The notes beneath the pieces were generated by a model. The model had not been told where the DNA came from. It saw only the letters and a list, made by a program, of their open reading frames with translations, and did not search any database. From NCBI RefSeq assembly GCF_025791835.1, contig NZ_JAOXLP010000014.1, positions 48,570 through 112,569 of the forward strand: DNA of 64,000 nt, given 5' to 3'. Below, one piece after another: positions 1 to 64,000 of this stretch; within the stretch, counting starts at the first letter, position 1; every line of letters starts with the position of its first letter. This DNA is from Roseomonas xinghualingensis. Lineage in GTDB: Bacteria > Pseudomonadota > Alphaproteobacteria > Acetobacterales > Acetobacteraceae. Position numbers and translations under genes: made by a program.

Positions 1-983
1 TCCATCACGCGGCTCACCACCGCTTTGCGATCGATGGCCAGCGACAGCGCCTGACGCACTCGTGCGTCCTGCAACGGGTTCGGCCCGGAGCCGCCCTGCA
101 CGAAGGGGCTGGGGCTGCGCGCCGTGTCGAATTGCAGGAAGATCAGGCGCGTAGTGGGCGCGGCGGACACACGGATAGAGGAGTTCTGCCGCAGCCGGGC
201 TAGGTCGGCCGTGTTGGGCGCCTCGATCAGGTCGTGGTCACCGGCCAGCAGCCCCGCCATCCGCGGGCCGGCGGCGGTCACAGGGGTGAGGCGCACGGTC
301 GCCCAATGCGGCTTCTGCCCCCAGTAGCCGTCGAAGCGCGCCAACTCGATCGTCCCGCCACGCGCGTAGGAGACGAGGCGGAACGGGCCGGTCCCGATGG
401 CGGCACTGCCCTCGTTGAACTGCTGGGCCGTCGGCCAGGAACCCTGCACGCCACATTGCTGGTTGGCCTGGAAGTCCAGCTTGCCGGGCGGGACGAGCTT
501 GCGCGGGATGATGGCGATATTGCTCAGGTCACGCGGAAGCAATGGCGCCGGAGCGCTGGTAACGACCCGCACCGTCATCGCATCCGGCGTCTCCACACGC
601 TCCAGCCCGCGCGCGTAGCGGGAGAAGGACTGAGTCACCTCCCCTTTGTTGTTGCGGACGCGGCAGAAGCTGGCGACCACATCCTCGGCGGTGAAGGCGC
701 TGCCGTCATGGAAGGTCACGCCCGGCCGCAGGTGGAAGAGCCAGCTCGTGTCGCTCTCCCGCTCCCAGCGGATGGCGAGGCCCGGCTGAAGGGAGAGGTC
801 CGGCGCCGTCTCCATCAGCGAGTTGAAGATGTGGGACTGGAGGGTTGTGTTGGGGGTGAGCCCGTATTGATGCGGATCGGCGGAGGTCGTCTCCCCCGCC
901 ATGGCGATCCGAAGGTTCTGGGCCGCTGCCGGGGTCGACAGTGCGGCCGAGGCGGCGAGCAGGGCAATGGCGAGGCGGCGCAT
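1..983 (-). CDS. ABC transporter substrate-binding protein, family 5 (partial, 3' end outside window)
   Basis: Periplasmic solute-binding protein of the peptide/nickel (SBP_bac_5) class, which captures a ligand for an ABC importer. The ATG at 983-981 is followed by a clear Sec signal peptide (Arg-Arg, hydrophobic core, ending Ala-Ala-Ala-Gln near residue 22). The mature part shows family landmarks: a DPH motif, an FHDGS-AEDV block, and near the window edge DARVRQALSLAIDR. About 327 codons are present; the C-terminal third lies left of base 1. It sits 8 bp downstream of the amidase on the same strand, so it is probably the last visible gene of a GGT-amidase-SBP transcript. It is clearly paralogous to the protein at 30643-32205. 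The ligand cannot be told from sequence; the neighbours suggest an amide or gamma-glutamyl compound, which is inference. Confidence 0.9.
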   Translation of the reverse strand, partial: MRRLAIALLAASAALSTPAAAQNLRIAMAGETTSADPHQYGLTPNTTLQSHIFNSLMETAPDLSLQPGLAIRWERESDTSWLFHLRPGVTFHDGSAFTAEDVVASFCRVRNNKGEVTQSFSRYARGLERVETPDAMTVRVVTSAPAPLLPRDLSNIAIIPRKLVPPGKLDFQANQQCGVQGSWPTAQQFNEGSAAIGTGPFRLVSYARGGTIELARFDGYWGQKPHWATVRLTPVTAAGPRMAGLLAGDHDLIEAPNTADLARLRQNSSIRVSAAPTTRLIFLQFDTARSPSPFVQGGSGPNPLQDARVRQALSLAIDRKAVVSRVM

Positions 984-991
984 GGTTGACC

Positions 992-2491
992 TCAGTCGAA
1001 GCCCAGGAAGCCGGGCATGGTGGAAATAGGGGCCGCCTTGGACAGGGCCGCGATATCCGGCACAGGCCGGGCAAGTTCGGCATCGCCCTCCACCGCGGCC
1101 TCGATCGCGGCCGCCGCCCGCAGCACCAGCGCATCCCCGCCGCGCGGGCCCACGATCTGCAGGCCGAATGGCATGCCCTTCGCATCACGACCGAGCGGGA
1201 TGGAGATGGCCGGATGACCCGTCAGGGTCACGATGTAGGCCATGGAGAGCCAGTGGAAGTAGGTGCGGGTCTTCTGCCCGTCGATCACGGCCGGGAACAG
1301 TTCCGACCAGGGGCGGGGCGAGACCGTGATGGCCGGGGTGATGATCAGGTCCGTCCCGGCCGCGAAGAAGGCCTGCCAGCGCTGGTAGAGCTGTGTCTGC
1401 AGCACCCCTGCCCGCGCCACATCCGCCAGCGAGTAGCCGAGGCCCTCCGCCACATTGGCCCGCACGTTCGGCCCGACCTGATCCGGCGTCTCGGCGACCT
1501 TCTTGCCGTGGCCGGCAACGAAATTCAGAGCGCGCAGCACCTCGAAGGCCTCGTCCGCGCCAGCGCAGTCCGGGGAGGTTTCCTCGACCGAGGCGAAAAG
1601 CGGCTCCAGCGCCGCGACGCGGGCGCGGAATGCCTCGCGGACGGTCCTCTCGACCAGAGCGAGGCCGAAATCCTCCGTGGCGGCGACGCGCAGAGAGGAA
1701 AGATCGAGGGGCGCCAGCGGCGTCCAGCTCTCCGGCAGCCCGCGTACCGGCTTACCCGGGAGGGTATAGGCCAACGGGTCACGGGAATCGTCGCTGGCCA
1801 TGGCTGCCAGCAGCAGTGCCGCATCGGGCGTGTTGCGTGCCATCGGGCCGAGGACCGAGAGGTTTTGCCAGCCCAACAGCCTCCGCTCTGTCGCCACCAG
1901 GCCGGGGCTGGGCCGGAAGCCCACGATGCCGTTGAAGGCCGCCGGGTTGCGCAGCGAGCCGCCCGTGTCGGAGCCCGAGCAGATCGGGAACATCCCCGCC
2001 GCCAGCGCCGCGCCGGAACCGCCGGAGGAGCCGGCTGCCGATCGCGTGGGGTCATGCGGGTTGCCGGTGGCGCCATAAACGGCATTACGCGTGTTGGCGC
2101 CGGCGCCGAATTCGGGTGTGTTGGTCTTGCCCGTGATGATTGCGCCTGCCGCGCGGATGCGGGCCACCGAACCCAGATCAGCCTTCGGCACATTATCCCG
2201 GAAGAGCGGGCTGCCAAATGTGGTCACCAGCCCCTCGGTCTCTTCCAGATCCTTGATGCCGATCGGCAGGCCATGCAGCAGGCCAAGCCTGTCGCCCCGC
2301 ATCACCGCCGCCTCCGCCTCGCGGGCCGCGGCGCGGGCGCGCTCCTCATCCAGGGCGACGACGGCGTTGATCGCCGGGTTCACCGCCGCGATCCGGCCAA
2401 GACAGGATTCCAGCAGTTCCACCGGTGAGAGCTTCCTGGTCCCGATCAGCCTCCGGGCTTCGAGGGCGGTCAGGTCACAAGGCTCGGTCAT
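992..2491 (-). CDS. Amidase (amidase signature family)
   Basis: Hydrolyses an amide bond to a carboxylate and ammonia or amine; cytoplasmic, with no signal peptide. The 499-residue protein has the complete Ser-cisSer-Lys triad of the amidase signature family: Lys80 in IGIKD, Ser155 in AGSSGGSG and Ser179 in GSDTGGSLRNPA. The 75- and 24-residue spacings match those of well-studied members. It is not part of a gatCAB set, and gatB/gatC are absent, so a transamidosome role is unlikely. It lies between gamma-glutamyltransferase (69 bp upstream) and the family 5 binding protein (8 bp downstream), suggesting a catabolic operon for an imported amide or peptide-like compound. The substrate is unknown. 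Confidence 0.93.
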   Translation of the reverse strand: MTEPCDLTALEARRLIGTRKLSPVELLESCLGRIAAVNPAINAVVALDEERARAAAREAEAAVMRGDRLGLLHGLPIGIKDLEETEGLVTTFGSPLFRDNVPKADLGSVARIRAAGAIITGKTNTPEFGAGANTRNAVYGATGNPHDPTRSAAGSSGGSGAALAAGMFPICSGSDTGGSLRNPAAFNGIVGFRPSPGLVATERRLLGWQNLSVLGPMARNTPDAALLLAAMASDDSRDPLAYTLPGKPVRGLPESWTPLAPLDLSSLRVAATEDFGLALVERTVREAFRARVAALEPLFASVEETSPDCAGADEAFEVLRALNFVAGHGKKVAETPDQVGPNVRANVAEGLGYSLADVARAGVLQTQLYQRWQAFFAAGTDLIITPAITVSPRPWSELFPAVIDGQKTRTYFHWLSMAYIVTLTGHPAISIPLGRDAKGMPFGLQIVGPRGGDALVLRAAAAIEAAVEGDAELARPVPDIAALSKAAPISTMPGFLGFD

Positions 2492-2560
2492 CGGCTCTTC
2501 CGGTCTGCAGGTCGATCCAGGGATGGGTCGCGGCCCGCCGGCCGCGACCCGGTGCGTGGG

Positions 2561-4192
2561 CTAGTAGCCCATCGCGCAGCCATCCTTGCGGGGGTCGGAG
2601 CCGCCGACAAGGATGCCGCGCTCGCGATCGATCAGGATCGCCTGTCCACCGCCATGCGGCTTCTTGACGAGCTTCGGCTGGTGGCCAAGGGCGGCCAGCT
2701 GGTCCCGCAGCTCGGGCGGAAGGCCGGTCTCGATCTCCACGTCGCGGTGGTTGGCGCCGACGCTCGGGAAGACGCGGGTCAGGTCCAGCGCCTCCTGCAC
2801 ATCCAGGCCGAACTGGAAGTGATTGGCGAGGAACCAGCTCTGGCCCATCGGCTGGAAATGCCCGCCCATCACGCCGAAGGGCATGATCGCCTTGCCATCC
2901 TTCATCACCATGCCAGGGATGATGGTGTGCATCGGGCGCTTGCGCGGCGCGATGCAGTTCAGATGGCCTTCCTGCAGGCGGAAGCCGAAGCCGCGGTTCT
3001 GCATCATCACGCCCGACTTCTCGGCCAGGATGCCCGAGCCGAAGCCCTCGAACAGCGAGTTGATGAAGGAGCAGGCATTGCCGTCCTTGTCGACGACGGT
3101 CAGGTAGACCGTGTCCTTGTGCTTCTGCCAGTCCACGTCACCGGCCGGCGGCAGCTCCACCATGGTCTTGTCGTCGCTGATCATGCCGCGCAGCTTGGCG
3201 AGGTATTCGTCCGAGAGCAGCCGGTCCAGCGGCACCTCGACCTGCGAGGGATCTGCCAGGAAGGCATCACGGTCGCGATAGACCAGGCGCGCGGCCTCCA
3301 GGTGACGATGCACGCGGGTCGCGGTCAGCGGCCCGCCCGGATCGGGGAAGCCCTCCAGGATGCCCAGCAGCATCAGCACCAGCAGGCCCGAGCCATTGGG
3401 CGGGCACTGGAACACCTCCATGCCGCGCCACTTGCGGGAGATCGGATCGACGAAATTGGCGACGTTCTGCCCCTCGGCGAAATCCTCCTCGGTGTGCAGG
3501 CCGCCGGCGGCGCGCAGCGTGGCCACCATGTCGGCCGCGATCTCACCCGTGTAGAAAGCCTTGGCGCCATGCTTGGCGATGGCCCGCAGCGTCTTGCCCA
3601 GTTCAGGCTGGGTGAAGCGGTCGCCGAACTCATAGGGCTTGCCGTCCTTCAGGAAGCGGCGCGCCGTCTGCGGCTGGATCGACAGCTTGGCGACGCTGTC
3701 CGCCCAGTCCGCCGAGACGCGGGAGGAAACGGCGAAGCCTTCCTCGGCATAGCGGATGGCGGGCTGCAAGATCTGGTCCAGCCCCAGCTTGCCATGCGTC
3801 TTGTTCAGCAGTTCCCAGGCCGAGATGGCACCGGGCACCGTCACGGAATGGACCGAGGTGTTGACCATGGCGGTCAGCCCGGCGGCGCGCAGGGCCTCGG
3901 GCGTGGCGGCGGCCGGAGCCCGGCCGGAGCCGTTGATGGCGATCACGCCGCCCGAGGCTGGGGCATAGAGGCACCAGCAATCGCCACCGATGCCGGTGGA
4001 CTGGGGCTCCACCACGGCCAGGGTCGCGGCGGCCGCAATGGCGCCGTCCAGCGCATTGCCGCCCGCGCGCATGATGTCCAGCGCCGCAAGCGTGGCCGAC
4101 GGCATGGAGGTGGCCGCCATCGCGTTGAGGGCCATGGCCGGGCTACGGCCTGGGAGGTGAAGGTCACGCATCAGCTGGTCCGAAGCCCCCAT
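2561..4192 (-). CDS. ggt: Gamma-glutamyltransferase family protein (Ntn hydrolase)
   Basis: Member of the gamma-glutamyltranspeptidase family, which self-cleaves to expose an N-terminal catalytic threonine and then hydrolyses or transfers gamma-glutamyl groups. The 543-residue protein has the large-subunit features RAGGNALDGAIAAA and STGIGGDCW. The expected cleavage point is Thr361 (KDTVYLTVVD), followed by DGNACSFINS and FGSG. No obvious signal peptide is present, so it is probably a cytosolic, YwrD-like form rather than the classic periplasmic enzyme. It is the first gene of the reverse group that continues into the amidase and the solute-binding protein. The divergent csaA starts 183 bp away. 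A cephalosporin-acylase-like specificity cannot be excluded. Confidence 0.9.
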   Translation of the reverse strand: MGASDQLMRDLHLPGRSPAMALNAMAATSMPSATLAALDIMRAGGNALDGAIAAAATLAVVEPQSTGIGGDCWCLYAPASGGVIAINGSGRAPAAATPEALRAAGLTAMVNTSVHSVTVPGAISAWELLNKTHGKLGLDQILQPAIRYAEEGFAVSSRVSADWADSVAKLSIQPQTARRFLKDGKPYEFGDRFTQPELGKTLRAIAKHGAKAFYTGEIAADMVATLRAAGGLHTEEDFAEGQNVANFVDPISRKWRGMEVFQCPPNGSGLLVLMLLGILEGFPDPGGPLTATRVHRHLEAARLVYRDRDAFLADPSQVEVPLDRLLSDEYLAKLRGMISDDKTMVELPPAGDVDWQKHKDTVYLTVVDKDGNACSFINSLFEGFGSGILAEKSGVMMQNRGFGFRLQEGHLNCIAPRKRPMHTIIPGMVMKDGKAIMPFGVMGGHFQPMGQSWFLANHFQFGLDVQEALDLTRVFPSVGANHRDVEIETGLPPELRDQLAALGHQPKLVKKPHGGGQAILIDRERGILVGGSDPRKDGCAMGY

Positions 4193-4375
4193 GGGTCAGC
4201 GGGCCTGCCGCATATGGCGTGACCCGGCGGATTACATCGCCCCCGCGACACGCGGGCAGCAGGCGAGGAGATACGCCGACGTCTGCACTTGCGGAAGTCC
4301 AGCAGCGCATTTCCGGTGCGGCACTGGCGTTCTGGCCACCTTCCCCCCTGGCGCCTCCTCCGCTATGCGCCGGGA

Positions 4376-4723
4376 ATGGAAGCCGCCTCGCCCGCCACCA
4401 TTGCCGAGTTCGACCGCATCGACATCCGCGTCGGTACGGTGGTGGATGCTCAGCCCTTCCCTGAGGCGCGTAAGCCCGCCATCAAGCTTTGGGTCGATTT
4501 CGGCGAGGGCATCGGCATCCGCCGCTCCTCCGCCCAGGTCACCGTGCATTACACGCCCGAGACCCTGGTCGGCCGGCAGGTGATGGCGGTGGTGAACTTC
4601 GCCCCCCGCCGCATTGGGGGCTTCGAGAGCGAGGTGCTGGTGCTGGGTGTTCCCGATCAGGCGGGAGCCGTGGTGCTGCTGCGCCCGGACCAGGCGGTGC
4701 CGAACGGCGCCCGGATGTATTGA
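4376..4723 (+). CDS. csaA: tRNA-binding domain protein CsaA
   Basis: Small OB-fold protein of the CsaA type (115 residues, usual length about 110), with chaperone-like and tRNA-binding activity described for the family. The ATG at 4376 was chosen because the family begins just before the segment FDRIDIRVGTVV; a longer in-frame extension upstream lacks family similarity. Characteristic stretches seen are DIRVGTVV, KPAIKLWVDFG, SSAQVT, VVNFAPR and the ending NGARMY. It is first in a forward group with gpt 44 bp downstream. Confidence 0.92.
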   Translation: MEAASPATIAEFDRIDIRVGTVVDAQPFPEARKPAIKLWVDFGEGIGIRRSSAQVTVHYTPETLVGRQVMAVVNFAPRRIGGFESEVLVLGVPDQAGAVVLLRPDQAVPNGARMY

Positions 4724-4767
4724 CCCAGGGCTTGCCCCCGCTGGATGCTTTGAAAGGACCGGAGACC

Positions 4768-5268
4768 ATGCCTCCGCGCTACTACACCGTCACCTGGGAT
4801 CAGCTGCACCGCGACGCTAAGGCCCTGGCCTGGCGCCTGGTCGGCAAGGGCCCGGTCAACGGCGGCTTCAAAGGTATAGTCGCCATCACGCGCGGCGGGT
4901 TGATCCCGGCCGCGATCGTGGCGCGAGAGCTGGATTGCCGCCTGATCGAGAGCGTCTCCGTCATCACCTATGACGAAGAGACCAAGGGCGAACCCCGCGT
5001 GGCCAAGCCCCCGGTTGCCGCCGGCGACGGCACGGGCTGGCTGGTGCTGGACGACCTGGTGGATACGGGCACCACGGCCAAGGTGGTTCGCGCCATGCTG
5101 CCGGGTGCCCATTTCGCGACGATCTACGCCAAGCCCGCCGGCAGGCCCCTGGTGGACAGCTTCGTCACCGAGGTGAGCCAGGACACCTGGATTCTCTTTC
5201 CCTGGGACACGGAGCCGCAGTTCGTCGCCCCCATCGCCAAGACGGCGGCGGCCGGCGGAGCCGCCTGA
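4768..5268 (+). CDS. gpt: Xanthine-guanine phosphoribosyltransferase
   Basis: Purine salvage enzyme that converts xanthine or guanine plus PRPP into the nucleotide. The ATG at 4768 follows an AAAGGA/GGAGA-rich leader; reading frame further upstream overlaps csaA and is not family-like. The 166-residue protein carries the PRPP-binding loop VLDDLVDTGTT, the TRGGLIPA segment and a C-terminal WILFPWDTEPQF as in enterobacterial Gpt (152 residues). It lies 44 bp after csaA, probably co-transcribed. Together with the nucleoside hydrolase (28443-29378) and adenine deaminase (32202-33998) it adds to a purine salvage theme, although it is 23 kb away from them. Confidence 0.93.
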   Translation: MPPRYYTVTWDQLHRDAKALAWRLVGKGPVNGGFKGIVAITRGGLIPAAIVARELDCRLIESVSVITYDEETKGEPRVAKPPVAAGDGTGWLVLDDLVDTGTTAKVVRAMLPGAHFATIYAKPAGRPLVDSFVTEVSQDTWILFPWDTEPQFVAPIAKTAAAGGAA

Positions 5269-5375
5269 ACCCAGGAAGCGGCCGAGGAACGGGACGCTGG
5301 CGCAACAGCGTCCCCTCAAAGCATGATTCGTCCCGGGAATCGGCCGCAGGCAGTGGCCGCAGGGGGACAGACATC

Positions 5376-5795
5376 ATGACCGGCACTCCGCGGCCCATCG
5401 CCGCCATCCTGGACAACCGTGCCTTCGGCGTCCTCATGCGCATCGTCATCACCCTGCCCTACTGGGCGAGCGGTCTGGTGAAGCTCTTGGACTTCAACGG
5501 CGCCCAGGCGGAAATGGCGATGTTCAATCTCCAACCGGCAGCGCCAATCGCCATCGCCGTCATCATCACGCAGCTGCCCGGGGCAGCCCTGGTGATTCAT
5601 GGGCGCCACGCCTGGCTCGGCGCCGGGGCACTGGCGGTGTTCACCTTGCTGACCATCCCCTTCGTCCATTCCTTCTGGGCCAAGACCGGGCCCGAGGCGG
5701 TGGCGAGCATGCATGTGGCCGTGGAGCATATCGGCATGTGCGGCGGCCTCGCCCTGGCGGCCATCCAGGCCCATTGGGCGCGGCTGCGCCGTTGA
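5376..5795 (+). CDS. DoxX family membrane protein
   Basis: Inner-membrane protein of 139 residues with about four hydrophobic segments (around residues 17-35, 50-70, 78-98 and 112-132). The start region RNRAFGVL-like followed by RIVITLPYWASGLVKLLDF is typical of the DoxX family, where a conserved G-K/L-L motif ends the first helix. DoxX proteins are linked to redox or thiol stress functions, but the exact role is not settled and nothing in the sequence narrows it here. It is 107 bp downstream of gpt and 4 bp upstream of the PhzF gene, so it is probably translated with the latter. Confidence 0.85.
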   Translation: MTGTPRPIAAILDNRAFGVLMRIVITLPYWASGLVKLLDFNGAQAEMAMFNLQPAAPIAIAVIITQLPGAALVIHGRHAWLGAGALAVFTLLTIPFVHSFWAKTGPEAVASMHVAVEHIGMCGGLALAAIQAHWARLRR

Positions 5796-5799
5796 TCCT

Positions 5800-6642
5800 A
5801 TGACGGTCCTGCGCATCGCCGCCTTTTCCGATGGCCCATCGGGCGGCAATCCGGCCGGGGTGGTGATCGCCCCTACCCTGCCGGAACCCGCCACCATGCA
5901 GGCCATCGCGGCGGAGGTCGGCTATTCCGAGACGGCCTTCGCGGCGCCGGAGGGTGACGGTTGGCGCGTTCGATACTTCGCCCCGGCGATGGAGGTGCCC
6001 TTCTGCGGCCATGCGACCATCGCTTTGGGCGCGGCGCTGGCCCTGCAACAGGGCGATGGGCGCTTTTCGCTGAGACTGAACGAAACCGGGATCACCGTGG
6101 AGGGCTGGCGCGATGGCTCCGGCCTGCGGGCCGCCCTGCAATCACCCGCCACCAGCAGCAGGCCGGCCGGAGGTGACCTGCTCGCGCGGGCGCTCGATCT
6201 CTTCGGCTGGGACAAGGCGGCGCTCGACCCGAGGCTTCCGCCCTCGCTGGCCGAAGCCGGAGCGCGGCACCTCGTCCTGGCGCTGCGGGAGCACGCGGCC
6301 TTGCGGGACATGCGCTACTGCATGGAGGCCGGACGCGCACTGATGGAGGCGGAAGGCATCGTCACCATCGCCCTGGTCCATGCGCTGGCGTCAGACCGCT
6401 TCCACGCCCGCAACGCCTTCGCGATCGCCGGCGTGGCGGAAGATCCGGCCACCGGCGCAGCGGCCGCGGCTTTAGGGGGCCTGCTGCGCGACATTGGCTG
6501 GCCGCATGGAGGGCGGATCGCCATCAGGCAGGGAGACGAGATGGGCATGCCCTCCCGCCTGCTGGCCCAAATTCCCCCAGGACGGGGCGAATCGATCCGC
6601 GTCTCCGGCCAGGCTCGGATCATGGAGGCCGGAGAGGCCTGA
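5800..6642 (+). CDS. PhzF family isomerase/epimerase
   Basis: Protein of 280 residues with the diaminopimelate-epimerase-like two-domain fold of PhzF. Markers are GGNPAGVV near residue 15, the catalytic glutamate Glu44 in YSETAF, RYFAP, FCGHATIA, and in the second half VAEDPATGAAAAALGG. The start at 5800 is the ATG 4 bp after the DoxX stop; the upstream extension would overlap doxX. Despite the name there are no phenazine genes nearby, so this is a PhzF-like isomerase of unknown substrate, as in most genomes. Its 3' end faces the convergent CBS-domain gene 8 bp away. Confidence 0.92.
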   Translation: MTVLRIAAFSDGPSGGNPAGVVIAPTLPEPATMQAIAAEVGYSETAFAAPEGDGWRVRYFAPAMEVPFCGHATIALGAALALQQGDGRFSLRLNETGITVEGWRDGSGLRAALQSPATSSRPAGGDLLARALDLFGWDKAALDPRLPPSLAEAGARHLVLALREHAALRDMRYCMEAGRALMEAEGIVTIALVHALASDRFHARNAFAIAGVAEDPATGAAAAALGGLLRDIGWPHGGRIAIRQGDEMGMPSRLLAQIPPGRGESIRVSGQARIMEAGEA

Positions 6643-6650
6643 GGCAGCCG

Positions 6651-7955
6651 TCAGACCGGCACCGTCTCGTCCTTGGCGACCAGCACCTTGTCCACACGGC
6701 GGCCGTCCATGTCGACGATCTCGAAGCGCCAGCCGCCGAAGACGATGCGGTCGCCTTCCTTCGGCACGCGGCGCAGCAGTGCCAGCATCAGCCCGGCGAC
6801 CGTATGATAGGTGCCGGGCTGCGGTAGCACGGGCAGGTCCAGCCGGGCGCGCAACTCGTCGCTCGGCATCATGCCGTCCAGCAGCAGGCTGCCATCATGG
6901 CGCTCCACCGCCGGCCCGGCGGATGGCAGGGTGGTGGGGGCACCCAGCTCACCCACGATCGCCTCCAGCAGGTCCGCGGCGGTCACCACACCTTCGAAGG
7001 AGCCGTATTCGTCCATCACCAGGGCGAGGCCGAGCGGGTCCTGCCTGATCCGCTCCAGCGCGTCGAGGGCGGAAAGATTATCCGGCAGCACCATGGGCTG
7101 GCGAAGCGCGGCGGCCACGGACAAGGGCTGGCCGGAGAGGATCTGGTCCAGCAGGTCCTTGGCGGCGGCGACGCCCACCACATTGTCCACCCGGCCGTCA
7201 GCCACGACGAAACGGTTCACCGTCTCGCCCTTCAGTTTCTCCGAAACCTCCTCCGGCGTCGCGTTGCGGTCCAGCCAGGCGATCTCGGTGCGCGGCGTCA
7301 TCAGGGCGCGGATAGGCTTGTCCGCAAGGCGGAGGACGCGCTCGATCATGTGGCGCTCCTCGGTCTCCAACGCGCCCGCCTCGGCCCCCTCGGCCACCAC
7401 CGCCTTCACCTCTTCTTCCGTCACGGACTGCTCCACGGCGTGATGGGCACCGAGCAAGCGGAGCACACCAGCCGATGAGGTGGAGAGCACCCAGACGACC
7501 GGCGCGGAGATCCTTGAGAGCGCCGACATGGGCCGGGCGACCAGAGCGGCGATGCGCTCCGGGTTACGCAGGGCGAGCTGCTTCGGAACCAGCTCTCCCA
7601 GGATGAGGGAGAGATAGGTGATCAGCACCACGACGAGGAACAGCGCCACCTCGCCGCCATAGGGCGCGACGCCAGGAATGGAATTCAGCACCGGACCAAG
7701 GGTCGCGGAGAGTCGCGCGCCGCCGAAGGTACCGGCCAGCACGCCGACCAGGGTGATCCCGACCTGCACCGTGGGCAGGAAGCGCTGCGGGTCGTCCGCC
7801 AGCTGCATCGCGACACCGGCACCGGCCGAACCGGAGCGCTCCAACGCGGTAAGCCGGGCTCTGCGGGAGGAGACGATCGCCAGCTCGCTCATCGCGAAGA
7901 CGCCGTTCAGCAGCACCAGCAGGATGATGATGCCGATTTCCAGTAGCGCCGACAT
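6651..7955 (-). CDS. CNNM/CorC-type membrane protein (DUF21-CBS-CorC_HlyC)
   Basis: Protein of 434 residues in the hemolysin-C/CNNM family, associated with Mg2+/Co2+ transport or resistance. Order of parts: an N-terminal DUF21 membrane domain (about 1-190, with hydrophobic segments near 5-25, 60-82 and 95-120), two CBS domains (about 205-330, including RALMTPRTEIAWLD), and a C-terminal CorC/HlyC domain (about 345-430, with GTYHTVAGLML). Despite the historical name a toxin role is not indicated. It is transcribed away from the NdvB-like gene, with about 300 bp between their starts. Confidence 0.92.
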   Translation of the reverse strand: MSALLEIGIIILLVLLNGVFAMSELAIVSSRRARLTALERSGSAGAGVAMQLADDPQRFLPTVQVGITLVGVLAGTFGGARLSATLGPVLNSIPGVAPYGGEVALFLVVVLITYLSLILGELVPKQLALRNPERIAALVARPMSALSRISAPVVWVLSTSSAGVLRLLGAHHAVEQSVTEEEVKAVVAEGAEAGALETEERHMIERVLRLADKPIRALMTPRTEIAWLDRNATPEEVSEKLKGETVNRFVVADGRVDNVVGVAAAKDLLDQILSGQPLSVAAALRQPMVLPDNLSALDALERIRQDPLGLALVMDEYGSFEGVVTAADLLEAIVGELGAPTTLPSAGPAVERHDGSLLLDGMMPSDELRARLDLPVLPQPGTYHTVAGLMLALLRRVPKEGDRIVFGGWRFEIVDMDGRRVDKVLVAKDETVPV

Positions 7956-8256
7956 GGTGAAGAGCGGATTCCTTCTGTTCTGCCCGGCGGAAGCGCCATG
8001 GGCTCGGGCCCCTTACATAGGGCCTTGCGCCCATATTGGCTAAGCGCCTCCGCAGAACTGGCCAAGGCAACTCACCTGGCTGACGTAACCTGCTTCAACC
8101 AACCTCTTAGGTTGCGCCGCAATATTGCCCCCTTTGGGCCGGAAGGACGCCGCAGCGTCGGGTCTTCATGCAAGGAAGCGCAGATGGCGCCCAGACCATG
8201 CCAGTCCGGATCGGCCGGGCGGTGGTCGGGAGCCTCGCGCCGGAGCCCTGCACGCG
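7956..8256. other. Divergent intergenic region
   Basis: This 301-bp stretch separates the starts of the CBS-domain protein and the NdvB-like synthase and must hold promoters for both. An open frame with a TTG at 8125 runs into the synthase, but its encoded sequence does not look like the start of that protein. No clear palindrome or recognisable operator was seen. Confidence 0.5.
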
Positions 8257-11073
8257 ATGAACGCGCACGTTGCCCCGCGCCAACCCGCCGGTTCTTCCGC
8301 CGGCCTGACATCCCGCCCCGCCATGCCTTCGCGCCTGGCCCGCCATCGCGGCACGCTGTTGGTGCTTGTTCTGGTGGCGCTGGCCCATCTGGGCACCTGG
8401 TGGGTGATGAACCGCCCCGTCGAAATGCCCGGCTTCCGCGGCCAGGTGAACGGCCTTGCCTTCGCCCCCTATCAGCGCGGCCAGAGCGCCGAGGGGAACA
8501 ACTGGCCCACCCCCGAGCAGATCGAGGGCGACCTGCGCCGGGTGGCACCCCTCACCCGCCATATCCGCACCTATGCCGCCCATGGTGGCATCGAGCGTAT
8601 CCCTGAGATCGCCTGGAACACCGGGCTCGACCTGAAGATCACCCTCGGCTCCTGGCTCGACCGCCGCCTGGACCGCAACGCGGCCGAGTTGCGGCGGCTG
8701 GTGCAGGTGGCGCGCGAGAGCCGCAATGTCGAGCGCGTGCTGGTCGGCAACGAGGCCGTTCTGCGTGGCGACGTCACGCCCGCGCAGATGGTCGGATATA
8801 TCGAGCAGGTGCGGCGCCAGGTGCGCCAGCCCGTCTCCACCGCCGAGCCCTGGCATGTCTGGATCGACCATCCGGAGATCGGCAATGCGGTGGACTACAT
8901 CACCATCCACCTCCTTCCCTACTGGGAGGGCCTGCCGATCGACGATGCGCTCCGTTTCATCATGGAGAAGTATGACGCCGTGCAGGCGCGCTTCCCCGGC
9001 AAGAGGATCGTGATCGGCGAGGTGGGCTGGCCCTCCGACGGTGTCGCGCAGGGCGCTGCCCGCGCCACCCGCGTGAACCAGGCGCTGTTCATGCGCAGCT
9101 TCTTCAACATCGCGGAGCAGCGCGGCCTCGAATATTTCGTGATGGAGGCCTTCGACCAGCCCTGGAAGGTGTCCTTCGAGGGCCGCGCCGCCGGGCACTG
9201 GGGTATGTATGACCTCGACCGCCACCAGAAGTGGCCGCTGACGGGCCCCGTACAGGAGACGCCGGGCTGGCTCGGCTGGGCACTGGGCGCGAGCCTCGCC
9301 GCCTTCCTCGCCAGCTTCTTCTTCCTCTCACGGCGCCCTGACATCCGCTGGCAGGGCAAGCTGATGCTGGCCGTGCTGTCCCAGGGCTTCGTGGCGCTTG
9401 GGACCTGCGTGGTGCTGGCGATGACCGAGACCTACATGTCCACCACCGCGGGCGTGGTCTGGAGCCTGCTGATTGCGGGGCAGGTTCTGCTTCTGGCCCT
9501 GCTGTTGTCGGACGGTTTCGAGCTGGCCGAGACGGTCTTCGGCCGGGTGAGCAAGCGCCGCTGGGCGCCCCTGCCCGCCCCCGAGGGCACGAAGCTGCCC
9601 AAGGTCTCGATCCACCTGCCGATCTGCAACGAACCGCCGCATATGGTGCGCCAGACGCTCGATGCCCTGGCCGAGTTGGACTATCCGGATTTCGAAGTGC
9701 TGGTGGTGGACAACAACACCGCCGATCCCGCGATCTGGGAGCCGGTGGCCGAGCATTGCGCACGGCTTGGTGCCCGCTTCCGCTTCTATCACCTGGGCAA
9801 GTGGCCGGGCTTCAAGGCTGGCGCGCTGAACTTCGCCATGCGCGAGACGGCGCCGGATGCCGAGATCGTGGGCGTGATCGACAGCGACTACCTGGTGCGT
9901 CCGGACTGGCTGCGCCGCATGGTGCCTTTCTTCGAGCGCCCCGAGGTCGGCTTCACCCAGAGCCCGCAGGATTACCGCGACGCCCATGGCGGCCTCTTCA
10001 AGCGGCTGATGTTCTGGGAGTATGCCGGCTTCTTCAAGGCGGGCATGGTCACGCGCAACGAGCGCAACGCCATCATCCAGCACGGCACCATGACGCTGAT
10101 CCGCAAGTCGGCGATGGTGCAGGCGGCGGTGGACGGCAAGTTCTGGGCGGAGTGGTGCATCTGCGAGGACAGCGAGCTGGGCCTGCGCCTGATGCGCCAG
10201 GGCTGGGAGGCGGTGTACTGCCCGGACAGCATGGGCCGCGGCGTGATGCCGGACGACTTCTCGGCGTACCGCAAGCAGCGCCACCGCTGGGCCTTCGGCG
10301 CGGTGCAGATCGTGAAGGGCCACTGGCGCGCGCTGCTCAATCCCTTCGACCGCAGCCTGACCCAGGGCCAGCGCTTCCACTTCGTCATGGGCTGGATGCC
10401 CTGGCTGGGTGATGCGCTAGGGCTGGCCTTCGTCATCGGCGGCCTGGTCTGGTCCGTCGGCCTGACGCTGATCCCGCTGACGCGGCTGTACCCGATGGTG
10501 GACATCTTCGGGCTGCAGATCGCGACCGAGGGGCTGCGCACCGCGCTGGTCTCGCTGGGCCTGTCGGACGAGTTCCCCATCGCCCTCTTCATGCTGCCGA
10601 GCCTCGGCCTCTTCGCCTTCAAGCTGGCGCAGATCTGGATGCTCTACAGCGCCCGCGTCTCCTGCGGCCTGCTGGACCGCCTGGGCGCTGCGCTAGGCGG
10701 CCTGGCGCTGACCCACACTATCGGCAAGGCAGTGTGGCAGGGCTTCTTCAAGCGACGCGCCCATTTCGCCCGCACGCCGAAGATGGAGAATGCGCCCGCC
10801 CTGGTGCAGGGCCTGATGACGGCGCGGCAGGAGGGTATCTTCCTGGTACTGCTTTGGGTGGCCGCCATCGGCATCACGGTCGCGCATCGTGGCGGCACCT
10901 GGGAGGCGATCCTCTGGACCGTCATCCTGCTGGTGCAGTCCATTCCTTACTTGGCGGCCGTATCCATGGCGCTGATCGCGGCGATCCCGGCGGCCCAGGC
11001 GGTGGTGCTGCCGGGCGCAGTGCAGGTGCAGTCCTCCGCCGGGCAGGTGGTGGCGCGGACCGAGGTCAACTGA
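8257..11073 (+). CDS. GH17-GT2 membrane beta-glucan synthase, NdvB-like
   Basis: Large inner-membrane glycosyltransferase (938 residues) that joins a glycoside hydrolase family 17 domain to a processive GT2 domain, the architecture of NdvB-type beta-1,3-glucan synthases. Residues about 32-50 form the first membrane segment. The GH17 part (about 60-350) has both catalytic glutamates in context: VGNEAV and IGEVGWPSDG. The GT2 part begins near residue 448 (KVSIHLPICNE) and has DSDY at 542, a CEDSELGL motif, and a QRHRW motif near 673, all needed for processive synthesis. Several membrane segments follow. The ATG at 8257 precedes a proline-rich cytoplasmic tail and the first membrane helix; an ATG at 8323 is a possible alternative. 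The gene stands alone, and the product is probably a periplasmic or cyclic beta-glucan. Confidence 0.88.
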   Translation: MNAHVAPRQPAGSSAGLTSRPAMPSRLARHRGTLLVLVLVALAHLGTWWVMNRPVEMPGFRGQVNGLAFAPYQRGQSAEGNNWPTPEQIEGDLRRVAPLTRHIRTYAAHGGIERIPEIAWNTGLDLKITLGSWLDRRLDRNAAELRRLVQVARESRNVERVLVGNEAVLRGDVTPAQMVGYIEQVRRQVRQPVSTAEPWHVWIDHPEIGNAVDYITIHLLPYWEGLPIDDALRFIMEKYDAVQARFPGKRIVIGEVGWPSDGVAQGAARATRVNQALFMRSFFNIAEQRGLEYFVMEAFDQPWKVSFEGRAAGHWGMYDLDRHQKWPLTGPVQETPGWLGWALGASLAAFLASFFFLSRRPDIRWQGKLMLAVLSQGFVALGTCVVLAMTETYMSTTAGVVWSLLIAGQVLLLALLLSDGFELAETVFGRVSKRRWAPLPAPEGTKLPKVSIHLPICNEPPHMVRQTLDALAELDYPDFEVLVVDNNTADPAIWEPVAEHCARLGARFRFYHLGKWPGFKAGALNFAMRETAPDAEIVGVIDSDYLVRPDWLRRMVPFFERPEVGFTQSPQDYRDAHGGLFKRLMFWEYAGFFKAGMVTRNERNAIIQHGTMTLIRKSAMVQAAVDGKFWAEWCICEDSELGLRLMRQGWEAVYCPDSMGRGVMPDDFSAYRKQRHRWAFGAVQIVKGHWRALLNPFDRSLTQGQRFHFVMGWMPWLGDALGLAFVIGGLVWSVGLTLIPLTRLYPMVDIFGLQIATEGLRTALVSLGLSDEFPIALFMLPSLGLFAFKLAQIWMLYSARVSCGLLDRLGAALGGLALTHTIGKAVWQGFFKRRAHFARTPKMENAPALVQGLMTARQEGIFLVLLWVAAIGITVAHRGGTWEAILWTVILLVQSIPYLAAVSMALIAAIPAAQAVVLPGAVQVQSSAGQVVARTEVN

Positions 11074-11223
11074 GCCAGCCAAACGTCACGAAGGCGGGCC
11101 GCGGGCGAGATCCCCCGGGCCGCCGTCGCCATTCCGAAGTGAAAGTCGGTAACGCGGGTTGAAGATGGGCAGTCCCGCGGGCTGGCGTTAAGCATTCGCT
11201 TACCTTTCGCCGGAGCGACGCGC

Positions 11224-11481
11224 ATGGCCGAGATCCTTCCCCTCACCCGCAATCCACAGGACCGGTTGCAAGCTGCGCTCCGTCTTCTTGCTGTTGCCCA
11301 GGATGAGCAGCGCGAGGCGCTCAACGAGTTCCGCGAAAGCCTCTACGAGTTGCGAGACACGGCGGCGCGGCTGCAGGACAGCGTGCATGGCTGGCACCGG
11401 AATGTCGCGGCGACCGGCCGTGATCTGCAGGCCACACGCCGGACCGTGCGCGACCTGGAGGCAGCGGCCGCACGGCTCTGA
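11224..11481 (+). CDS. Small coiled-coil protein of unknown function
   Basis: An 85-residue protein, not recognised. It is almost entirely helical by composition, with heptad-like spacing of Leu/Ala from residue 15 to the end and alternating Glu/Arg, suggesting a dimeric coiled coil. A GGAG sequence lies about 9 bp before the ATG at 11224, which supports translation. It lies 150 bp after the NdvB-like gene and converges on the GNAT gene with a 4-bp gap. It has no cysteine and no membrane segment. It could be a regulator or chaperone of the synthase next door, but that is only a guess from position. Confidence 0.65.
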   Translation: MAEILPLTRNPQDRLQAALRLLAVAQDEQREALNEFRESLYELRDTAARLQDSVHGWHRNVAATGRDLQATRRTVRDLEAAAARL

Positions 11482-11485
11482 TCTG

Positions 11486-11923
11486 TCAGAGCGGCCGGAT
11501 GTGGGTGGCCGAACGCATCACCGCCGGCAGAAACCCGCAGGCTTCGTAGAAGGGCCTCGCCACCGCCGGGGCGCGCACCCGCAACATGCGGAAGCCATGC
11601 TCCTCCGCCGCCTGGACAGCGGCTTCCACCAGGGCACGGCCCAGCCCAAGACCTCGATGCGGGGGGGCGACGTACAGCCGGCGCAGGCGCGCGATCAATT
11701 TCTGATCGGCATAAGGATCGACGCTCAGCCCCACCATCCCTGCAAGGGTGTCGTCCCGCCAAACGGCAAAGAGCCCCTCACCTGCCGCGTCAAAGCGCAG
11801 AGTGCCACTGTTCCAATCCTCTTCCAACACGCGGAGCAGCTTCCAGCCTTCCGCCAGCGCCGCGTTCCGAAGATCAGGAAAGCCAGGCGGAAGGTTATGA
11901 GCCTGGGCGAGCCGGATGCTCAT
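11486..11923 (-). CDS. GNAT family N-acetyltransferase
   Basis: Acetyl-CoA-dependent acyltransferase of 145 residues. The acetyl-CoA-binding motif A is visible as LRRLYVAPPHRGLGLGRALV (about residues 80-99, with the R-G-L-G-L-G loop), followed by the C-terminal FYEACGF segment usual in the family. The substrate is unknown. Its ATG overlaps the stop of the upstream VOC gene by 4 bp, so it is translationally coupled and is the last gene of the five-gene reverse operon starting at 16351. Confidence 0.9.
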   Translation of the reverse strand: MSIRLAQAHNLPPGFPDLRNAALAEGWKLLRVLEEDWNSGTLRFDAAGEGLFAVWRDDTLAGMVGLSVDPYADQKLIARLRRLYVAPPHRGLGLGRALVEAAVQAAEEHGFRMLRVRAPAVARPFYEACGFLPAVMRSATHIRPL

Positions 11924-12324
11924 CCCTCGCGATGGACGAAGTGGAGCTTGTTGCCCTCGGGATCGCGCACATAGGCGCCGTAATAGTCCGGGGCGTAGCG
12001 CTCCCGCAGGCCGGGCGCGCCTTCATCCGTGCCGCCATGCGCGAGGGCCGCGGCATGGGCCGTGTTCACCGCGGCGCGGCTGGGCGCCATGAAGGCGACC
12101 ATGCAGCCATTGCCGGGGCTGGGCGGGCTGCCGTCGAAGGGCTCCTGCACATCGAAGGTCGGGTGCCGGCTGCCGGGCTGGCGGTAGCAAATACCTTTCG
12201 GCCCGGCCTCCGCATCCGGGCCGCGTTCCAGCCCCAACGGAAGCAGCACCGCGTCATAGAAGCGCGCCGCCGCCTCCAGGTCACGCGCACCGACCATCAC
12301 ATGGCTGAACATCGACCCGGGCAT
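11920..12324 (-). CDS. VOC family (glyoxalase/dioxygenase-like) protein
   Basis: A 134-residue vicinal-oxygen-chelate fold protein. It begins with MFSHVMVGARDLEAAARFYD, which supplies the first metal-site histidine in HVMVG, and ends with YGAYVRDPEGNKLHFV, which supplies the usual terminal metal ligand region. Members include glyoxalase I, dioxygenases and antibiotic-binding proteins, and the sequence does not separate them. It starts 4 bp after the M81 peptidase stop and overlaps the GNAT gene by 4 bp. Confidence 0.88.
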   Translation of the reverse strand: MPGSMFSHVMVGARDLEAAARFYDAVLLPLGLERGPDAEAGPKGICYRQPGSRHPTFDVQEPFDGSPPSPGNGCMVAFMAPSRAAVNTAHAAALAHGGTDEGAPGLRERYAPDYYGAYVRDPEGNKLHFVHREG

Positions 12325-12328
12325 CGCC

Positions 12329-13819
12329 TCACCTCACCACATCATTCGCGCCCGGACGAAGGCGCATCCCCGGGCGAAGGTTGCGGAAGGGCAGCGTGGC
12401 GGGATCGGCCACCACGGGCCCGGGTGCGGCCACCACCAGCACGCGCTCCGCGATTGGCTGGAAATCGGCGCGGAAATGCACGCTCGACTTCAGAGCGATG
12501 ATGCGCTGCTCCGTCGGCTCCACGCCCAGATGCCGGAAGAGCTGGAAGTCATAGGCCTGGGTCTTCCGGCTGGTGACGATCACGCGCACCGCGCCAATCT
12601 GGATCAGTGCCGAAGGTCCCAGATCCGCCGGGTTGCCTCCCGCCATGGAGCCGATATTGACGTAGCGCCCGTCGCTCAGGCGGAGCACCTTAGCGGTGAC
12701 ATCCAGCGGCGCGCCATCGCTCTTGCCGCCGAGGCTCAGCGAAACGGTGGCACCCTCGCCGGCCGCATGGCAGGCGGCGGCGCTCTCGGCGTCATTGATC
12801 AGGCCGAGCACCGCATCGGCATTCTGGCGCACCAATTCGGCAAGCAGACCCGTGGTGTCGCCATGCCCGCCGCCGCCGGGATTGTCCTGGGTATCGGCCA
12901 GCACAACTGGGCGGCTGGCAGTGGAGTTGATCGCCTCCGCCACCGCGCGGTCGGGTGGCAGGATCTCGCCAGCGAAGTCCCGCTCGCGCTTGTAGAGGAG
13001 CGCGAGGAATTCATCCGCCGCCGCGTCAGCAGACGCCTGATCGTCGCCATAGGCGGCGATGGCCATGCCGCAGCCGGGGAAGTCGGCATAGGGGAAGCCG
13101 AAGCAGAAGCCGAGTTCGGCCACGCCATGCCGGCGCGCGATCTCCTCACGCTCGGCATAGACCTCGCTCATAGGCGGAACCATGGTGCACTGGCTGGTGA
13201 TGGGCAGCCAGAAATCCACCTGGCGGTAAGCGCGGTGGAACGGCTTGCCCTTCCGGATGCGTTGGACGAGCAACTCCATCGCGCGGGCGCCGGTCTGCTT
13301 CATGTCCACATGTGGGTAGGTGCGATAGGGCGTCAGCGCATCGGACCGCTCGACCATCTCGGCAGTCAGGTTGCAATGCGGATCCAGGCTGCAGAGGATG
13401 GGGACATCCGGCCCGGCCACCGCGCGCACGCGGCGCAGCAACTCGCCTTCCGCATCCGGGAAGCCCTCCGCGACCATGGCGCCGTGAAGGTCGAGATAGA
13501 TCCCGTCCAGCGGCCCTTGTTCCAACGCATCCGAAAGATCGGAAACGATCCAGGCGGCGACCCGCTCGAAGGCTTCCGACACCACCGGCCCCGCTGGATA
13601 GGCGAAGGCCCAGGACAGCGGCGCGATTTCGATGCCCATGCGCTCGGCGGCCTGGATGGCGCCGGCTGAGGGCACTCCTGTGCTGCGAAGCCCGTCCAGC
13701 AGCGTGGCCGGGCGCTGGGGGCGGGGGAAGCCGCCAGGCTTCAGGAAGTCCGACCACCGGGTGGGAATGGGAGCGAAGGAGTGGCTCTCATGCATGAAGC
13801 CACCGATAGCAATGCGCAT
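12329..13819 (-). CDS. M81 family metallopeptidase (MlrC-like)
   Basis: Zn-dependent peptidase/hydrolase of 496 residues in the MlrC family, named for the enzyme that degrades linearised microcystin but widespread outside that pathway. Features seen are MRIAIGGFMHESHSF at the start, YLDLHGAMV, and SLDPHCNLT, which together hold likely metal-binding His/Asp/Glu residues, and a C-terminal MlrC domain beginning about residue 300 (VVLADTQDNPGGGGHGDTT). The ATG at 13819 was chosen because the protein family starts there; upstream in-frame sequence belongs to the antisense of the next gene. It begins 4 bp after the stop of the M20 hydrolase. No other mlr genes are present, so the substrate is probably another modified peptide or amide. 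Confidence 0.9.
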   Translation of the reverse strand: MRIAIGGFMHESHSFAPIPTRWSDFLKPGGFPRPQRPATLLDGLRSTGVPSAGAIQAAERMGIEIAPLSWAFAYPAGPVVSEAFERVAAWIVSDLSDALEQGPLDGIYLDLHGAMVAEGFPDAEGELLRRVRAVAGPDVPILCSLDPHCNLTAEMVERSDALTPYRTYPHVDMKQTGARAMELLVQRIRKGKPFHRAYRQVDFWLPITSQCTMVPPMSEVYAEREEIARRHGVAELGFCFGFPYADFPGCGMAIAAYGDDQASADAAADEFLALLYKRERDFAGEILPPDRAVAEAINSTASRPVVLADTQDNPGGGGHGDTTGLLAELVRQNADAVLGLINDAESAAACHAAGEGATVSLSLGGKSDGAPLDVTAKVLRLSDGRYVNIGSMAGGNPADLGPSALIQIGAVRVIVTSRKTQAYDFQLFRHLGVEPTEQRIIALKSSVHFRADFQPIAERVLVVAAPGPVVADPATLPFRNLRPGMRLRPGANDVVR

Positions 13820-13823
13820 CGAC

Positions 13824-15065
13824 TCAGGACCTCGCGATACCTGCGGCGGCGACGACGGCGTCGCCCAGGACAAGCAGGCCGGCCTCGGCCTGCTGCGGCG
13901 TGATGTTCTCCGCCTCGTTGTGGCTGATGCCACCCTCGCAGGGGGTGAAGATCATCACCGTGGGCACCTGCCGGGCCACATAGACGGCGTCGTGCCCGAT
14001 GCCGGTGGGCATGTCGCGGAAGCTGATGCCCCGTGCCTTGGCCGCGTCGCGCAGATGCTGAGCGAGCGTGGCGTCGAACTGCGTCTGCGGGAAGGCCCAG
14101 AAGGGCTCGACCTCGATAGCAAGGCCACGCTCCGCGGCAACCGCCATCGCCCGGCTCCGCAGTTCCTCGGCCATCCGGTCCAGCGCCGCCTCGTCGCCGT
14201 GGCGCAGATCCACGCTGAAGACGACGCGCGAGGGCACGACATTGCGGCTGGAGGGCTCCACCGAAACCTGTCCGACCGTGGCGCGGCCATCGCCGCCCGC
14301 CTCCAGGGCGATGGATTCCAGCGCCTGGATCAGGACCGCGGCCCCGACCAGCGCGTCGCGCCGATAGGTCATCGCGCCTCCCGCATGGGATTCCTCGCCC
14401 GTGACGGTGACGGTGAACCACTGCTGGGCGAGTGCATGGGTGACGACACCGATATCCAGCCCTTCCCGCTCCAACACCGTGCCCTGCTCTATATGGAGTT
14501 CGAAATAGGCTTCCAGGTCCCGCAGCGCGGTGGGATCGGTGGTGCCTGCCCAGCCAATGGCGTTCAGCGCATCGCCGAAGCGGATCCCCTCGGGATCGCG
14601 CATGTCGAGCACCTGCTGCTCGGTGAAGGCTCCCATGGCGGCACCGCTGCCCATCATGGGGGGCGAGAAGCGCGCGCCCTCCTCATTGGTCCAGTTGACG
14701 AGCATGATCGGCGCTTCGGTTTCGGCCCCTGCTTCATGCAGCGCACGCAGCACCTCGAGCCCTGCCAATACGCCGAGCACGCCGTCGAATTTGCCTCCCG
14801 TCGGCTGGGTGTCGAGATGGCTGCCGATGGCGATGGGCTTGCGTGACGGGTCGCGGCCAGGACGCAGCAGCGCCATATTGCCGAGGCGATCGGTGGTCAG
14901 CGTCAGCCCGATCTCGGCGCCCCAGTGGGCGAGCAGCGCACGGCCCTCCCCATCCAGCGGCGTGAGGGTCTGGCGGTTGCAGCCGCCCTTGGGTGTGGCG
15001 CCAATCCGCGCCATCTGCATCAGCGAATCCCAGAGCCGCGCCCCGGAGAAGGGGATGTTGCTCAT
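13824..15065 (-). CDS. Zn-dependent M20 hydrolase, N-carbamoyl-amino acid/allantoate amidohydrolase type
   Basis: A 413-residue member of the hydantoinase/carbamoylase branch of M20. Typical sequence is present: GSHLDTQPTGGKFDGVLGVLAGLEVLRAL with the metal-bridging His-Asp, NEEGARF with the catalytic and metal-binding glutamates, and the C-terminal GIGHDAVYVARQVPT-MIFTPC segment. The family cleaves N-carbamoyl amino acids, allantoate or ureidoglycolate. The ATG at 15065 was chosen because it overlaps the upstream gene's stop as ATGA; a longer frame has no support. It is the second gene of the reverse operon, followed by the M81 peptidase after 4 bp. Confidence 0.9.
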   Translation of the reverse strand: MSNIPFSGARLWDSLMQMARIGATPKGGCNRQTLTPLDGEGRALLAHWGAEIGLTLTTDRLGNMALLRPGRDPSRKPIAIGSHLDTQPTGGKFDGVLGVLAGLEVLRALHEAGAETEAPIMLVNWTNEEGARFSPPMMGSGAAMGAFTEQQVLDMRDPEGIRFGDALNAIGWAGTTDPTALRDLEAYFELHIEQGTVLEREGLDIGVVTHALAQQWFTVTVTGEESHAGGAMTYRRDALVGAAVLIQALESIALEAGGDGRATVGQVSVEPSSRNVVPSRVVFSVDLRHGDEAALDRMAEELRSRAMAVAAERGLAIEVEPFWAFPQTQFDATLAQHLRDAAKARGISFRDMPTGIGHDAVYVARQVPTVMIFTPCEGGISHNEAENITPQQAEAGLLVLGDAVVAAAGIARS

Positions 15066-16351
15066 GCCTTCTCCACCCCGCACCACTCAGCCATCAGCAG
15101 CGCGATGCTGCGCGTGATGTCATGCATCGAGGCAAGGCCGACGCTTTCGTCGATGCCGTGGATTTCCTGTGCATCCGGTCCGAAGCAGGCCACAGGCGTA
15201 TCCTGGTAGAGCGTGAAGAAGCGGCCATCGGTAAGACCCGTGGCGGGATAGTCGCGCAACTCGCCTCCTGAGACCTCCGCATAGGAGCGGCGGGCCTGCT
15301 TGCAGATGTCGCTTTCCATGTCGAAGGCGCAGGGGTCTGCCATGAAGCCCTTGAACTCCAGCTTTACCTGCGTGCCGCGCAGCGCCGGGTCGCCAGCCGC
15401 CTCGGCGACGAGGCGCTCGATATCCGCCTTAGTTTGCGCCGCGCTGTATCCCAGCATGACGCCGACCCGCAGCCCGATCCGCGCGCGCGTCGGCACGCTG
15501 CTGTTCCACTCGCCGCCCTCGACCGTGCCGAGATTGACGTTCACCGGATGGTTCACACCACGGAATGCGGCGTGGATGTTCTCCGCGCGGTTGCGCTCGT
15601 TCTCATAATCCTTGAAGCGCCGCGCGATGCTCATCGCCGCCTCGATCGCGTTGATGCCCGCATGCATGTCGCGCACATGGGTGGGGCGGCCGGTCACCGT
15701 CACCCAGGCCCAGACCACGCCCACCTCGGCGGAATACATGGCGGCAAGGCCTGGCCCCGGCTCCGGGATCACAACGCCATCCGTGCGCGGCAGGGCCAGC
15801 ATGGTGGCGAGTGCGCCATTGCCGCTGCACTCCTCCTCGATCACCGCCTGCATCTGCACGGGGGCGGCGGGCTGCAGCCCCGCCAGTTTCAGCGCCTGGA
15901 AGGCCGTGAGATAGGAGACGATACCGGCCTTCATGTCGCCCGCGCCGCGGCCATACATGCGGCCATTGCGGATGGACGGCTCGTAGGGCGGCGTGATCCA
16001 GAGGTCGGCGGCGCCTTCCGGCACCACATCCACATGCCCCTGCAGTGCCAGGCTGCGGCCCTTCGCCTCGCGCGGCGTATGGATGGCGGCGACATTGTCG
16101 CGGCCTTCATAGGAGATCAGCGGCGGCGAGAAGCCGGGATGATCCTTCAGCGCATCCGGAAGGGTCGGGATGCGGCGGGCCTGCAAGCCAAGGGACTCGT
16201 AGTTCTGCGCCATCAGGTCAAGCGCACCGGCCTCGTTCCCCAAAGTCGAATCGCAGCGCACCAGGGCAGCGAGGCGGTCCACCGCCTGCCCCTCCAGAGC
16301 CGTCACCGCATCGAGGATTGCGCGCTTCGCACCGGGGTCGAGAGGGATCAT
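15062..16351 (-). CDS. M20 family peptidase/deacetylase (ArgE/DapE type)
   Basis: A 429-residue metallohydrolase. Metal-site motifs visible are LQGHVDVVPEG (about residue 105), YGRGAGDMKAG, and EEECSGNGALA with the Glu-Glu pair; a dimerisation-type lid domain lies in the middle and DGRFFTLYQDTPVACFGPDAQEIHGIDES near the end supplies the last His. The family includes acetylornithine deacetylase and succinyl-diaminopimelate desuccinylase, but its operon with an M81 peptidase and a carbamoylase-type enzyme points to catabolism of an N-substituted amino acid or peptide. It is the first gene of the operon; the divergent deacetylase gene starts 102 bp away. Confidence 0.9.
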   Translation of the reverse strand: MIPLDPGAKRAILDAVTALEGQAVDRLAALVRCDSTLGNEAGALDLMAQNYESLGLQARRIPTLPDALKDHPGFSPPLISYEGRDNVAAIHTPREAKGRSLALQGHVDVVPEGAADLWITPPYEPSIRNGRMYGRGAGDMKAGIVSYLTAFQALKLAGLQPAAPVQMQAVIEEECSGNGALATMLALPRTDGVVIPEPGPGLAAMYSAEVGVVWAWVTVTGRPTHVRDMHAGINAIEAAMSIARRFKDYENERNRAENIHAAFRGVNHPVNVNLGTVEGGEWNSSVPTRARIGLRVGVMLGYSAAQTKADIERLVAEAAGDPALRGTQVKLEFKGFMADPCAFDMESDICKQARRSYAEVSGGELRDYPATGLTDGRFFTLYQDTPVACFGPDAQEIHGIDESVGLASMHDITRSIALLMAEWCGVEKA

Positions 16352-16452
16352 GAAGCATCCTGGTCCGCAAAGGAGGCGTGCAGGCTACTCCCTCAGGCTG
16401 TCATGTCGAGGCGCGTGGACAAGCTTTCGGCCGCCCCATAGGGTCATCGCCC

Positions 16453-17484
16453 ATGCGAGCCTTCGATCATCCGCAGGACTCGGCCCACGCGCCGCAGTTC
16501 TTCCTCATGCGGGGCGTGCTGCGCCCCAATTTCGAGATCCCCGCGCGGGCGGTCGCCTTGCGGGATGGGCTGAAGACCCTCGGCATCACACCCGAGGCCC
16601 CTGCCCTGCCCGAGCGCGCCGCGCTGGAGCGCGTCCACGCCGCGGATTACCTGGACTGGTTGCGGGATGCTCCCGCCGAATGGGCGGCCATGGCAGATGC
16701 GGGCTCGGAAATCGTCGCGAACATCCATCCATCGCCCGAAATGCTCGCCCAGGGAGCGCGCCCTTCCACCAAGGCGACAGGCAAGGCGGGCTGGTACACG
16801 GCGGATACAGGCTGCCCCGTCAGCCCCGGTACCTACCAGGCGGCCCTTGGCGCCGCCGGCTCCGCCCTGGCCGCCGCGGCCGTGGCGGCTGAGGGGGACA
16901 CGGCCTATGCCCTTTGCCGCCCGCCGGGCCACCATGCCTATGCCGCACGGGCCGGCGGGCATTGCTATATCAACAACGCGGCCCTGGCGGCCCAGGCGCT
17001 GCGCGACGCCGGCGCGGCCCGGGTGGCGGTACTGGATATCGACAGCCACCATGGGAATGGCACGCAGGGCATCTTCTGGTCACGCGGGGATGTGCTGACC
17101 GTCTCCATTCATGCCGATCCGAATGCATACTATCCGTGGTTCGTCGGCCATGCGGCGGAGACCGGTGCGGGAGATGGCGCAGGCTTCAACCTGAACCTGC
17201 CCTTGCCCATGGGAACGGCCGAGCAGCGCTGGCTGGAGGCAGTTGCCGCGGGGATCGCGCGTATCCGGGCCTATGGCGCGGAGGCGCTGGTCGTCTCGCT
17301 CGGCTTCGATGCCTCGGAGCATGAGCCTCTAGCCGCGCTGCACGTGACGGAGGAGGGCTTCGCCCGCGCCAGTGCAGCCATCGCCGCCATGGGCCTGCCC
17401 ACTGCCATCATCCAGGAGGGCGGCTATAATGTGCAGATGATCGGCGGACTGCTCGCCCGCTTTCTGGGAGAATGGCGCGGTTGA
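16453..17484 (+). CDS. Histone deacetylase-like / acetylpolyamine amidohydrolase family protein
   Basis: Zn-dependent deacetylase of 343 residues in the arginase/HDAC fold. The active site is complete: PPGHHA (His160-His161), DIDSHHGNG (His199-His200 with the zinc Asp before it), and SLGFDASEHEPLAALHVTEEGF near the end with the second zinc Asp. Bacterial members act on acetylpolyamines or other small acetylated amines rather than histones. The ATG at 16453 was chosen because family similarity begins MRAFDHP; upstream frame is not supported. Its last 13 bases overlap the start of comM. Confidence 0.9.
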   Translation: MRAFDHPQDSAHAPQFFLMRGVLRPNFEIPARAVALRDGLKTLGITPEAPALPERAALERVHAADYLDWLRDAPAEWAAMADAGSEIVANIHPSPEMLAQGARPSTKATGKAGWYTADTGCPVSPGTYQAALGAAGSALAAAAVAAEGDTAYALCRPPGHHAYAARAGGHCYINNAALAAQALRDAGAARVAVLDIDSHHGNGTQGIFWSRGDVLTVSIHADPNAYYPWFVGHAAETGAGDGAGFNLNLPLPMGTAEQRWLEAVAAGIARIRAYGAEALVVSLGFDASEHEPLAALHVTEEGFARASAAIAAMGLPTAIIQEGGYNVQMIGGLLARFLGEWRG

Positions 17485-18989
17485 GCCTCGCCCGTGTCAC
17501 GACATTCTCCTTCCAGGGCATCGAGGCGGTTCCGGTCGAGGTTCAGGTGCAGGTCGCCTCGGGCCTGCCTGCCTTCACCGTGGTCGGCCTGCCCAACAAG
17601 GCGGTGGGCGAGAGTCGGGAGCGGGTGCGCGCGGTGCTCTCGGTACTGGGGCTTTCCCTGCCGCCCAAGCGCATCCTGGTGAACCTGGCCCCCGCCGATC
17701 TGGTGAAGGAGGGCAGCCATTTCGACCTGCCCATCGCCCTCGGCCTCCTGGCCGCCATGGAGGTTATTCCCGCAGATGAGCTGGCTCATTTCGCGGCCAT
17801 GGGGGAGCTGGCACTGGACGGGTCCATCCAACCCGTGGCCGGGGTGCTGCCCGCCGCCTTGGCCTGTGGAGAGCGGGAACTGGGGCTGGTCTGCCCCGCG
17901 TCCCAGGGGGCTGAGGCAAGCTGGGCGGGTGCGACCGAGGCACTAGCCGCGCCCGATCTCCGGTCACTGATCGCGCATTTTCAGGGCCGGCAGACCTTGG
18001 CGCCGCCCGCGCCCCCTGCGCCAGCCGCGCAGGAGCCACGTGGCCCCTGCCTTTCCGAGGTTCGCGGGCAGGAAAGCGCCAAGCGGGCACTGGAGATCGC
18101 AGCGGCAGGATCCCACAACATCCTGATGATCGGTCCGCCTGGGTCGGGGAAGTCGATGCTCGCCGCGCGGCTGCCGGGCCTGCTGCCCGATCTTTCACCC
18201 ATGGAGGCGCTGGAGGTCAGCCTTGTCCGATCCGTCTCCGGCGGGCTGGAAGCAGGCCGGATCAGTGCCCGCCCTCCCTTCCGGGATCCGCACCATTCCG
18301 CCTCCCAGGCCGCACTGACGGGCGGCGGCCCGCGTGCACGGCCTGGGGAGGTCAGCCTTGCCCATCGCGGCGTTCTCTTCCTCGACGAGTTGCCGGAATT
18401 TCCCCGTCCTGCCCTGGAAGCCCTGCGCCAACCGCTGGAAAGCGGACGCGTGAGCATCAGCCGCGCGGCGGTGCATGTCTCCTACCCCGCACGGGTGCAA
18501 CTGGTGGCGGCGATGAATCCGTGCCGCTGCGGCTATTTGGGCGATGCCGCGCGCGAATGCGGGCAGGCACCACGCTGCGGCGACGGCTATCAGGGCAAGC
18601 TCTCGGGACCGCTGATCGACCGCATCGACCTGACCATCGAGGTGCAGCCCATCCCACCGCGCGAGTTGGCGCGAGCCCCGACCGGAGAGGCCAGCAGCCT
18701 CATCGCCACACGCGTGGAAGCCGCCCGGGAGATGCAGAGGGTACGCTACGAGCGGCTGGGCTTCGCCACAAACGCGGAGGCGCCAGTGCAGGCCATCCGC
18801 GATGGCTTCTCCGACGATGCCCTTTCTCTGGCGGAAACCGCTGCGGAACGGCTCGGTCTTTCCAACCGCGGCTTCACGCGCACGCTGAGGGTTTCGCGCA
18901 GCATCGCCGATCTGGCGGGCGCCGAGATGGTCGCGCGCGCCCATGTGGCCGAGGCGCTGAGCTTCCGGCAACGCCGGCCGAGCGGATAG
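17472..18989 (+). CDS. comM: YifB/ComM family Mg-chelatase-like AAA+ ATPase
   Basis: Hexameric helicase-type ATPase; ComM promotes branch migration during natural transformation. The 505-residue protein has an N-terminal ChlI-like domain (VQVQVASGLPAFTVVGLP), Walker A GPPGSGKS at about 221-228, Walker B FLDELPEF, a sensor region, a Cys cluster NPCRCGYLGD...CGQAPRC, and the C-terminal Mg-chelatase domain (LGLSNRGFTRTLRVSRSIADL). Its ATG lies inside the end of the deacetylase gene (13-bp overlap), so the two are coupled. This position is unrelated to competence genes and no other com genes are visible. Confidence 0.94.
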   Translation: MARLSLARVTTFSFQGIEAVPVEVQVQVASGLPAFTVVGLPNKAVGESRERVRAVLSVLGLSLPPKRILVNLAPADLVKEGSHFDLPIALGLLAAMEVIPADELAHFAAMGELALDGSIQPVAGVLPAALACGERELGLVCPASQGAEASWAGATEALAAPDLRSLIAHFQGRQTLAPPAPPAPAAQEPRGPCLSEVRGQESAKRALEIAAAGSHNILMIGPPGSGKSMLAARLPGLLPDLSPMEALEVSLVRSVSGGLEAGRISARPPFRDPHHSASQAALTGGGPRARPGEVSLAHRGVLFLDELPEFPRPALEALRQPLESGRVSISRAAVHVSYPARVQLVAAMNPCRCGYLGDAARECGQAPRCGDGYQGKLSGPLIDRIDLTIEVQPIPPRELARAPTGEASSLIATRVEAAREMQRVRYERLGFATNAEAPVQAIRDGFSDDALSLAETAAERLGLSNRGFTRTLRVSRSIADLAGAEMVARAHVAEALSFRQRRPSG

Positions 18990-18992
18990 CGA

Positions 18993-20230
18993 TCAGGCCG
19001 GGATCGGGGCCGGCCGGGTGTCGTCCACCACCTTCCCATCATTCGGCAGGCTACCGGGTGGCACCAGCTCCACCTCGCTCCGCAGCCGGGTGATGTCCTG
19101 GAGCGCCGCCACCAGGCGCTCGCGCAGCGCTGCATCCTCCGCGGCCTCGGCACGCAGCAGCATCCGGTCGCGGCCTCCTTCTTCGGAAACAACAAGGCGC
19201 AGCCGGCCCAGCCCCGGGCAACGCCTGGACAGTTCCGCCACCATTTCCGGCCGAACGAAAAGGCCGCGCACCTTCGCCGCCTGGTCTGCGCGGCCCATCC
19301 AGCCCTTGATGCGCACATTGGTGCGGCCACAGGGGCTGGCGCCAGGCAGGATTGCCGAAAGGTCGCCGGTCGCGAAGCGGATGAGTGGATAAGCCTCGTC
19401 GAAGACGGTCACCACCACCTCGCCCACTTCGCCGTCGCGCACGGGATCGCCGGTGCCGGGTCGGACGATCTCGACGATCACCTCCTCGTCCAGGATCAGC
19501 CCTTCCCGCGCCTCGCTTTCATAGGCGATCACGCCGCATTCGGCGGTGGCATAGGACTGCAGCACCGTCAGCCCGCGATCCGCATAGAATTGGCGCAAAG
19601 CCGGCAGGTAGGGCCCGCCGGAGACATGGCCGAGCCGAATCGATGAGACATCAAGGCCCAGCTCGTCCGCGCGCTCCAGAATGGTCTTCAGGAAGTCGGG
19701 CGTACCCGAATAGGCGCGCGGCCGCAGATGAGCCATGACACGGGCCTGCGCCTCGGTGTTGCCGGTGCCGGCCGGGATCACCGGGCAACCTAGGGCACGC
19801 GCGCCGCCTTCCAGCATGAAACCCGCTGGAGTGAAGTGATAGGCGAAGCAGTTCTGCATCACGTCGCCTGCGCGCAGGCCGGTGGCGTATAAGGCCCGGG
19901 CAAAGCGGAACGTGTCCACCCCCTGCCCTTGTGGCTCATGGATCGGGCCTGGCGAGACAAAGATCCGGGCAAGCTGCGAGACAGCTACGCCGTTCAGCCC
20001 CGCGAAGGGCGGGTCTGTCGCCTGAGCCGCGATGAGGTCCGACTTGCGCGTCAGCTGCAGCCGGGCCAGCGCAGCACGGGAGGTGATGTCTGACGGCGCG
20101 GTGCCATCCAGGATGCGCGCGGCATGGGCCGAACCAGCAGCGGCATGGGCGAGGAAACCCGGGAGGCGCGCCATCAGCACCGCCTCACGCGCCTCGGGCG
20201 GGCGGGTTTCCAGCGTATCGAAATGCGCGT

Positions 20231-20234
<4 letters not shown>
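18993..20234 (-). CDS. Phenylacetate-CoA ligase-like adenylate-forming enzyme
   Basis: A 413-residue PaaK-like ligase that would activate a carboxylic acid to its CoA thioester through an acyl-AMP. Visible are FVSPGPIHEPQG in the place of the phosphate loop, SYATAECGVIAYES as the adenylate-binding motif, YPLIRFATGDLSAI, and RTNVRIKGWMGRADQAAKVRG with the hinge and conserved residues. It is last in the seven-gene reverse importer operon and its ATG overlaps the livF-type stop by 4 bp. A second ligase of another subfamily sits in the same operon (24376-26280). An aromatic acid substrate is inferred from the family. Confidence 0.88.
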
Positions 20235-21069
<835 letters not shown>

Positions 21070-21073
<4 letters not shown>

Positions 21074-22353
21074 CAGCCCAGCAGTTCGCGCTTGCGCTCA
21101 AGCTCCACGGTGGTCACCGGCTCCAGACGCATGGTGCCGGCGCGGATCAGGTCGCCGACAGAACCCTGGGAGGTGTCGCCATTCACCACGGCGCGGTAGA
21201 TCGCCACCCGCATGGTGCCGCGATGATCCTCGGCGGTGAAGGTGGACGGTGTGCAGACGCCCTCGAAGCCCTTCGGCACCCAGTTCTGGCGTGCGTAGAA
21301 GCCGTCGCGGATGCGTTCTCCGGTGATCTGCCCGCCATTGGCGGCTGCCGTATCCATGGCCTCCACCATCAGCATCGCCGCACAGGCGCCGGCCAGGTAG
21401 TGAACCGGGCGATAGACATTGCCGGCCGGATCGGAGATGCGGCTGATGGCCCGGATCGCCTCCATGCCCGGCGCGTCCTGGCCGGTGACAACCTGGGTGC
21501 GGACAGGGAAAACCACGCCATTGGCAGCGGTGCCCGCTGCCTTCATGGCGTTCTCATCCATGCCCCAGACATTGCCCATGAACTGCACCTGCACCCCCGC
21601 CGTCTGGCAGGCGCGCAGCACAGAGATGTTGGAGCCCGCCGTATTGCCGAGATAGGCGTAGTTGGCCCCCTGCTGCTTCAGCGTCAGGCATTGCGCCGTG
21701 TAGTCGCCGGGCGTCAGGGCGAACTGGATCGCCGGCAGCACATCGAAGCCCAGTTCCCGCGCCATCGCCTCGCCCGCTTCCTTGGGCGAGTTCGGATAGG
21801 GGTGGTTGCCGCCCATATGGACGTATTTCGGCTTGCCCTGCTGCCCGCGCGACTTCCAGTCCTCCGCGGCCCAGCGCAGCATTCCGCGCAGCCCATCCGA
21901 ATAGGATGGCCCGAAGAAGAAGTTGTAGGGTGCCGGCTCCACGCCCTGCCGGCCGGACTTGCCGCCCGCATCCGTCAGGGCAGCCGAATAGGAGCCGGAA
22001 ATGAACGGGATGCGGTCCCGGTTCACGAAGCGGACCAGCGCCTCGGTATCGGCCGTGCCCCAGCCCTGGATGGCCACCACGCGCTCGCGCCCTGTCCAGG
22101 CCTGGTACTGCGACACGGCGCGTGGCGCCTGGTAGCCATAGTCAAAGCCAAGGACGTTCAGCTGGCGCCCGGTGACGCCACCCCGCGTCTGGTTCACCCA
22201 GGCGAGCGTATCCGCCACGCCCTGCCCATAGGGCACGCCTACATCGGAAGTGGCACCGGAATTATCCATCAGATGGCCGACCGGGATGCGCTGCTGCGCC
22301 ATGGCTGGCGCCGAAAGCGCGACGGTGGCCGCCAGAGCGAGAACTGCCTTCAT
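21070..22353 (-). CDS. Branched-chain-type ABC transporter substrate-binding protein
   Basis: Periplasmic type I binding protein (Peripla_BP_6) of 427 residues. The ATG at 22353 gives a clear signal peptide, MKAVLALAATVALSAPAMAQ, with cleavage expected after AMA; a start 8 codons upstream would spoil it. The mature protein shows typical blocks such as GVPYGQGVADTLAWVNQTRGGVTGRQLNVLGFDYGY (as scattered motifs) and AWTGRERVVAIQGWGT. It is coded between the LivM and LivF subunits. Ligand specificity is not readable; the operon's two CoA ligases suggest an organic acid rather than an amino acid. Confidence 0.9.
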
Positions 22354-22407
22354 CGTCCGTATCCTCCTCGGCCGCATTGGCGCGGCTCGTTGTGAAAGCG
22401 ATGAGCG

Positions 22408-23475
22408 TCAGTGCGAGAACGGGTAGAGCTTCCAATAGGCCTTGATGAGCTTCCACCGGTGGGCCAGCCCGTCCGGCTCGAAGATGAGGAAGAGGATGAT
22501 GGCGGCGCCGATCGCCATCTCCCGAAGGAAAGAGATGTTGCCGCCGATCTTCAGCATCCGGTCGAGCGCGCCACCAGCCACCGCGTCCGCCCCTGCCTGC
22601 ACCACCTCCGGCAGCGCCACCATGAAGGCCGCGCCCATCAGACTGCCCATGATGGAGCCCAGGCCACCGATGATGACCATGCCGAGGAACTGGATGGAGA
22701 AGAGGATGTTGAAGGCTTCGACGCTCACGAAGAGCAGGTGGTGGGCATAGAGCGCGCCTCCGATCCCCGCGTAGAAGCTGGCAATGCCAAAGGAGAGGGT
22801 GCGGTAATAGGCAAGGTTGATGCCCATGATCTCGGCGGAGAGGTAATGGTCCCGCACGGCCACCAGCGCCCGCCCGTCTCGCGTGCGCATCAGGTTCGAT
22901 GCCGCCACGAACAGGATGATGACGAAAGCCAGGACGAGGTAAAAATAGCTCTCCTCCCGGTCCAGCGCGAAGCCGCCGATCACCGGGCTTTCGGTGACGC
23001 GCCCGGCCACGCCGCCGGTGAACCATTGGGCGCGGGCGAAGAAGTCCTCCAGGATGAACTGGGCCGCCAGGGTGGCTATGGCGAGGTAGAGGCCCTTCAG
23101 CCGCGCCGCCGGGGCACCGAAGATCAGCCCCACCGCCGCCGTCATCACGCCCGCGATCGGGATGCAGAGCAGCACGGGGATGCCATAGCGTTCATGCAGC
23201 CAAGCTGAGGCGAAGGCGCCGAAACCGAAGAAGGCGGCATGGCCGATGCTGATCTGCCCGGTGAAGCCCACCAGGATGTTCAGCCCCAGCGCCGCGATGC
23301 CGAGCGTGCCGATATTGATCAGCAGGCTCAGCAGGTAGCGGTCCAGCACCAGCGGAGCGCAGCAGAGCAGCGCAAGACCCGCCCAGAGCGCCATCCGGCT
23401 GCCCAGGGTAGGAAAGATGGTCGTGTCGGCGCGATAGCTGGTGCGGAAGTCACCGGCGGGTGTCATCACCGTCAT
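22408..23475 (-). CDS. livM: Branched-chain-type ABC transporter permease (LivM)
   Basis: Inner-membrane permease of 355 residues with about eight to ten hydrophobic segments. Characteristic is LGLNILVGFTGQISIGHAAFFGFGAFASAW (read as LivM motif around residues 63-92) and GIASFYAGIGGALYAHHL later, with the loop MGINLAYYRTLSFG that contacts the ATPase. The first of two in-frame ATGs (23475 and 23466) was used. It lies 4 bp after the LivH stop and 54 bp before the binding-protein start. Confidence 0.93.
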   Translation of the reverse strand: MTVMTPAGDFRTSYRADTTIFPTLGSRMALWAGLALLCCAPLVLDRYLLSLLINIGTLGIAALGLNILVGFTGQISIGHAAFFGFGAFASAWLHERYGIPVLLCIPIAGVMTAAVGLIFGAPAARLKGLYLAIATLAAQFILEDFFARAQWFTGGVAGRVTESPVIGGFALDREESYFYLVLAFVIILFVAASNLMRTRDGRALVAVRDHYLSAEIMGINLAYYRTLSFGIASFYAGIGGALYAHHLLFVSVEAFNILFSIQFLGMVIIGGLGSIMGSLMGAAFMVALPEVVQAGADAVAGGALDRMLKIGGNISFLREMAIGAAIILFLIFEPDGLAHRWKLIKAYWKLYPFSH

Positions 23476-23479
23476 GGCG

Positions 23480-24373
23480 TCACACCCGCTCGATATTCTT
23501 GGTGCCGAAGAGCCCGTAGGGCTTGATCAGCAGGATCAGGAGCAGCGCGTAGAATGGCGCCACCTGATACATGTTTCCCCAGTTCAGCCACTGGCTGTCC
23601 ACATACTGGGCCAGGTTCTCCAGTACGCCGACGATCAGCCCGCCCAGCACCGCGCCCAGGATGGAATCCAGCCCGCCCAGGATCACCGCCGGAAAAACCT
23701 TGATCCCATAGAAGGACAGGGCGGAAGACACGCCGTTCACCATGCCGACGGTGACACCCGCCACGGCCGAGACCGCCGCCGAAATGGCCCAGGACATGGC
23801 GAAGACCCGCGGTACCGATATGCCGAGGGACTGCGCCACCTGCTGGTCGAATGCCGTAGCGCGCATGGCCAGGCCGTGTCGCGAATAGCGGAAGAACCAG
23901 CCGAACCCGGCCATGATGAGAAGGGAAATGCCGAGGGAGAGCAGATAGGCCGTCTGCACCTCCAGCCCCAATACTGAAATCCGCTCCGCGCTGAAAACGG
24001 GTGGGAAGGGCTTGGCGAAGACGCCGAAGATCCACTTCATCAGCGCCTGGAAGAAGATCCCCAGCCCGATCGTCGCCATGATGACGCTGATCACCGGTTC
24101 ACCGATCAGCGGCCGCAACACCACCACCTGCAGGATGATGCCGAAAAGCGTCATGAAGGCGAGAGTGAAGAGGAAGCCGAGCAGGAAGGGCATCTGCCAC
24201 TCGGTCAGGAACCACCAGCACACCCAGGCGCCCACCAGAAGGAACTCACCCTGGGCGAAGTTCACCACCTGGCTGGCCTTGTAGATTAGCACGAAGGACA
24301 TCGCGACGACGCCGTAGAGCGCCCCCACGATCAGCCCGTTCAGCAGGAGCTGGAAGAGGAGCGTGCCGTCCAT
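23480..24373 (-). CDS. livH: Branched-chain-type ABC transporter permease (LivH)
   Basis: Inner-membrane permease of 297 residues, partner of LivM. The start MDGTLLFQLLLNGLIVGALYG and the motif KASQVVNFAQGEF are typical of LivH, and the coupling loop SLGISVPRVFAMSWAISA is present. The ATG at 24373 was chosen over an upstream in-frame start because it lies 2 bp after the ligase stop and matches the family's N-terminus. About eight membrane segments are expected. Confidence 0.93.
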   Translation of the reverse strand: MDGTLLFQLLLNGLIVGALYGVVAMSFVLIYKASQVVNFAQGEFLLVGAWVCWWFLTEWQMPFLLGFLFTLAFMTLFGIILQVVVLRPLIGEPVISVIMATIGLGIFFQALMKWIFGVFAKPFPPVFSAERISVLGLEVQTAYLLSLGISLLIMAGFGWFFRYSRHGLAMRATAFDQQVAQSLGISVPRVFAMSWAISAAVSAVAGVTVGMVNGVSSALSFYGIKVFPAVILGGLDSILGAVLGGLIVGVLENLAQYVDSQWLNWGNMYQVAPFYALLLILLIKPYGLFGTKNIERV

Positions 24374-24375
24374 GC

Positions 24376-26280
24376 TCAGGCTGCCTCCCTCGCCCACTCG
24401 GCCGATGAGACGGCCAGCACGGTGCGGATGCGTTGCTTCGTGCCGTCCTGGAAGGTGATGGTGGTGTCCACCGAAATCGCCTCCTGCCCATCATAGATCG
24501 CGTCGATGATCGTGCCGTATTTCTGGTTGATGACGCCGCGGCGGACCTTGCGCGTGCGGGTCAGTTCCTCGTCATCCGCATCCAGCTCCTTATAGAGCAG
24601 CACGAAGTCCCGGATGCGCTGGGCCGGAGGCAAGGTGGCGTTCACCTTCTCCACCTCTCGTCGCAGCAGCTCCAGGACCTGCGGACGAGACGAAAGGTCC
24701 GTGTATGTAGTGAAGGAGATCCGGTTACGCTCCGCCCATTTGGAGACGATGGGAAAGCGGATGCAAATCAGCGCCGCCAGATGCGGACGCGCATCGCCCA
24801 GCACCACAGCCTCGGCGACATAAGGGCTGAACTTCAGCTTGTTCTCGATGTATTGCGGGCTGAACCGCTCGCCGCGCGAGGTTGTGGCGATGTCCTTGAT
24901 GCGGTCGATGACCACCAGATGCCCCGACTTGTCGAAATAGCCGGCGTCACCGGTGTACAGCCAGCCATCCCTCATGTCCGGGATGCCTTCCACCCCGTGA
25001 TAGCCATGGAACATGTTTGGATGGCGGGTCACGATCTCGCCCACGCCATTGGCGTCCGGCTCGTGGATACGAAGCTCCACGCCCTGGAAGGCCAGGCCCA
25101 CAGTGTCGAAATTCACCTCGCCGGGCCGGTGGATCGTGTAGGCGCCCAGGCTTTCTGTCTGACCGTAAAGCTGGCGCAGCGGGACGCCCATGGCCTGGAA
25201 GAAGCGGAAAGTATCCGGCCCCAGCGCGGCGCCGCCCGTGGCGGCGGATTTCAGGCGGGTGAAACCCAGCCGGTCCCGGAGCGCGCGGAACAGCAGGAAG
25301 TCGGCGAGCCGCGAGCGCCGCCCTTTCGCCTGCGCCGCCAGCCCAAGCTTCATGCCCCAGTCGAAGGCACGGCGCTTGAAGGGCGAGGCATCCATCACCC
25401 GAGCACGGACATCGGCCGCCAGCGCCTCCCAGACGCGTGGCGCGAAGAGGACGAAGCTTGGGCCGATCTCACGGAAATCGGACATCATCGTCTCCGGCTC
25501 CTCCACGAAGGAGACGCGCATGCGTGAGACGAGAGCGAAGCCCAGGGCATAGATCTGTTCCATGATCCAGGGCAGCGGAAGGACGGAGACATATTCATCC
25601 TGGGGCCCCCGTGGATCGGCCTCCAGATAGGTCTCCACATGCCGTATCAGCGCGCGACCGCAGAGCATGGCGAGCTTGGGGCGGGAAGTGGTTCCGGACG
25701 TGGTGCAGAGAATGGCTACCCGCTCGCCATCCGTCGCCTCCACCAGCCGGTCCCAGGCTCCGGAATCGGCTGCGTGGGACGCGTCGCCCCGCGCGACCAG
25801 ATCGGCCATCGCCATCAGGCGTGGGTCGGCATATTTCCGCATCCCGCGCGGGTCGGAATAGATGATGTACCGCAGCCCCGGAACGGAGTCCGCGATGTTG
25901 AGCAGCTTATCGACCTGCTCCTCATCTTCGGCGATCACCACAGCGGCGCCGGAATAGGAGAGGAGATAGAGGATCTCATCCTCCAGCCCGTCGCGATACA
26001 TTCCTAGCGAACGGGCGCCCAGCGCATGGGCAGCGATCTCGCCCATCACCCAGTCGGGACGGTTGTCGCCGATCAGCCCGACCACGTCGCCGGGGCCGAC
26101 GCCCAGCTCCAGCAGTCCGAGTGCGATCGCACGCGTCCGCGCCTCGTATTCCGCCCAGGTAAAGGACTTCCAGATGCCGAGGGCCTTCTCGCGCAAGGCC
26201 ACCTCAGCGCCATGGGCACGCGCATTCCGGCGCAACAGGCGCGGAAGCGTGTCCTCCCTGCCCTCCAGCATCGCGCTCAT
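24376..26280 (-). CDS. AMP-dependent long-chain acyl-CoA synthetase family protein
   Basis: Adenylate-forming ligase of 634 residues, similar in layout to long-chain acyl-CoA synthetases found in HAAT importer operons. Motifs seen: the phosphate loop TTSGTTSRPK (about residue 197), YGQTESLGAYT, the YTGDAGYFDKSGHLVVIDR hinge region, and TTSRGERFSPQYIENKL. The family core is complete and the length is normal. It lies between livG (4-bp overlap) and livH (2-bp gap), so a ligase is built into the transporter transcript. This supports import coupled to CoA activation; the acid is unknown. Confidence 0.9.
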   Translation of the reverse strand: MSAMLEGREDTLPRLLRRNARAHGAEVALREKALGIWKSFTWAEYEARTRAIALGLLELGVGPGDVVGLIGDNRPDWVMGEIAAHALGARSLGMYRDGLEDEILYLLSYSGAAVVIAEDEEQVDKLLNIADSVPGLRYIIYSDPRGMRKYADPRLMAMADLVARGDASHAADSGAWDRLVEATDGERVAILCTTSGTTSRPKLAMLCGRALIRHVETYLEADPRGPQDEYVSVLPLPWIMEQIYALGFALVSRMRVSFVEEPETMMSDFREIGPSFVLFAPRVWEALAADVRARVMDASPFKRRAFDWGMKLGLAAQAKGRRSRLADFLLFRALRDRLGFTRLKSAATGGAALGPDTFRFFQAMGVPLRQLYGQTESLGAYTIHRPGEVNFDTVGLAFQGVELRIHEPDANGVGEIVTRHPNMFHGYHGVEGIPDMRDGWLYTGDAGYFDKSGHLVVIDRIKDIATTSRGERFSPQYIENKLKFSPYVAEAVVLGDARPHLAALICIRFPIVSKWAERNRISFTTYTDLSSRPQVLELLRREVEKVNATLPPAQRIRDFVLLYKELDADDEELTRTRKVRRGVINQKYGTIIDAIYDGQEAISVDTTITFQDGTKQRIRTVLAVSSAEWAREAA

Positions 26281-27083
26281 GCGGTCACCGTCTGCACGGG
26301 CACTTCATCCGCCTCGCCCAGATAGGCACGCCGCACCTCGGGATGCGCCATCACCTCCTCGGGCCGCCCTTCTGTCAGCTTCCGGCCGAAATCCAGCACC
26401 ATCACGCGGTGGGAGATGTCCATCACCACCCCCATGTCGTGCTCGATCATCAGGATGGTCATGCCCCATTCCTCGTTGAGGTCGAGGATGGTGCGTGCCA
26501 TGTCCTCCTTCTCCTCGAGGTTCATGCCGGCCATGGGTTCGTCGAGGAGGATCAGCTTCGGCCGCAACGCGACGGCACGGGCCAGTTCCACGCGCTTGCG
26601 CAGCCCATAGGAGAGCGTGCCCGCCTGCGCCTTGCGGATATGCTGGATCTCGAGGAAGTCGATGATTTCCTCGACCTCGCGGCGGTGCTCCAACTCCTCG
26701 CGCTGCGCGCCGCCGATCCAATAAGCCATGCCGGAGAGAAAGCCCGACTTCAGCAGGTGGTGGCGCCCCACCATGATGTTGTCGAGCACGCTCATATGCC
26801 CGAACAGCGCCAGGTTCTGGAATGTCCGGCCCAGGCCGAGCGCGGCGCGGCGGTTCGGCCGCATCCGCGTGATATCCTGCCCATCGAAGAGAATGCGCCC
26901 CTCGGTCGGGCGGTAGCGGCCGGAAACGCAGTTGACCATGGAGGTCTTGCCCGCGCCATTCGGCCCAATGATGGAGAAGACCTCGCCGCGTTTCACGGCG
27001 AAGGACACCTCGGTCAGCGCGCGGATCCCGCCAAAGCGCAGGGATACGGATTCCGCCCGCAGGATTGGCGTATCATCGCCCAC
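26277..27083 (-). CDS. livG: Branched-chain-type ABC transporter ATP-binding protein (LivG)
   Basis: ATPase subunit of 268 residues. It has Walker A GPNGAGKTS, signature TLSYGLRKRVELARAV, Walker B LILLDEPMAGMN and the LivG-typical ending RPEEVMAHPEVRRAYLGE. No ATG fits the N-terminus. The GTG at 27083-27081 is preceded after 7 bp by GGGGAG (minus strand, complement of 27091-27096), a strong ribosome binding site, and was chosen; a TTG 15 bp upstream would place the site inside its own start. First gene of the importer operon. Its binding site is in one arm of a hairpin listed separately. Confidence 0.9.
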   Translation of the reverse strand: MGDDTPILRAESVSLRFGGIRALTEVSFAVKRGEVFSIIGPNGAGKTSMVNCVSGRYRPTEGRILFDGQDITRMRPNRRAALGLGRTFQNLALFGHMSVLDNIMVGRHHLLKSGFLSGMAYWIGGAQREELEHRREVEEIIDFLEIQHIRKAQAGTLSYGLRKRVELARAVALRPKLILLDEPMAGMNLEEKEDMARTILDLNEEWGMTILMIEHDMGVVMDISHRVMVLDFGRKLTEGRPEEVMAHPEVRRAYLGEADEVPVQTVTA

Positions 27084-27090
27084 CCAGACG

Positions 27091-27117
27091 CTCCCCAAAT
27101 CTTATCGTTGAGGGGAG
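27091..27117 (-). promoter_or_regulatory. Hairpin overlapping the livG ribosome binding site
   Basis: On the minus strand CTCCCC (complement of 27112-27117) and GGGGAG (complement of 27091-27096) are perfect complements separated by a 15-base loop. The second arm is the predicted Shine-Dalgarno of livG, 7 bp before its GTG. If it forms in the mRNA it would lower translation initiation of the importer operon. A 6-bp stem with a long loop could be chance in GC-rich DNA. Confidence 0.35.
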
Positions 27118-27120
27118 CAT

Positions 27121-27140
27121 GGGGGCCGCGCGCGGCCCCC
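27121..27140 (-). terminator. Perfect 20-bp GC palindrome downstream of the glycerophosphodiesterase gene
   Basis: GGGGGCCGCG followed by its exact reverse complement, 19 bp after the 3' end of the glycerophosphodiesterase gene and 37 bp before livG. It has no T-run after it, so it is a terminator-like or attenuating hairpin at best. It could separate transcription of the two minus-strand units. Confidence 0.45.
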
Positions 27141-27159
27141 GCAAGTGCCTTCTGTACGG

Positions 27160-27891
27160 CTAGCGGCCGCGCATCTTCATCGCCAGCACCGGGTCATCCG
27201 TTGCGATCGCATCCAGGCCGAGACCCAGCATCCGCTCGATCGAGGCAGCATGGTTCACGCCCCAGGCCCCGACGCGCAGGCCGGCGCCACGCAGCGCCGC
27301 CAGCAGTTCGGCGTCCATGACCGCCTCATGCGTTTCAACCATGCCCACGCCGATATGCCGCACCACCGCCAGCACCCCGCCGATACCGAGCTTCGCCAGC
27401 GTCGCGGGGGCGAAAAGCCAGGCCACGTTCCGGAACCCGCCGGCCGCCAGTCCAGCCGCAGCCATCTCCGCCTCGAAGACGATCAACTCGGTCCGCGCGC
27501 GGAGCTGGCCCTGGTCAAGCTCCGCCAGCACACGGTCCAGGATGCCGGGATAGGGGTGCCCTGCCGCGTCCAGCTTGATTTCCAGCTGCATCCCGGAGCG
27601 GGAGGGCGCCACCAGCCCCACCAGCTCCGAAAGGCGCGGCACGCCCTCCCCGCCCGCCGAGATGAGCTTCGTCTCCGAGAGCTGCTCCGCGCTGCGGGCG
27701 GCCACGGTCCCCCGGCCGTTGCTGGTGCGGTCGAGGGTAGGGTCGTGCATCACCATCACCTCGCCGTCGGCCGAGAGGTGCACGTCGCATTCCACCGCGT
27801 CCACGCCCGCCGCGATGGCACCCCGGAAGGCCATCAGGCTGTTCTCGGGCCAAAGGATCGCGCCGCCACGATGGGCGATAATTTCGGTCAT
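27160..27891 (-). CDS. ugpQ: Glycerophosphodiester phosphodiesterase
   Basis: Cytosolic enzyme of 243 residues that hydrolyses glycerophosphodiesters to glycerol-3-phosphate and an alcohol. The GDPD active site is present: IAHRGG at the start, PENSLMAFRGAIAAGVDAVECDVHLSADGE (motifs PEN and E-x-D-V-H), and MHDPTLDRTSNGRG. Length and lack of a signal peptide fit UgpQ rather than the periplasmic GlpQ. No ugp transporter genes are adjacent. The divergent small gene at 28015 starts 123 bp away. Confidence 0.92.
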   Translation of the reverse strand: MTEIIAHRGGAILWPENSLMAFRGAIAAGVDAVECDVHLSADGEVMVMHDPTLDRTSNGRGTVAARSAEQLSETKLISAGGEGVPRLSELVGLVAPSRSGMQLEIKLDAAGHPYPGILDRVLAELDQGQLRARTELIVFEAEMAAAGLAAGGFRNVAWLFAPATLAKLGIGGVLAVVRHIGVGMVETHEAVMDAELLAALRGAGLRVGAWGVNHAASIERMLGLGLDAIATDDPVLAMKMRGR

Positions 27892-28014
27892 GGTTCTTTC
27901 CGGTTGATCTGTTCGGCAAGGCCTGGGATGCTTGCGGTATCATGGGCGCGAATGGCCTTCCAGGCGCGCTTCCCCATCAACCCGTCCCCCGCTGAAGGAC
28001 CGATCGGAAGCCCC

Positions 28015-28305
28015 ATGGCTCTTTGCGTTGTTCTGCACGATCTCCCGCCCGCCGGGATGGACGCCATGCAGGCGGCCGTCTGGGAAGTCAGCGAAAGCCA
28101 CTGGATGCTCTCGGGCGGAATGCTCGTGGCGACCAGCGTCTCGCCCTCCTATCTCCTCTCCCATCTCCGCCAGGCGGTGCGGCGCATCGGGCTTGAGGGC
28201 ACGCTGATCGTCAACCGCGTGACCACGGAACCCGAGATGGCCTGGGTGGACGATGCCGCCCGCAGCTGGGTCGCCTCTCATCTGGAATTGGCGTCGGCCG
28301 AATAG
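28015..28305 (+). CDS. Small protein of unknown function (possible Cas2/SinR-like ferredoxin fold)
   Basis: A 96-residue protein, not firmly recognised. The ATG at 28015 is preceded by GGAAG at a 5-bp distance; an ATG at 27952 is an in-frame alternative. The order of hydrophobic strands, a central HWMLSGGMLVATS segment and a later LEGTLIVNRV strand suggests a small alpha/beta (ferredoxin-like) fold, as in stand-alone Cas2/SinR-like proteins, but this is weak. There are no cas genes or repeats in the window. It converges with the nucleoside hydrolase gene across 137 bp with nothing recognisable. Confidence 0.55.
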   Translation: MALCVVLHDLPPAGMDAMQAAVWEVSESHWMLSGGMLVATSVSPSYLLSHLRQAVRRIGLEGTLIVNRVTTEPEMAWVDDAARSWVASHLELASAE

Positions 28306-28442
28306 GAAGGCTCGGGCGTCACGGCCTCGTCGGCCAGCAGTCCACCGCATCCGCCGCCGCGCGTGCCGGGTCTGCGCAACATCGGCACTACGGCGCCCTG
28401 TTCCACAGCACTGCCAAGGAGAGCTGTTACCGGGCCAAGCCC

Positions 28443-29378
28443 CTAGGGAAGCCTGGCCAAGCGCCGCCCCAGTAGCGCGAAGAAAGCCTCCGTATCGAGC
28501 GTATCGGGCAGGGTGACCGTGGCTGCCGCGCCACTGCGTCCCCAGCGGTCCACATGCGTCCGCCCGCGCGCCGGGCCATGGCCGCAATCCACCTGCACCG
28601 ACACCAGGCGGGTCTCGAAAAGCTCTGGCGCGATCAGCCAGGCAATGGCGCAGGCATCGTGGAGAGGATGGCCTTTCCCGCCCAGGCGGCGGGAGGGTAG
28701 CACGGCATCCATGATGTCGCAGGCGGCCCGCAGACAGGCTCCATCGCCCAGCCCGCGCATCGCCGCAACGCGTTCCGGCCTGACCAGGGCCTGGGAGGTC
28801 AGCTCCAGCGTCAGCAGGGTCAGCGGAACACCAAGGGCAAGCAGGATGTCGAGCGCCTCCGGGTCGCTGGCCGCATTGAACTCGGCGGCAGGTGTCCAGT
28901 TCCCCTCCCCCCAGGCGCCGCCCATCAGCACGATCTCACGCAGCTTGCCCGCCAGCTCCGGCTCGGTGGCCAGTGCAAGGGCCAGGTTGGTGGCCGGCCC
29001 AATGCCCACCAGCGTCATCCCCGCCGGCGGCATGGTGTGAAGCATGGCGCGGATGGCGTCGGCCGCCACGGCTGCGACGGGCGGCGGGCCCGGCGGCAGG
29101 GTCACGCCGCGCAGCCCATCATCGCCATGCACCCTTACCTCTCCCGCGAAATGCCCACGCAGTGGCCGTCCCGCCCCGGGCACCACCGGGACCACGGCAC
29201 GCGAGAGGCCGACCACCGAAGCCGCATTCGCCACCGTCCGCTCCAGCCCCACATTGCCGCCCACCACGGTGACCATTCGCAGGTCGATTTCCGGGGAAGC
29301 CAGGGCCAGCCAGAGCGCCAGGGCGTCATCCGTGCCCGGATCACAATCCAGGATCACCGGGCGCCGGGCGCCACTCAC
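28443..29378 (-). CDS. Nucleoside hydrolase (inosine-uridine preferring family)
   Basis: Hydrolyses N-glycosidic bonds of nucleosides to ribose and base. The 311-residue protein starts with the calcium-binding DCDPGTDDALAL signature (Asp11-Asp18), and has VGIGPATNLALAL, EIVLMGGAWG, EFNAASDPEA with the conserved Asn/Glu/Asp, and HDACA with the catalytic-region His and Asp. The GTG at 29378 was chosen because it overlaps the stop of the upstream amidohydrolase as GTGA and places the signature at the normal distance from the N-terminus; a far longer open frame upstream is antisense-like coding noise. It forms a two-gene operon with the M20 enzyme. The base it frees could feed the adenine deaminase divergently encoded nearby. 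Confidence 0.92.
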   Translation of the reverse strand: MSGARRPVILDCDPGTDDALALWLALASPEIDLRMVTVVGGNVGLERTVANAASVVGLSRAVVPVVPGAGRPLRGHFAGEVRVHGDDGLRGVTLPPGPPPVAAVAADAIRAMLHTMPPAGMTLVGIGPATNLALALATEPELAGKLREIVLMGGAWGEGNWTPAAEFNAASDPEALDILLALGVPLTLLTLELTSQALVRPERVAAMRGLGDGACLRAACDIMDAVLPSRRLGGKGHPLHDACAIAWLIAPELFETRLVSVQVDCGHGPARGRTHVDRWGRSGAAATVTLPDTLDTEAFFALLGRRLARLP

Positions 29379-30565
29379 GCGCCGAGCTCCGCTTCCACAA
29401 CGCCGCAAAGGAAGGCCGCGCCAGCTACGAGGGCAGCATCGTTGAAGTCGAAATGCGGGTTGTGGTGCCAGCCCTCGGGATGGGCCGGATCGCCCGTGCC
29501 GAGCCAGGCATAGGCGCCTGGCCGTGCCTCCAGCATGCAGGCAAAGTCCTCGCCCGCCGTGATAGGCGGGTGGTCGTCCCGCGCGTGTTCCGTGCCGAGG
29601 GTTGTGGCTGCGGCCGCGTGCATCAGCGCCGCCTGCGCCGGGTGGTTCACCGTGGGCGGCAAGCGGCGAGTATAGACCGGCACGGCCTCCACCCCATGCA
29701 CGGCCGCCACGCCGCGCGCGATGCCGCCGATCCGCTCCTCCAGCATGTCCCGCACCTCCGGCGAGAGCGCGCGCGCCGTGCCGCGCAGCAGGACCTGTGC
29801 CGGGATGACATTCGGCGCCTCCGGATTGCCAGCCGCGATATGGCCGACGCTCACCACCCCCGTCGCCAGCGGGTCCAGCTCCCGCGAGACGATGGATTGC
29901 AGCGCCGTGATGAAGGCGGCGGCCGCCAAGGTCGCGTCCGTGCCCAGATGCGGCTTCGCGCCATGGGTACCGCGCCCCCGGAAGGTCACTTCCCAAGTGT
30001 CGGAACTGGCGAGTACCGCCCCCTTGGGCACAGCCACCGTGCCGAGCGGCAGGCCAGGAAGATTGTGGATCGCGTAGACGGCATCGACGGGGAAACGCTC
30101 GAACAGCCCATCCTTCAGCATGGCCTGGGCGCCCCCGCGCGACTCCTCGGCGGGCTGGAAAATCAAGTGGACGGTGCCGGCGAAGCGGTCCCGGTTGGCC
30201 GCCAGCCATTTGGCGGCGCCCAGCAGCATGGCTGTATGGCCGTCATGCCCACAGGCATGCATCCGGCCGGGGCTACGGCTGGCATAGGGGGTGCCGGTTG
30301 CCTCCTCCATGGCCAGGGCGTCCATATCGGCGCGCAGCCCGATGGCGCGGTTGCCGCCCGTGCCTGCAGCCGAGCCGCGCAGCGTGCCGACCACGCCCGT
30401 GCCCGCGATCCCCTCCTCCACCGCGATCCCGGCGGCGCGCAGCTCCCGCGCGACAAGCGCCGCGGTGCGCTGCTCCTCGAAGCCCAACTCGGGATGCGCG
30501 TGCAGATCACGTCGCCATTCCGTCATGATCCCGGCAAGCGGTTCCAGGGCTTCGACATTCGGCAT
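29375..30565 (-). CDS. M20 family amidohydrolase (hippurate hydrolase / IAA-amino acid hydrolase type)
   Basis: Metallohydrolase of 396 residues in the M20D branch, which removes acyl groups from amino acids. Typical sequence: WRRDLHAHPELGFEE near residue 17, RADMDALAM, HACGHDGHTAMLLGAAKWL (Cys/His metal site), IFQPAEESRGGAQAML, and the final PITAGEDFACML. It is the upstream partner of the nucleoside hydrolase, with a 4-bp overlap. Its start is 77 bp from that of the divergent binding-protein gene, so both pairs may share a control region. Confidence 0.9.
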   Translation of the reverse strand: MPNVEALEPLAGIMTEWRRDLHAHPELGFEEQRTAALVARELRAAGIAVEEGIAGTGVVGTLRGSAAGTGGNRAIGLRADMDALAMEEATGTPYASRSPGRMHACGHDGHTAMLLGAAKWLAANRDRFAGTVHLIFQPAEESRGGAQAMLKDGLFERFPVDAVYAIHNLPGLPLGTVAVPKGAVLASSDTWEVTFRGRGTHGAKPHLGTDATLAAAAFITALQSIVSRELDPLATGVVSVGHIAAGNPEAPNVIPAQVLLRGTARALSPEVRDMLEERIGGIARGVAAVHGVEAVPVYTRRLPPTVNHPAQAALMHAAAATTLGTEHARDDHPPITAGEDFACMLEARPGAYAWLGTGDPAHPEGWHHNPHFDFNDAALVAGAAFLCGVVEAELGA

Positions 30566-30642
30566 AAACGAGCTCCATCACGGGGGGCGGGCCGTAATTG
30601 CCAGCTTGCCCCCCATCCTGCCAGCTACCCGCCGAGGTTCCC

Positions 30643-32205
30643 ATGCGCCTGCGCGCCGCGCTGCTTGCCGCAGCCCTTACCCTTCCCGCCGCCGCCCAGG
30701 CACAGGATCTTCTTCGCATCGGCGTGGAGGCCGGGCCGACCAGCCTCGATCCGCATTATGCCAGCCTGATCACCAACATCGCCTATGGCCGGCATGTCTT
30801 CCAGCCGCTGATTCAGCAGGATGCACGGCAGGAACTGCGCCCGGCCATCGCCAGTTCCTGGCGGGTGGTGGACGACCTGACCTGGGAATTCACCATCGAT
30901 CCCAAGGCCCGCTTCCATGATGGCGCGCCCGTCACTGCCGAGGACGTGGCCTTCACCATCCAGCGTGCGGGCAACGTGCCCAACTCCCCCTCCTCCTTCG
31001 GCTATGCAACACGCGTGGTGACAGCCGTGGAGGATGCAGGCAACGGCGTGGTCCGCATCCGCACCCGGGTGCCGACACCGCTGCTGGCAAACAACCTGTC
31101 ACTGGTGATGATCGTCTCGAAGAAGCATGGCGAGGCGGCGACAACTCCCGATTACAATTCCGGCAAGGCCATGATCGGCACCGGGCCCTTCCGTCATGTC
31201 TCCTGGCAGCCTGGAAGTGCCTTCGTCGCCGAGCGGAATCCGCATTTCCACGGCCCCGCCCCCGCCTTCGCACGGGTGGAACTGCGCCCCATCACCGCCG
31301 CCGCGTCCCGCGTGGCCGCGCTGAATGCGGGCGATGTGGACATGATTGAGATCGTCCCGCCCGAGCAGTTCGAGCGCTTCAGGGGTGACCAGCGCTTCGC
31401 CACCAGCGAAAGCCCCTCCAACCGCCTGATCTTCCTGACACTGGACAGCGACCGGGAGCAGAGCCCGCATATCCGCGCCAAGGATGGCTCGCCGGTCGCC
31501 AATCCGCTGCGGGATGCACGGGTGCGCCGCGCCCTGTCCCTGGCCATCAACCGCCAGGCGCTGGTGGATCGCATCCTGCGCGGCCAAGCCGTGGCGGCGG
31601 GCGATCTGGGGCCCGAAGGCTATTTCGGCGCCTCCCCTGACCTGAAGGCCGAGGCGCTGGACCTGGAGGCAGCCCGCAAGCTGCTGGCCCAGGCCGGCTT
31701 CCCCCAGGGCTTCGCCGTGCAGGTGAATGGCCCGAACGATCGCTTCGTGAATGACGAGCAGGTGCTGCAGGCCATCGCCCAGATGTGGACGCGGCTGGGC
31801 GTTGCCGCGACGGTGGAGGCAAAGCCGCGCGGCGTCTGGCTGAGCGAGGCGGCGCAGTTGAAGTACAGCGTGAACCTTGCTGGCTTCTCCCCGAACCCGG
31901 AGGTTCTGGGAATGCTGGAAACTCAGGTTCATAGCTGGAACACTTCACTTGGCCTTGGAACCGCGAACCGTGGCCGTTACAGCAATCCGGCGGTTGATGC
32001 GCTGATCCAGCAAGCCCGCCAGACCATGAACAATGATGATCGCGCCCGGCTGACCCGCCAGGCGACACATCAGGCGATTCGTGAGGAAACCGCTCTCATC
32101 CCGCTGTATTTCCAGGTGAATACCTGGGCGATGCGTCGGGGCTTCACCTATGAGGGGCGGACTGACGAGATGACGCTCGCCCAGTCCGCAGGCCGGGCCC
32201 AATGA
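30643..32205 (+). CDS. ABC transporter substrate-binding protein, family 5 (orphan)
   Basis: Periplasmic binding protein of 520 residues in the peptide/nickel class. The ATG at 30643, preceded by GAGG at about 6 bp, gives a signal peptide MRLRAALLAAALTLPAAAQA. Landmarks: TSLDPHYAS, RFHDGAPVTAEDV, and NPLRDARVRRALSLAINRQALVDRIL. It is clearly related to the partial protein at 1-983 (shared FHDG, AEDV and RVR-ALSLAI-R blocks). No permease or ATPase genes are beside it. It overlaps the adenine deaminase gene by 4 bp, suggesting that the ligand is, or is processed together with, a purine derivative. Confidence 0.92.
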   Translation: MRLRAALLAAALTLPAAAQAQDLLRIGVEAGPTSLDPHYASLITNIAYGRHVFQPLIQQDARQELRPAIASSWRVVDDLTWEFTIDPKARFHDGAPVTAEDVAFTIQRAGNVPNSPSSFGYATRVVTAVEDAGNGVVRIRTRVPTPLLANNLSLVMIVSKKHGEAATTPDYNSGKAMIGTGPFRHVSWQPGSAFVAERNPHFHGPAPAFARVELRPITAAASRVAALNAGDVDMIEIVPPEQFERFRGDQRFATSESPSNRLIFLTLDSDREQSPHIRAKDGSPVANPLRDARVRRALSLAINRQALVDRILRGQAVAAGDLGPEGYFGASPDLKAEALDLEAARKLLAQAGFPQGFAVQVNGPNDRFVNDEQVLQAIAQMWTRLGVAATVEAKPRGVWLSEAAQLKYSVNLAGFSPNPEVLGMLETQVHSWNTSLGLGTANRGRYSNPAVDALIQQARQTMNNDDRARLTRQATHQAIREETALIPLYFQVNTWAMRRGFTYEGRTDEMTLAQSAGRAQ

Positions 32206-33998
32206 TGGCCATGGACGCCCCCATCCCGGCCGGGACCCGCCGCGCGGCCATCCGCGCGGCCAAGGGTGAGGCCCCCTTCGACCTGCTGCTGACCGGCGGC
32301 ACAGTGGTGGATGTGGCGCTGGGCGAATTGCGCCCAGCGGATATCGGGGTGGTGGGCGGGCTGATCGCCTCCGTCCACCGCCCCGGCAGCCGCTCGGATG
32401 CGGTGGAGGTCCATGACGTGACCGGGCGCTTCCTCTCGCCCGGCTTCGTGGACAGCCACCTGCATTTCGAATCCTCCTTCATGGCACCGGCCGACTACGC
32501 CTCGACCGTCGTGCCCCATGGCACGCTCACCACTGTCTGGGATCCGCATGAACTGGCCAATGTGCTCGGCGTGCCGGGCGTGCGCTGGGCGGTGGAGCAG
32601 TCGCGCGGCCTGCCGTTGCGGGTGCTGGTCGCCGCCCCGTCCTGCGTGCCGTCCGCCCCGGGGCTCGAAATGGCCGGTGCGGAGATCGGGCCGGAAGAAA
32701 TGACCGAGATGCTCTCCTGGCCGGAGGTCTCGGGCATCGCCGAGGTGATGGACATGGCGGGCGTGCTCTCGGGCAGCGCGCGCATGGAGGGAATCGTCGC
32801 AGCCGGCATGGCCTCCGGCAAGAACGTCAACGGCCATGCGCGGGACCTGATCGGGCCGGCACTGCAAGCCTATGCGGCGGCCGGGGTCACCTCGGACCAT
32901 GAAATCATGGGGCCGGAGGATTTCCTCCAGAAGCTCCGCGCCGGGCTGACGGTGGAGTTGCGCGGCAGCCATGACGCGGTGCTGCCCGGGGTGGTCGCGG
33001 CCATCAACGCCCTGCCCGCTCTGCCGCCGAACCTGGTCACCTGCACCGACGACGTCTTCCCCGACGAGCTGGTGGAAAAAGGGGGGCTGCGCGACACCCT
33101 TGCCCGGCTGGTCGCCCATGGCCTGCCGCCGATCCACGCGCTGAAGATGGCAACGCTGCATGCCGCGCTGCGGCTGAAGCGTGACGATATCGGCCTGCTG
33201 GGCCCTGGCCGCCGCGCCGAGATCGTCGTTCTCTCGGACCTTCCAGGCATGGTAGTGGAGCGCGTCTATGTGAGCGGGAAACTGGTGGCGCGGGATGGCA
33301 CCATGCTCGCTCCCCTGCCCCGCGGCTTCGCGGCGGACGCGCCGCGCGACACGATGCGCATCCCACCGCAGCCCGCCCGGGCCTTCGCCCTTCGCCCGCA
33401 TGGAATCACGAATGGCAAGGTGCGTCTGCCGGTGGTGGGCGGTGCGCGGGTGGTGCATTGGGCGGAAGTGGAGGTTGAGGTGCGGGACAGCGTGGCCGCC
33501 GTGCCGCCGGGCCATGCACTAATCGCCATCCTGCACCGGCATGGACGGCGCGATCCCTCCCCCGTCATCTGTCTCGCCGATGGCTGGGGTGAGCCGCGTG
33601 GCGCCGTAGCCACCACCATCTCCCACGACAACCACAACCTGCTGGTGATCGGGCGAGAGCCTGAGGACATGGCGGCCGCCGCCAATGCGCTGATCGCCTG
33701 CGGCGGCGGCATGTCGGTTGCGCGCGCTGGAGTGGTGGAGGCGGTCCTGCCCCTGCCTGTCGCGGGTCTCCTGGCCGAAACACCGCCGCATGAAACTGCC
33801 GCAGCCTTCGCCCGGCTGCGGGAGGCCGCCGGTGCGGTGATGGATTGGAAGCCGCCCTTCCGGGTGTTCCGCGGGATCACCGGCATCTCGCTCGCCTGCA
33901 ATCCTGGGCCGCATCCCACTGATCTCGGCATCGCTGATGCGGCCCTGGGAACCGTGCGGGACCCCGCTATGCCCCTGCCAGCCATGGCATCAGAGTAG
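32202..33998 (+). CDS. ade: Adenine deaminase
   Basis: Converts adenine to hypoxanthine and ammonia; amidohydrolase superfamily with a binuclear metal centre. The 598-residue protein has the expected length and motifs: LSPGFVDSHLHFESS (His86, His88), VVPHGTLTTVWDPHELANV, GHARDL, SDHEIM, TCTDDVFPDEL and the C-terminal ade-specific half. The start ATG overlaps the binding-protein stop; Met2 or Met4 could also serve. With the nucleoside hydrolase and gpt it forms part of a purine salvage set. Confidence 0.93.
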   Translation: MMAMDAPIPAGTRRAAIRAAKGEAPFDLLLTGGTVVDVALGELRPADIGVVGGLIASVHRPGSRSDAVEVHDVTGRFLSPGFVDSHLHFESSFMAPADYASTVVPHGTLTTVWDPHELANVLGVPGVRWAVEQSRGLPLRVLVAAPSCVPSAPGLEMAGAEIGPEEMTEMLSWPEVSGIAEVMDMAGVLSGSARMEGIVAAGMASGKNVNGHARDLIGPALQAYAAAGVTSDHEIMGPEDFLQKLRAGLTVELRGSHDAVLPGVVAAINALPALPPNLVTCTDDVFPDELVEKGGLRDTLARLVAHGLPPIHALKMATLHAALRLKRDDIGLLGPGRRAEIVVLSDLPGMVVERVYVSGKLVARDGTMLAPLPRGFAADAPRDTMRIPPQPARAFALRPHGITNGKVRLPVVGGARVVHWAEVEVEVRDSVAAVPPGHALIAILHRHGRRDPSPVICLADGWGEPRGAVATTISHDNHNLLVIGREPEDMAAAANALIACGGGMSVARAGVVEAVLPLPVAGLLAETPPHETAAAFARLREAAGAVMDWKPPFRVFRGITGISLACNPGPHPTDLGIADAALGTVRDPAMPLPAMASE

Positions 33999-34086
33999 CG
34001 CTGCGGATTTCGTGCAACATTCCGCATTCGCTACATCGTCTCAATTTTGTTGGCATTGCACGCAATTCAGGATTGATCCTAAAAGC

Positions 34087-34139
34087 GGCTGGCGGCCCGG
34101 GGCCGCTAGCCGTCACCTTCGGTAGGCGGCCGCCGAAGG
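34087..34139. repeat. Two adjacent GC-rich inverted repeats
   Basis: Bases 34087-34111 form an imperfect palindrome of about 12 bp per arm with one mismatch (GGCTGGCGGCCC against GGGCCGCTAGCC). Bases 34116-34139 have arms CCTTCGG and CCGAAGG around a second GC-rich palindrome. They lie 88 bp after the adenine deaminase stop and before the MBOAT gene. They may end the purine transcript, but there is no clear T-run. Confidence 0.4.
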
Positions 34140-34197
34140 GGGTCCTCATGGCGCTGGTGGTTGGCCCTCACGGGCAGGCGGGGGCGCGCGACGCCCG

Positions 34198-35619
34198 ATG
34201 ATCTTCGCCTCCTTCGAATTCCTCTGTCTCTTTCTGCCGATCTTCTTCGCGGTCTATTTCCTCACCCCGTTCCAGTACCGGAACTGGCCGATCCTCATCC
34301 TGTCCTGGGCTTTCTACGCCTGGTGGCGGGTGGATTTCCTGCTGCTGCTCATCTTCTGCACGGTTTTCACCTTCTACACGGTGCAATTGATGGACCGCGT
34401 CGGGCCGAAGACGCGGGCTGGAAACTGGCTTCTCGTGATCGGCCTCGCCGGCAATCTCGGCGTGCTCGCCTATTTCAAATACGCCAATTTCGGCGTCGCG
34501 GTCTTCAATGACATCCGTGGCGCGATGGGGCTCGGCCCCATGCCCTGGGCCGAGATCATCCTACCGATCGGCCTATCCTTCTATGTGCTGCAATCCGTGT
34601 CCTATCTCGTGGATATCTGGCGCGGCACGGTGCCGGTCACGCGCAAGCTCCTGGATTATGCGACCTACAAGGCGATCTTCAGCCAGCTGATCGCGGGGCC
34701 CATCGTCCGATATGCGGAGATCAAGGACGAGCTGGTTTCACGCCCCCACACGCTGGCACAATTCGGCCTTGGCGCGCGGCGTTTCATGATCGGCTTCGCG
34801 ATGAAGGTGTGTCTCGCGGATACGGTGGCGCTGGTGGCGGATGCCGCCTTCGCCCTGCCCGAGCCAACGATGGCGGATGCCTGGACGGGGGCCATCGCCT
34901 ACACGCTGCAGCTCTATTTCGACTTCGCCGGCTATTCCGCCATGGCGATCGGGCTGGCGCTGATGATCGGGTTCCACTTCCCCGAGAACTTCAACCACCC
35001 TTACCTGTCCGGCTCGATCCAGGCCTTCTGGCAGCGCTGGCACATGACGCTGTCGCGCTTCCTGCGCGACTATCTCTACATCTCGCTGGGCGGAAACCGG
35101 AAAGGCCACTTCCGCACCTATCTCAATCTCTTCCTCACCATGGTGATCGGCGGTCTCTGGCATGGCGCGAACTGGACGTTCATCGTCTGGGGCGCCTGGC
35201 ATGGCGCGCTGCTGGCAGCGCACCGCCTCTGGCAGCAGGCGGGGAACCGGCCCATGCCATGGATTCTGGGCAATGCGCTGACCATGCTCGCCGCCATCAT
35301 CGGATGGGTCGTGTTCCGCGCACATGATATCCATAACGCGGCCACCATGTATGGCGGCATGATCGGGCTGAACGGTGCCCCGCTCAGCGATGCGCTCGCC
35401 TGGCAGGTCACGCCCGACCAGTGGTGGACGATGCTTATCGCGGTGGTGATCGTCTATCTGCCGTTGCTCGGGCCGCGCCTGCCCTTCCTGCGGACGCCCG
35501 AATTGATGGGCCCCTTCTGGCGGCCCCTTTGGGTGGCCGCCCCGTTGCTCGGCTTCCTTCTCGGGGTCGTGCTGCTCTACAGCCGCGCGGCAGTCCCCTT
35601 CCTCTATTTCCAGTTCTGA
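34198..35619 (+). CDS. MBOAT family O-acyltransferase (AlgI/PatB-like)
   Basis: Polytopic inner-membrane protein of 473 residues that passes acetyl groups across the membrane for polysaccharide O-acetylation. AlgI-like features: the start FASFEFLCLFLPIFF, SYLVDIWRG, FFDFAGYS-like YFDFAGYSAMAIG, SFWQRWHMTLSRFLRDYLYISLGG (read in pieces), and the conserved LWHGANW with the active-site His322 and a second WHG His335. Start ATG 34198 is the first residue of the family pattern. It lies 7 bp upstream of the AlgX-like partner. No alginate synthase genes are nearby, so another polymer is modified. Confidence 0.93.
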   Translation: MIFASFEFLCLFLPIFFAVYFLTPFQYRNWPILILSWAFYAWWRVDFLLLLIFCTVFTFYTVQLMDRVGPKTRAGNWLLVIGLAGNLGVLAYFKYANFGVAVFNDIRGAMGLGPMPWAEIILPIGLSFYVLQSVSYLVDIWRGTVPVTRKLLDYATYKAIFSQLIAGPIVRYAEIKDELVSRPHTLAQFGLGARRFMIGFAMKVCLADTVALVADAAFALPEPTMADAWTGAIAYTLQLYFDFAGYSAMAIGLALMIGFHFPENFNHPYLSGSIQAFWQRWHMTLSRFLRDYLYISLGGNRKGHFRTYLNLFLTMVIGGLWHGANWTFIVWGAWHGALLAAHRLWQQAGNRPMPWILGNALTMLAAIIGWVVFRAHDIHNAATMYGGMIGLNGAPLSDALAWQVTPDQWWTMLIAVVIVYLPLLGPRLPFLRTPELMGPFWRPLWVAAPLLGFLLGVVLLYSRAAVPFLYFQF

Positions 35620-35626
35620 GGCGGCC

Positions 35627-36745
35627 ATGACGGGAACCGGGTGGAAGAACGCGAATACCGCCGCCGCCCTCCAGGGCGCGGTGGCGGTGGTGCTGCTGGC
35701 GATCGGCGCATGGCAAGGCATTGGCGCCATTACAAGCGAACAGGGGATCCAACGGCTGCGCCCCTATCTGAACCTGGAGGCCTTCCTTTCCGGCCGCCTG
35801 ACAGGCGCCGTGAACACCGTGCTGGTGCATGACCTTCCGGCCGATCCGCTGCTGCGGGCGGCCGGCGGCGTGCTCCGATACGAGCTCTTCGCTTCCGGCG
35901 GCCCGCAGGTCCGCGTGGGCTGCGACGACACGCTTTTCCTGACGGAGGAGCTCCGACCCTGGCCGGAGCCCGGCCCCGCCATGACCGAGCGCGCCGAAGG
36001 CGTCCGCCGCGTGAAGGATGCGCTGGCGGCCCGCGGCATTGCCCTGGCCGTGGCCATAGTGCCCGACAAGGCGCGGGTGCTGGCCAAGCAACTCTGCGGT
36101 GCGCCTCTCTCCGCCCAGGCCATGCAGCGGCACGACGATTTCCTGGCCGCGTTGCGCGGCAAGGGTATCGATCCGGTCGCGCTGCTGCCCGCCCTCCAGG
36201 AGCAGGAAGCGCGCGGCGGCGCCTGGTACCGCACCGACACGCATTGGAACCAGGAGGGGGCGAAGGCCGCCGCCGCCGCCATCGCGAAGGCGCTGCGCGA
36301 CACCCCCCTCTCCCGCGCCGAGGATTACCGCACCAGCGTCGCCGCCGAGGATACGAATGGCCCCGGCGACCTGCTGCGCCTGATGAGCCTGGACCATGTC
36401 CCCGATGCCCTCCGTCCCGCGCCTGACCGGCAGCGGCTGGAGCGCACGGAGATGCCGGAAAGCGGTGGCGGGCTGTTGGACGAGACGCCGGCGCCGGAGG
36501 TGGCGCTGATCGGCTCGTCCTATTCGTTGAATGCGAATTTCCACGGGGCGCTGCAGGCGGCGCTGCGCGGCACCGTGCTGAATGCCGCCACCGCGGGCGG
36601 CGGATTCGCTGGCGCCGCTACTACCTATTTCGCCGGGCAGTCCTTCCGCGAATCCCCGCCGAAGCTGGTGATCTGGGAAATTCCGGAGCGGGTGGTCGCC
36701 CAGCCCCTGACGCAGGCGGAGCGCGACTTCATCGCGCGCTGGTAG
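35627..36745 (+). CDS. AlgX/AlgJ-like SGNH acetyltransferase partner
   Basis: A 372-residue protein anchored by one N-terminal membrane helix (about residues 13-32) with the rest periplasmic. It carries the AlgX/AlgJ catalytic pattern: TDTHWN (Asp204, His206) and GSSYS (Ser298 region), the triad of SGNH-type O-acetyltransferases. It begins 7 bp after the MBOAT gene, and such pairs act together: the MBOAT protein delivers acetyl and the SGNH protein transfers it to the glycan. Convergent with the GT4 gene 14 bp away. Confidence 0.88.
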   Translation: MTGTGWKNANTAAALQGAVAVVLLAIGAWQGIGAITSEQGIQRLRPYLNLEAFLSGRLTGAVNTVLVHDLPADPLLRAAGGVLRYELFASGGPQVRVGCDDTLFLTEELRPWPEPGPAMTERAEGVRRVKDALAARGIALAVAIVPDKARVLAKQLCGAPLSAQAMQRHDDFLAALRGKGIDPVALLPALQEQEARGGAWYRTDTHWNQEGAKAAAAAIAKALRDTPLSRAEDYRTSVAAEDTNGPGDLLRLMSLDHVPDALRPAPDRQRLERTEMPESGGGLLDETPAPEVALIGSSYSLNANFHGALQAALRGTVLNAATAGGGFAGAATTYFAGQSFRESPPKLVIWEIPERVVAQPLTQAERDFIARW

Positions 36746-36759
36746 CCCCGCGCTGCCGG

Positions 36760-38040
36760 TCAGGCAGCGCGGATGACCCGTGTTTCCGCTTCGGCCGGGG
36801 ACGCATAGATGCGCCTGAGCGTACCGATGAACTCGTCTCGCCCGATCACGTCCCGCAGGCTGGCGGAGAGCCGCGCATGGATGTCCGGCACGGAGGCCTC
36901 CAGCAACGCGGTGGCTAGCCCGGGTACGGAGCCCGCGCGGAAATGCAGCCCGTCCACACCGTCCAGCACCTTCTCCGCCATGCCTCCGATGCCGCTGACG
37001 AGAAGCGGCGCGCCCAGGCGCCGCGCCTCCTGGATCACCACCGGCGAGTTCTCCCACCAGATCGAGGGCATCACCACCCAGCCAGCCGAGGCCATCAGCC
37101 CCGATACCTCGGGGGCGTCATAGCGTCCGCTGAAGATCAGCCGGTCCCCGGCCTCGGCAATGGAGTTCGCCACCCCCGGGAAGAAGCGCAATGTTTCCTC
37201 CGCCGTGGCGCCATGGATGGCGAGGCTCAACCCCGGCTTCTCCTTCAGCGCCGCGGCGAATGCAGGGATGAGGATGTCGAAGCCCTTGAATTCGGTTGGC
37301 TGGCCGAAGAAGGCGAAATGGCCCGCCAGCCGCGCGCTGTCCCGTGCGCGCCGCGGTACGGCCAGCAGGTCGTCGCCCAGATAGTTCTCCAGCACTGTCG
37401 CGCGATCCGGCGAAAGGCCCCAGGCGCGGTAGCGCTCCGCGATAAAATGGCTGGGATAGACGAAGTGGTCGAAGCGCCGCAGGGCGGAAAGCATCATCGC
37501 CTTGCGGAGCCGCAGCCGCTCCAGTGTCTGGTCCGGAAAGCAGGCCAGGCAGCGCTGCGCCGTCTCCTTGCGGCAAAGTTCGCGGGACCGGGTGCGCACC
37601 ATCTGGCCGTGATGGCTGCAAATGGCGAGCATCTCATGCAGCGTCAGCACCAGCCGCGCATCCGGCCGCGCTTCAGCCAACTCGGCGATCAGGTCGAGGC
37701 CGACGCGCCAGTAGTGGTGGAAGTGATAGACATCCGCCTTCAGCCCGACCAGCAGGCGCAGCAGCGCGCGGCGATCATCCGGGTTTCGCCACCAGAGCCG
37801 GTCATCCTCCATGCCCCCAACAGCATAGAGATACTCCCGCTCGCCATAGCCGGCGGCCATCTCGCCCCGGTCGGAGGGCGGCTGCCCGTTCGGCAATTCG
37901 ATGGCCGCGACGAAGCTGGCATCCCAGCCCTCCCCAGCCAGGGTCTGGAAGTGGCGATACGCCGCCATCTCCCCGCCCCCCTTGGAGAAATCAGGATGCG
38001 CATGGGAGATGACGCAGACGGCAGGCTGCCGGGCGCTCAC
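36760..38040 (-). CDS. Glycosyltransferase family 4 protein
   Basis: A 426-residue GT-B fold transferase. The N-terminal domain begins with VCVISHAHPDFSKGGGEMAAY, the middle has LTLHEMLAICSHHGQM and a Cys-rich segment CRKETAQRCLACF typical of a GT4 subgroup, and the C-terminal half has GQPTEFKGFDILI and SIWWENSPVVIQEARRLGAPLLVSGIGGMAE (E-x7-E motif region). The GTG at 38040 was chosen because it overlaps the upstream stop as GTGA; no ATG fits. It is translationally coupled to the gene at 38037-39500. Confidence 0.9.
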   Translation of the reverse strand: MSARQPAVCVISHAHPDFSKGGGEMAAYRHFQTLAGEGWDASFVAAIELPNGQPPSDRGEMAAGYGEREYLYAVGGMEDDRLWWRNPDDRRALLRLLVGLKADVYHFHHYWRVGLDLIAELAEARPDARLVLTLHEMLAICSHHGQMVRTRSRELCRKETAQRCLACFPDQTLERLRLRKAMMLSALRRFDHFVYPSHFIAERYRAWGLSPDRATVLENYLGDDLLAVPRRARDSARLAGHFAFFGQPTEFKGFDILIPAFAAALKEKPGLSLAIHGATAEETLRFFPGVANSIAEAGDRLIFSGRYDAPEVSGLMASAGWVVMPSIWWENSPVVIQEARRLGAPLLVSGIGGMAEKVLDGVDGLHFRAGSVPGLATALLEASVPDIHARLSASLRDVIGRDEFIGTLRRIYASPAEAETRVIRAA

Positions 38041-39500
38041 GGGCGGGCCTCCCTGCCAGCAACCATGTCCCACACCATGCGCAGGTGCTCCGCAACAAGC
38101 CCGCCGATCGGATCGGGGCGCTGGCCGGGTAGATGGACCCCGCCCAGGTCGCGTCCTTCCATGATGGCCATGAGGCGCCGGAGGGTGCCCTCCATTCCGT
38201 CCATGCCAGCCACCACGTGAAGGGTTTCCAGCTTTGCGAGATGGTCCGCGCCCAGTGCATGGCCAGCCAGCCGTGTCAGATTGCCCTCTATGGCGGCATC
38301 CACCAGGGCGGGCGTGTCGATCGGCGTGACGAAACCCACACCGCGCGCGGCCAGCGCCAGCGCGGCCTCGGCATCCTCTTCCACCGCCACCTCCATTCGG
38401 CCCCGGTGAAGCAGCGCGGCGGCAGCACGGGTCGCGGCGGCGCCGGCAATCACGATCCGGCCGAACTGCGTCTCCAGCTGCGGCGCTAGGAGGGAAAGGA
38501 CCCGGGCGGCATAGTCGTCATGCAGGTCGAAGATCAGCGCCGTGCCACCCGGTGCGGCGCGGCCGCCCCCCTGCCCGATCCCGCAGAGCCCCGCGCGCAG
38601 CACCTCGCCCCTGTGCCGCAGCGCCTCCTTCAACCAGCCATGCAGCGCCCCGGCATCGGCACCGGGCAGCTCGGTTCCCGCCAGGGTCAGGGTGGCGAGC
38701 AGCCCCGGCAACGCCACCGCCTCTGCCTCACCGCGGAACCACCAGCCGTGATCGCCCCGCTGCAGCTGGACCACGAGTTCCACCTGCGCGCCCAGGGACG
38801 GCTCGATCTGGCCGCGCAGGACGAAGCCGGTTTCGAGGGGCGCGAAGCCCTCATGGTGCAGTGGCACGATCCGGGCCGGCCCATCGCCCGGCCGCAGCAT
38901 GGCGCAGGCCATGGCCTCGGTCCGTTCTCCGGCGGCGCCTGGCATGCCGAAGCTGCCCGAAACCGCCACCTCGCCCTCCGCCGTGCAGACGACCGATAGC
39001 TGGCTGAAATCCAGGAAGGCGCCGGTGGAGCCGGTGCGGCGCGGAAGGTGGTCCAGCCAACCGTTGAAAAGGCCGGCCGGCACGGCGCGTATGCGGGCCG
39101 GGTCGCGGGCCGCCGCATGCAGGAACTGGAAGGTCGCGCCAGGATCACGGGCGATGGTTGCCGCCGCCGGGTCGCCCGGCAGGTCATAGGCCATGAGGTC
39201 GAGGGCGATCTCCTGCCCGCCCAGGCCGATCACCAGCAGCCGCCCCGCCGCCCCTGGGGGAATGTCGTGGAGCAGGGTGAAGCCCGAGACGGCCATTCCG
39301 TCCGGCAACTCGACTTCCGTTCTGGGATGAAGCACCAGCAGGACCGTCGGCAAGCGCAGGCCGACGCCTCCAGCCACATGAAGGAGGGGTGTCTCGCCCG
39401 CCGGATGCCTGACCCAGCCGAAGATCGCCCCCTGGTCCGGGCCAATATCGCCCACGCAATCAATCTGTAGGTGCAGAGCCTGCCCGAGTTCGAAATACAT
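38037..39500 (-). CDS. Uncharacterised glycan-associated protein with GWVR-type N-terminal domain
   Basis: A 487-residue protein that is not recognised as a known enzyme. The first 110 residues are beta-rich and include AIFGWVRHP, similar in style to the GWVRAP module at the start of the 1,330-residue transferase at 48638. The middle (about 120-290) is also beta-rich. The last 190 residues look like a Rossmann-type alpha/beta domain (GGTALIFDLHDDYAARVLSLL) with a DLHDD that could mimic a nucleotide-sugar site but without a clear DxD. The gene overlaps the downstream GT4 gene by 4 bp and probably acts with it. Confidence 0.75.
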   Translation of the reverse strand: MYFELGQALHLQIDCVGDIGPDQGAIFGWVRHPAGETPLLHVAGGVGLRLPTVLLVLHPRTEVELPDGMAVSGFTLLHDIPPGAAGRLLVIGLGGQEIALDLMAYDLPGDPAAATIARDPGATFQFLHAAARDPARIRAVPAGLFNGWLDHLPRRTGSTGAFLDFSQLSVVCTAEGEVAVSGSFGMPGAAGERTEAMACAMLRPGDGPARIVPLHHEGFAPLETGFVLRGQIEPSLGAQVELVVQLQRGDHGWWFRGEAEAVALPGLLATLTLAGTELPGADAGALHGWLKEALRHRGEVLRAGLCGIGQGGGRAAPGGTALIFDLHDDYAARVLSLLAPQLETQFGRIVIAGAAATRAAAALLHRGRMEVAVEEDAEAALALAARGVGFVTPIDTPALVDAAIEGNLTRLAGHALGADHLAKLETLHVVAGMDGMEGTLRRLMAIMEGRDLGGVHLPGQRPDPIGGLVAEHLRMVWDMVAGREARP

Positions 39501-39565
39501 AGGCTGCGAAGATCTCCCGGCGGATCCGTGGACTGGTCCGCGCCCCGGCGCAAGCCCACCCTGGG

Positions 39566-39589
39566 AGGCGGCTCCTCGCCCAGCCGCCT
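39566..39589. repeat. 8-bp perfect inverted repeat in a divergent intergenic region
   Basis: AGGCGGCT, eight bases, then AGCCGCCT, between the starts of the genes at 39500 (reverse) and 39635 (forward). It may be an operator or a leader hairpin of the forward gene, or chance in GC-rich DNA. Confidence 0.25.
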
Positions 39590-39634
39590 TGACCGCGCGG
39601 CCGTCACCCCCCTCTATCCTGCCCCCCGACCGGA

Positions 39635-41950
39635 ATGCCAGGACGCATGCGCTGCCTCGTCATCTCGCCGACCCCCACGCATCCGCAGGATGCGGGAAAC
39701 CGTCAGCGTATCCACGCCCTGCTGAGCGCGCTCCGCTCCTTCGGGCATCGCGTGGATTTCGCCTTCGTCCAGCGCGAGGCCGTGAGCGACGAGGCCATTG
39801 AGGCCATGCGCGCCGCCTGGGACCGCCTCTTCCTCATTCCCTATGATCGGACGCGCGAGGTGCCGAGCCTCGGCGAAACCTTCGCCATCGACGACTGGTT
39901 CCCGCCCGCTCTGGAGACGGCGGTTGCCGCCATCGCAAAGGCGGAGAGCTACGACCTCGTCCTGGTGGAATATGTTTTCCTCAGCCGCGCACTGGAACTC
40001 TTCCCGCCCGGCACGCTGCGGGTGCTGGACACCCATGACGTTTTTGCAGACCGCCATCACCGGCTGAGGGCGCTGGGGCTGCCCGTGGTTTTTTTTCATA
40101 CCACGCCGGAGGAGGAGGCCCGCGGGCTCAACCGGGCCAACCTGGTCCTCGCGATCCAGGACGACGAGCGCCAACTCCTGGAAGAGGTGACGACAAGTCC
40201 AGTCGTGACCCTTGGTTTCCTGCCGGCGATGGAGCCCAAGCCGATCGCACCACATGAAGGGCTGCGGATCGGCTATCTGGGGAGCGCCAATCCTCTGAAT
40301 GGCCATGCCCTGACCCGCTTCATTGAGGCGCTGGATGCCGATGCGCTGGTTTCGGCAGGTGCTTCGCTTCATGTCGCGGGCGGCGCCACGCGCTATGCGG
40401 GGCCGGCGCGGCCGGGGATCGTGCCGCTGGGCGGCGTTGGCGAACCGGCTGATTTCTACGAGTGGCTGGATCTTGCCGTGAACCCGCATGAGGGCGGCAC
40501 GGGGCTGAAGATCAAGACGGTGGAGGCGCTGGCCCATGGCCGGCCCATCATCGGCACGGCCGAGGCCTTCCGGGGCCTCGGCGCACAGGCGGCCTTCCAT
40601 GCCGCGCCCGATGCCGCCGCCACCGCTGCCCTGGCGCGGCGCTGGGCCACCGAGCCGCGCTTCCGGTACGAGGTCGCGCGGGAGAGTGCGGCGCTCGCCA
40701 CCCGTTATGCCCGTGCGGTGCGGCGCCAGCTGGCTCCATTCCGCTCCCGCGAGGCTTTGGAGCGGCTGATCGATCGCCCGCGTGCCCTGCTGGTGACCGA
40801 TGTGCCCTTCTGGCGCGAGAGCCTGGGCAATCAGGCGCGGATCACCGCCATGCTGCGCGTGGCACGGGGCGAGATGGATGTGGATGCCCTTTTCCTCGGT
40901 GAGGTCGGTCCGGAGGACGAGGCGGCGGTCACCCACATCCTCGGGCGCCGCGGCCGCCTTCTCTCCTCGCCCGGCGGCTCAGAGGGCCGCGTGGCAGGGC
41001 CGGTCCCGCCCCATGCAAGGCTGACGAATTTCGAGCGCCAGCATTTCGACGCCGCCCATTTCGAGGCCTGTGAGGCGGTGCTGGCGGAGGGTTCGCACGC
41101 CATCGTCGTGATCGAGTACATCCGCCTCTCCTGGCTCCGCCACGCGCGTCCGTCACCGCCGCTGCGGGTGCTGGACACGCATGACATCATGTCGCTGCGC
41201 TCACGGAACTTCGAGCATTTCGGCCGCCAGCACTTCCTGCGCATCAGCCTGCTCGAGGAGTTGAGCATCCTGAGCGGCTTCGAGCAGGTGCTTGCCATCC
41301 AGGAGACAGAGCATGCGCTGCTGCGCGATGCCCTGCCCGGTCGTTCGTTGCTCGTGCCCCATACCATGGCCGACCTGACGCCGGCGGACACCTCGCGCAG
41401 GGTGCGGCGCATCGTCTTCGTCGGCGGCGACAGTCCGATGAACCGCGATGGGCTGCGCTGGTTTATTGAGCAGGTCTGGCCCGCCGTCGCGGATCTGGGG
41501 GTGGAGCTTCACATCGCGGGCCAGGTCTGCAAGGCCGTGGAGGCCCTTAGGGCACCGGACGTGCAGCTTCACGGGGAGGTGGAGAACCTGCCCGACTTCC
41601 TTGATGCAGCCGATATCGGAATCAACCCAGTCTTCTATGGGGGCGGGCTGAAGATCAAGACGGTGGAGTATCTCTGCCGAGGCCTGCCCTCCGTCCTGAC
41701 CGAGGAAGGTGCCTTCGGCCTGCATGATGGCGAGGGGCAGGCCTATCTGATCGCGCGGTCGCGCGCTGAATATGTCGCCCATCTGCGCCGGCTGATCCGT
41801 GATCCGATGTGGCGGCTCAGGATTGGTGAGGGCGCCTTTCGCTTCGGCCGCGCGCATTTCGGGCAAGCCGTCGCCCAGGCGGCCTTCCGCACTCTTTCCT
41901 TCATCGCCCGCGCAGCCGCCGCCGATCCCGGTGCGGCACGGGCCGCCTGA
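39635..41950 (+). CDS. Tandem-duplicated GT4-like glycosyltransferase (two complete transferase units)
   Basis: A 771-residue protein made of two homologous GT-B units in a row. Unit 1 has LRVLDTHD at about 128-135 and GTGLKIKTVEAL at 288-299; unit 2 has LRVLDTHD at about 510-517 and GGGLKIKTVEYL at 669-680, an offset of about 381 residues for both. Each unit also has an LVVEY-like strand before the first motif and a QDDE/QETE segment after it. Start: the ATG at 39635 is used; the ATG at 39647 gives a more family-like N-terminus and is a real alternative. Both units keep the donor-site motif, so both may be active. It is 16 bp upstream of a glycan-associated gene. Confidence 0.85.
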   Translation: MPGRMRCLVISPTPTHPQDAGNRQRIHALLSALRSFGHRVDFAFVQREAVSDEAIEAMRAAWDRLFLIPYDRTREVPSLGETFAIDDWFPPALETAVAAIAKAESYDLVLVEYVFLSRALELFPPGTLRVLDTHDVFADRHHRLRALGLPVVFFHTTPEEEARGLNRANLVLAIQDDERQLLEEVTTSPVVTLGFLPAMEPKPIAPHEGLRIGYLGSANPLNGHALTRFIEALDADALVSAGASLHVAGGATRYAGPARPGIVPLGGVGEPADFYEWLDLAVNPHEGGTGLKIKTVEALAHGRPIIGTAEAFRGLGAQAAFHAAPDAAATAALARRWATEPRFRYEVARESAALATRYARAVRRQLAPFRSREALERLIDRPRALLVTDVPFWRESLGNQARITAMLRVARGEMDVDALFLGEVGPEDEAAVTHILGRRGRLLSSPGGSEGRVAGPVPPHARLTNFERQHFDAAHFEACEAVLAEGSHAIVVIEYIRLSWLRHARPSPPLRVLDTHDIMSLRSRNFEHFGRQHFLRISLLEELSILSGFEQVLAIQETEHALLRDALPGRSLLVPHTMADLTPADTSRRVRRIVFVGGDSPMNRDGLRWFIEQVWPAVADLGVELHIAGQVCKAVEALRAPDVQLHGEVENLPDFLDAADIGINPVFYGGGLKIKTVEYLCRGLPSVLTEEGAFGLHDGEGQAYLIARSRAEYVAHLRRLIRDPMWRLRIGEGAFRFGRAHFGQAVAQAAFRTLSFIARAAAADPGAARAA

Positions 41951-41966
41951 CACGCCGGAGCGTCCC

Positions 41967-42704
41967 ATGCCCTTTGAAACCCCCAGCGACGGCCTGGACC
42001 TCGCCTCCATGAATGAGGCTGCCGAGGCGGTGGATGCCGCCGCCGCCCGGGCCGTTACGGCGGCGCTGCGTGCGCGCATGGAAGGCGATCTCGCGGCCCT
42101 GCCGCCTTCCATGCGAAGCGCGATGGAGCAGTTGATCAAGGAAATGGGCCGGATCGGAGCACATGCCGAGGCGGCCTGGCAGGCGGCGACGGAAGCACGC
42201 CGCAGCAGGGGCGAGTGGCTGCAGATCGATCCCCTGCGCCACCTCCCCGAGGATCGCGCCGCCCCGCCTCCCCCGCCGCCAACGCATATCGAGTTGCGGG
42301 CCGACGATCCGGATTTCATCGGCTTCGGTTGGCATCCGGCTGAGCGGAACAGCCAGGAGAGCTGGCGCTGGAGCGGCCTCGCCCCTGCCGCCTCCATCAT
42401 CCTTCCCGATCTTGGCCTGGGCGGCGCAACAATCGAGTTGGATGTTATCTTTCCCTTTGGCTACCCCTTCGATCTGAAGGCGGTGACGATCCTCGCGGAT
42501 GGCGAACCTCTTCAGCTTTCCGCCACGCAGGTGAGAGGGAGCTACGCCACCCTCACCGCCTTCTGGGAAGGGCGCGAGGTGGCAGGTGGCAATCTGGGCC
42601 TTGTCATCCTCGGCCCCAGCCTGATGAGTCCGAAAGAGCACGATACTCGCAGGCTCGGGTTAGGGGTGCGGCGGCTGTGCGCGACGCGGATGACGAGACG
42701 GTAA
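41967..42704 (+). CDS. Glycan-associated protein with C-terminal GWH-E-WRW beta domain
   Basis: A 245-residue protein of unknown function. Residues 1-90 are helical (alanine/glutamate-rich); a proline run at about 100-106 links to a beta-rich C-terminal domain containing FGWHPAE, ESWRWSG and the ending DTRRLGLGVRRL. This style of domain is common at the ends of bacterial surface-glycan transferases and is presumed to bind or sense sugars. The ATG at 41967 has CGGAG 6 bp upstream. Placed 16 bp after the tandem transferase, it is probably its partner. Confidence 0.75.
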   Translation: MPFETPSDGLDLASMNEAAEAVDAAAARAVTAALRARMEGDLAALPPSMRSAMEQLIKEMGRIGAHAEAAWQAATEARRSRGEWLQIDPLRHLPEDRAAPPPPPPTHIELRADDPDFIGFGWHPAERNSQESWRWSGLAPAASIILPDLGLGGATIELDVIFPFGYPFDLKAVTILADGEPLQLSATQVRGSYATLTAFWEGREVAGGNLGLVILGPSLMSPKEHDTRRLGLGVRRLCATRMTRR

Positions 42705-42729
42705 GGGCATCCCGCCGTCCGGCATCGGC

Positions 42730-43821
42730 TCAGTGCCGTGCGATCTTGACCTGGAAGTCCGTGGTCAGCTCGTTATAGCCCCAGAAGTTCCTCAGCGAGG
42801 TACGTAGCGCGTTCGGCGGCCGCCGGAAGCGCTGCCCGTCCGGACGCGTGACCGGAACCAGCGGGGCCAGGATACGGCGCCAGAAATCCGCATCGGCCCA
42901 CTCGTCGATGATGCTCAGATGCTGGCCCGGCACCGCATCGGCACGGCAGCCCGGAATATCGAAGGGCGACTGATAGAGGATATGCGCCTCCAGCCCGAAA
43001 TAAGGTGCCTCGACCAGCACTGAGGAACTGACTCCCACCACCTGCCGCAGCCCCTCCGACACCATGAGGGCATAGACGTTCTCGTGGGTGATGTTCATCG
43101 CCCGCAGTGAAATCCCGGTGGCGAGCAGACCGAAATCGCTGTGGGCATAAGGATGCGGCTTGAAGGTTACCCCACCGTCGCCCACGACCTTGCGCAGCGC
43201 AGGCGCGAAATCCGATAGGTCCACGATTCGGCCGCCGCGCACCAGGGCGCGGTCGATCCGCGTCTGCCCTACCACCAGCGTCTCCGCTGATGGGCGCAGA
43301 TCCGGCCGGAACTTGAGTGCGGTGGCAGCGAGCAGCCCGGCCGGGCCGTAGAAGGCGCCTGGCTCCGCATGGTCCGGCAGCATCGCCTCGAACACCGCTG
43401 CGTCATTGGTCTGCACGGCGAAGAAGATGTCCTGCAGGAAGCGGACGGGGTGGATGCTGAAATCGATGAACGGGATACCGAGCAGGCTGAAGATCCGCTT
43501 CATCGCCTCAGGCAGTTCAAAGCCGATCACGATGGAATCGCGATAAGTGCCCTCCATTTCCGCCAGCACGCCTTCGGGCGCGAAGCCGGCATCGAAAATG
43601 GTGGCCCAGCCACGCCAGCTCTTTTCTGCTCCCCAAAGCTCGTAGAGGCGCTCCGTGTCGATGCCTTCACCCCAGGTGACGGCGCTGACAGGACAACGCG
43701 CGGCCGCGTCCAACTGGGCGCGCACCAAACGGTGAAACCAGCGAATGTTCTCCGTCTGCGCCGGGCGAAAGGCTGTCTCGCTCGGGCGCAGTACATCTCC
43801 CGTGAAGACGATCCGCTTCAG
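42730..43821 (-). CDS. Uncharacterised polysaccharide-region protein with probable CTG start
   Basis: A 363-residue protein, not recognised with certainty. The N-terminus reads (L/M)KRIVFTGDVLRPSE, a Rossmann-like first strand and loop, and there is TFKPHPYAHSDFG in the middle, a K-P-H-P motif seen in several capsule and teichoic acid transferases. No ATG or GTG fits this N-terminus. The only start-like codon in place is CTG at 43821-43819, whose last two bases begin the galE stop (CTGA), copying the ATGA and GTGA overlaps seen elsewhere in this window. The next in-frame possibility, TTG at 43728, would remove 31 residues including the first strand. Probably a glycosyltransferase. Confidence 0.75.
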   Translation of the reverse strand: MKRIVFTGDVLRPSETAFRPAQTENIRWFHRLVRAQLDAAARCPVSAVTWGEGIDTERLYELWGAEKSWRGWATIFDAGFAPEGVLAEMEGTYRDSIVIGFELPEAMKRIFSLLGIPFIDFSIHPVRFLQDIFFAVQTNDAAVFEAMLPDHAEPGAFYGPAGLLAATALKFRPDLRPSAETLVVGQTRIDRALVRGGRIVDLSDFAPALRKVVGDGGVTFKPHPYAHSDFGLLATGISLRAMNITHENVYALMVSEGLRQVVGVSSSVLVEAPYFGLEAHILYQSPFDIPGCRADAVPGQHLSIIDEWADADFWRRILAPLVPVTRPDGQRFRRPPNALRTSLRNFWGYNELTTDFQVKIARH

Positions 43822-44828
43822 GCGACAGCCTCCGCCATCGTGCCGCGATAGCCCTTCGGGTTCCGTGCCCGCCAGGCATAGGCGGTGCCCACGATGTCAT
43901 CGAGCGCGCCAAGCTTCGGAGCCCAGCCGGTATCACGGCGCAGCCGCGCATTGGAGGCCACCAGCACCGCCGGATCCCCTTCACGCCTTGGCCCCAGCAC
44001 ATGCGGCACCGGGCGCCCGGCCGCACGCTCCACCGCGGCGATCACTTCCAGCACCGAGGCGCCGGTTCCGCTGCCGACATTGTAGCGGCATGAAGGACCG
44101 TCCTTCAGCCGGTCCAGCACGCGCAGATGCGCATCCGCAAGATCGGAGACATGGACATAGTCGCGAATCGCGGTGCCATCGGGCGTGTCGTAATCCGTGC
44201 CGAAGATGGTCAGCGGCGGGCCCAGACCGAGCACGGCGTTCACCGCATTTGGGATCAGATGGGTTTCCGGATCGTGATCCTCGCCCAGGCGCCCGCCTGG
44301 ATCGGCGCCCGCCGCGTTGAAGTAGCGGAGCGCGGCGGAGCGCAGGCCGAGGCAGCGATCTGCCCATTCCAGGCCACGCTCGGCCATCAGCTTCGACTCA
44401 CCATAAGCCGAGACGGGATCCTTGGACTCATCCTCGTCGATGGGGACGCGCTGAGGCATGCCGAACAGGGCGGCCGTGGAGGAGAGGACGAAGCGCATCA
44501 CCCCGGCCTTCACCGCCTCCTCGGCGAGCCAGAGAGTGTTGCCGACATTCTCCGCAATGTAGCGCAGCGGCTCGCGCATACTTTCACCGACAAGGGAAAG
44601 TGCAGCGAAATGCAGGATGCCATCGAAGCGCCATCCGGCCAGGACCTCGCGCACAACGGCACGCTCCGCCAGGTCGCCCACCACCAGCTCAGCGCCCGTC
44701 ATGACCGCGCAGCGATGTCCCTGGCGCAGGTTGTCCAGCACCACCACCTCGTCGCCGCGATCCAGCAGGGCGAGTACCACGTGGCTGCCAACATAGCCGG
44801 CCCCACCTGTCACAAGGTATCGTCCCAT
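43818..44828 (-). CDS. galE: UDP-glucose 4-epimerase
   Basis: NAD-dependent epimerase of 336 residues that interconverts UDP-glucose and UDP-galactose, supplying a sugar donor for the surrounding glycan region. Seen: VTGGAGYVGSH (NAD-binding loop), SSTAALFG with the catalytic Ser/Thr, AYGESK (catalytic Tyr-x3-Lys), RYFNAAGADP and RDYVHVSDLADAH. The ATG at 44828 follows AGAGGAG at a good distance. It overlaps the downstream unknown gene by CTGA. Related epimerases with other UDP-hexose substrates cannot be excluded. Confidence 0.93.
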   Translation of the reverse strand: MGRYLVTGGAGYVGSHVVLALLDRGDEVVVLDNLRQGHRCAVMTGAELVVGDLAERAVVREVLAGWRFDGILHFAALSLVGESMREPLRYIAENVGNTLWLAEEAVKAGVMRFVLSSTAALFGMPQRVPIDEDESKDPVSAYGESKLMAERGLEWADRCLGLRSAALRYFNAAGADPGGRLGEDHDPETHLIPNAVNAVLGLGPPLTIFGTDYDTPDGTAIRDYVHVSDLADAHLRVLDRLKDGPSCRYNVGSGTGASVLEVIAAVERAAGRPVPHVLGPRREGDPAVLVASNARLRRDTGWAPKLGALDDIVGTAYAWRARNPKGYRGTMAEAVA

Positions 44829-45070
44829 CCGTGCTCCTCTGCGGTCCAGGTTGGAACGGCACCTTAGATTAGCGGGCGCCGGCATCAAAGCATGCCGCAT
44901 CCCATCAACATGCCCTCCGTTCGTTTGATGTGCCATACACCTGGGTTAGGCAGCCGGCATTTCCTGCCAACACCCACCCGCTCTCACAGGGAGTTGCGCC
45001 ACGGGTCTTCAACAGGCCCTTATGAAGGGCCGATCTTCCAAACTGGGCTTCTGATGAAGGTCCATAAAAT

Positions 45071-46426
45071 TTGAGACGCCGCCGCATGATGGCTGGGGTA
45101 GCGGCCATCACCTCTCTGATATTTTCGCCGCGCCTGACCAAGGCACAGGATTTTTCCCTACCTGAAGTTGAGGACGCCGAGTTGTCTTTGCTCCAGTCGC
45201 GCATCGACGCCATGGCGGGCGCTGGCGAAGTCGTTCTGGACAGGATGTATCGGATCAGGGGCAAGGCACTTACAATCCACAATCCCGGAATTACGATCAC
45301 CGCCCGGACGCCCACCAGCGGGATCACCCAGATGACCTTTGGCTTGCCTGCGATCGATGTTCGCGCGTCTGACACGCATGTGAACGGGGGGACCTATACC
45401 TGCGCCGCGCCGAAAGAACTGTTGCGCGGTCGTTCGGGTCCCTTGAGGCTGCCAACGAGGGAGTATGCGGCGGGCATCTTCTGCCTCAATTCCAGCAATT
45501 GCCGAATACAGCCTGGCGTCGTGGAGAACTTTGTCGTTGGCGTGCGGATGGCCGGAAATGTTGGGCCTGTCGGGCGAAATGCCAAAGGCAATGTTGTTTC
45601 CGGCGCGGTGTTCCGGGGATGCGATTTCGGGGTGCTCGCCAATGGGCAGGAAGACTTCCTCATCCGCTCCATCAGCGGCGAGAGGACCGACAGGTCCCAG
45701 GGCCTTGATCCCCATCTCATCTATTTTTCGGCGCGCGCACAAACCCCCACGTCGAGCAATGTTGTGATCGAAGATGTTCGTGATGTCGACAACATTTACT
45801 CTGGCAGCATAAAAATCAACAAAGTAAGCAATTCAAAAATAAGGAATATTTACGCAAAGCGCATTGCCCGTGGCTCCGACATGTGGCTGTGCGAGGGCCT
45901 GGAGGTATCGAACGCGCATTTCACGGAGATTATCGCGCCTCCCCGCCGCGACACGCAGCAAGCCGGGATGGGATTTGACGAATGCACGCGTGTTCACGTC
46001 CGTGATTCGACTATCGCTCTGAGCAACGGCGTTAATTGCTCTGGCATATTCATATCCTCCGCCACGAAGGATTGCACATTTAGCAATGTAAAAATCAGCG
46101 TTCGTTATGATTCAAGGCATGGAAACCACGCTCCGGTTCGCGTTAGTGGCGCTGGCAACGAAAGGATACACTTCAACTCCATGAACTTCGACATGAAGGG
46201 AGTGGCAAATACTGCGATGCGACTGCAAAAAGTAGATCAGGCAAAAATCACAGATCCCCAGGTTTTCTCAGAGCACCCCGCCCCCATTTTCTTTAGGTTT
46301 GGCAATGACAGCCGGGGTGTTGAATTGCACTATTCAGGATTATCCATCCAATCGCCCATGGGTAAAATTTCGGTTTCCGTCGAGGACAGGGGCATTGGAA
46401 ATATGACTATCCGGGTTCAGGACTGA
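45071..46426 (+). CDS. Secreted protein with probable right-handed beta-helix fold
   Basis: A 451-residue exported protein. The TTG at 45071, preceded by GAAGG at 10 bp, gives a signal peptide with four Arg, a hydrophobic core and an A-Q cleavage region near residue 26; the ATG at 45086 is an alternative. The mature part has irregular repeats of about 22-25 residues rich in N, V, I and G (for example NVVIEDVRDVDN, NSKIRNIYAKRI, DCTFSNVKISV), as in pectate-lyase-like beta-helices. Such proteins in exopolysaccharide loci are often lyases, epimerases or glycan-binding scaffolds; no catalytic residues could be picked out. The second half is visibly AT-richer than the flanking genes. Confidence 0.75.
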   Translation: MRRRRMMAGVAAITSLIFSPRLTKAQDFSLPEVEDAELSLLQSRIDAMAGAGEVVLDRMYRIRGKALTIHNPGITITARTPTSGITQMTFGLPAIDVRASDTHVNGGTYTCAAPKELLRGRSGPLRLPTREYAAGIFCLNSSNCRIQPGVVENFVVGVRMAGNVGPVGRNAKGNVVSGAVFRGCDFGVLANGQEDFLIRSISGERTDRSQGLDPHLIYFSARAQTPTSSNVVIEDVRDVDNIYSGSIKINKVSNSKIRNIYAKRIARGSDMWLCEGLEVSNAHFTEIIAPPRRDTQQAGMGFDECTRVHVRDSTIALSNGVNCSGIFISSATKDCTFSNVKISVRYDSRHGNHAPVRVSGAGNERIHFNSMNFDMKGVANTAMRLQKVDQAKITDPQVFSEHPAPIFFRFGNDSRGVELHYSGLSIQSPMGKISVSVEDRGIGNMTIRVQD

Positions 46427-46988
46427 CAAACACACCACTGGATTCCACTGAAGCAAAATTCAAATCGGGATTCGCTTTCTCTGGAAAGCGGGCGTTTAGC
46501 TTCCACGCAGTCCATAAATCCGCAGCATTTTGAGAATCGCCGATCCACATCAGCACCTCTCAGCGCAGGAGCAATGGCATCGCTCTTGTACGGTCCTTCT
46601 CTCCAGCGCTTTGGCGGCAAGTCGCCCCTCCCCCGGCTTGGGCAAGGGTGCGTTCGCGCATGTTGCCGTCAGCGCCTGCGATTGGAAGAACATTGCGCGC
46701 ATTGTGGCCGCACAATGGCATGGCTGGCGCGTGATCCGCAGCCGGATACCTGCCTGTGCCGAGTGCGTGCTCGTCGGCCATGAACCACGAGCGGAGGCAG
46801 GCTGCCAACGATGGACCACAGGCGGGTCTCGCCATCATTAGTAACTGAGATAGCGCAGATTTATCTCATTTGGCCCGATGTCGTTTCAATTCACACTCTT
46901 TTCCAAAAAAGTTCACGCATGTGACTTGCATTATATCCAGGCATCAGTATGGTGATGAATGATTGGGTGATTTTTGATGGGGCACAAT
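46427..46988. other. Gene-free region with short unassigned frames
   Basis: About 560 bp without a convincing gene. Overlapping short frames on both strands (for example 46530-46841 forward and 46560-46838 reverse) give proteins of about 90-100 residues with no recognisable family and biased composition. The last 130 bp are AT-rich and include AAAAAAGTTCACG and TTGCATTATATCC, which could form a promoter for the DUF6165-type gene. The middle could be a decayed mobile element, but no transposase motif was found. Confidence 0.5.
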
Positions 46989-47387
46989 ATGTCGGTAGAA
47001 GTTCTAGTGCCAACTTCGATTGGCGAACTCGTAGACAAAATCACCATTCTCGAATTAAAAATCCGGTTCATAAACGATCCCAGCAAGCTGGAAAATGTTC
47101 GCCGGGAGTTGGACGCCTTAACGCAGATATTTGCTCCCATTCAGGAGAAGGCTCCTGCCGGGACCTCGGAGCTTATAGATCAACTCCGTGAGATCAATGG
47201 TAAGCTTTGGGTTGTCGAAGATGACCTGCGCGATCTCGAGCGGGCCAAGAGCTTTGGCGAAGACTTCATCCGCCTGGCTCGTGCGGTATATTTCACAAAT
47301 GACGAGCGTGCTGCGGTGAAGAAGAAGTTGAATATTCTCCTGGGCTCCAAGCACGTCGAAGAAAAATCCTACAGCGCCTACAACTAG
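46989..47387 (+). CDS. DUF6165-type small protein
   Basis: A 132-residue protein that matches the DUF6165 pattern as I know it: VPTSIGELVDKITILELK at the start, then NVRRELDAL, a LWVVEDDLRDLE helix, FIRLARAVYFTNDERAAVKKKLN and the ending EEKSYSAYN. Function is unknown; the family is often found beside TPR and glycosyltransferase genes, as here. The ATG at 46989 fits the family's N-terminus and has GGGG about 6 bp upstream; the ATG at 46977 is an alternative. It stands alone, with 252 bp before the next start. Confidence 0.75.
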   Translation: MSVEVLVPTSIGELVDKITILELKIRFINDPSKLENVRRELDALTQIFAPIQEKAPAGTSELIDQLREINGKLWVVEDDLRDLERAKSFGEDFIRLARAVYFTNDERAAVKKKLNILLGSKHVEEKSYSAYN

Positions 47388-47639
47388 GTTTATCGGACAT
47401 AATCCGCCTTTAGAGCGGCGATCATGCCTGGTAAGGTGGGCATCCCTTGGTCAGCGACGTCAGGAAGCCAAACTCATGGCTGCTGGCGTGGTTCGAAACC
47501 CAGGAGATGCCCACCCCCTCCAGGTTTCGGGCGGCGGTCCCTGCGTCTTGTCCTTGAATCGGCATATGTCCCCTCGCTCAGATCGCATAAACCTGCCAAT
47601 GCTTGATGAAAGTCATCTGGCGTCGGGTAAATTGTGATC

Positions 47640-48485
47640 ATGACCAGCGTCGGCGTCGTCGTTCCCAACTACAACTACTCGCGATATCTCGCTGCGCGCC
47701 TGTCATCCATCCTTGCCCAGGGAGACATGATTTCGAAGCTTGTCTTTCTCGACGATGCGTCAACCGACGACAGCATGGCAGTGGCTACCCCGCTTCTGAC
47801 CAAGTTTCCCTGCGAAGTCGTAATCGAGCGTAATACAGAAAACTCCAATTCCGTTTTTCTTCAGTGGGCCCGAGGCCTCGAGAGCATCGACACACCTTTC
47901 GTGTGGATTGCAGAGGCTGACGATGGTGCCGAGCCGGGCATGCTGAATGGTCTGACCCGTCGCCTTATGGAAGATGAAGGCTCCATCTTTGCATTCTCGG
48001 ACTCAGCAGGGATCGGCCCTGAGGACGAGATACTGGAAGAGAACTCCAAGTGCTATGCTGCAGCCATGGGCGATCATGTGTTGGGGAGTGACGCCACTCT
48101 CTCCGCGCACGAGTTCATGCGCCGCTGCCTCTGCCCACGCAACCTCGTCGTCAGCGCAAGCGCGGTGCTGTGGCGCACGGAGGCACTCCGTTCGGCTTTA
48201 GGAAGGCTGGGGAACGAGATCAGCCGCTGGCGCTGCGCTGGCGATTGGCGCATCTACGCCGAGGCCGTATCTGCTGGCGGGCGGGTGCACTATGATGCAC
48301 GCCCTCTGAACAAACATAGGCGCCATCCTGGTAGCGTGACCAACAAGATCCCACGGCCCCGTCTCTTCGCAGAGGTCGTCTCGATGCATGCTGTCCTGCG
48401 CCAGTTTCTTGGCCGGGAAGCGGTGCAGGACGAACGGATGCGCCTTCATCTAGAGGATCTGCGGCGGTCCTGGGGGCTGCAATGA
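47640..48485 (+). CDS. Glycosyltransferase family 2 protein
   Basis: A 281-residue GT-A transferase. It opens with VGVVVPNYNYSRYLAARLSSIL, has LDDASTDDS for the first Asp pair and WIAEADDGAEPG for the D-x-D-like metal site, and a later WRCAGDWRIYAE segment as the catalytic acidic region. The ATG at 47640 is used; a GTG two codons earlier is possible. It sits 152 bp upstream of the 1,330-residue transferase on the same strand and is likely to build the same glycan. Confidence 0.9.
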   Translation: MTSVGVVVPNYNYSRYLAARLSSILAQGDMISKLVFLDDASTDDSMAVATPLLTKFPCEVVIERNTENSNSVFLQWARGLESIDTPFVWIAEADDGAEPGMLNGLTRRLMEDEGSIFAFSDSAGIGPEDEILEENSKCYAAAMGDHVLGSDATLSAHEFMRRCLCPRNLVVSASAVLWRTEALRSALGRLGNEISRWRCAGDWRIYAEAVSAGGRVHYDARPLNKHRRHPGSVTNKIPRPRLFAEVVSMHAVLRQFLGREAVQDERMRLHLEDLRRSWGLQ

Positions 48486-48637
48486 CCTTGCAGACGCTGC
48501 GCTCCATATTCTTTTGCTTTTGCCTGAGCGCCTTTGGTGGATCGTACCTTCGCGGCTTGTCTGGCTCCAGCTTGCCCTGAAAAGCTTTTGGCGGTTGGCT
48601 TCCTTCGTATGAAGGGGCGCCGAGCAGGACTGAATAG

Positions 48638-51600
48638 ATGCAACTCCGCGGTCACATCGAAATCTTTGCCCGGCGCGGTGCTTCCGTCCATGTCGCAGGA
48701 TGGGTGCGCGCCCCAAAGGATCGCTTGGCGGCCGGAAAGGCACGCCTGGTTGTGTCTTGGGGCGAGGAGCGGCGCGAACTCCAACTCCGCCGGCTGCGAG
48801 ACCGGAGCGACCTACCAGAACAGGGCGACCTGCCCGCTGGCTATGGCTTCCAGCTTTTGATGGAAGTACCGGACAGCCGGGAGCCCGCTTCAGCTGTCCT
48901 GCTGCTTGATGGCGAAACCATGCCATTCTCCCCTGCCCCACTTCAGGAGACCCTGTTCCGGCCGCAGGGCCATTTGGAGGCCGCAGGCCGCAACGGTGTG
49001 AGTGGCTGGGTGCTGAGCACCCCGGCCGAGCCCCCCATGATCCTGCTGGATGATCAGCAGATTCCGTTGGAACTCAATATCCATCGTGCGGATCTGCCCT
49101 TCGATGATGGCTCGGAGAAGCCTCTCTTCGGCTTCCACATGCCACTTGAAGCTCTCGCCGGCGCGTTGCGACAGAGTGATCCAGGTGCCGTGCTGTTCGA
49201 CGAGAGGCCTCGTGAACTCGTCCTCCTTGCCTCCGGCGTGGAACTTTCCCGGCGCAGCGTCACCTTTCAACGCGAGATGATTGGAAAGCTCGAACGCGTC
49301 GTGGAAGGCGAGGCGAGCGGCTGGATCGCAGAGGCAGGACGTCCGGACGATCTGCAGGCGGTGGACCTGCTGCTCGATGGGACACGCTGGGCCACAGTTC
49401 AGGCCGATATCCTCCGCCCGGATCTTTCCCGGCACGGCATTGTCTATGGTGGCGGCGGCTTCCGCATTGCCCTGCCCCGCCGGCACCCCGGCGGGGGCGG
49501 TTCGTTGCACCTCGCTGCCCTGCCGCATCAGATGGCGAAGCCGTTGCCAGGCGCCGCAGAGTTGGAGAATTTGCCAGCCTGGCGTAAGGACCGCCAGGAA
49601 CTTGCGTTCCGGATGCCGAAGGATGGCCAAGTTCCGGTTTCGGTGGTTGTTCCCATCCACAACGCTGCTGCGGAGCTGGACCGCTGCATAGCGAGCGTCG
49701 TCCGCTATACAACCGCTCCGGCACGGCTGATTCTGATGGATGATGCCAGCACCCAGCCCGAGGTAACGGAAGTGCTGCAACGTTGGGCACAGGTCCCCGG
49801 CGTCGAAATCCATCGCAGCCCACGGAATCTGGGTTTCACACGCACCGCCAACCGCGGCATCCAGTTCGCGGGGCGCGACGACGTGGTGCTGCTGAACTCG
49901 GACACGGTTGTCGGCCCCGGCTGGCTGGATGGGCTGCGCATTGCGGCACGCTCTGGCCCGCGCACCGGCACCGCCACGCCGGTCTCCAACAATGCTGGCG
50001 CCTTTTCCGTGCCGGAGCTCAACGCTGCGAACCCCATGCCGCACTGGTTCGGTGTGGATGACATGGCACGGCTGGTGCGCGGCACCGCCCTCTCCCTCTA
50101 CCCGGTCGTGCCCACCGGACACGGCTTTTGCCTCTACCTCCGGCGGGACTGCCTTGATGCTGTAGGCAAGCTCGACGAAGCGGCCTTCCCGCGAGGTTAT
50201 GGGGAGGAGAACGACTTTTGCATGCGCGCCGCGCGGGCAGGCTTTGAGAGCGTTCTCGATGACAGGACCTTTGTCTGGCACCAGCGCTCCGCCTCCTTCG
50301 GCGAAGAGAAGGTGACGCTCAACGCCGAAGGCCGTGTCGTGCTCGACGAACGTTACCCGGAATACCGGATGTTGACGCGGATCTTCGAGACGGATCCCAC
50401 GATCCTTGCGGTGCGTTGGCGCCTGCGCCGCGCTCTGACGCAAGTGCGGGCTGAGGGCAGCACCCCTCGCCCACGCCTGCTCTTTGTGATCTCGACCGAA
50501 AGCGGCGGCACGCCTCAGACGAACCGCGACCTGATGGACGCTCTGGCTGACCGTTACGAGCCCTGGGTGCTTCGCTGCAACGGAACCGTTCTCACTCTGT
50601 CACGTCACAACGCTGCCGGGGTTGAAGTGGTGGAGGAGCACAGCCTGGAGCGGCCGATCGAGCCTGTGACCCACCGCTCCACGGAATATGACCGGCTTGC
50701 TGGCGACCTGATCCTGCGTCACGGTTTCGAACTCGTGCATATCCGTCATATAGCATGGCACGGGATTGGTCTGGCCGAGACCTGCCGGCGCCTTGGCATA
50801 CCCGTCATCTTCTCGTTCCACGATTTCTATACGCTCTGCCCGGTGACCAAGCTTCTGGATGCGGAAGGCCGCTTCTGTGCCGGCCGCTGCACTGAAGGAG
50901 AGCAGGACTGCACGCCGGAACTCTGGCCTGGCGAAGCGGTGCCGCCACTCCGGCGCCGATTTGCGCCCCGCTGGAAGTCCATGATGGCGGAAGCCTTGAT
51001 GGCCTGCGATGCTTTCGTCACCACCTCGCCCACTGCCCGTGACACGCTCCTGAACAACTTCCCCTTTCTTGCCGATCGGGACTTCCGCCTGATTCCGCAT
51101 GGACGCAGCTTTGCAAGAATGGAGACCTTGGGCGCCGAGCCGGTTCTTGATGAGCCACTGCGGGTGCTGGTGCCCGGCAATGTCTCCGATTCAAAGGGTG
51201 GTGGCCTGGTCGCGGCGATGGCCGCGCTGGATCGCGGGCAGGAAGTCGAGTTCCATGTGCTTGGTGGAGTTGATTCCTCCCTCACCGCCGCGCCTGGCAT
51301 CGTCCTGCATGGGCGCTATGATCGCTCGGACTTCGCCGCGCATGTCGCACGCATTCGGCCGCATCTCGGCGCCATCTTGTCGCTCTGGCCCGAAACCTAC
51401 TGCCACACCCTGACGGAGTGCTGGGCCACCGGATTGCCAGTTGTGGCAACCGCACTGGGCGCCCTGGCTGAGCGGATGGATGAAACCCCGGGCGGTTGGC
51501 TAGTGGACCGCTGGATGGCCCCGGAAGAGATGCTGGCGCTGTTACGACGCTTGCGCCGCAACCCAACGGAGGTGCGGGCTCGTCGAAACATGGTGCTGGA

Positions 51601-52630
51601 CTGGCAGGCCGGTATAGGCCGCCATCGCGACGCCGTGGCTATGGCCGTGGAGTATGATCGCCTCTATCGCGAGGTACTCGACCGCCGGCGCGCCTTCCGA
51701 GCAGCCCCCATGCAAACCCGGGTCATCCTGACGCTCGATCGTCCCGGCTCCTTCCTTTCCACACCGCTTGCAACGGCCACTCGCAACGCTGTGCCACGGC
51801 CCTTCATCTTCCGGCCTGTCCTACCTTCCTTCCCCTTCGGGGATGCGGCGGTGGGTTCCGCTGACGCGGTGCTGATTGCCCCAGATGCACTTCCTGCACA
51901 TGATTTGTCGGCCCTACGACACCACTGCGCTTCCGTCGGCCTGCCGGTGCTGGAGGTAGCGGCTGGCGAAGCCAGCCCTGAAAGTGGGGGGAACGAGGTT
52001 CTTTTCGTGGGACATGGGCTTGAGATGGCCTCGTGGCTTGCCGACGGCCCGGCTGATATGCCTCCGCAGCCAGACTCGCTGGGGCCTTGCCGCGTGCTGC
52101 ATGCCCTTGGCCCGGATCCTGCGGTGCTGCCGGCATTGCAGCCTATCTTTGAGCATCTCGCTGCCCTTGGCGTCGCGACGCTGAGCGTGCTCGGTGAACC
52201 ACGCCAGACAGGTAGCTGGTTCATCCCTATCGGGCCTGAACCGGAAGGCGCAGTGGAAACCCTGCGCCGCACGGCGCGGGAGCATGAAATAGGCTTGGCC
52301 CCTCCAGGACCTGCGATGCTGGCACTACAGGCGGCTGGCCTTCCCGTGCTGACCATTCCACAGGATTTGACGGCAGAAGATCCGGATAGGTCCCGTATGG
52401 CGCGGGATGCACTTCTGCGGGACATCGCAGAACTGGCGGCGGACGCTCCACGCCGCACCGCCCTGGGGTGGGATGGCACCCAGGTAGCCAAGCGCATCAT
52501 TAAGGATCATTCAGCCGGCCGCAGCTTCGACCGCCAACTCAGCAAGTTCCTTGACCAGATCTCCCCCATTGCCCAGCCCAATCCAGCCGAGGCGGTCGCC
52601 GTCGACCACGCGGTTTGGAGGGCTGGATAA
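48638..52630 (+). CDS. Multi-domain glycosyltransferase: three beta modules, GT2, GT4 and a C-terminal domain
   Basis: A 1,330-residue protein. Residues about 5-95, 111-175 and 216-285 look like three copies of a beta module with a starting G-x-(I/L)-E, a central GW(V/I), and in two of them R-x-DL followed by GF. A GT2 domain spans about 333-600, with VSVVVPIHNAA, DDAS at 369, LNSDTVVGPGWLD at 419-431 and GYGEENDFCMRA at 520. A GT4-like domain spans about 612-1010, with FVISTESGGTPQ, FSFHDFYTLCP (726-735), a Cys-rich loop and LWPETYCHTLTECWATGLPVV. The last 320 residues are unassigned alpha/beta sequence. The ATG at 48638 has AGGA 8 bp before it. It may add two sugars in sequence. Confidence 0.85.
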   Translation: MQLRGHIEIFARRGASVHVAGWVRAPKDRLAAGKARLVVSWGEERRELQLRRLRDRSDLPEQGDLPAGYGFQLLMEVPDSREPASAVLLLDGETMPFSPAPLQETLFRPQGHLEAAGRNGVSGWVLSTPAEPPMILLDDQQIPLELNIHRADLPFDDGSEKPLFGFHMPLEALAGALRQSDPGAVLFDERPRELVLLASGVELSRRSVTFQREMIGKLERVVEGEASGWIAEAGRPDDLQAVDLLLDGTRWATVQADILRPDLSRHGIVYGGGGFRIALPRRHPGGGGSLHLAALPHQMAKPLPGAAELENLPAWRKDRQELAFRMPKDGQVPVSVVVPIHNAAAELDRCIASVVRYTTAPARLILMDDASTQPEVTEVLQRWAQVPGVEIHRSPRNLGFTRTANRGIQFAGRDDVVLLNSDTVVGPGWLDGLRIAARSGPRTGTATPVSNNAGAFSVPELNAANPMPHWFGVDDMARLVRGTALSLYPVVPTGHGFCLYLRRDCLDAVGKLDEAAFPRGYGEENDFCMRAARAGFESVLDDRTFVWHQRSASFGEEKVTLNAEGRVVLDERYPEYRMLTRIFETDPTILAVRWRLRRALTQVRAEGSTPRPRLLFVISTESGGTPQTNRDLMDALADRYEPWVLRCNGTVLTLSRHNAAGVEVVEEHSLERPIEPVTHRSTEYDRLAGDLILRHGFELVHIRHIAWHGIGLAETCRRLGIPVIFSFHDFYTLCPVTKLLDAEGRFCAGRCTEGEQDCTPELWPGEAVPPLRRRFAPRWKSMMAEALMACDAFVTTSPTARDTLLNNFPFLADRDFRLIPHGRSFARMETLGAEPVLDEPLRVLVPGNVSDSKGGGLVAAMAALDRGQEVEFHVLGGVDSSLTAAPGIVLHGRYDRSDFAAHVARIRPHLGAILSLWPETYCHTLTECWATGLPVVATALGALAERMDETPGGWLVDRWMAPEEMLALLRRLRRNPTEVRARRNMVLDWQAGIGRHRDAVAMAVEYDRLYREVLDRRRAFRAAPMQTRVILTLDRPGSFLSTPLATATRNAVPRPFIFRPVLPSFPFGDAAVGSADAVLIAPDALPAHDLSALRHHCASVGLPVLEVAAGEASPESGGNEVLFVGHGLEMASWLADGPADMPPQPDSLGPCRVLHALGPDPAVLPALQPIFEHLAALGVATLSVLGEPRQTGSWFIPIGPEPEGAVETLRRTAREHEIGLAPPGPAMLALQAAGLPVLTIPQDLTAEDPDRSRMARDALLRDIAELAADAPRRTALGWDGTQVAKRIIKDHSAGRSFDRQLSKFLDQISPIAQPNPAEAVAVDHAVWRAG

Positions 52631-52687
52631 GCGCTGCTCCAGACGCAAATCCCATATCCCGCAAGTGCCCGCTTATCAAAATCGGAG

Positions 52688-53605
52688 CTACACCTCAAAG
52701 CTGGCAATGCTTGGCCAAACCGCCTTGGCGGCATGGTATTCTTCCCACCATCGCCGGTCGCTATGCCGGGCAACTGAGCTTGCGCTGACAGCCCAGGGCT
52801 TATCAAATATGTAATGGTGAACGAGCGTCTTCTTCTCCACCAATTCTATTCCGAACTGCCTTCCAAGATCATAGATGGGTCGGGTTAAATTTATCCACAT
52901 CGGCAACTCGCAAAATTTCGCTCCGCACTCCTGAAGAGCAAAATAAGTTAACCTTTGTTCGTATTGAGTCTTACCTTCCGCGGCCCGCTTAAACAATATT
53001 CCAACAAAATCATCGTTCATTAAATTTTTGCCGATTATAGAGAAGCCAGAATTAAAATTCACCGAATAATCAGCAAAGTTTTGTGCTCTGAATGGCCGCC
53101 GAGCCTGAAGAAATGCAGCAAGCTGGCTAGAGAACAGCTCGGAATCTTTTACCTTCTCCCAGAGGTCGCGAGGGATATTCGGCGCGGCGGCAAAATCAAA
53201 GACCACACCTTCAAGATTCGTAAAAAATTCGTCCAGAGAGGAAAACGCCAACATATCCGAATCAAAGTATATATTGTGATCATATCCAAAATCACGAAAA
53301 AGGAAAAATTTAAGCCAAGTGTATTTTGGTGCAACTTCGCATCTCTGTTTTTCCGGAATATGATCATTAGGCAAGCCCCGGTAACGCTCCAGGTAGTCCG
53401 TAGGAATCAGGCGTCGCACTTCAGAGACATTCCGAACGAATTCCTCATCCAGAACGGATTGATCATCACTGATGACTACAATTGGCATTCCAGCCAAGCT
53501 GGCTGTCTTCGACAGTGAAGAAAGTAAGGCTGCAAAACCCTTCAGATAAGCTCGGTCCAGCAGGAAAACCAAACAGCTTGCCTTGATAGAAAACTGCGCC
53601 ATCAT
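52688..53605 (-). CDS. Glycosyltransferase family 8-like protein
   Basis: A 305-residue GT-A type protein. The GT8 pattern is visible: CLVFLLDRAYLKGFAALLSSL at the start, YTWLKFFLF, the metal-binding NIYFDSDM (Asp115-Ser-Asp117), FNSGFSIIGKN, and HHYIFDKPW with the C-terminal metal His. Family members transfer glucose or galactose from UDP-sugars. Base composition is distinctly AT-richer than the upstream 1,330-residue gene, which suggests separate acquisition. Two adjacent ATGs (53605 and 53602) follow GGGAG. The 3' ends of this gene and of 48638-52630 face each other. Confidence 0.85.
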   Translation of the reverse strand: MMAQFSIKASCLVFLLDRAYLKGFAALLSSLSKTASLAGMPIVVISDDQSVLDEEFVRNVSEVRRLIPTDYLERYRGLPNDHIPEKQRCEVAPKYTWLKFFLFRDFGYDHNIYFDSDMLAFSSLDEFFTNLEGVVFDFAAAPNIPRDLWEKVKDSELFSSQLAAFLQARRPFRAQNFADYSVNFNSGFSIIGKNLMNDDFVGILFKRAAEGKTQYEQRLTYFALQECGAKFCELPMWINLTRPIYDLGRQFGIELVEKKTLVHHYIFDKPWAVSASSVARHSDRRWWEEYHAAKAVWPSIASFEV

Positions 53606-53696
53606 TGTTCTCCCGCGGACGCAACCACATAAATTAACTTCACATTAATACCAAATTCTTTTTGGTACCGATTTTGATTTTCTCGACGCGTTTACC

Positions 53697-53725
53697 GGTA
53701 GGCGCGGCACAGCGCCGCACCTACC
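53697..53725 (-). terminator. Strong hairpin downstream of the 1,328-residue transferase gene
   Basis: A 29-base inverted repeat with 12-bp arms (GGTAGGCGCGGC against GCCGCACCTACC, one mismatch) and a 5-base loop. It lies 88 bp past the stop of the gene at 53814-57800 and before the GT8 start, so it may end or attenuate that transcript. There is no T-run. Nearby 53650-53667 has a second small inverted repeat (ACCAAA and TTTGGT). Confidence 0.45.
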
Positions 53726-53813
53726 AGCCACAGGATAGTACCCAGGCATATACCTCGAGAGCTTATTCAAGCTGTGCCCCGCCAAACCTACGCGACAAGC
53801 TCAGCGGCGCATG

Positions 53814-56800
53814 TCAGTGCGGTAGCAGTTGATGCCTGCTGAGTTCAGACAGCACATGCTGCTCCACCCGGTCGTAAGAGAGCTCTGCGATACAACGGCA
53901 TTCGCCAGCCAGAAAGGTCTTGTGGCTGTTCGGCATAATTTCACATGGAGCGCAGTCCTTCGTGAGTCCAAGCCAGGAACTGCTGGAACGCAATGGGCCG
54001 CGCGTTGCCGGGTTTGTTGGCCCGAAAAGTGCTGTCAAAGGGATGGCAAGAGCGTTCGCAATATTCATGACGCCACTGTCATTGGAAATGAAATAGGAGC
54101 ATTCCATCATCTTGCCGATCATCTCAGCGATGGTGCCGCCCGTCATATCCAGCGTGCCCTCTACATACTCCTCTTCGATGCCAAAGGAAGCGACCTCGAA
54201 CCCTCTGCGCTGCAAGGACTGCGAGAGTTGCGCGTAGCCAGGCCACCTCTTGCTCATCCAAAAGCCCTCTTTTGAGCCTCCGTGGATGCCGATGCGCCGC
54301 CCGCCCGGCGGCCGCTGGTACACGTAGTCAGCAATGAAGTACTCAGTAATGTCCGCATCATCGTAGTCGATGTTCAGAAGGGCCTTCGCTGCCTCCAGGT
54401 TGAAAACCGTTTCATGGAACGGCCCCCCTGGTTCGAAGCTCATCCAATCACGTGAATAAGTCAGGCGCCTCGCCTGAAACGGCACTCGAGCACTGCCGAA
54501 GCTGTGCGTGATGAAAGCCTGATCATACTTCTTGCGCAGCACGGTCTGCCGCAACGAAAACACCGTGTTCACGTAGTTTGAGTTTTGCAAAAGGAACAGG
54601 CTGTTTTGATGGTCCTCGGCCACCACGATGTCGACCTTCCGGCCTGACCGCTTCGCGATGTTGCGCACCATTGGGCCGGCATGAAGCATGTTGCCAATAC
54701 CCGAGCCGATGCCCACCAGAATTTGGTCGCCTAGGCCGGATACGATTCCATGCACGGCGCGGCGTTGCCGGTCATAGGAATATCGTGAGGAATTCTCAGT
54801 GGCGCGCGCCATAAGATCTGCATAGTAGGTGGGCTCATCATAGATACGCCGTAGTTCAGCTGCCCAGGCCTGTGAGTCTTCCGGCAAGGCGACTCCAGAC
54901 TGTCGAAGCAGATAGGGAACATTGCCACGGTCGGAGCCGAGCACAGGTTTCCCATAGCGCTGCGCCTCAATGCAGACGCGGCTAAAGGTCTCGACGAAGC
55001 GATAACTCGGCACCGCCACGATCTTGCTGCGGTGGTAGAGAAGATCAATGCGATCGGTGCGCGGCAGGATAACAACGTTCGCGATGCCAGCTGCAGCGAC
55101 TGCGGCTTCCGCCTCTGCCTTGTCCGATTGGCTCGAGACAGCCACGAATAAGATATCCGGGCAAAGTTGAGCGACCGCGACTAGTAGATCGAAACCCTTC
55201 TCGCCCTTGGCATTAGCCAGCAGGACGAAATCCCGGAGATTCCCCAGAAGCCCGCCAGCCTCGTCCTCCAAATTCGCCGTTTCGGTGACATCGATATCGC
55301 GAGGCAGCGAGTAGATGATCGGCGTCCGGGCGTGGAAGCATTCTTCCAGCACCGCCTGCGTATACTCCGAATTGGAGTAAACGCTCGCAGCTTGCTGGAG
55401 CACATAGCGAAAGGCAGGGCGTGGAACTGGATTGCGGTCGAGATCGAGGAAGAACCGCATATCGCCTTCCACCTGCCCCAGACAGTCACGCCAGAAGTGT
55501 ACGCCGTAAACGAAAGGAATATCGAGGTACTCAAGAGCCGCTGCGACTTGGTAGCCAAGGCCGGAGAGCACATGCACAAGTGTCGGCTGAACTTCCAGGA
55601 AATAGCGGCGCAGGGCTGCCGGTGTTTCGTCGACGAAGCAGAAGGCCCGCCCCCCTTCCACACCCGATTGTCCTACCATTTCAGGCCGCGTGCCGACTAT
55701 GACAGGATCAAAACCCATGTCCTTATAGTGCTCGGCCATACTGTCGAGGAACTGCTCACCGCCCCCGAACTTGATAATACCATGCTTGGACATTACGACC
55801 ACGGTACCGCGCTTCTGCGCCACTCTAGAACCTGCGCGATCAGAAGCAGGTTGAAGCTGCCGGCTGGTTAGATCGATGGTCGAGGTAAGAGCGCGGTTGC
55901 GGGACGTAACCTCGGGCAGCTCCGCCAGGCTAAAAGCAAGGCCAGCTTCAGCAAATCCGACCAACAGATCGCGGCGCCACAGTTCCACTGGAATGCCGGC
56001 GTCATCGGCTATGAGCAGCCGGCCGCACCAACGAAAACCCTTTTCACGCAACCGGCTAAGCCAGTCGGCAGAGAGCACCGGCGGCGCGGAACCTGACGCA
56101 TTAAGCAGCACCCATTCCGCGGACAAAGCGCCAAGCGCCTGAAGGGGATGAGCCCCAACTGACGTACCGGAAATCGGCGTTTGCTGTACCTGCCCCGCTA
56201 TGAGGGCGACGCAGCTGCCCCCTATGAGGCCATTGCTGCTGTCGATCGACAGGATCACCACAGTGCCGGCGTTGTCAGCGGAATCGTCTTCGACCAGGGT
56301 GCGGAGCGAGCGCAGCTGATAGGTAGCGCCCTGATGCCCAGGATCAATCTGGATGACCCGCTCAGCAACGGCCAACGCGTCCCGAACTCGGTTTTGAGCC
56401 AGGAAGATTTGGCCGCGAAGCATCAACGCGTCAACAAAGTCGGGCTTGAGGGCGAGCAAGCGGTCGGTTTCGAGAAGCGCTTCAGAGAAGCGTCGAAGGT
56501 CGAAGAGATTTCTTGCAGCGCGCAGATACGTCCCAGGTCCCTGTTTGGGATCGGCAAGGATAGCAGCCTGCAGAAGAGCAGTGCTTTCCTCTAGCAGAGC
56601 AGTTCGCTTAGACGCTTCCGTCGTCTTATGGAGGGCTAGGCGCCGTAATATGGTGCCCTGCTCACCCAGAAACTGGGCATTCTGCGGTTGGAGCTCGAGC
56701 GCACGGCGACCATGGCTAACCGAGGCATCCAACTTATTATCTCGCGCAAGGGCCACAGCCGCGTAGAATTGGATGTTGGGGTCATCCTCTCCAATCGTTG

Positions 56801-57800
56801 CTAGACTACTCAAAAGCTTGGCTGCCGTGGAGTATTCCTGAGTGTAGATGTAACTGCGGCCAATCATGGTAAAAAGCTCGAGCTTTTTTTTTCGCGTTAA
56901 CCCCACAGCTTGGTAGAGGAGATTCAAATCCCCCCACTTTTTTTGCTTAAAAAGCTGCTTTGCTAATTTTAGAAAAAGATTGTCTTCCAATCTCGTCCAT
57001 ACATCGACAAGCGTCTGCAGTGACACTTCGGCCAAAAGGTCTTCTATGGTTTTGGCTATTTCTTTTGAATTTTCCTTCCCTTTGGTGGCAATTTTTCTGC
57101 CCTTTTCAGCCGCATTCAATTCTGCATCCACCAATGGGCCGTTAGATGCTCCTGGGGAATCTGCATGCGCTTTCTGATCTGTAGAGACAGTGCTTGGCTT
57201 TGATCGTTTGTCATGGGCCGCATGATGCGACGCATGGGCCAGCGCTGTCGCACCTCCGCCCGAGGCCGTCTGCTTCTTCTCTACGCCAGGAGTCGTCTGA
57301 ACAGGTAACTCCTCCTGCCGTGGTGACCCTGATTGCGGTTTCCGATGCGCGGCACTTTCGTGCAGGGATAGCAACTTGATGATTGAAGTGTGATGAGCTG
57401 GTGAGGTGATGACTGGCCCTGCCTGCGGATCGAGCAACAGAACCGTCAACAGCTCGTGCCAGCGGCGCGCATTCCGCATCAGGGACGCAGTCTGCTCCAT
57501 AGGCTTAGCCACATCGATGGCCCAGCGCACGAGAGTCGCTGGCGGTGACGAGTGGCGTCGCTCGTGCGGAAGCGTCTGCTGCGCAACAAGACGAGGCAGC
57601 ACTTTTTCAAGGAACTCTTGAGACGAAGTAATGCGGCGAAGTAAAGCGCGCGGAGGCATTTGGGCCATCTCGGCAACAGTTCCAGCAGGGCTAGCATGCC
57701 TCCCTAGAAGCAGAGCAAATGCCGCTTCCACGGCAGAGATATCAGGTTGTCCGTCCAAAAAATCGTCCAATTCCATAACCTCAAGTCTGCGACGCAACAT
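53814..57800 (-). CDS. TPR-GT4-GT9 fusion glycosyltransferase
   Basis: A 1,328-residue protein with several parts (positions approximate). Residues 20-70 resemble a DUF4214-type segment (AAFALLLGRHASPAG, SSQEFLEKVLPRL). Residues 135-255 are a low-complexity His/Ala/Lys/Ser linker. Residues 255-505 are TPR repeats. Residues 665-1020 are a GT4-like unit (GIIKFGGGEQFL, VHVLSGLGYQVA, YGVHFWRD, SNSEYTQAVLE, VPSYRFVETFSRVCIEAQRYGKPVLGSD). Residues 1025-1328 are a GT9-like unit (LVGIGSGIGNMLHAGPMV, ISNDSGVMNIANALAIPLTALFGPT, then CAPC and CRC). ATG 57800 is used; TTG 57815 and ATG 57776 are alternatives. The GT4-GT9 part is paralogous to 58357-60648 and the TPR part to 60678-61988. Confidence 0.85.
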   Translation of the reverse strand: MLRRRLEVMELDDFLDGQPDISAVEAAFALLLGRHASPAGTVAEMAQMPPRALLRRITSSQEFLEKVLPRLVAQQTLPHERRHSSPPATLVRWAIDVAKPMEQTASLMRNARRWHELLTVLLLDPQAGPVITSPAHHTSIIKLLSLHESAAHRKPQSGSPRQEELPVQTTPGVEKKQTASGGGATALAHASHHAAHDKRSKPSTVSTDQKAHADSPGASNGPLVDAELNAAEKGRKIATKGKENSKEIAKTIEDLLAEVSLQTLVDVWTRLEDNLFLKLAKQLFKQKKWGDLNLLYQAVGLTRKKKLELFTMIGRSYIYTQEYSTAAKLLSSLATIGEDDPNIQFYAAVALARDNKLDASVSHGRRALELQPQNAQFLGEQGTILRRLALHKTTEASKRTALLEESTALLQAAILADPKQGPGTYLRAARNLFDLRRFSEALLETDRLLALKPDFVDALMLRGQIFLAQNRVRDALAVAERVIQIDPGHQGATYQLRSLRTLVEDDSADNAGTVVILSIDSSNGLIGGSCVALIAGQVQQTPISGTSVGAHPLQALGALSAEWVLLNASGSAPPVLSADWLSRLREKGFRWCGRLLIADDAGIPVELWRRDLLVGFAEAGLAFSLAELPEVTSRNRALTSTIDLTSRQLQPASDRAGSRVAQKRGTVVVMSKHGIIKFGGGEQFLDSMAEHYKDMGFDPVIVGTRPEMVGQSGVEGGRAFCFVDETPAALRRYFLEVQPTLVHVLSGLGYQVAAALEYLDIPFVYGVHFWRDCLGQVEGDMRFFLDLDRNPVPRPAFRYVLQQAASVYSNSEYTQAVLEECFHARTPIIYSLPRDIDVTETANLEDEAGGLLGNLRDFVLLANAKGEKGFDLLVAVAQLCPDILFVAVSSQSDKAEAEAAVAAAGIANVVILPRTDRIDLLYHRSKIVAVPSYRFVETFSRVCIEAQRYGKPVLGSDRGNVPYLLRQSGVALPEDSQAWAAELRRIYDEPTYYADLMARATENSSRYSYDRQRRAVHGIVSGLGDQILVGIGSGIGNMLHAGPMVRNIAKRSGRKVDIVVAEDHQNSLFLLQNSNYVNTVFSLRQTVLRKKYDQAFITHSFGSARVPFQARRLTYSRDWMSFEPGGPFHETVFNLEAAKALLNIDYDDADITEYFIADYVYQRPPGGRRIGIHGGSKEGFWMSKRWPGYAQLSQSLQRRGFEVASFGIEEEYVEGTLDMTGGTIAEMIGKMMECSYFISNDSGVMNIANALAIPLTALFGPTNPATRGPLRSSSSWLGLTKDCAPCEIMPNSHKTFLAGECRCIAELSYDRVEQHVLSELSRHQLLPH

Positions 57801-58356
57801 GGTGCTGAGATGCAATCTTAACGCCGACCATGACAGGAGCGTAGTTCATTATCCGAACAGTGCTAAGACCCCGCCTTTGATACCGAGCTCATGGGAGCTC
57901 AAGTTCCTCGCAACGGTCCATGAAATTTCATTATCAGAGCAAATACCGCGAACAGGCCACCTCGTAGCATCGCTTCAATGCGCCGCGGCTAACGCTCGCT
58001 AGCACTTGTCGCCCACGACTCCACGATCAACTCGCCCCGCACTCCTTGATCGTGAAAGTTGCAGGCCCCGCCTAGCGTGAACCATTAGCGGTCAGGAGAT
58101 GACCCCAGAGTCCTGTGACAAGCTACGCCACTCATGCACTGCTCAGCGGTGCTCTGCTTCCATGAGCACCTCAGCCGCGCGTTTGCTGGGTCTTTCCACG
58201 TCATTCTTTACACTATCGGGCCTTTTCCGCGTCCACATCCATCACGGCGCACCTACCTTAAGCGGCTACACTGCGATCGAGTTGCTATCAACAACCGTAG
58301 CCACCACTCATCGCCGCTCTCGTTCCATCGATGCAGAGCATAACCACTTCTCTTGG
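57801..58356. other. Gene-free region between two paralogous transferase genes
   Basis: About 550 bp separating the start of the 1,328-residue gene from the 3' end of its paralogue. Only short frames are present. One reverse frame of about 33 codons (near 57999-58100) ends in an ordinary-looking peptide but has no family match. A GAGCTC-CATG-like palindrome occurs at 57886-57901. The promoter of the 53814-57800 gene must lie here. It may be a junction left by the duplication. Confidence 0.4.
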
Positions 58357-60648
58357 TCAGCTGGTCAAGCCAAGCGCCTTCAGAACCGCAGCTTCCACGG
58401 CATCGACCGTAATATCGCCGATGCAATGACATCTTCCCTGAAAGAAAGGTCCCTCGCGGCCCGCCAATTCACATGGAGCGCAGCTCTTCTTGAGCGCGAT
58501 ACTCATGCTTGCCGGGCCAAGTGGCCCCCTTGTCCGAGCCTCGGTCGGAGCAAAAAGCGCCACGAGGGGAATGCCAAGGGCATTGGCTATGTTCATGACA
58601 CCGCTGTCGTTTGACACGAAGGCCCCGCAGGCCAGCATGCGTGTAGCCATTTCCTCTAAGCTTCCGCCTGTCCAGTCCAGCGTTCCCGGTACAAACTCGT
58701 CAGCACTGCCGAATGAGGCAACACGTAAGCCATGCCTGCCTAGTGCAGCGGCCAGGTTAGCAAAGAACGGCCATCGTTTGGCGGACCAAGCCCCTGTTTT
58801 TGATCCAGCGTGCAAACCGACCAAGCCGTGCTTACCTGATTTCCACCGCAAATCGGCGAAGAAGGCCTGCCTGACATCATCCTCTTCGTAAGGAATACCT
58901 AAGAGCGCCTCAGCCGCCGCCAAATTGAACTCTGCCTCATGAAACTTGTGCGATGCGCTGAACCTATCCCAGCTCCGAGACTGTACAACACGGGTTGCAC
59001 GGAAAGGCGGGAGCAAAACACCAAAACTATGGGTAAGAAAAACCGTGTCGTACTGTCGGCGAACGGGAACATCATTGAGTAAGAAGGCATGATTCACGTA
59101 TTCGGAATTGGCGACGACGGCCAAGGCGGCCTTTGAATCGCCAGCAACCACAACATCGATTCGTGAATTTAAATGGCGGGCAACATTCCGGATAAGTGGC
59201 GTCGTGTGCACAATATTGCCCACCCCAGAGCCGACGCCCAAAAGAAACCGCGCTGTAGTACCCTCGATGAGCCGGAGCAAACGGTCCTTCTGATTACGGA
59301 AAGCATACGCCTCGGAGTTCCTTATCGCGGCTTGAGACCGTGCTTCCCAATAAGCCGGGCAGTCAAAGAGTTGGCGAATTTCACTTACCCACAGTTCTGG
59401 GTCAGAGGGGAGGCTAATTCCGGACTCACGCAACAGAAACGGAACGTTACCACAATCAGACCCAATAACCGGCACGCCAAAACGTTGAGCCTCGATGACA
59501 ACCCGGCTAAAGGTTTCAACAAACTGGTAGCTTGGCACGAGCACGACCTTTGCTGCCCTGTATAACTCAGCCATATTGGCGCTGCGTTGAAGAATCAGGA
59601 CATTTTTCAGGCAGGCAGCAGATTTGGCTGCTACTGCAGCATCCACCCCTGACTGGCTAGCAATACCAACAAACTGAATGTCGGGCAGGCGCTTAGCAAG
59701 CTCAATAAATAAGCCGTAGCCTTTGTCAAATCGGCAATTTGCCAGCAATACGATGGATTTGCCCGTTTGGGATGCATGCTTCTCGAGCACAACGTCATCC
59801 GGGACTGAAGGGATGACGTTGAGGCGCGCGCCAAAGGTTTGTTCCACGACTGTCCGCGTGAATTCAGAGTTTGCATAAACGGCATCAAAATCGGCAAGCA
59901 AGGCATGGAAACTGGGTTGGGGCAGATGGCCCGCTGGGCAATCAGGAAAATAACCACCGCTGGCTGTTGTCGGATAAAACAGCTCACGCCAAAAATGAAC
60001 ACCAAAAACAAGGCGGGTCCCAAGAAAACGTAATGAGACACTCACCTCATAGCCAAGACCTGATAGAACATGCGCAAGAACGGCCTTGGTGGATTGAGCC
60101 AAACGAAACAAGGCGGCCGGGTTTGGCGAGATGTAGACATAGGGGATGCCGTCTTTGGCGCCACTTTCACCGGCGCGCTCCGCCCGAGTTCCTACAATAA
60201 GCGGATCATATCCCAAATCTCTATAAAGACGAGCCATCTGTGAGAGAAAATGCTCAGCGCCACCAAACTTCTGAACGCCAAATTGGGAAATGAGCAGTAC
60301 CGTTCCGCGTGTTTCCTCGCGCCGTGCAATGAGGACTCGCCTCGCTGGTTGCAGCGACACCAAGTGGCGGTGCTCACGAGGAAATCGTGCAGCACAGTTT
60401 ATCAGTTCCGAGATTGGCGCCCTGTTATCAACAATCTTGTATTCGATAATTTGCTGAAGATAGGCACGCCGCCAGAACCGGACTGGTTCAGCATCATGCT
60501 CCTGGAAGATATCCACCACGGCAGCACGCTCTGGCAGGTCGGCCAGGGCTTCCATCGCCAACATCACTTCAGGTGAAAGATGCGCCCCTGGCAGGCCAAG
60601 CCACTCTGGCGCTGTTTCCAGATAATCCTGCCAATTTTTCTGCGTCAT
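58357..60648 (-). CDS. GT4-GT9 fusion glycosyltransferase
   Basis: A 763-residue protein with a GT4-like unit at about 114-460 and a GT9-like (heptosyltransferase-type) unit at about 473-763. Shared landmarks with the paralogue: GVQKFGGAEHFL, LAHVLSGLGYEVS, FGVHFWRELF, VPSYQFVETFSRVVIEAQRFGVPVIGSDCGNVPFLL (in parts), LLGVGSGVGNIVHTTPL, VSNDSGVMNIANALGIPLVALFAPT, then CAPC and CHC. The short N-terminal 110 residues are unique. The GT9 unit in known proteins adds heptose to lipid A core or related glycans. It is 29 bp downstream of the TPR gene, so the two form an operon that mirrors the single fused gene to its left. Confidence 0.87.
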   Translation of the reverse strand: MTQKNWQDYLETAPEWLGLPGAHLSPEVMLAMEALADLPERAAVVDIFQEHDAEPVRFWRRAYLQQIIEYKIVDNRAPISELINCAARFPREHRHLVSLQPARRVLIARREETRGTVLLISQFGVQKFGGAEHFLSQMARLYRDLGYDPLIVGTRAERAGESGAKDGIPYVYISPNPAALFRLAQSTKAVLAHVLSGLGYEVSVSLRFLGTRLVFGVHFWRELFYPTTASGGYFPDCPAGHLPQPSFHALLADFDAVYANSEFTRTVVEQTFGARLNVIPSVPDDVVLEKHASQTGKSIVLLANCRFDKGYGLFIELAKRLPDIQFVGIASQSGVDAAVAAKSAACLKNVLILQRSANMAELYRAAKVVLVPSYQFVETFSRVVIEAQRFGVPVIGSDCGNVPFLLRESGISLPSDPELWVSEIRQLFDCPAYWEARSQAAIRNSEAYAFRNQKDRLLRLIEGTTARFLLGVGSGVGNIVHTTPLIRNVARHLNSRIDVVVAGDSKAALAVVANSEYVNHAFLLNDVPVRRQYDTVFLTHSFGVLLPPFRATRVVQSRSWDRFSASHKFHEAEFNLAAAEALLGIPYEEDDVRQAFFADLRWKSGKHGLVGLHAGSKTGAWSAKRWPFFANLAAALGRHGLRVASFGSADEFVPGTLDWTGGSLEEMATRMLACGAFVSNDSGVMNIANALGIPLVALFAPTEARTRGPLGPASMSIALKKSCAPCELAGREGPFFQGRCHCIGDITVDAVEAAVLKALGLTS

Positions 60649-60677
60649 CCTTGCCGCGGCTCGATCGTGATCAGTGG

Positions 60678-61988
60678 CTATGCAGAAGTGGCATCAATAT
60701 TCACCGAAGGCAGCAGCCCAACCTTAAACGCACTACCTCGCCGCGCCTCAAGCCAGCGCTCCAAAATACGCACTGTAGAAGCGGCGGTATCGTTGGCCGG
60801 ATCGCTCTCCGCTGCTTCCTGGGCTGCCTGAAGCGCTTCCTCAATTCGATCAAGGCGCACAAGGACACGCGCACGCTCGATACTGAGCGCATTCAAATGA
60901 GGCGAGCGGCGTCGCGCCTCATCCAATGCTTCCAGTGCCTCCACGAGCATGCCCTTTTGCTGCAAAAGGCCGCTCAGATCACGATGGGGCCGCCCGTCGC
61001 GCGGCATAAGTTCAGCGGCACGCTTGAGCAGATCTATAGCATCTTCGATTAACTCAGGATGCGGAGCAAGAACACCAAACCCACCGTTAACAAGCCGAGT
61101 GGTCACACGTGCCAGTTCAAAAACATACTTCGCTTCTGAACCCTGTAAGGACACACATTTCTCAAGAACGCGGCGGGCTTCGTCATAACGCTGAAGATTT
61201 GCCAACGCGACGCCAAGATAGAATAATGCTCCATGATGCTCCGGCGCATGACTTTCAATCCAACGCAGTTCCCTCTCGGCTTCCTGCATTCTTCCAAGAT
61301 ATATGTAGGCGCGCCCGATATAAAGTATTATATCATGAGTGTTCTTGATGGATGCGCGATGGGCTTGAGCGGTAACAACCACCTTCTCCCAATTTTTCTT
61401 TTTAAACTCACCCTCAATGAGGGCAACTGCATCCGACGGGTCAAATCCAGCACCAGGGTTCTGTGCTGTGCTGTCCTCCATCTTATGCAAAGGAGTCGAG
61501 TGTTCTGCCTCGGCTCCAGGTGAGTTGACATATAAGATATTTGGCGACTGGCCTCGTGGTATCTGCAAACCTAAGGTTCCGTGCAAATCCAAATGACCAG
61601 GCTTAATGACTTGCACACTTTTTTCTTGGAAGATGCCAACCTCCTGAATGGAGTTGGGAACTCGTAAAGTTGCCTTCTCCAGGAGATCTCCACAACGCTC
61701 AAATTTTTGCTTTTTTTGGCTTTCCAGCCCTATTTCAACGCCCTTGTCCCGATAAATAACTTCAACTTCAATCGGACTGGAAGGGCCTTCCCAAGAAAAA
61801 GGCACGAGGATCTCTTCGCCCCATGCCCCGTTCCTGAAGTCATTAACAACAATGACCTTCTTCTCGCAATTGGGCTTGATGTGGACGACGATATCATCCC
61901 CGAGAATATAATCGACGCTATGCCCACCACTAATGGCCGAACTTGTAAAAAGAAATTTCCGGCTGGTGGTGACGCTCATGTCCATCAT
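60678..61988 (-). CDS. TPR protein with N-terminal galectin-like domain
   Basis: A 436-residue protein. Residues about 22-115 match the galectin pattern: GDDIVVH (His36), VIVVND (Asn49), then exactly seven residues on AWGEE (Trp56, Glu59), followed by PFSWEG and a beta-rich tail. Canonical galectins have His, Asn, Trp and Glu at the same relative order and the same Asn-Trp and Trp-Glu spacing; two of the usual Arg positions are replaced here. Residues about 185-410 are TPR repeats (IGRAYIYLGRMQEAERELRW, LFYLGVALANLQRYDEA), close to the TPR part of 53814-57800. The start uses the first of three ATGs within nine bases. The gene is upstream of the GT4-GT9 gene by 29 bp. Confidence 0.8.
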   Translation of the reverse strand: MMDMSVTTSRKFLFTSSAISGGHSVDYILGDDIVVHIKPNCEKKVIVVNDFRNGAWGEEILVPFSWEGPSSPIEVEVIYRDKGVEIGLESQKKQKFERCGDLLEKATLRVPNSIQEVGIFQEKSVQVIKPGHLDLHGTLGLQIPRGQSPNILYVNSPGAEAEHSTPLHKMEDSTAQNPGAGFDPSDAVALIEGEFKKKNWEKVVVTAQAHRASIKNTHDIILYIGRAYIYLGRMQEAERELRWIESHAPEHHGALFYLGVALANLQRYDEARRVLEKCVSLQGSEAKYVFELARVTTRLVNGGFGVLAPHPELIEDAIDLLKRAAELMPRDGRPHRDLSGLLQQKGMLVEALEALDEARRRSPHLNALSIERARVLVRLDRIEEALQAAQEAAESDPANDTAASTVRILERWLEARRGSAFKVGLLPSVNIDATSA

Positions 61989-62298
61989 TCCAGGAAGTTA
62001 GCTTCAGGATTAGGCAGCGTGCCGACCATAAGTCAGCGCACCCAGTGGACTAACTCATGTGCTTTGATACGCATGCGGCCCCCAGTTCAGAACCAGGGGC
62101 CTTCGGGAGCGCCCAGTGATCCTGCTCATGAGTTTCGCAAAGCGCCCCGACTGCCACCAGAAGACCATTCATCATAAGGTCATGGACCTGGCAGACCAAA
62201 CCGAAGGGTCATCAATTCCGGCCACACACCAACTCGGCTAGATACTCTGGGTCGATCCAAGCCAATCTGCAGGAAGAGACCAGCCACTGCCCTTCAGC
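61989..62298. other. Intergenic region
   Basis: A 310-bp stretch between the 3' end of the GT90 gene and the start of the TPR gene, both on the minus strand. It holds only short frames with stops, no clear hairpin with a T-run and no recognisable element. The promoter of the TPR/GT4-GT9 pair is expected near 62000-62080. Confidence 0.45.
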
Positions 62299-63423
62299 TT
62301 ACGAAAAGCCTCCCTTTTCGGCAGCATAAGTCTTATTGTAAACATCAACAACTCGCGAAAGGATTTCAGCCCGAAGTTCCCCGTCGGCAATAACTCGGCT
62401 GGATTCTTGCGCGCGGGACACGATTTCTTCACAGGTATCTGCGTTCGATTCGGCCCATGTCAGAATTTGGTCCAGGTGAGAAAATCCGCCGGCAACAGGC
62501 AGGTAGTGATACCAAGGATGGAAATGGCAGTCGTAGAATGCTTCCCAGGGATAGGATTCTCTTATTACCAGTGAGTTCGTCTCTGAGTGCCATGGAAATG
62601 ACGTAGCCCAGTCGTTACCGGAAATTTGCATCAGATACCGAAAATTCAACTGATCCTCTCGCCTGACAAAATCCAGTGTCAGGGCATCGATTTCCTTGAT
62701 CTCACGGAAGTAACTCAGACGCTTCGGAAAAACAAATCCGACGTTAAATCCTGCTTTTCCAAAGTTGTCCCGTACAAACCGGAAGCGCGGCAGTGTCTCC
62801 AGGTGCGACAGCATATCGTCCCGTGAGATCTTTCCTTCAATATAATCCTTGACGACAAATTGAATATTTTTCTTTTTCCCGTTTACCAGACTGTGTCCTA
62901 CCAAGGCGCCACGCCAGAAAAGAGATGCTTCCTTCTGCCCGAACGAAAGCTTGTCAACGATTCCAGAGCCGGCAAAACGCTCATCACCAATGTCGTGAAA
63001 GCCCTTAAGCGGCCACAAGATCGCGTTCACGGCCCGGGACATTCTATTGAACTGAAAAACAGGAAGCGGAGATTCGGTCGAAGAGACACTGTCCTGCATA
63101 TCGAATGCAGCATTTGCATTAAGCCCATGCGCGAAAACCGACGACAGAAAATCGGAGTTCCGGTAGCCCTTGGAATTTCCACCAACGCTGGAGTAAGACC
63201 ACTGCTGACCCCGCTCCTTGCTGGCATCAAAGGAGAGGCCGCTCCACTTATCGGAAGGATGAACCGTCATGCGGTCAACATCGACAACCCCGAAAAGCGA
63301 GCTTCTACGCCAGGCTTCCTGCTCAACCGCCGCAGCAAGTGTCGATTTCAGCTTGCGGTAATCTCCCAACTGAAACGCGACCTGCCTTTCGATGGCCACA
63401 AGACAGCTCTGGCTTCTGGACAT
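62299..63423 (-). CDS. GT90 (CAP10-like) glycosyltransferase
   Basis: A 374-residue protein of the CAP10/GT90 type, which includes xylosyl- and glucosyltransferases in LPS and capsule synthesis. Seen: a SLFWRGALVG block (about 168-176), PRFRFVRDNFGKAGF, YLMQISGNDWATSFPWHSETNSLVIRES (263-290 as separate motifs with ISGND and LVIRES), and HPWYHYLPV near 302-310, the family's conserved C-terminal region. The ATG at 63423 begins the frame. The gene is AT-richer than the left half of the window. It stands alone, between the TPR pair and a transposon-scarred edge. Confidence 0.85.
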   Translation of the reverse strand: MSRSQSCLVAIERQVAFQLGDYRKLKSTLAAAVEQEAWRRSSLFGVVDVDRMTVHPSDKWSGLSFDASKERGQQWSYSSVGGNSKGYRNSDFLSSVFAHGLNANAAFDMQDSVSSTESPLPVFQFNRMSRAVNAILWPLKGFHDIGDERFAGSGIVDKLSFGQKEASLFWRGALVGHSLVNGKKKNIQFVVKDYIEGKISRDDMLSHLETLPRFRFVRDNFGKAGFNVGFVFPKRLSYFREIKEIDALTLDFVRREDQLNFRYLMQISGNDWATSFPWHSETNSLVIRESYPWEAFYDCHFHPWYHYLPVAGGFSHLDQILTWAESNADTCEEIVSRAQESSRVIADGELRAEILSRVVDVYNKTYAAEKGGFS

Positions 63424-63889
63424 TTACCTGCAATCTCTCTCTACACTTCGACAGCGAAAGTTTTGGGCAGTGCAGTCTCCACAAGGCAGAGGCTGGCACC
63501 AGCAACATGCTAACGGCAGTACAAACCCGTCACTAGCAAGCATGCCTGACTTCGTACATAGGGCTAGGGCCTCCAGGCTTCGAGGCAGAACTCCACATCC
63601 ATGGTGTTCGTCGCCTGCAAGGTCGGCTCCTTCCGTGACATCTGCTCCATCGCCACGACCAGACGGGAGAAGCGCAGACGTGTGGGCATGCATGTCTGCT
63701 CAGCGCACCACAGCAGCAGGAAGGGAGCAACGGCTGCTCAAACTGAGTGGACTGCCGCAGACTTGGGCAACAATCGTCACCGGGGTCCCCAGGTCGGTGC
63801 ATGGCACACTTCGGGCTGCATCTCCGCTGACGATCAATCATCCTTGTTGTGTGTCCACCAAGCGCCAGCGGGCCTAGAGCAGACTCCGT
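63424..63889. other. Gene-free region with transposon remnants
   Basis: No intact gene. Bases about 63510-63673 read, on the minus strand, as a broken IS3-type transposase fragment (listed separately). The rest, 63680-63870, has only short unassigned frames on both strands. The promoter of the GT90 gene must lie within 63424-63520. Confidence 0.5.
63510..63673 (-). pseudogene. Decayed IS3-family orfB (DDE transposase) fragment
   Basis: On the minus strand one frame reads ATNTMDVEFCLEA and then hits a stop; shifting frame by one base at that point gives LEALALCTKSGMLASDGF. Joined, these resemble the conserved IS3 orfB stretch NTM-x-FC-x-EALEEALA-x-YG-x-PEIFNTDQGSQF, with the region around the second catalytic Asp degraded. 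It is clearly a remnant: about 55 codons, frameshifted and with no flanking orfA. Confidence 0.6.
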
Positions 63890-64000
63890 TCATTCGGGTT
63901 CATAGCCGGCGGCTGTGAAGAGGTTGGCGCACTCGGCTGGTGTGAACTGGGGGAGTGCGGTCCCGATGACGGTCCAGAGGTCGTCGAGGTTGCGGGCGGC
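63890..64000 (-). mobile_element. IS630-family transposase, C-terminal end (partial, rest outside window)
   Basis: The last 36 residues of a protein whose coding continues beyond base 64000. The ending, LDDLWTVIGTALPQFTPAECANLF followed by TAAGY, matches the usual tail of IS630-type transposases (LW-x-IG...F-PAEC-NY/LF-AAGY). The stop is at 63892-63890. The likely end of the element is just beyond: a TA at 63875-63876, the target dinucleotide of this family, followed by GAGCAGACTCCG as the possible terminal repeat. Confidence 0.75.

Follow-up and report, generated by a model that had tools for sequence, protein, structure and literature searches.

Fused and split forms of a TPR-GT4-GT9 glycosyltransferase in one Roseomonas gene cluster

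In FlmG, the TPR part binds flagellin and the glycosyltransferase (GT) part does not (PMC7591256). TibC has Asp-110 as candidate base and cysteines at positions 339, 342, 358, and 370 (PMC4358343). Two GT partners act jointly in the adhesin O-glycosyltransferase GtfA-GtfB (PMC6291802), and a galectin-type domain is joined to a glycosyltransferase in plant GALT galactosyltransferases (PMC8121149). Among the matches listed from the open-licence literature, no TPR-GT4-GT9 protein is described.

Here, we analyzed a locus of Roseomonas xinghualingensis in which TPR, GT4, and GT9 domains occur together twice. The window, that is the whole stretch of DNA analyzed, comprises 64,000 nucleotides. A preliminary description gave the coordinates and lengths of the three relevant open reading frames correctly but omitted their strand: all three (53814-57800, 58357-60648, and 60678-61988) lie on the minus strand. 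The cluster contains the following features:

46974..47387, plus strand: DUF6165 gene (PF19662), found close to the module in relatives, with a fusion of the two in locus L037
47634..48485, plus strand: GT2 glycosyltransferase (Pfam), retained beside the fused gene in two relatives (L014, L035)
48638..52630, plus strand: GT2-GT4 protein, 1330 aa (Pfam), with homologues close to the module in relatives
52688..53605, minus strand: GT8 glycosyltransferase adjoining the module (Pfam)
53814..57800, minus strand: fused TPR-GT4-GT9 protein, 1328 aa, 43% identical to the product of 58357-60648 over the GT part
56310..56972, minus strand: TPR region within the fused protein, residues ~277-497 (TPR models of Pfam and NCBIfam; aligned to 60678-61988)
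54741..55808, minus strand: GT4 part of the fused protein, about residues 665-1020 (PF13439/PF00534/PF13692; family HMM)
53847..54731, minus strand: GT9 part of the fused protein, about residues 1024-1318 (PF01075; family HMM)
54690..54692, minus strand: Asn codon N1037, in the place of the canonical GT9 catalytic Asp (alignments)
58357..60648, minus strand: stand-alone GT4-GT9 protein (split form), 763 aa (Pfam; AlphaFold2 model)
59260..60306, minus strand: GT4 part of the split form, about residues 115-463, with EX7E = E378/E386
58378..59253, minus strand: GT9 part of the split form, about residues 466-757 (PF01075; Foldseek matches)
59215..59217, minus strand: Asn codon N478, in the place of the canonical GT9 catalytic Asp (alignments)
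60678..61988, minus strand: TPR partner of the split form (436 aa), its gene lying 29 nt upstream of that for GT4-GT9 (Pfam; tree)
61686..61925, minus strand: galectin-type domain of the TPR partner, about residues 22-101 (PF00337; profile against PDB galectins)
60729..61436, minus strand: TPR region of the partner, about residues 185-420 (Pfam; HMM; fold)
62299..63423, minus strand: GT90 (CAP10-like) glycosyltransferase upstream of the split pair (Pfam)

Domain assignments and homology confirm that the same set of TPR, GT4, and GT9 is present in the cluster twice, once fused and once split. GT4 Pfam models and PF01075 scored above their cut-offs in both GT proteins, and TPR models matched the products of 53814-57800 and 60678-61988. 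The C-terminal unit is GT9 by PF01075 in the fused as well as the split form (52.8 and 60.3 bits, cut-off 22), and the unit preceding it combines GT4 Pfam models over cut-off with a retaining GT-B fold. The AlphaFold2 model of the split GT4-GT9 protein has a pLDDT of 93.2 and a pTM of 0.93. The GT9 structures 3tov and 1psw are Foldseek matches of this whole two-domain model, with the aligned range unspecified, and a second structure comparison concerned mainly residues 113-468. The fused protein may start at 57815 or later; a version of 1320 aa is present in the protein database. A DUF4214-like reading of its N terminus was a by-eye impression without Pfam support and was dropped.

The GT4-GT9 regions of the two copies, previously described as sharing one layout, are identical at 312 of 724 aligned positions (43%, 595 bits). 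Their TPR regions had also been reported to match and show 24% identity over 246 aa (E = 2e-10). Some similarity is expected between any two TPR proteins, so we included control TPR proteins in a comparison with a profile built from the TPR parts of 14 fused relatives. The best domains of all 13 split-form TPR partners reached 143-240 bits, those of all 11 controls 14-66 bits; P0103 was excluded from the controls since it carries a GT9 domain. The fused TPR part of the window itself scored 110 bits. On whole-sequence scores, the control L040 gene 4 reached 238 bits via many summed repeats (best domain, 42 bits) and the other controls -3 to 100 bits. The best-domain scores rule out chance similarity, and both premises of the preliminary description, related TPR parts and a C-terminal GT9, hold.

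In a GT4-GT9 tree of 83 rows, from which fragments and copies of loci were left out, 23 of the 25 stand-alone rows, including that of the window, form one clade (support 100) nested among fused forms, which argues that the split pair of the window arose by one fission. The other two, P0061 and P0063, lie within a fused clade and therefore represent either more than one fission or cut contigs; both may be truncated by contig ends. A corresponding clade groups the 13 TPR partners (support 99) in a TPR tree of 65 rows, which was restricted to rows with more than 150 matched HMM positions and hence includes two of the 11 controls. Four of the 13, belonging to the other split sub-clade, start at position 2-11 of the fused N-terminal HMM. 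From this phylogenetic pattern, the two separate proteins seem to derive from a cut through the long fused one. GT4-GT9 proteins are present in 6 of 397 family genomes, the own genome included. The joining of GT4 to GT9, which had been called unusual, is therefore rare, but it characterizes a family with dozens of members. A scan of genome contigs retrieved 15 loci with an alignment as query and none with a single protein.

Two same-layout copies within 9 kb could point to a tandem duplication that happened recently in this genome and gave way to a fission or a fusion. But forcing the copies to be sisters cost 419 log units and was rejected (p-AU 9e-73, in a test that took 12 of the 23 stand-alone rows). 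These 12 rows grouped with 13 fused relatives at support 97, in a position apart from the fused clade of the window. The placement of the two copies in separate deep clades does not support a simple duplication, and we regard a recent one as next to impossible. The locus contains two ancient paralogues of one enzyme type, and the term "duplicated" used for the module before is appropriate only in this older sense. The preliminary description had also taken the fused and split copies as natural evidence for a complex of TPR protein and transferase. This argument is sound and gains strength from the fission tree and from gene order: the TPR gene lies directly upstream of the split GT4-GT9 gene in all seven readable genomes, and the two genes overlap by 4 nt in L005, L006, L007, and L018, while those of the window are 29 nt apart. 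Co-expression alone, without a physical complex, can suffice to keep an operon order, but the single-chain origin indicated by both the GT and the TPR tree, the four overlaps, and the unbroken adjacency make this explanation improbable. Retained adjacency and fission thus support, short of proof, a complex between TPR partner and GT4-GT9 protein.

A third form is cut between the two lobes of GT4 (GT4N and GT4C), at family HMM position ~165-193. This cut recurs in P0069, P0070, P0083-P0087, a set of 21 proteins, and L016, which makes an assembly error unlikely, although P0084 may simply be truncated by its contig. A TPR-GT4N gene adjoining a GT4C-GT9 gene was found at one locus, L016.

The catalytic pair of GT4 enzymes is EX7E, whereas GT9 enzymes use an Asp in a G-D motif of the N-lobe. 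In an alignment of 68 of the 86 matches, the EX7E pair (E378 and E386) is intact in all 68 GT4-GT9 proteins, and all 68 carry Asn at the GT9 catalytic Asp position (N478; N1037 in the fused copy). The same Asn is found in 21 of 21 GT4C-GT9 proteins. Asp occupies this position in WaaF, WaaC, WaaU, two GT9 proteins of the same genome (L046, L047), the TPR-GT9 protein L042, and 48 of 49 close relatives without GT4. Two GT9 proteins without an attached GT4 (P0175 and L008 gene 2) also have Asn. P0117 and P0124 were counted as TPR-GT9, though automatically filed with GT4C-GT9; both have Asp, some 200 residues precede the match, and the Pfam domains listed for them include no GT4 family. In the C-lobe of GT9, K617, K624, E651, N680, D681, S682, and M685 are conserved in 68 of 68 proteins and four cysteines (723/726/740/742) in at least 67, whereas the His following NDSGxM is mostly Asn (65 of 68).

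Based on these observations, we propose that the module is a transferase guided by its TPR part, with GT4 as the catalytic domain and GT9 in a binding role, a model that we give an even chance of being correct. In each paralogue, presumably cytoplasmic, the TPR superhelix would hold the acceptor (or a scaffold partner) beside the two GT-B domains, and the GT4 half with its intact EX7E would form the glycosidic bond. Because of the Asn in place of the catalytic Asp, the most likely role of the GT9 half would be binding, whether of a sugar nucleotide, of the growing glycan, or of the acceptor, and not normal heptosyl-type transfer. One lineage of Roseomonas-like bacteria would have severed TPR from GT4 in the fused protein; there the halves stayed neighbors, with overlapping genes in several genomes, and presumably reassemble. 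If so, nature provides a series, namely one chain, TPR cut off, GT4 halved, and GT4 absent, that could show how a TPR arm and an accompanying GT domain contribute to a glycosyltransferase, and the Asn/Asp state of GT9 would predict which domain does the chemistry. The GT9 Asn, the form split inside GT4, the DUF6165 link, and the galectin-type domain had all been missed in the preliminary description.

The Asp-to-Asn change is no proof of inactivity, and the strict invariance of the Asn argues for a function, possibly catalytic. The module could be a bifunctional enzyme that attaches two sugars in turn, the first by GT4 and the second by GT9, with the Asn tolerated or used in another inverting mechanism and the TPR part serving as a tether only. 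Dead domains usually drift, so that the strictly conserved GT9 C-lobe favors this explanation, as does a second tandem GT protein in the same cluster, GT2-GT4. The uniform Asn at the catalytic Asp position of GT4-GT9 and GT4C-GT9 proteins and the mostly replaced His speak against it, and we consider it possible but rather doubtful. For the acceptor, a polysaccharide, LPS, or lipid-linked glycan, with the TPR part helping to assemble a biosynthetic complex, has in our estimate about equal chances of being right or wrong. GT2, GT2-GT4, GT8, and GT90 genes are direct neighbors; the same window also has an epimerase gene and, further away, genes for MBOAT and AlgX-like proteins; GT and ManC-type genes are found near relatives; the TPR-GT9 relative L042/L065 adjoins dTDP-rhamnose-type genes (PF00908, PF04321, PF00483). 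Against this, Wzx, Wzy, and polysaccharide ABC export genes were absent among the annotated neighbors, which cover part of the neighboring genes. A secreted or surface protein, glycosylated in the cytoplasm in an FlmG-like or BAHT-like O-glycosylation, is a serious but somewhat less than even possibility. It is suggested by the FlmG-like TPR-GT layout, by the OGT TPR domain being among the best structure matches of the TPR part, tied with others, and by an RTX gene that separates the fused from the split module in both Pararoseomonas clusters. But full-length RTX matches were found in only 2 of 17 genomes searched and not in the genome of the window at 1e-30, which does not support the RTX protein as a general acceptor, and flagellar families were unmatched among the Pfam-scanned part of the neighbors. 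Nothing on DUF6165 was found in the open-licence literature.

The N-terminal domain on the TPR half is of galectin type in the sub-lineage of the window and, judged by sequence profiles, is related to galectins. The window protein reached 24.8 bits with PF00337 (cut-off 22.1), as the only one of seven members to pass, and a profile of all seven matched PDB galectins with E = 1.1e-10. A profile of the other N-terminal domain type matched no galectin. The sugar-contact residues of galectins are H, N, R, N, W, E, and R. H36, N49, W56, and E59 are invariant in 7 of 7 members, while three of the seven contacts differ in the window protein: Lys38 replaces an Asn, and two Arg positions are not kept. 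The modeled domain is of moderate confidence (10-residue means of 64-82 over residues 21-100), and in a structure search with the TPR partner model the match list was filled by TPR folds. Since only 7 of 13 TPR partners compared carry the domain, it is not essential to the system. PF00337 occurs in 4 of 299 family genomes, the own genome included. In other genomes, galectin-type genes adjoin GT4-GT2 genes or are fused to a GT2, which also favors a glycan acceptor. The galectin fold is known mainly from animals, fungi, and plants, and this relationship would give it a bacterial setting in glycan-building loci. Among the matches listed from the open-licence literature, no bacterial galectin in a glycosyltransferase locus was reported.

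A more far-reaching reading, which we consider unlikely, is that GT9 is a companion (Asn) where GT4 is present and catalytic (Asp) where it is absent, that Asp was regained in some lineages, and that in the lineage of the window the split TPR half also acts as a galectin reading the glycan under construction. Catalytic duty would then move between two GT-B domains. The Asp regain would imply a GT4 that was lost after an initial cut between its two lobes. The AU test of a regained Asp gave p = 0.0121 with a mixture model (72 rows, leaving out P0175 and three long outgroup rows), but 0.579 (66 rows), 0.419 (without P0157), and 0.137 (long branches removed) with a simpler model. In the 66-row analysis, the free search missed a better tree with all Asn rows together; one tree was built from a hand-picked subset of 76 rows. 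As p varies from 0.0121 to 0.579 with rows and model, we do not regard the regain as a demonstrated direction.

Compared with known systems, the fused form resembles FlmG of Caulobacter, an N-terminal TPR and a C-terminal GT-B domain in one chain (PMC7591256). FlmG has one GT domain, whereas the module has GT4 plus GT9 and no flagellin link was seen, the comparison being one of layout and not of aligned sequences. The catalytic domain of the GT41 enzyme OGT (PF13844) was unmatched at E 0.1, although TPRs are present. TibC/AAH (BAHT) share with the module a heptosyltransferase-like GT-B enzyme with four conserved cysteines, and the BAHT acceptor is a protein (PMC4358343). TibC, compared by its description only, has Asp-110 as candidate base, the module has Asn at the GT9 base position, and the parts described for TibC include no TPR or GT4. 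The cysteine spacing (339/342/358/370 versus 723/726/740/742) leaves a loose likeness to the four-Cys iron finger of TibC. Plant GALTs are eukaryotic GT31 enzymes predicted in the Golgi membrane, whereas the galectin-type domain described here sits on a bacterial TPR partner. The GT9 heptosyltransferases WaaF and WaaC share PF01075 and the C-lobe motifs with the module, and 1psw is among its fold matches, but the module differs by its Asn and the attached GT4, and its CxxC...CxC motif is absent from the three Escherichia coli GT9 proteins aligned. GtfA (4pqg) and SdgB are also among the fold matches; the GtfA-GtfB pair belongs to different families, and GtfB is reportedly catalytically inactive. 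Alg13-Alg14 is a GT-B enzyme cut between its two lobes, as are the GT4N and GT4C forms, but the GT family differs, and here each half carries an extra domain, either TPR or GT9.

The window carries one fused and one split copy of the same set of TPR and GT4-GT9 parts, which confirms what the preliminary description had observed:

53814..57800, minus strand: TPR-GT4-GT9 protein of 1328 aa (fused copy)
58357..60648, minus strand: stand-alone GT4-GT9 protein of 763 aa
60678..61988, minus strand: TPR partner of 436 aa

The same description took the two copies for a simple duplication. A tree was built from 83 GT4-GT9 regions, and 23 of its 25 stand-alone forms fall into a single clade (support 100) that has fused forms around it. 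The fused copy of the window belongs to another clade, and the two remaining stand-alone rows, the database proteins P0061 and P0063, likewise fall outside. A topology that makes sisters of the two window copies is worse by 419 log units (p-AU 9e-73), which rules out their recent duplication. The TPR parts were compared as well. Thirteen TPR partners of stand-alone forms make up one clade (support 99) apart from the clade of the window's fused protein (support 98), and they match the TPR parts of fused relatives from the sister group with 143-240 bits, compared with 14-66 bits for other TPR proteins (11 controls). An HMM of the fused N-terminal part is matched from position 2-11 by four of the 13 partners, and these four therefore represent nearly the whole former N-terminal half. 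The split form thus arose by fission, not by recent duplication. The core of the earlier interpretation stands: the existence of fused and split forms is a natural argument for a complex of the TPR protein with the transferase.

In all seven genomes with a visible upstream side (the window and the related loci L005, L006, L007, L018, L035 and L041; L013 begins inside the gene and was left out of this count), the TPR gene immediately precedes the stand-alone GT4-GT9 gene, with a 4-nt overlap in L005, L006, L007 and L018. The distribution of the module is rare and patchy. With the own genome included each time and two candidates scored per genome in the larger searches, it is present in 4/15 genomes of the genus, 6/397 of the family and 4/299 of the order; in a class sample, the search was positive in 2/385 genomes, the own one and one with a TPR-GT9 protein without GT4. 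Both Pararoseomonas genomes harbor fused and split forms within one cluster, like the window, and all three proteins also appear to be encoded on one contig of 9101 bp, going by the identical lengths of the contigs they come from. Very long TPR-GT4-GT9 proteins (1621-2021 aa) are found in L040 (9400-15465), L011 (14822-19687) and L038 (6654-11525), those of L040 and L011 with long TPR arrays according to Pfam.

Alignment with WaaF, WaaC and WaaU revealed an Asp at the GT9 catalytic position (478 of the 763-aa protein) in these three enzymes, in two other GT9s of the own genome and in the TPR-GT9 protein of L042, versus an Asn in all 14 GT4-GT9 proteins aligned with them. In a larger alignment, comprising 68 of the 86 GT4-GT9 search matches, Asn occupies this position in 68/68 and the EX7E pair of GT4 is intact in 68/68. 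A search with L042 yielded 49 close relatives with GT9 but without a GT4 match (P0107-P0150, P0154, P0161, P0171, P0175, P0176), 48 of which carry Asp, the exception being P0175, and 21 proteins starting between the two GT4 lobes, all with Asn. In four alignment columns, each group has a letter shared by 70% or more of its rows, and this letter differs between the groups. Of these four, position 478 is the sole full separator (Asp 19/19 versus Asn 46/46), and position 686 (His versus Asn) shows the same leaning (15/19 versus 39/46). Judged by these counts and the separation at position 478, the GT9 catalytic state tracks the presence of GT4. An Asn-type GT9 without GT4 is found near the N terminus of a different, 992-aa protein, the second gene of L008 (2996-5974); this gene is located a few genes away from a fused TPR-GT4-GT9 gene. 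Topology tests on whether Asp was kept or regained favoured regain once (p-AU 0.0121), and three further tests (0.579, 0.419, 0.137) gave no decision.

A third architecture was identified in L016, from a Brevundimonas MAG, where GT4 is cut between its lobes and the two genes overlap by 14 nt:

L016, 4837-6981: TPR and GT4 N-lobe
L016, 6968-8431: GT4 C-lobe and GT9

The same cut recurs in P0083-P0087 (N side) and in P0069, P0070 and the 21 proteins found with L042 (C side), some of which (P0162, P0163) are encoded on contigs of hundreds of kilobases. Alg13-Alg14 is a GT-B enzyme likewise cut between its lobes. The halved GT4 and the GT4-linked Asn/Asp state of GT9 are additions to the earlier picture.

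A further addition, based on profile matches, is a galectin-type domain at the N terminus of the window's TPR partner, which matches PF00337 above the curated cut-off. Six relatives share it, and PF00337 is detected in 7/7 at E up to 0.34, with only the window protein passing the cut-off; none of three tested partners with the other N-terminal domain matched PF00337. A profile of the seven domains retrieved galectins from the PDB at E 1.1e-10, and among the 60 matches listed of 122 up to E 5, 59 are named galectins and one is a fibre protein. The profile of the other ('GWxxDxxxP') domain gave three PDB matches (best E 0.12), with no galectin among them. Residues H36, N49, W56 and E59, which we take to align with the sugar-contact residues of galectins, are unchanged in 7/7 domains. 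The 'GWxxDxxxP' domain also recurs at the N terminus of glycosyltransferases of these clusters, namely in window gene 48638-52630, where it was recognised by eye, and in P0020, P0021, P0027, L006 and L007. A family-wide search at E 0.001, a threshold that may overlook weaker members such as the relatives of the window partner, found PF00337 in 4/299 genomes, own one included. In the remaining three genomes, the domain occurs in glycosyltransferase loci of Acetobacteraceae. L058 (9467-11749) combines a galectin-type domain and GT2 in one chain, and in the two others galectin-type genes adjoin GT4-GT2 genes:

L056, 5336-6385, 6657-7784 and 17512-18582: galectin-type genes
L057, 3525-4535 and 9555-10691: galectin-type genes

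For plants, a passage of PMC8121149 describes galectin domains joined to galactosyltransferases.

The module is surrounded by genes for DUF6165, GT2, GT2-GT4, GT8 and GT90 proteins, a neighbourhood that fits protein glycosylation no better than polysaccharide synthesis. GC3 is 0.48-0.71 in picked ORFs from ∼46.5 kb on and mostly 0.75-0.90 in the remaining window; this drop suggests that positions 46500-64000 are an acquired glycan island. The right end of the window is the end of the contig. BLAST detected relatives of the DUF6165 gene (46974-47387) near the module in L007, L014, L017, L018, L019 and L036, and in L037 (10505-14554) DUF6165 forms the N-terminal part of a TPR-GT4-GT9 protein in a single chain. 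A Pfam search of the protein encoded at 45071-46426 gave no match; it has a signal-peptide-like start and by eye resembles a right-handed beta-helix.

As candidate acceptor we considered an RTX-repeat protein, whose gene separates the fused from the split module in each of the two Pararoseomonas clusters:

L005, 2277-3788: RTX-repeat protein, 503 aa
L035, 9171-10703: RTX-repeat protein, 510 aa

Full-length matches were found in 2 of the 17 genomes searched, and the window's genome gave no match at 1e-30, so that this protein is not supported as a general acceptor. For the module itself, we infer a mechanism in which transfer would be done by GT4, while the Asn-type GT9, whose C-lobe is otherwise strongly conserved, most likely binds the sugar or the acceptor. 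The TPR arm would recruit an acceptor or a partner, by analogy to FlmG, for which a passage of PMC7591256 describes binding of flagellins by the TPR part and not by the GT part.
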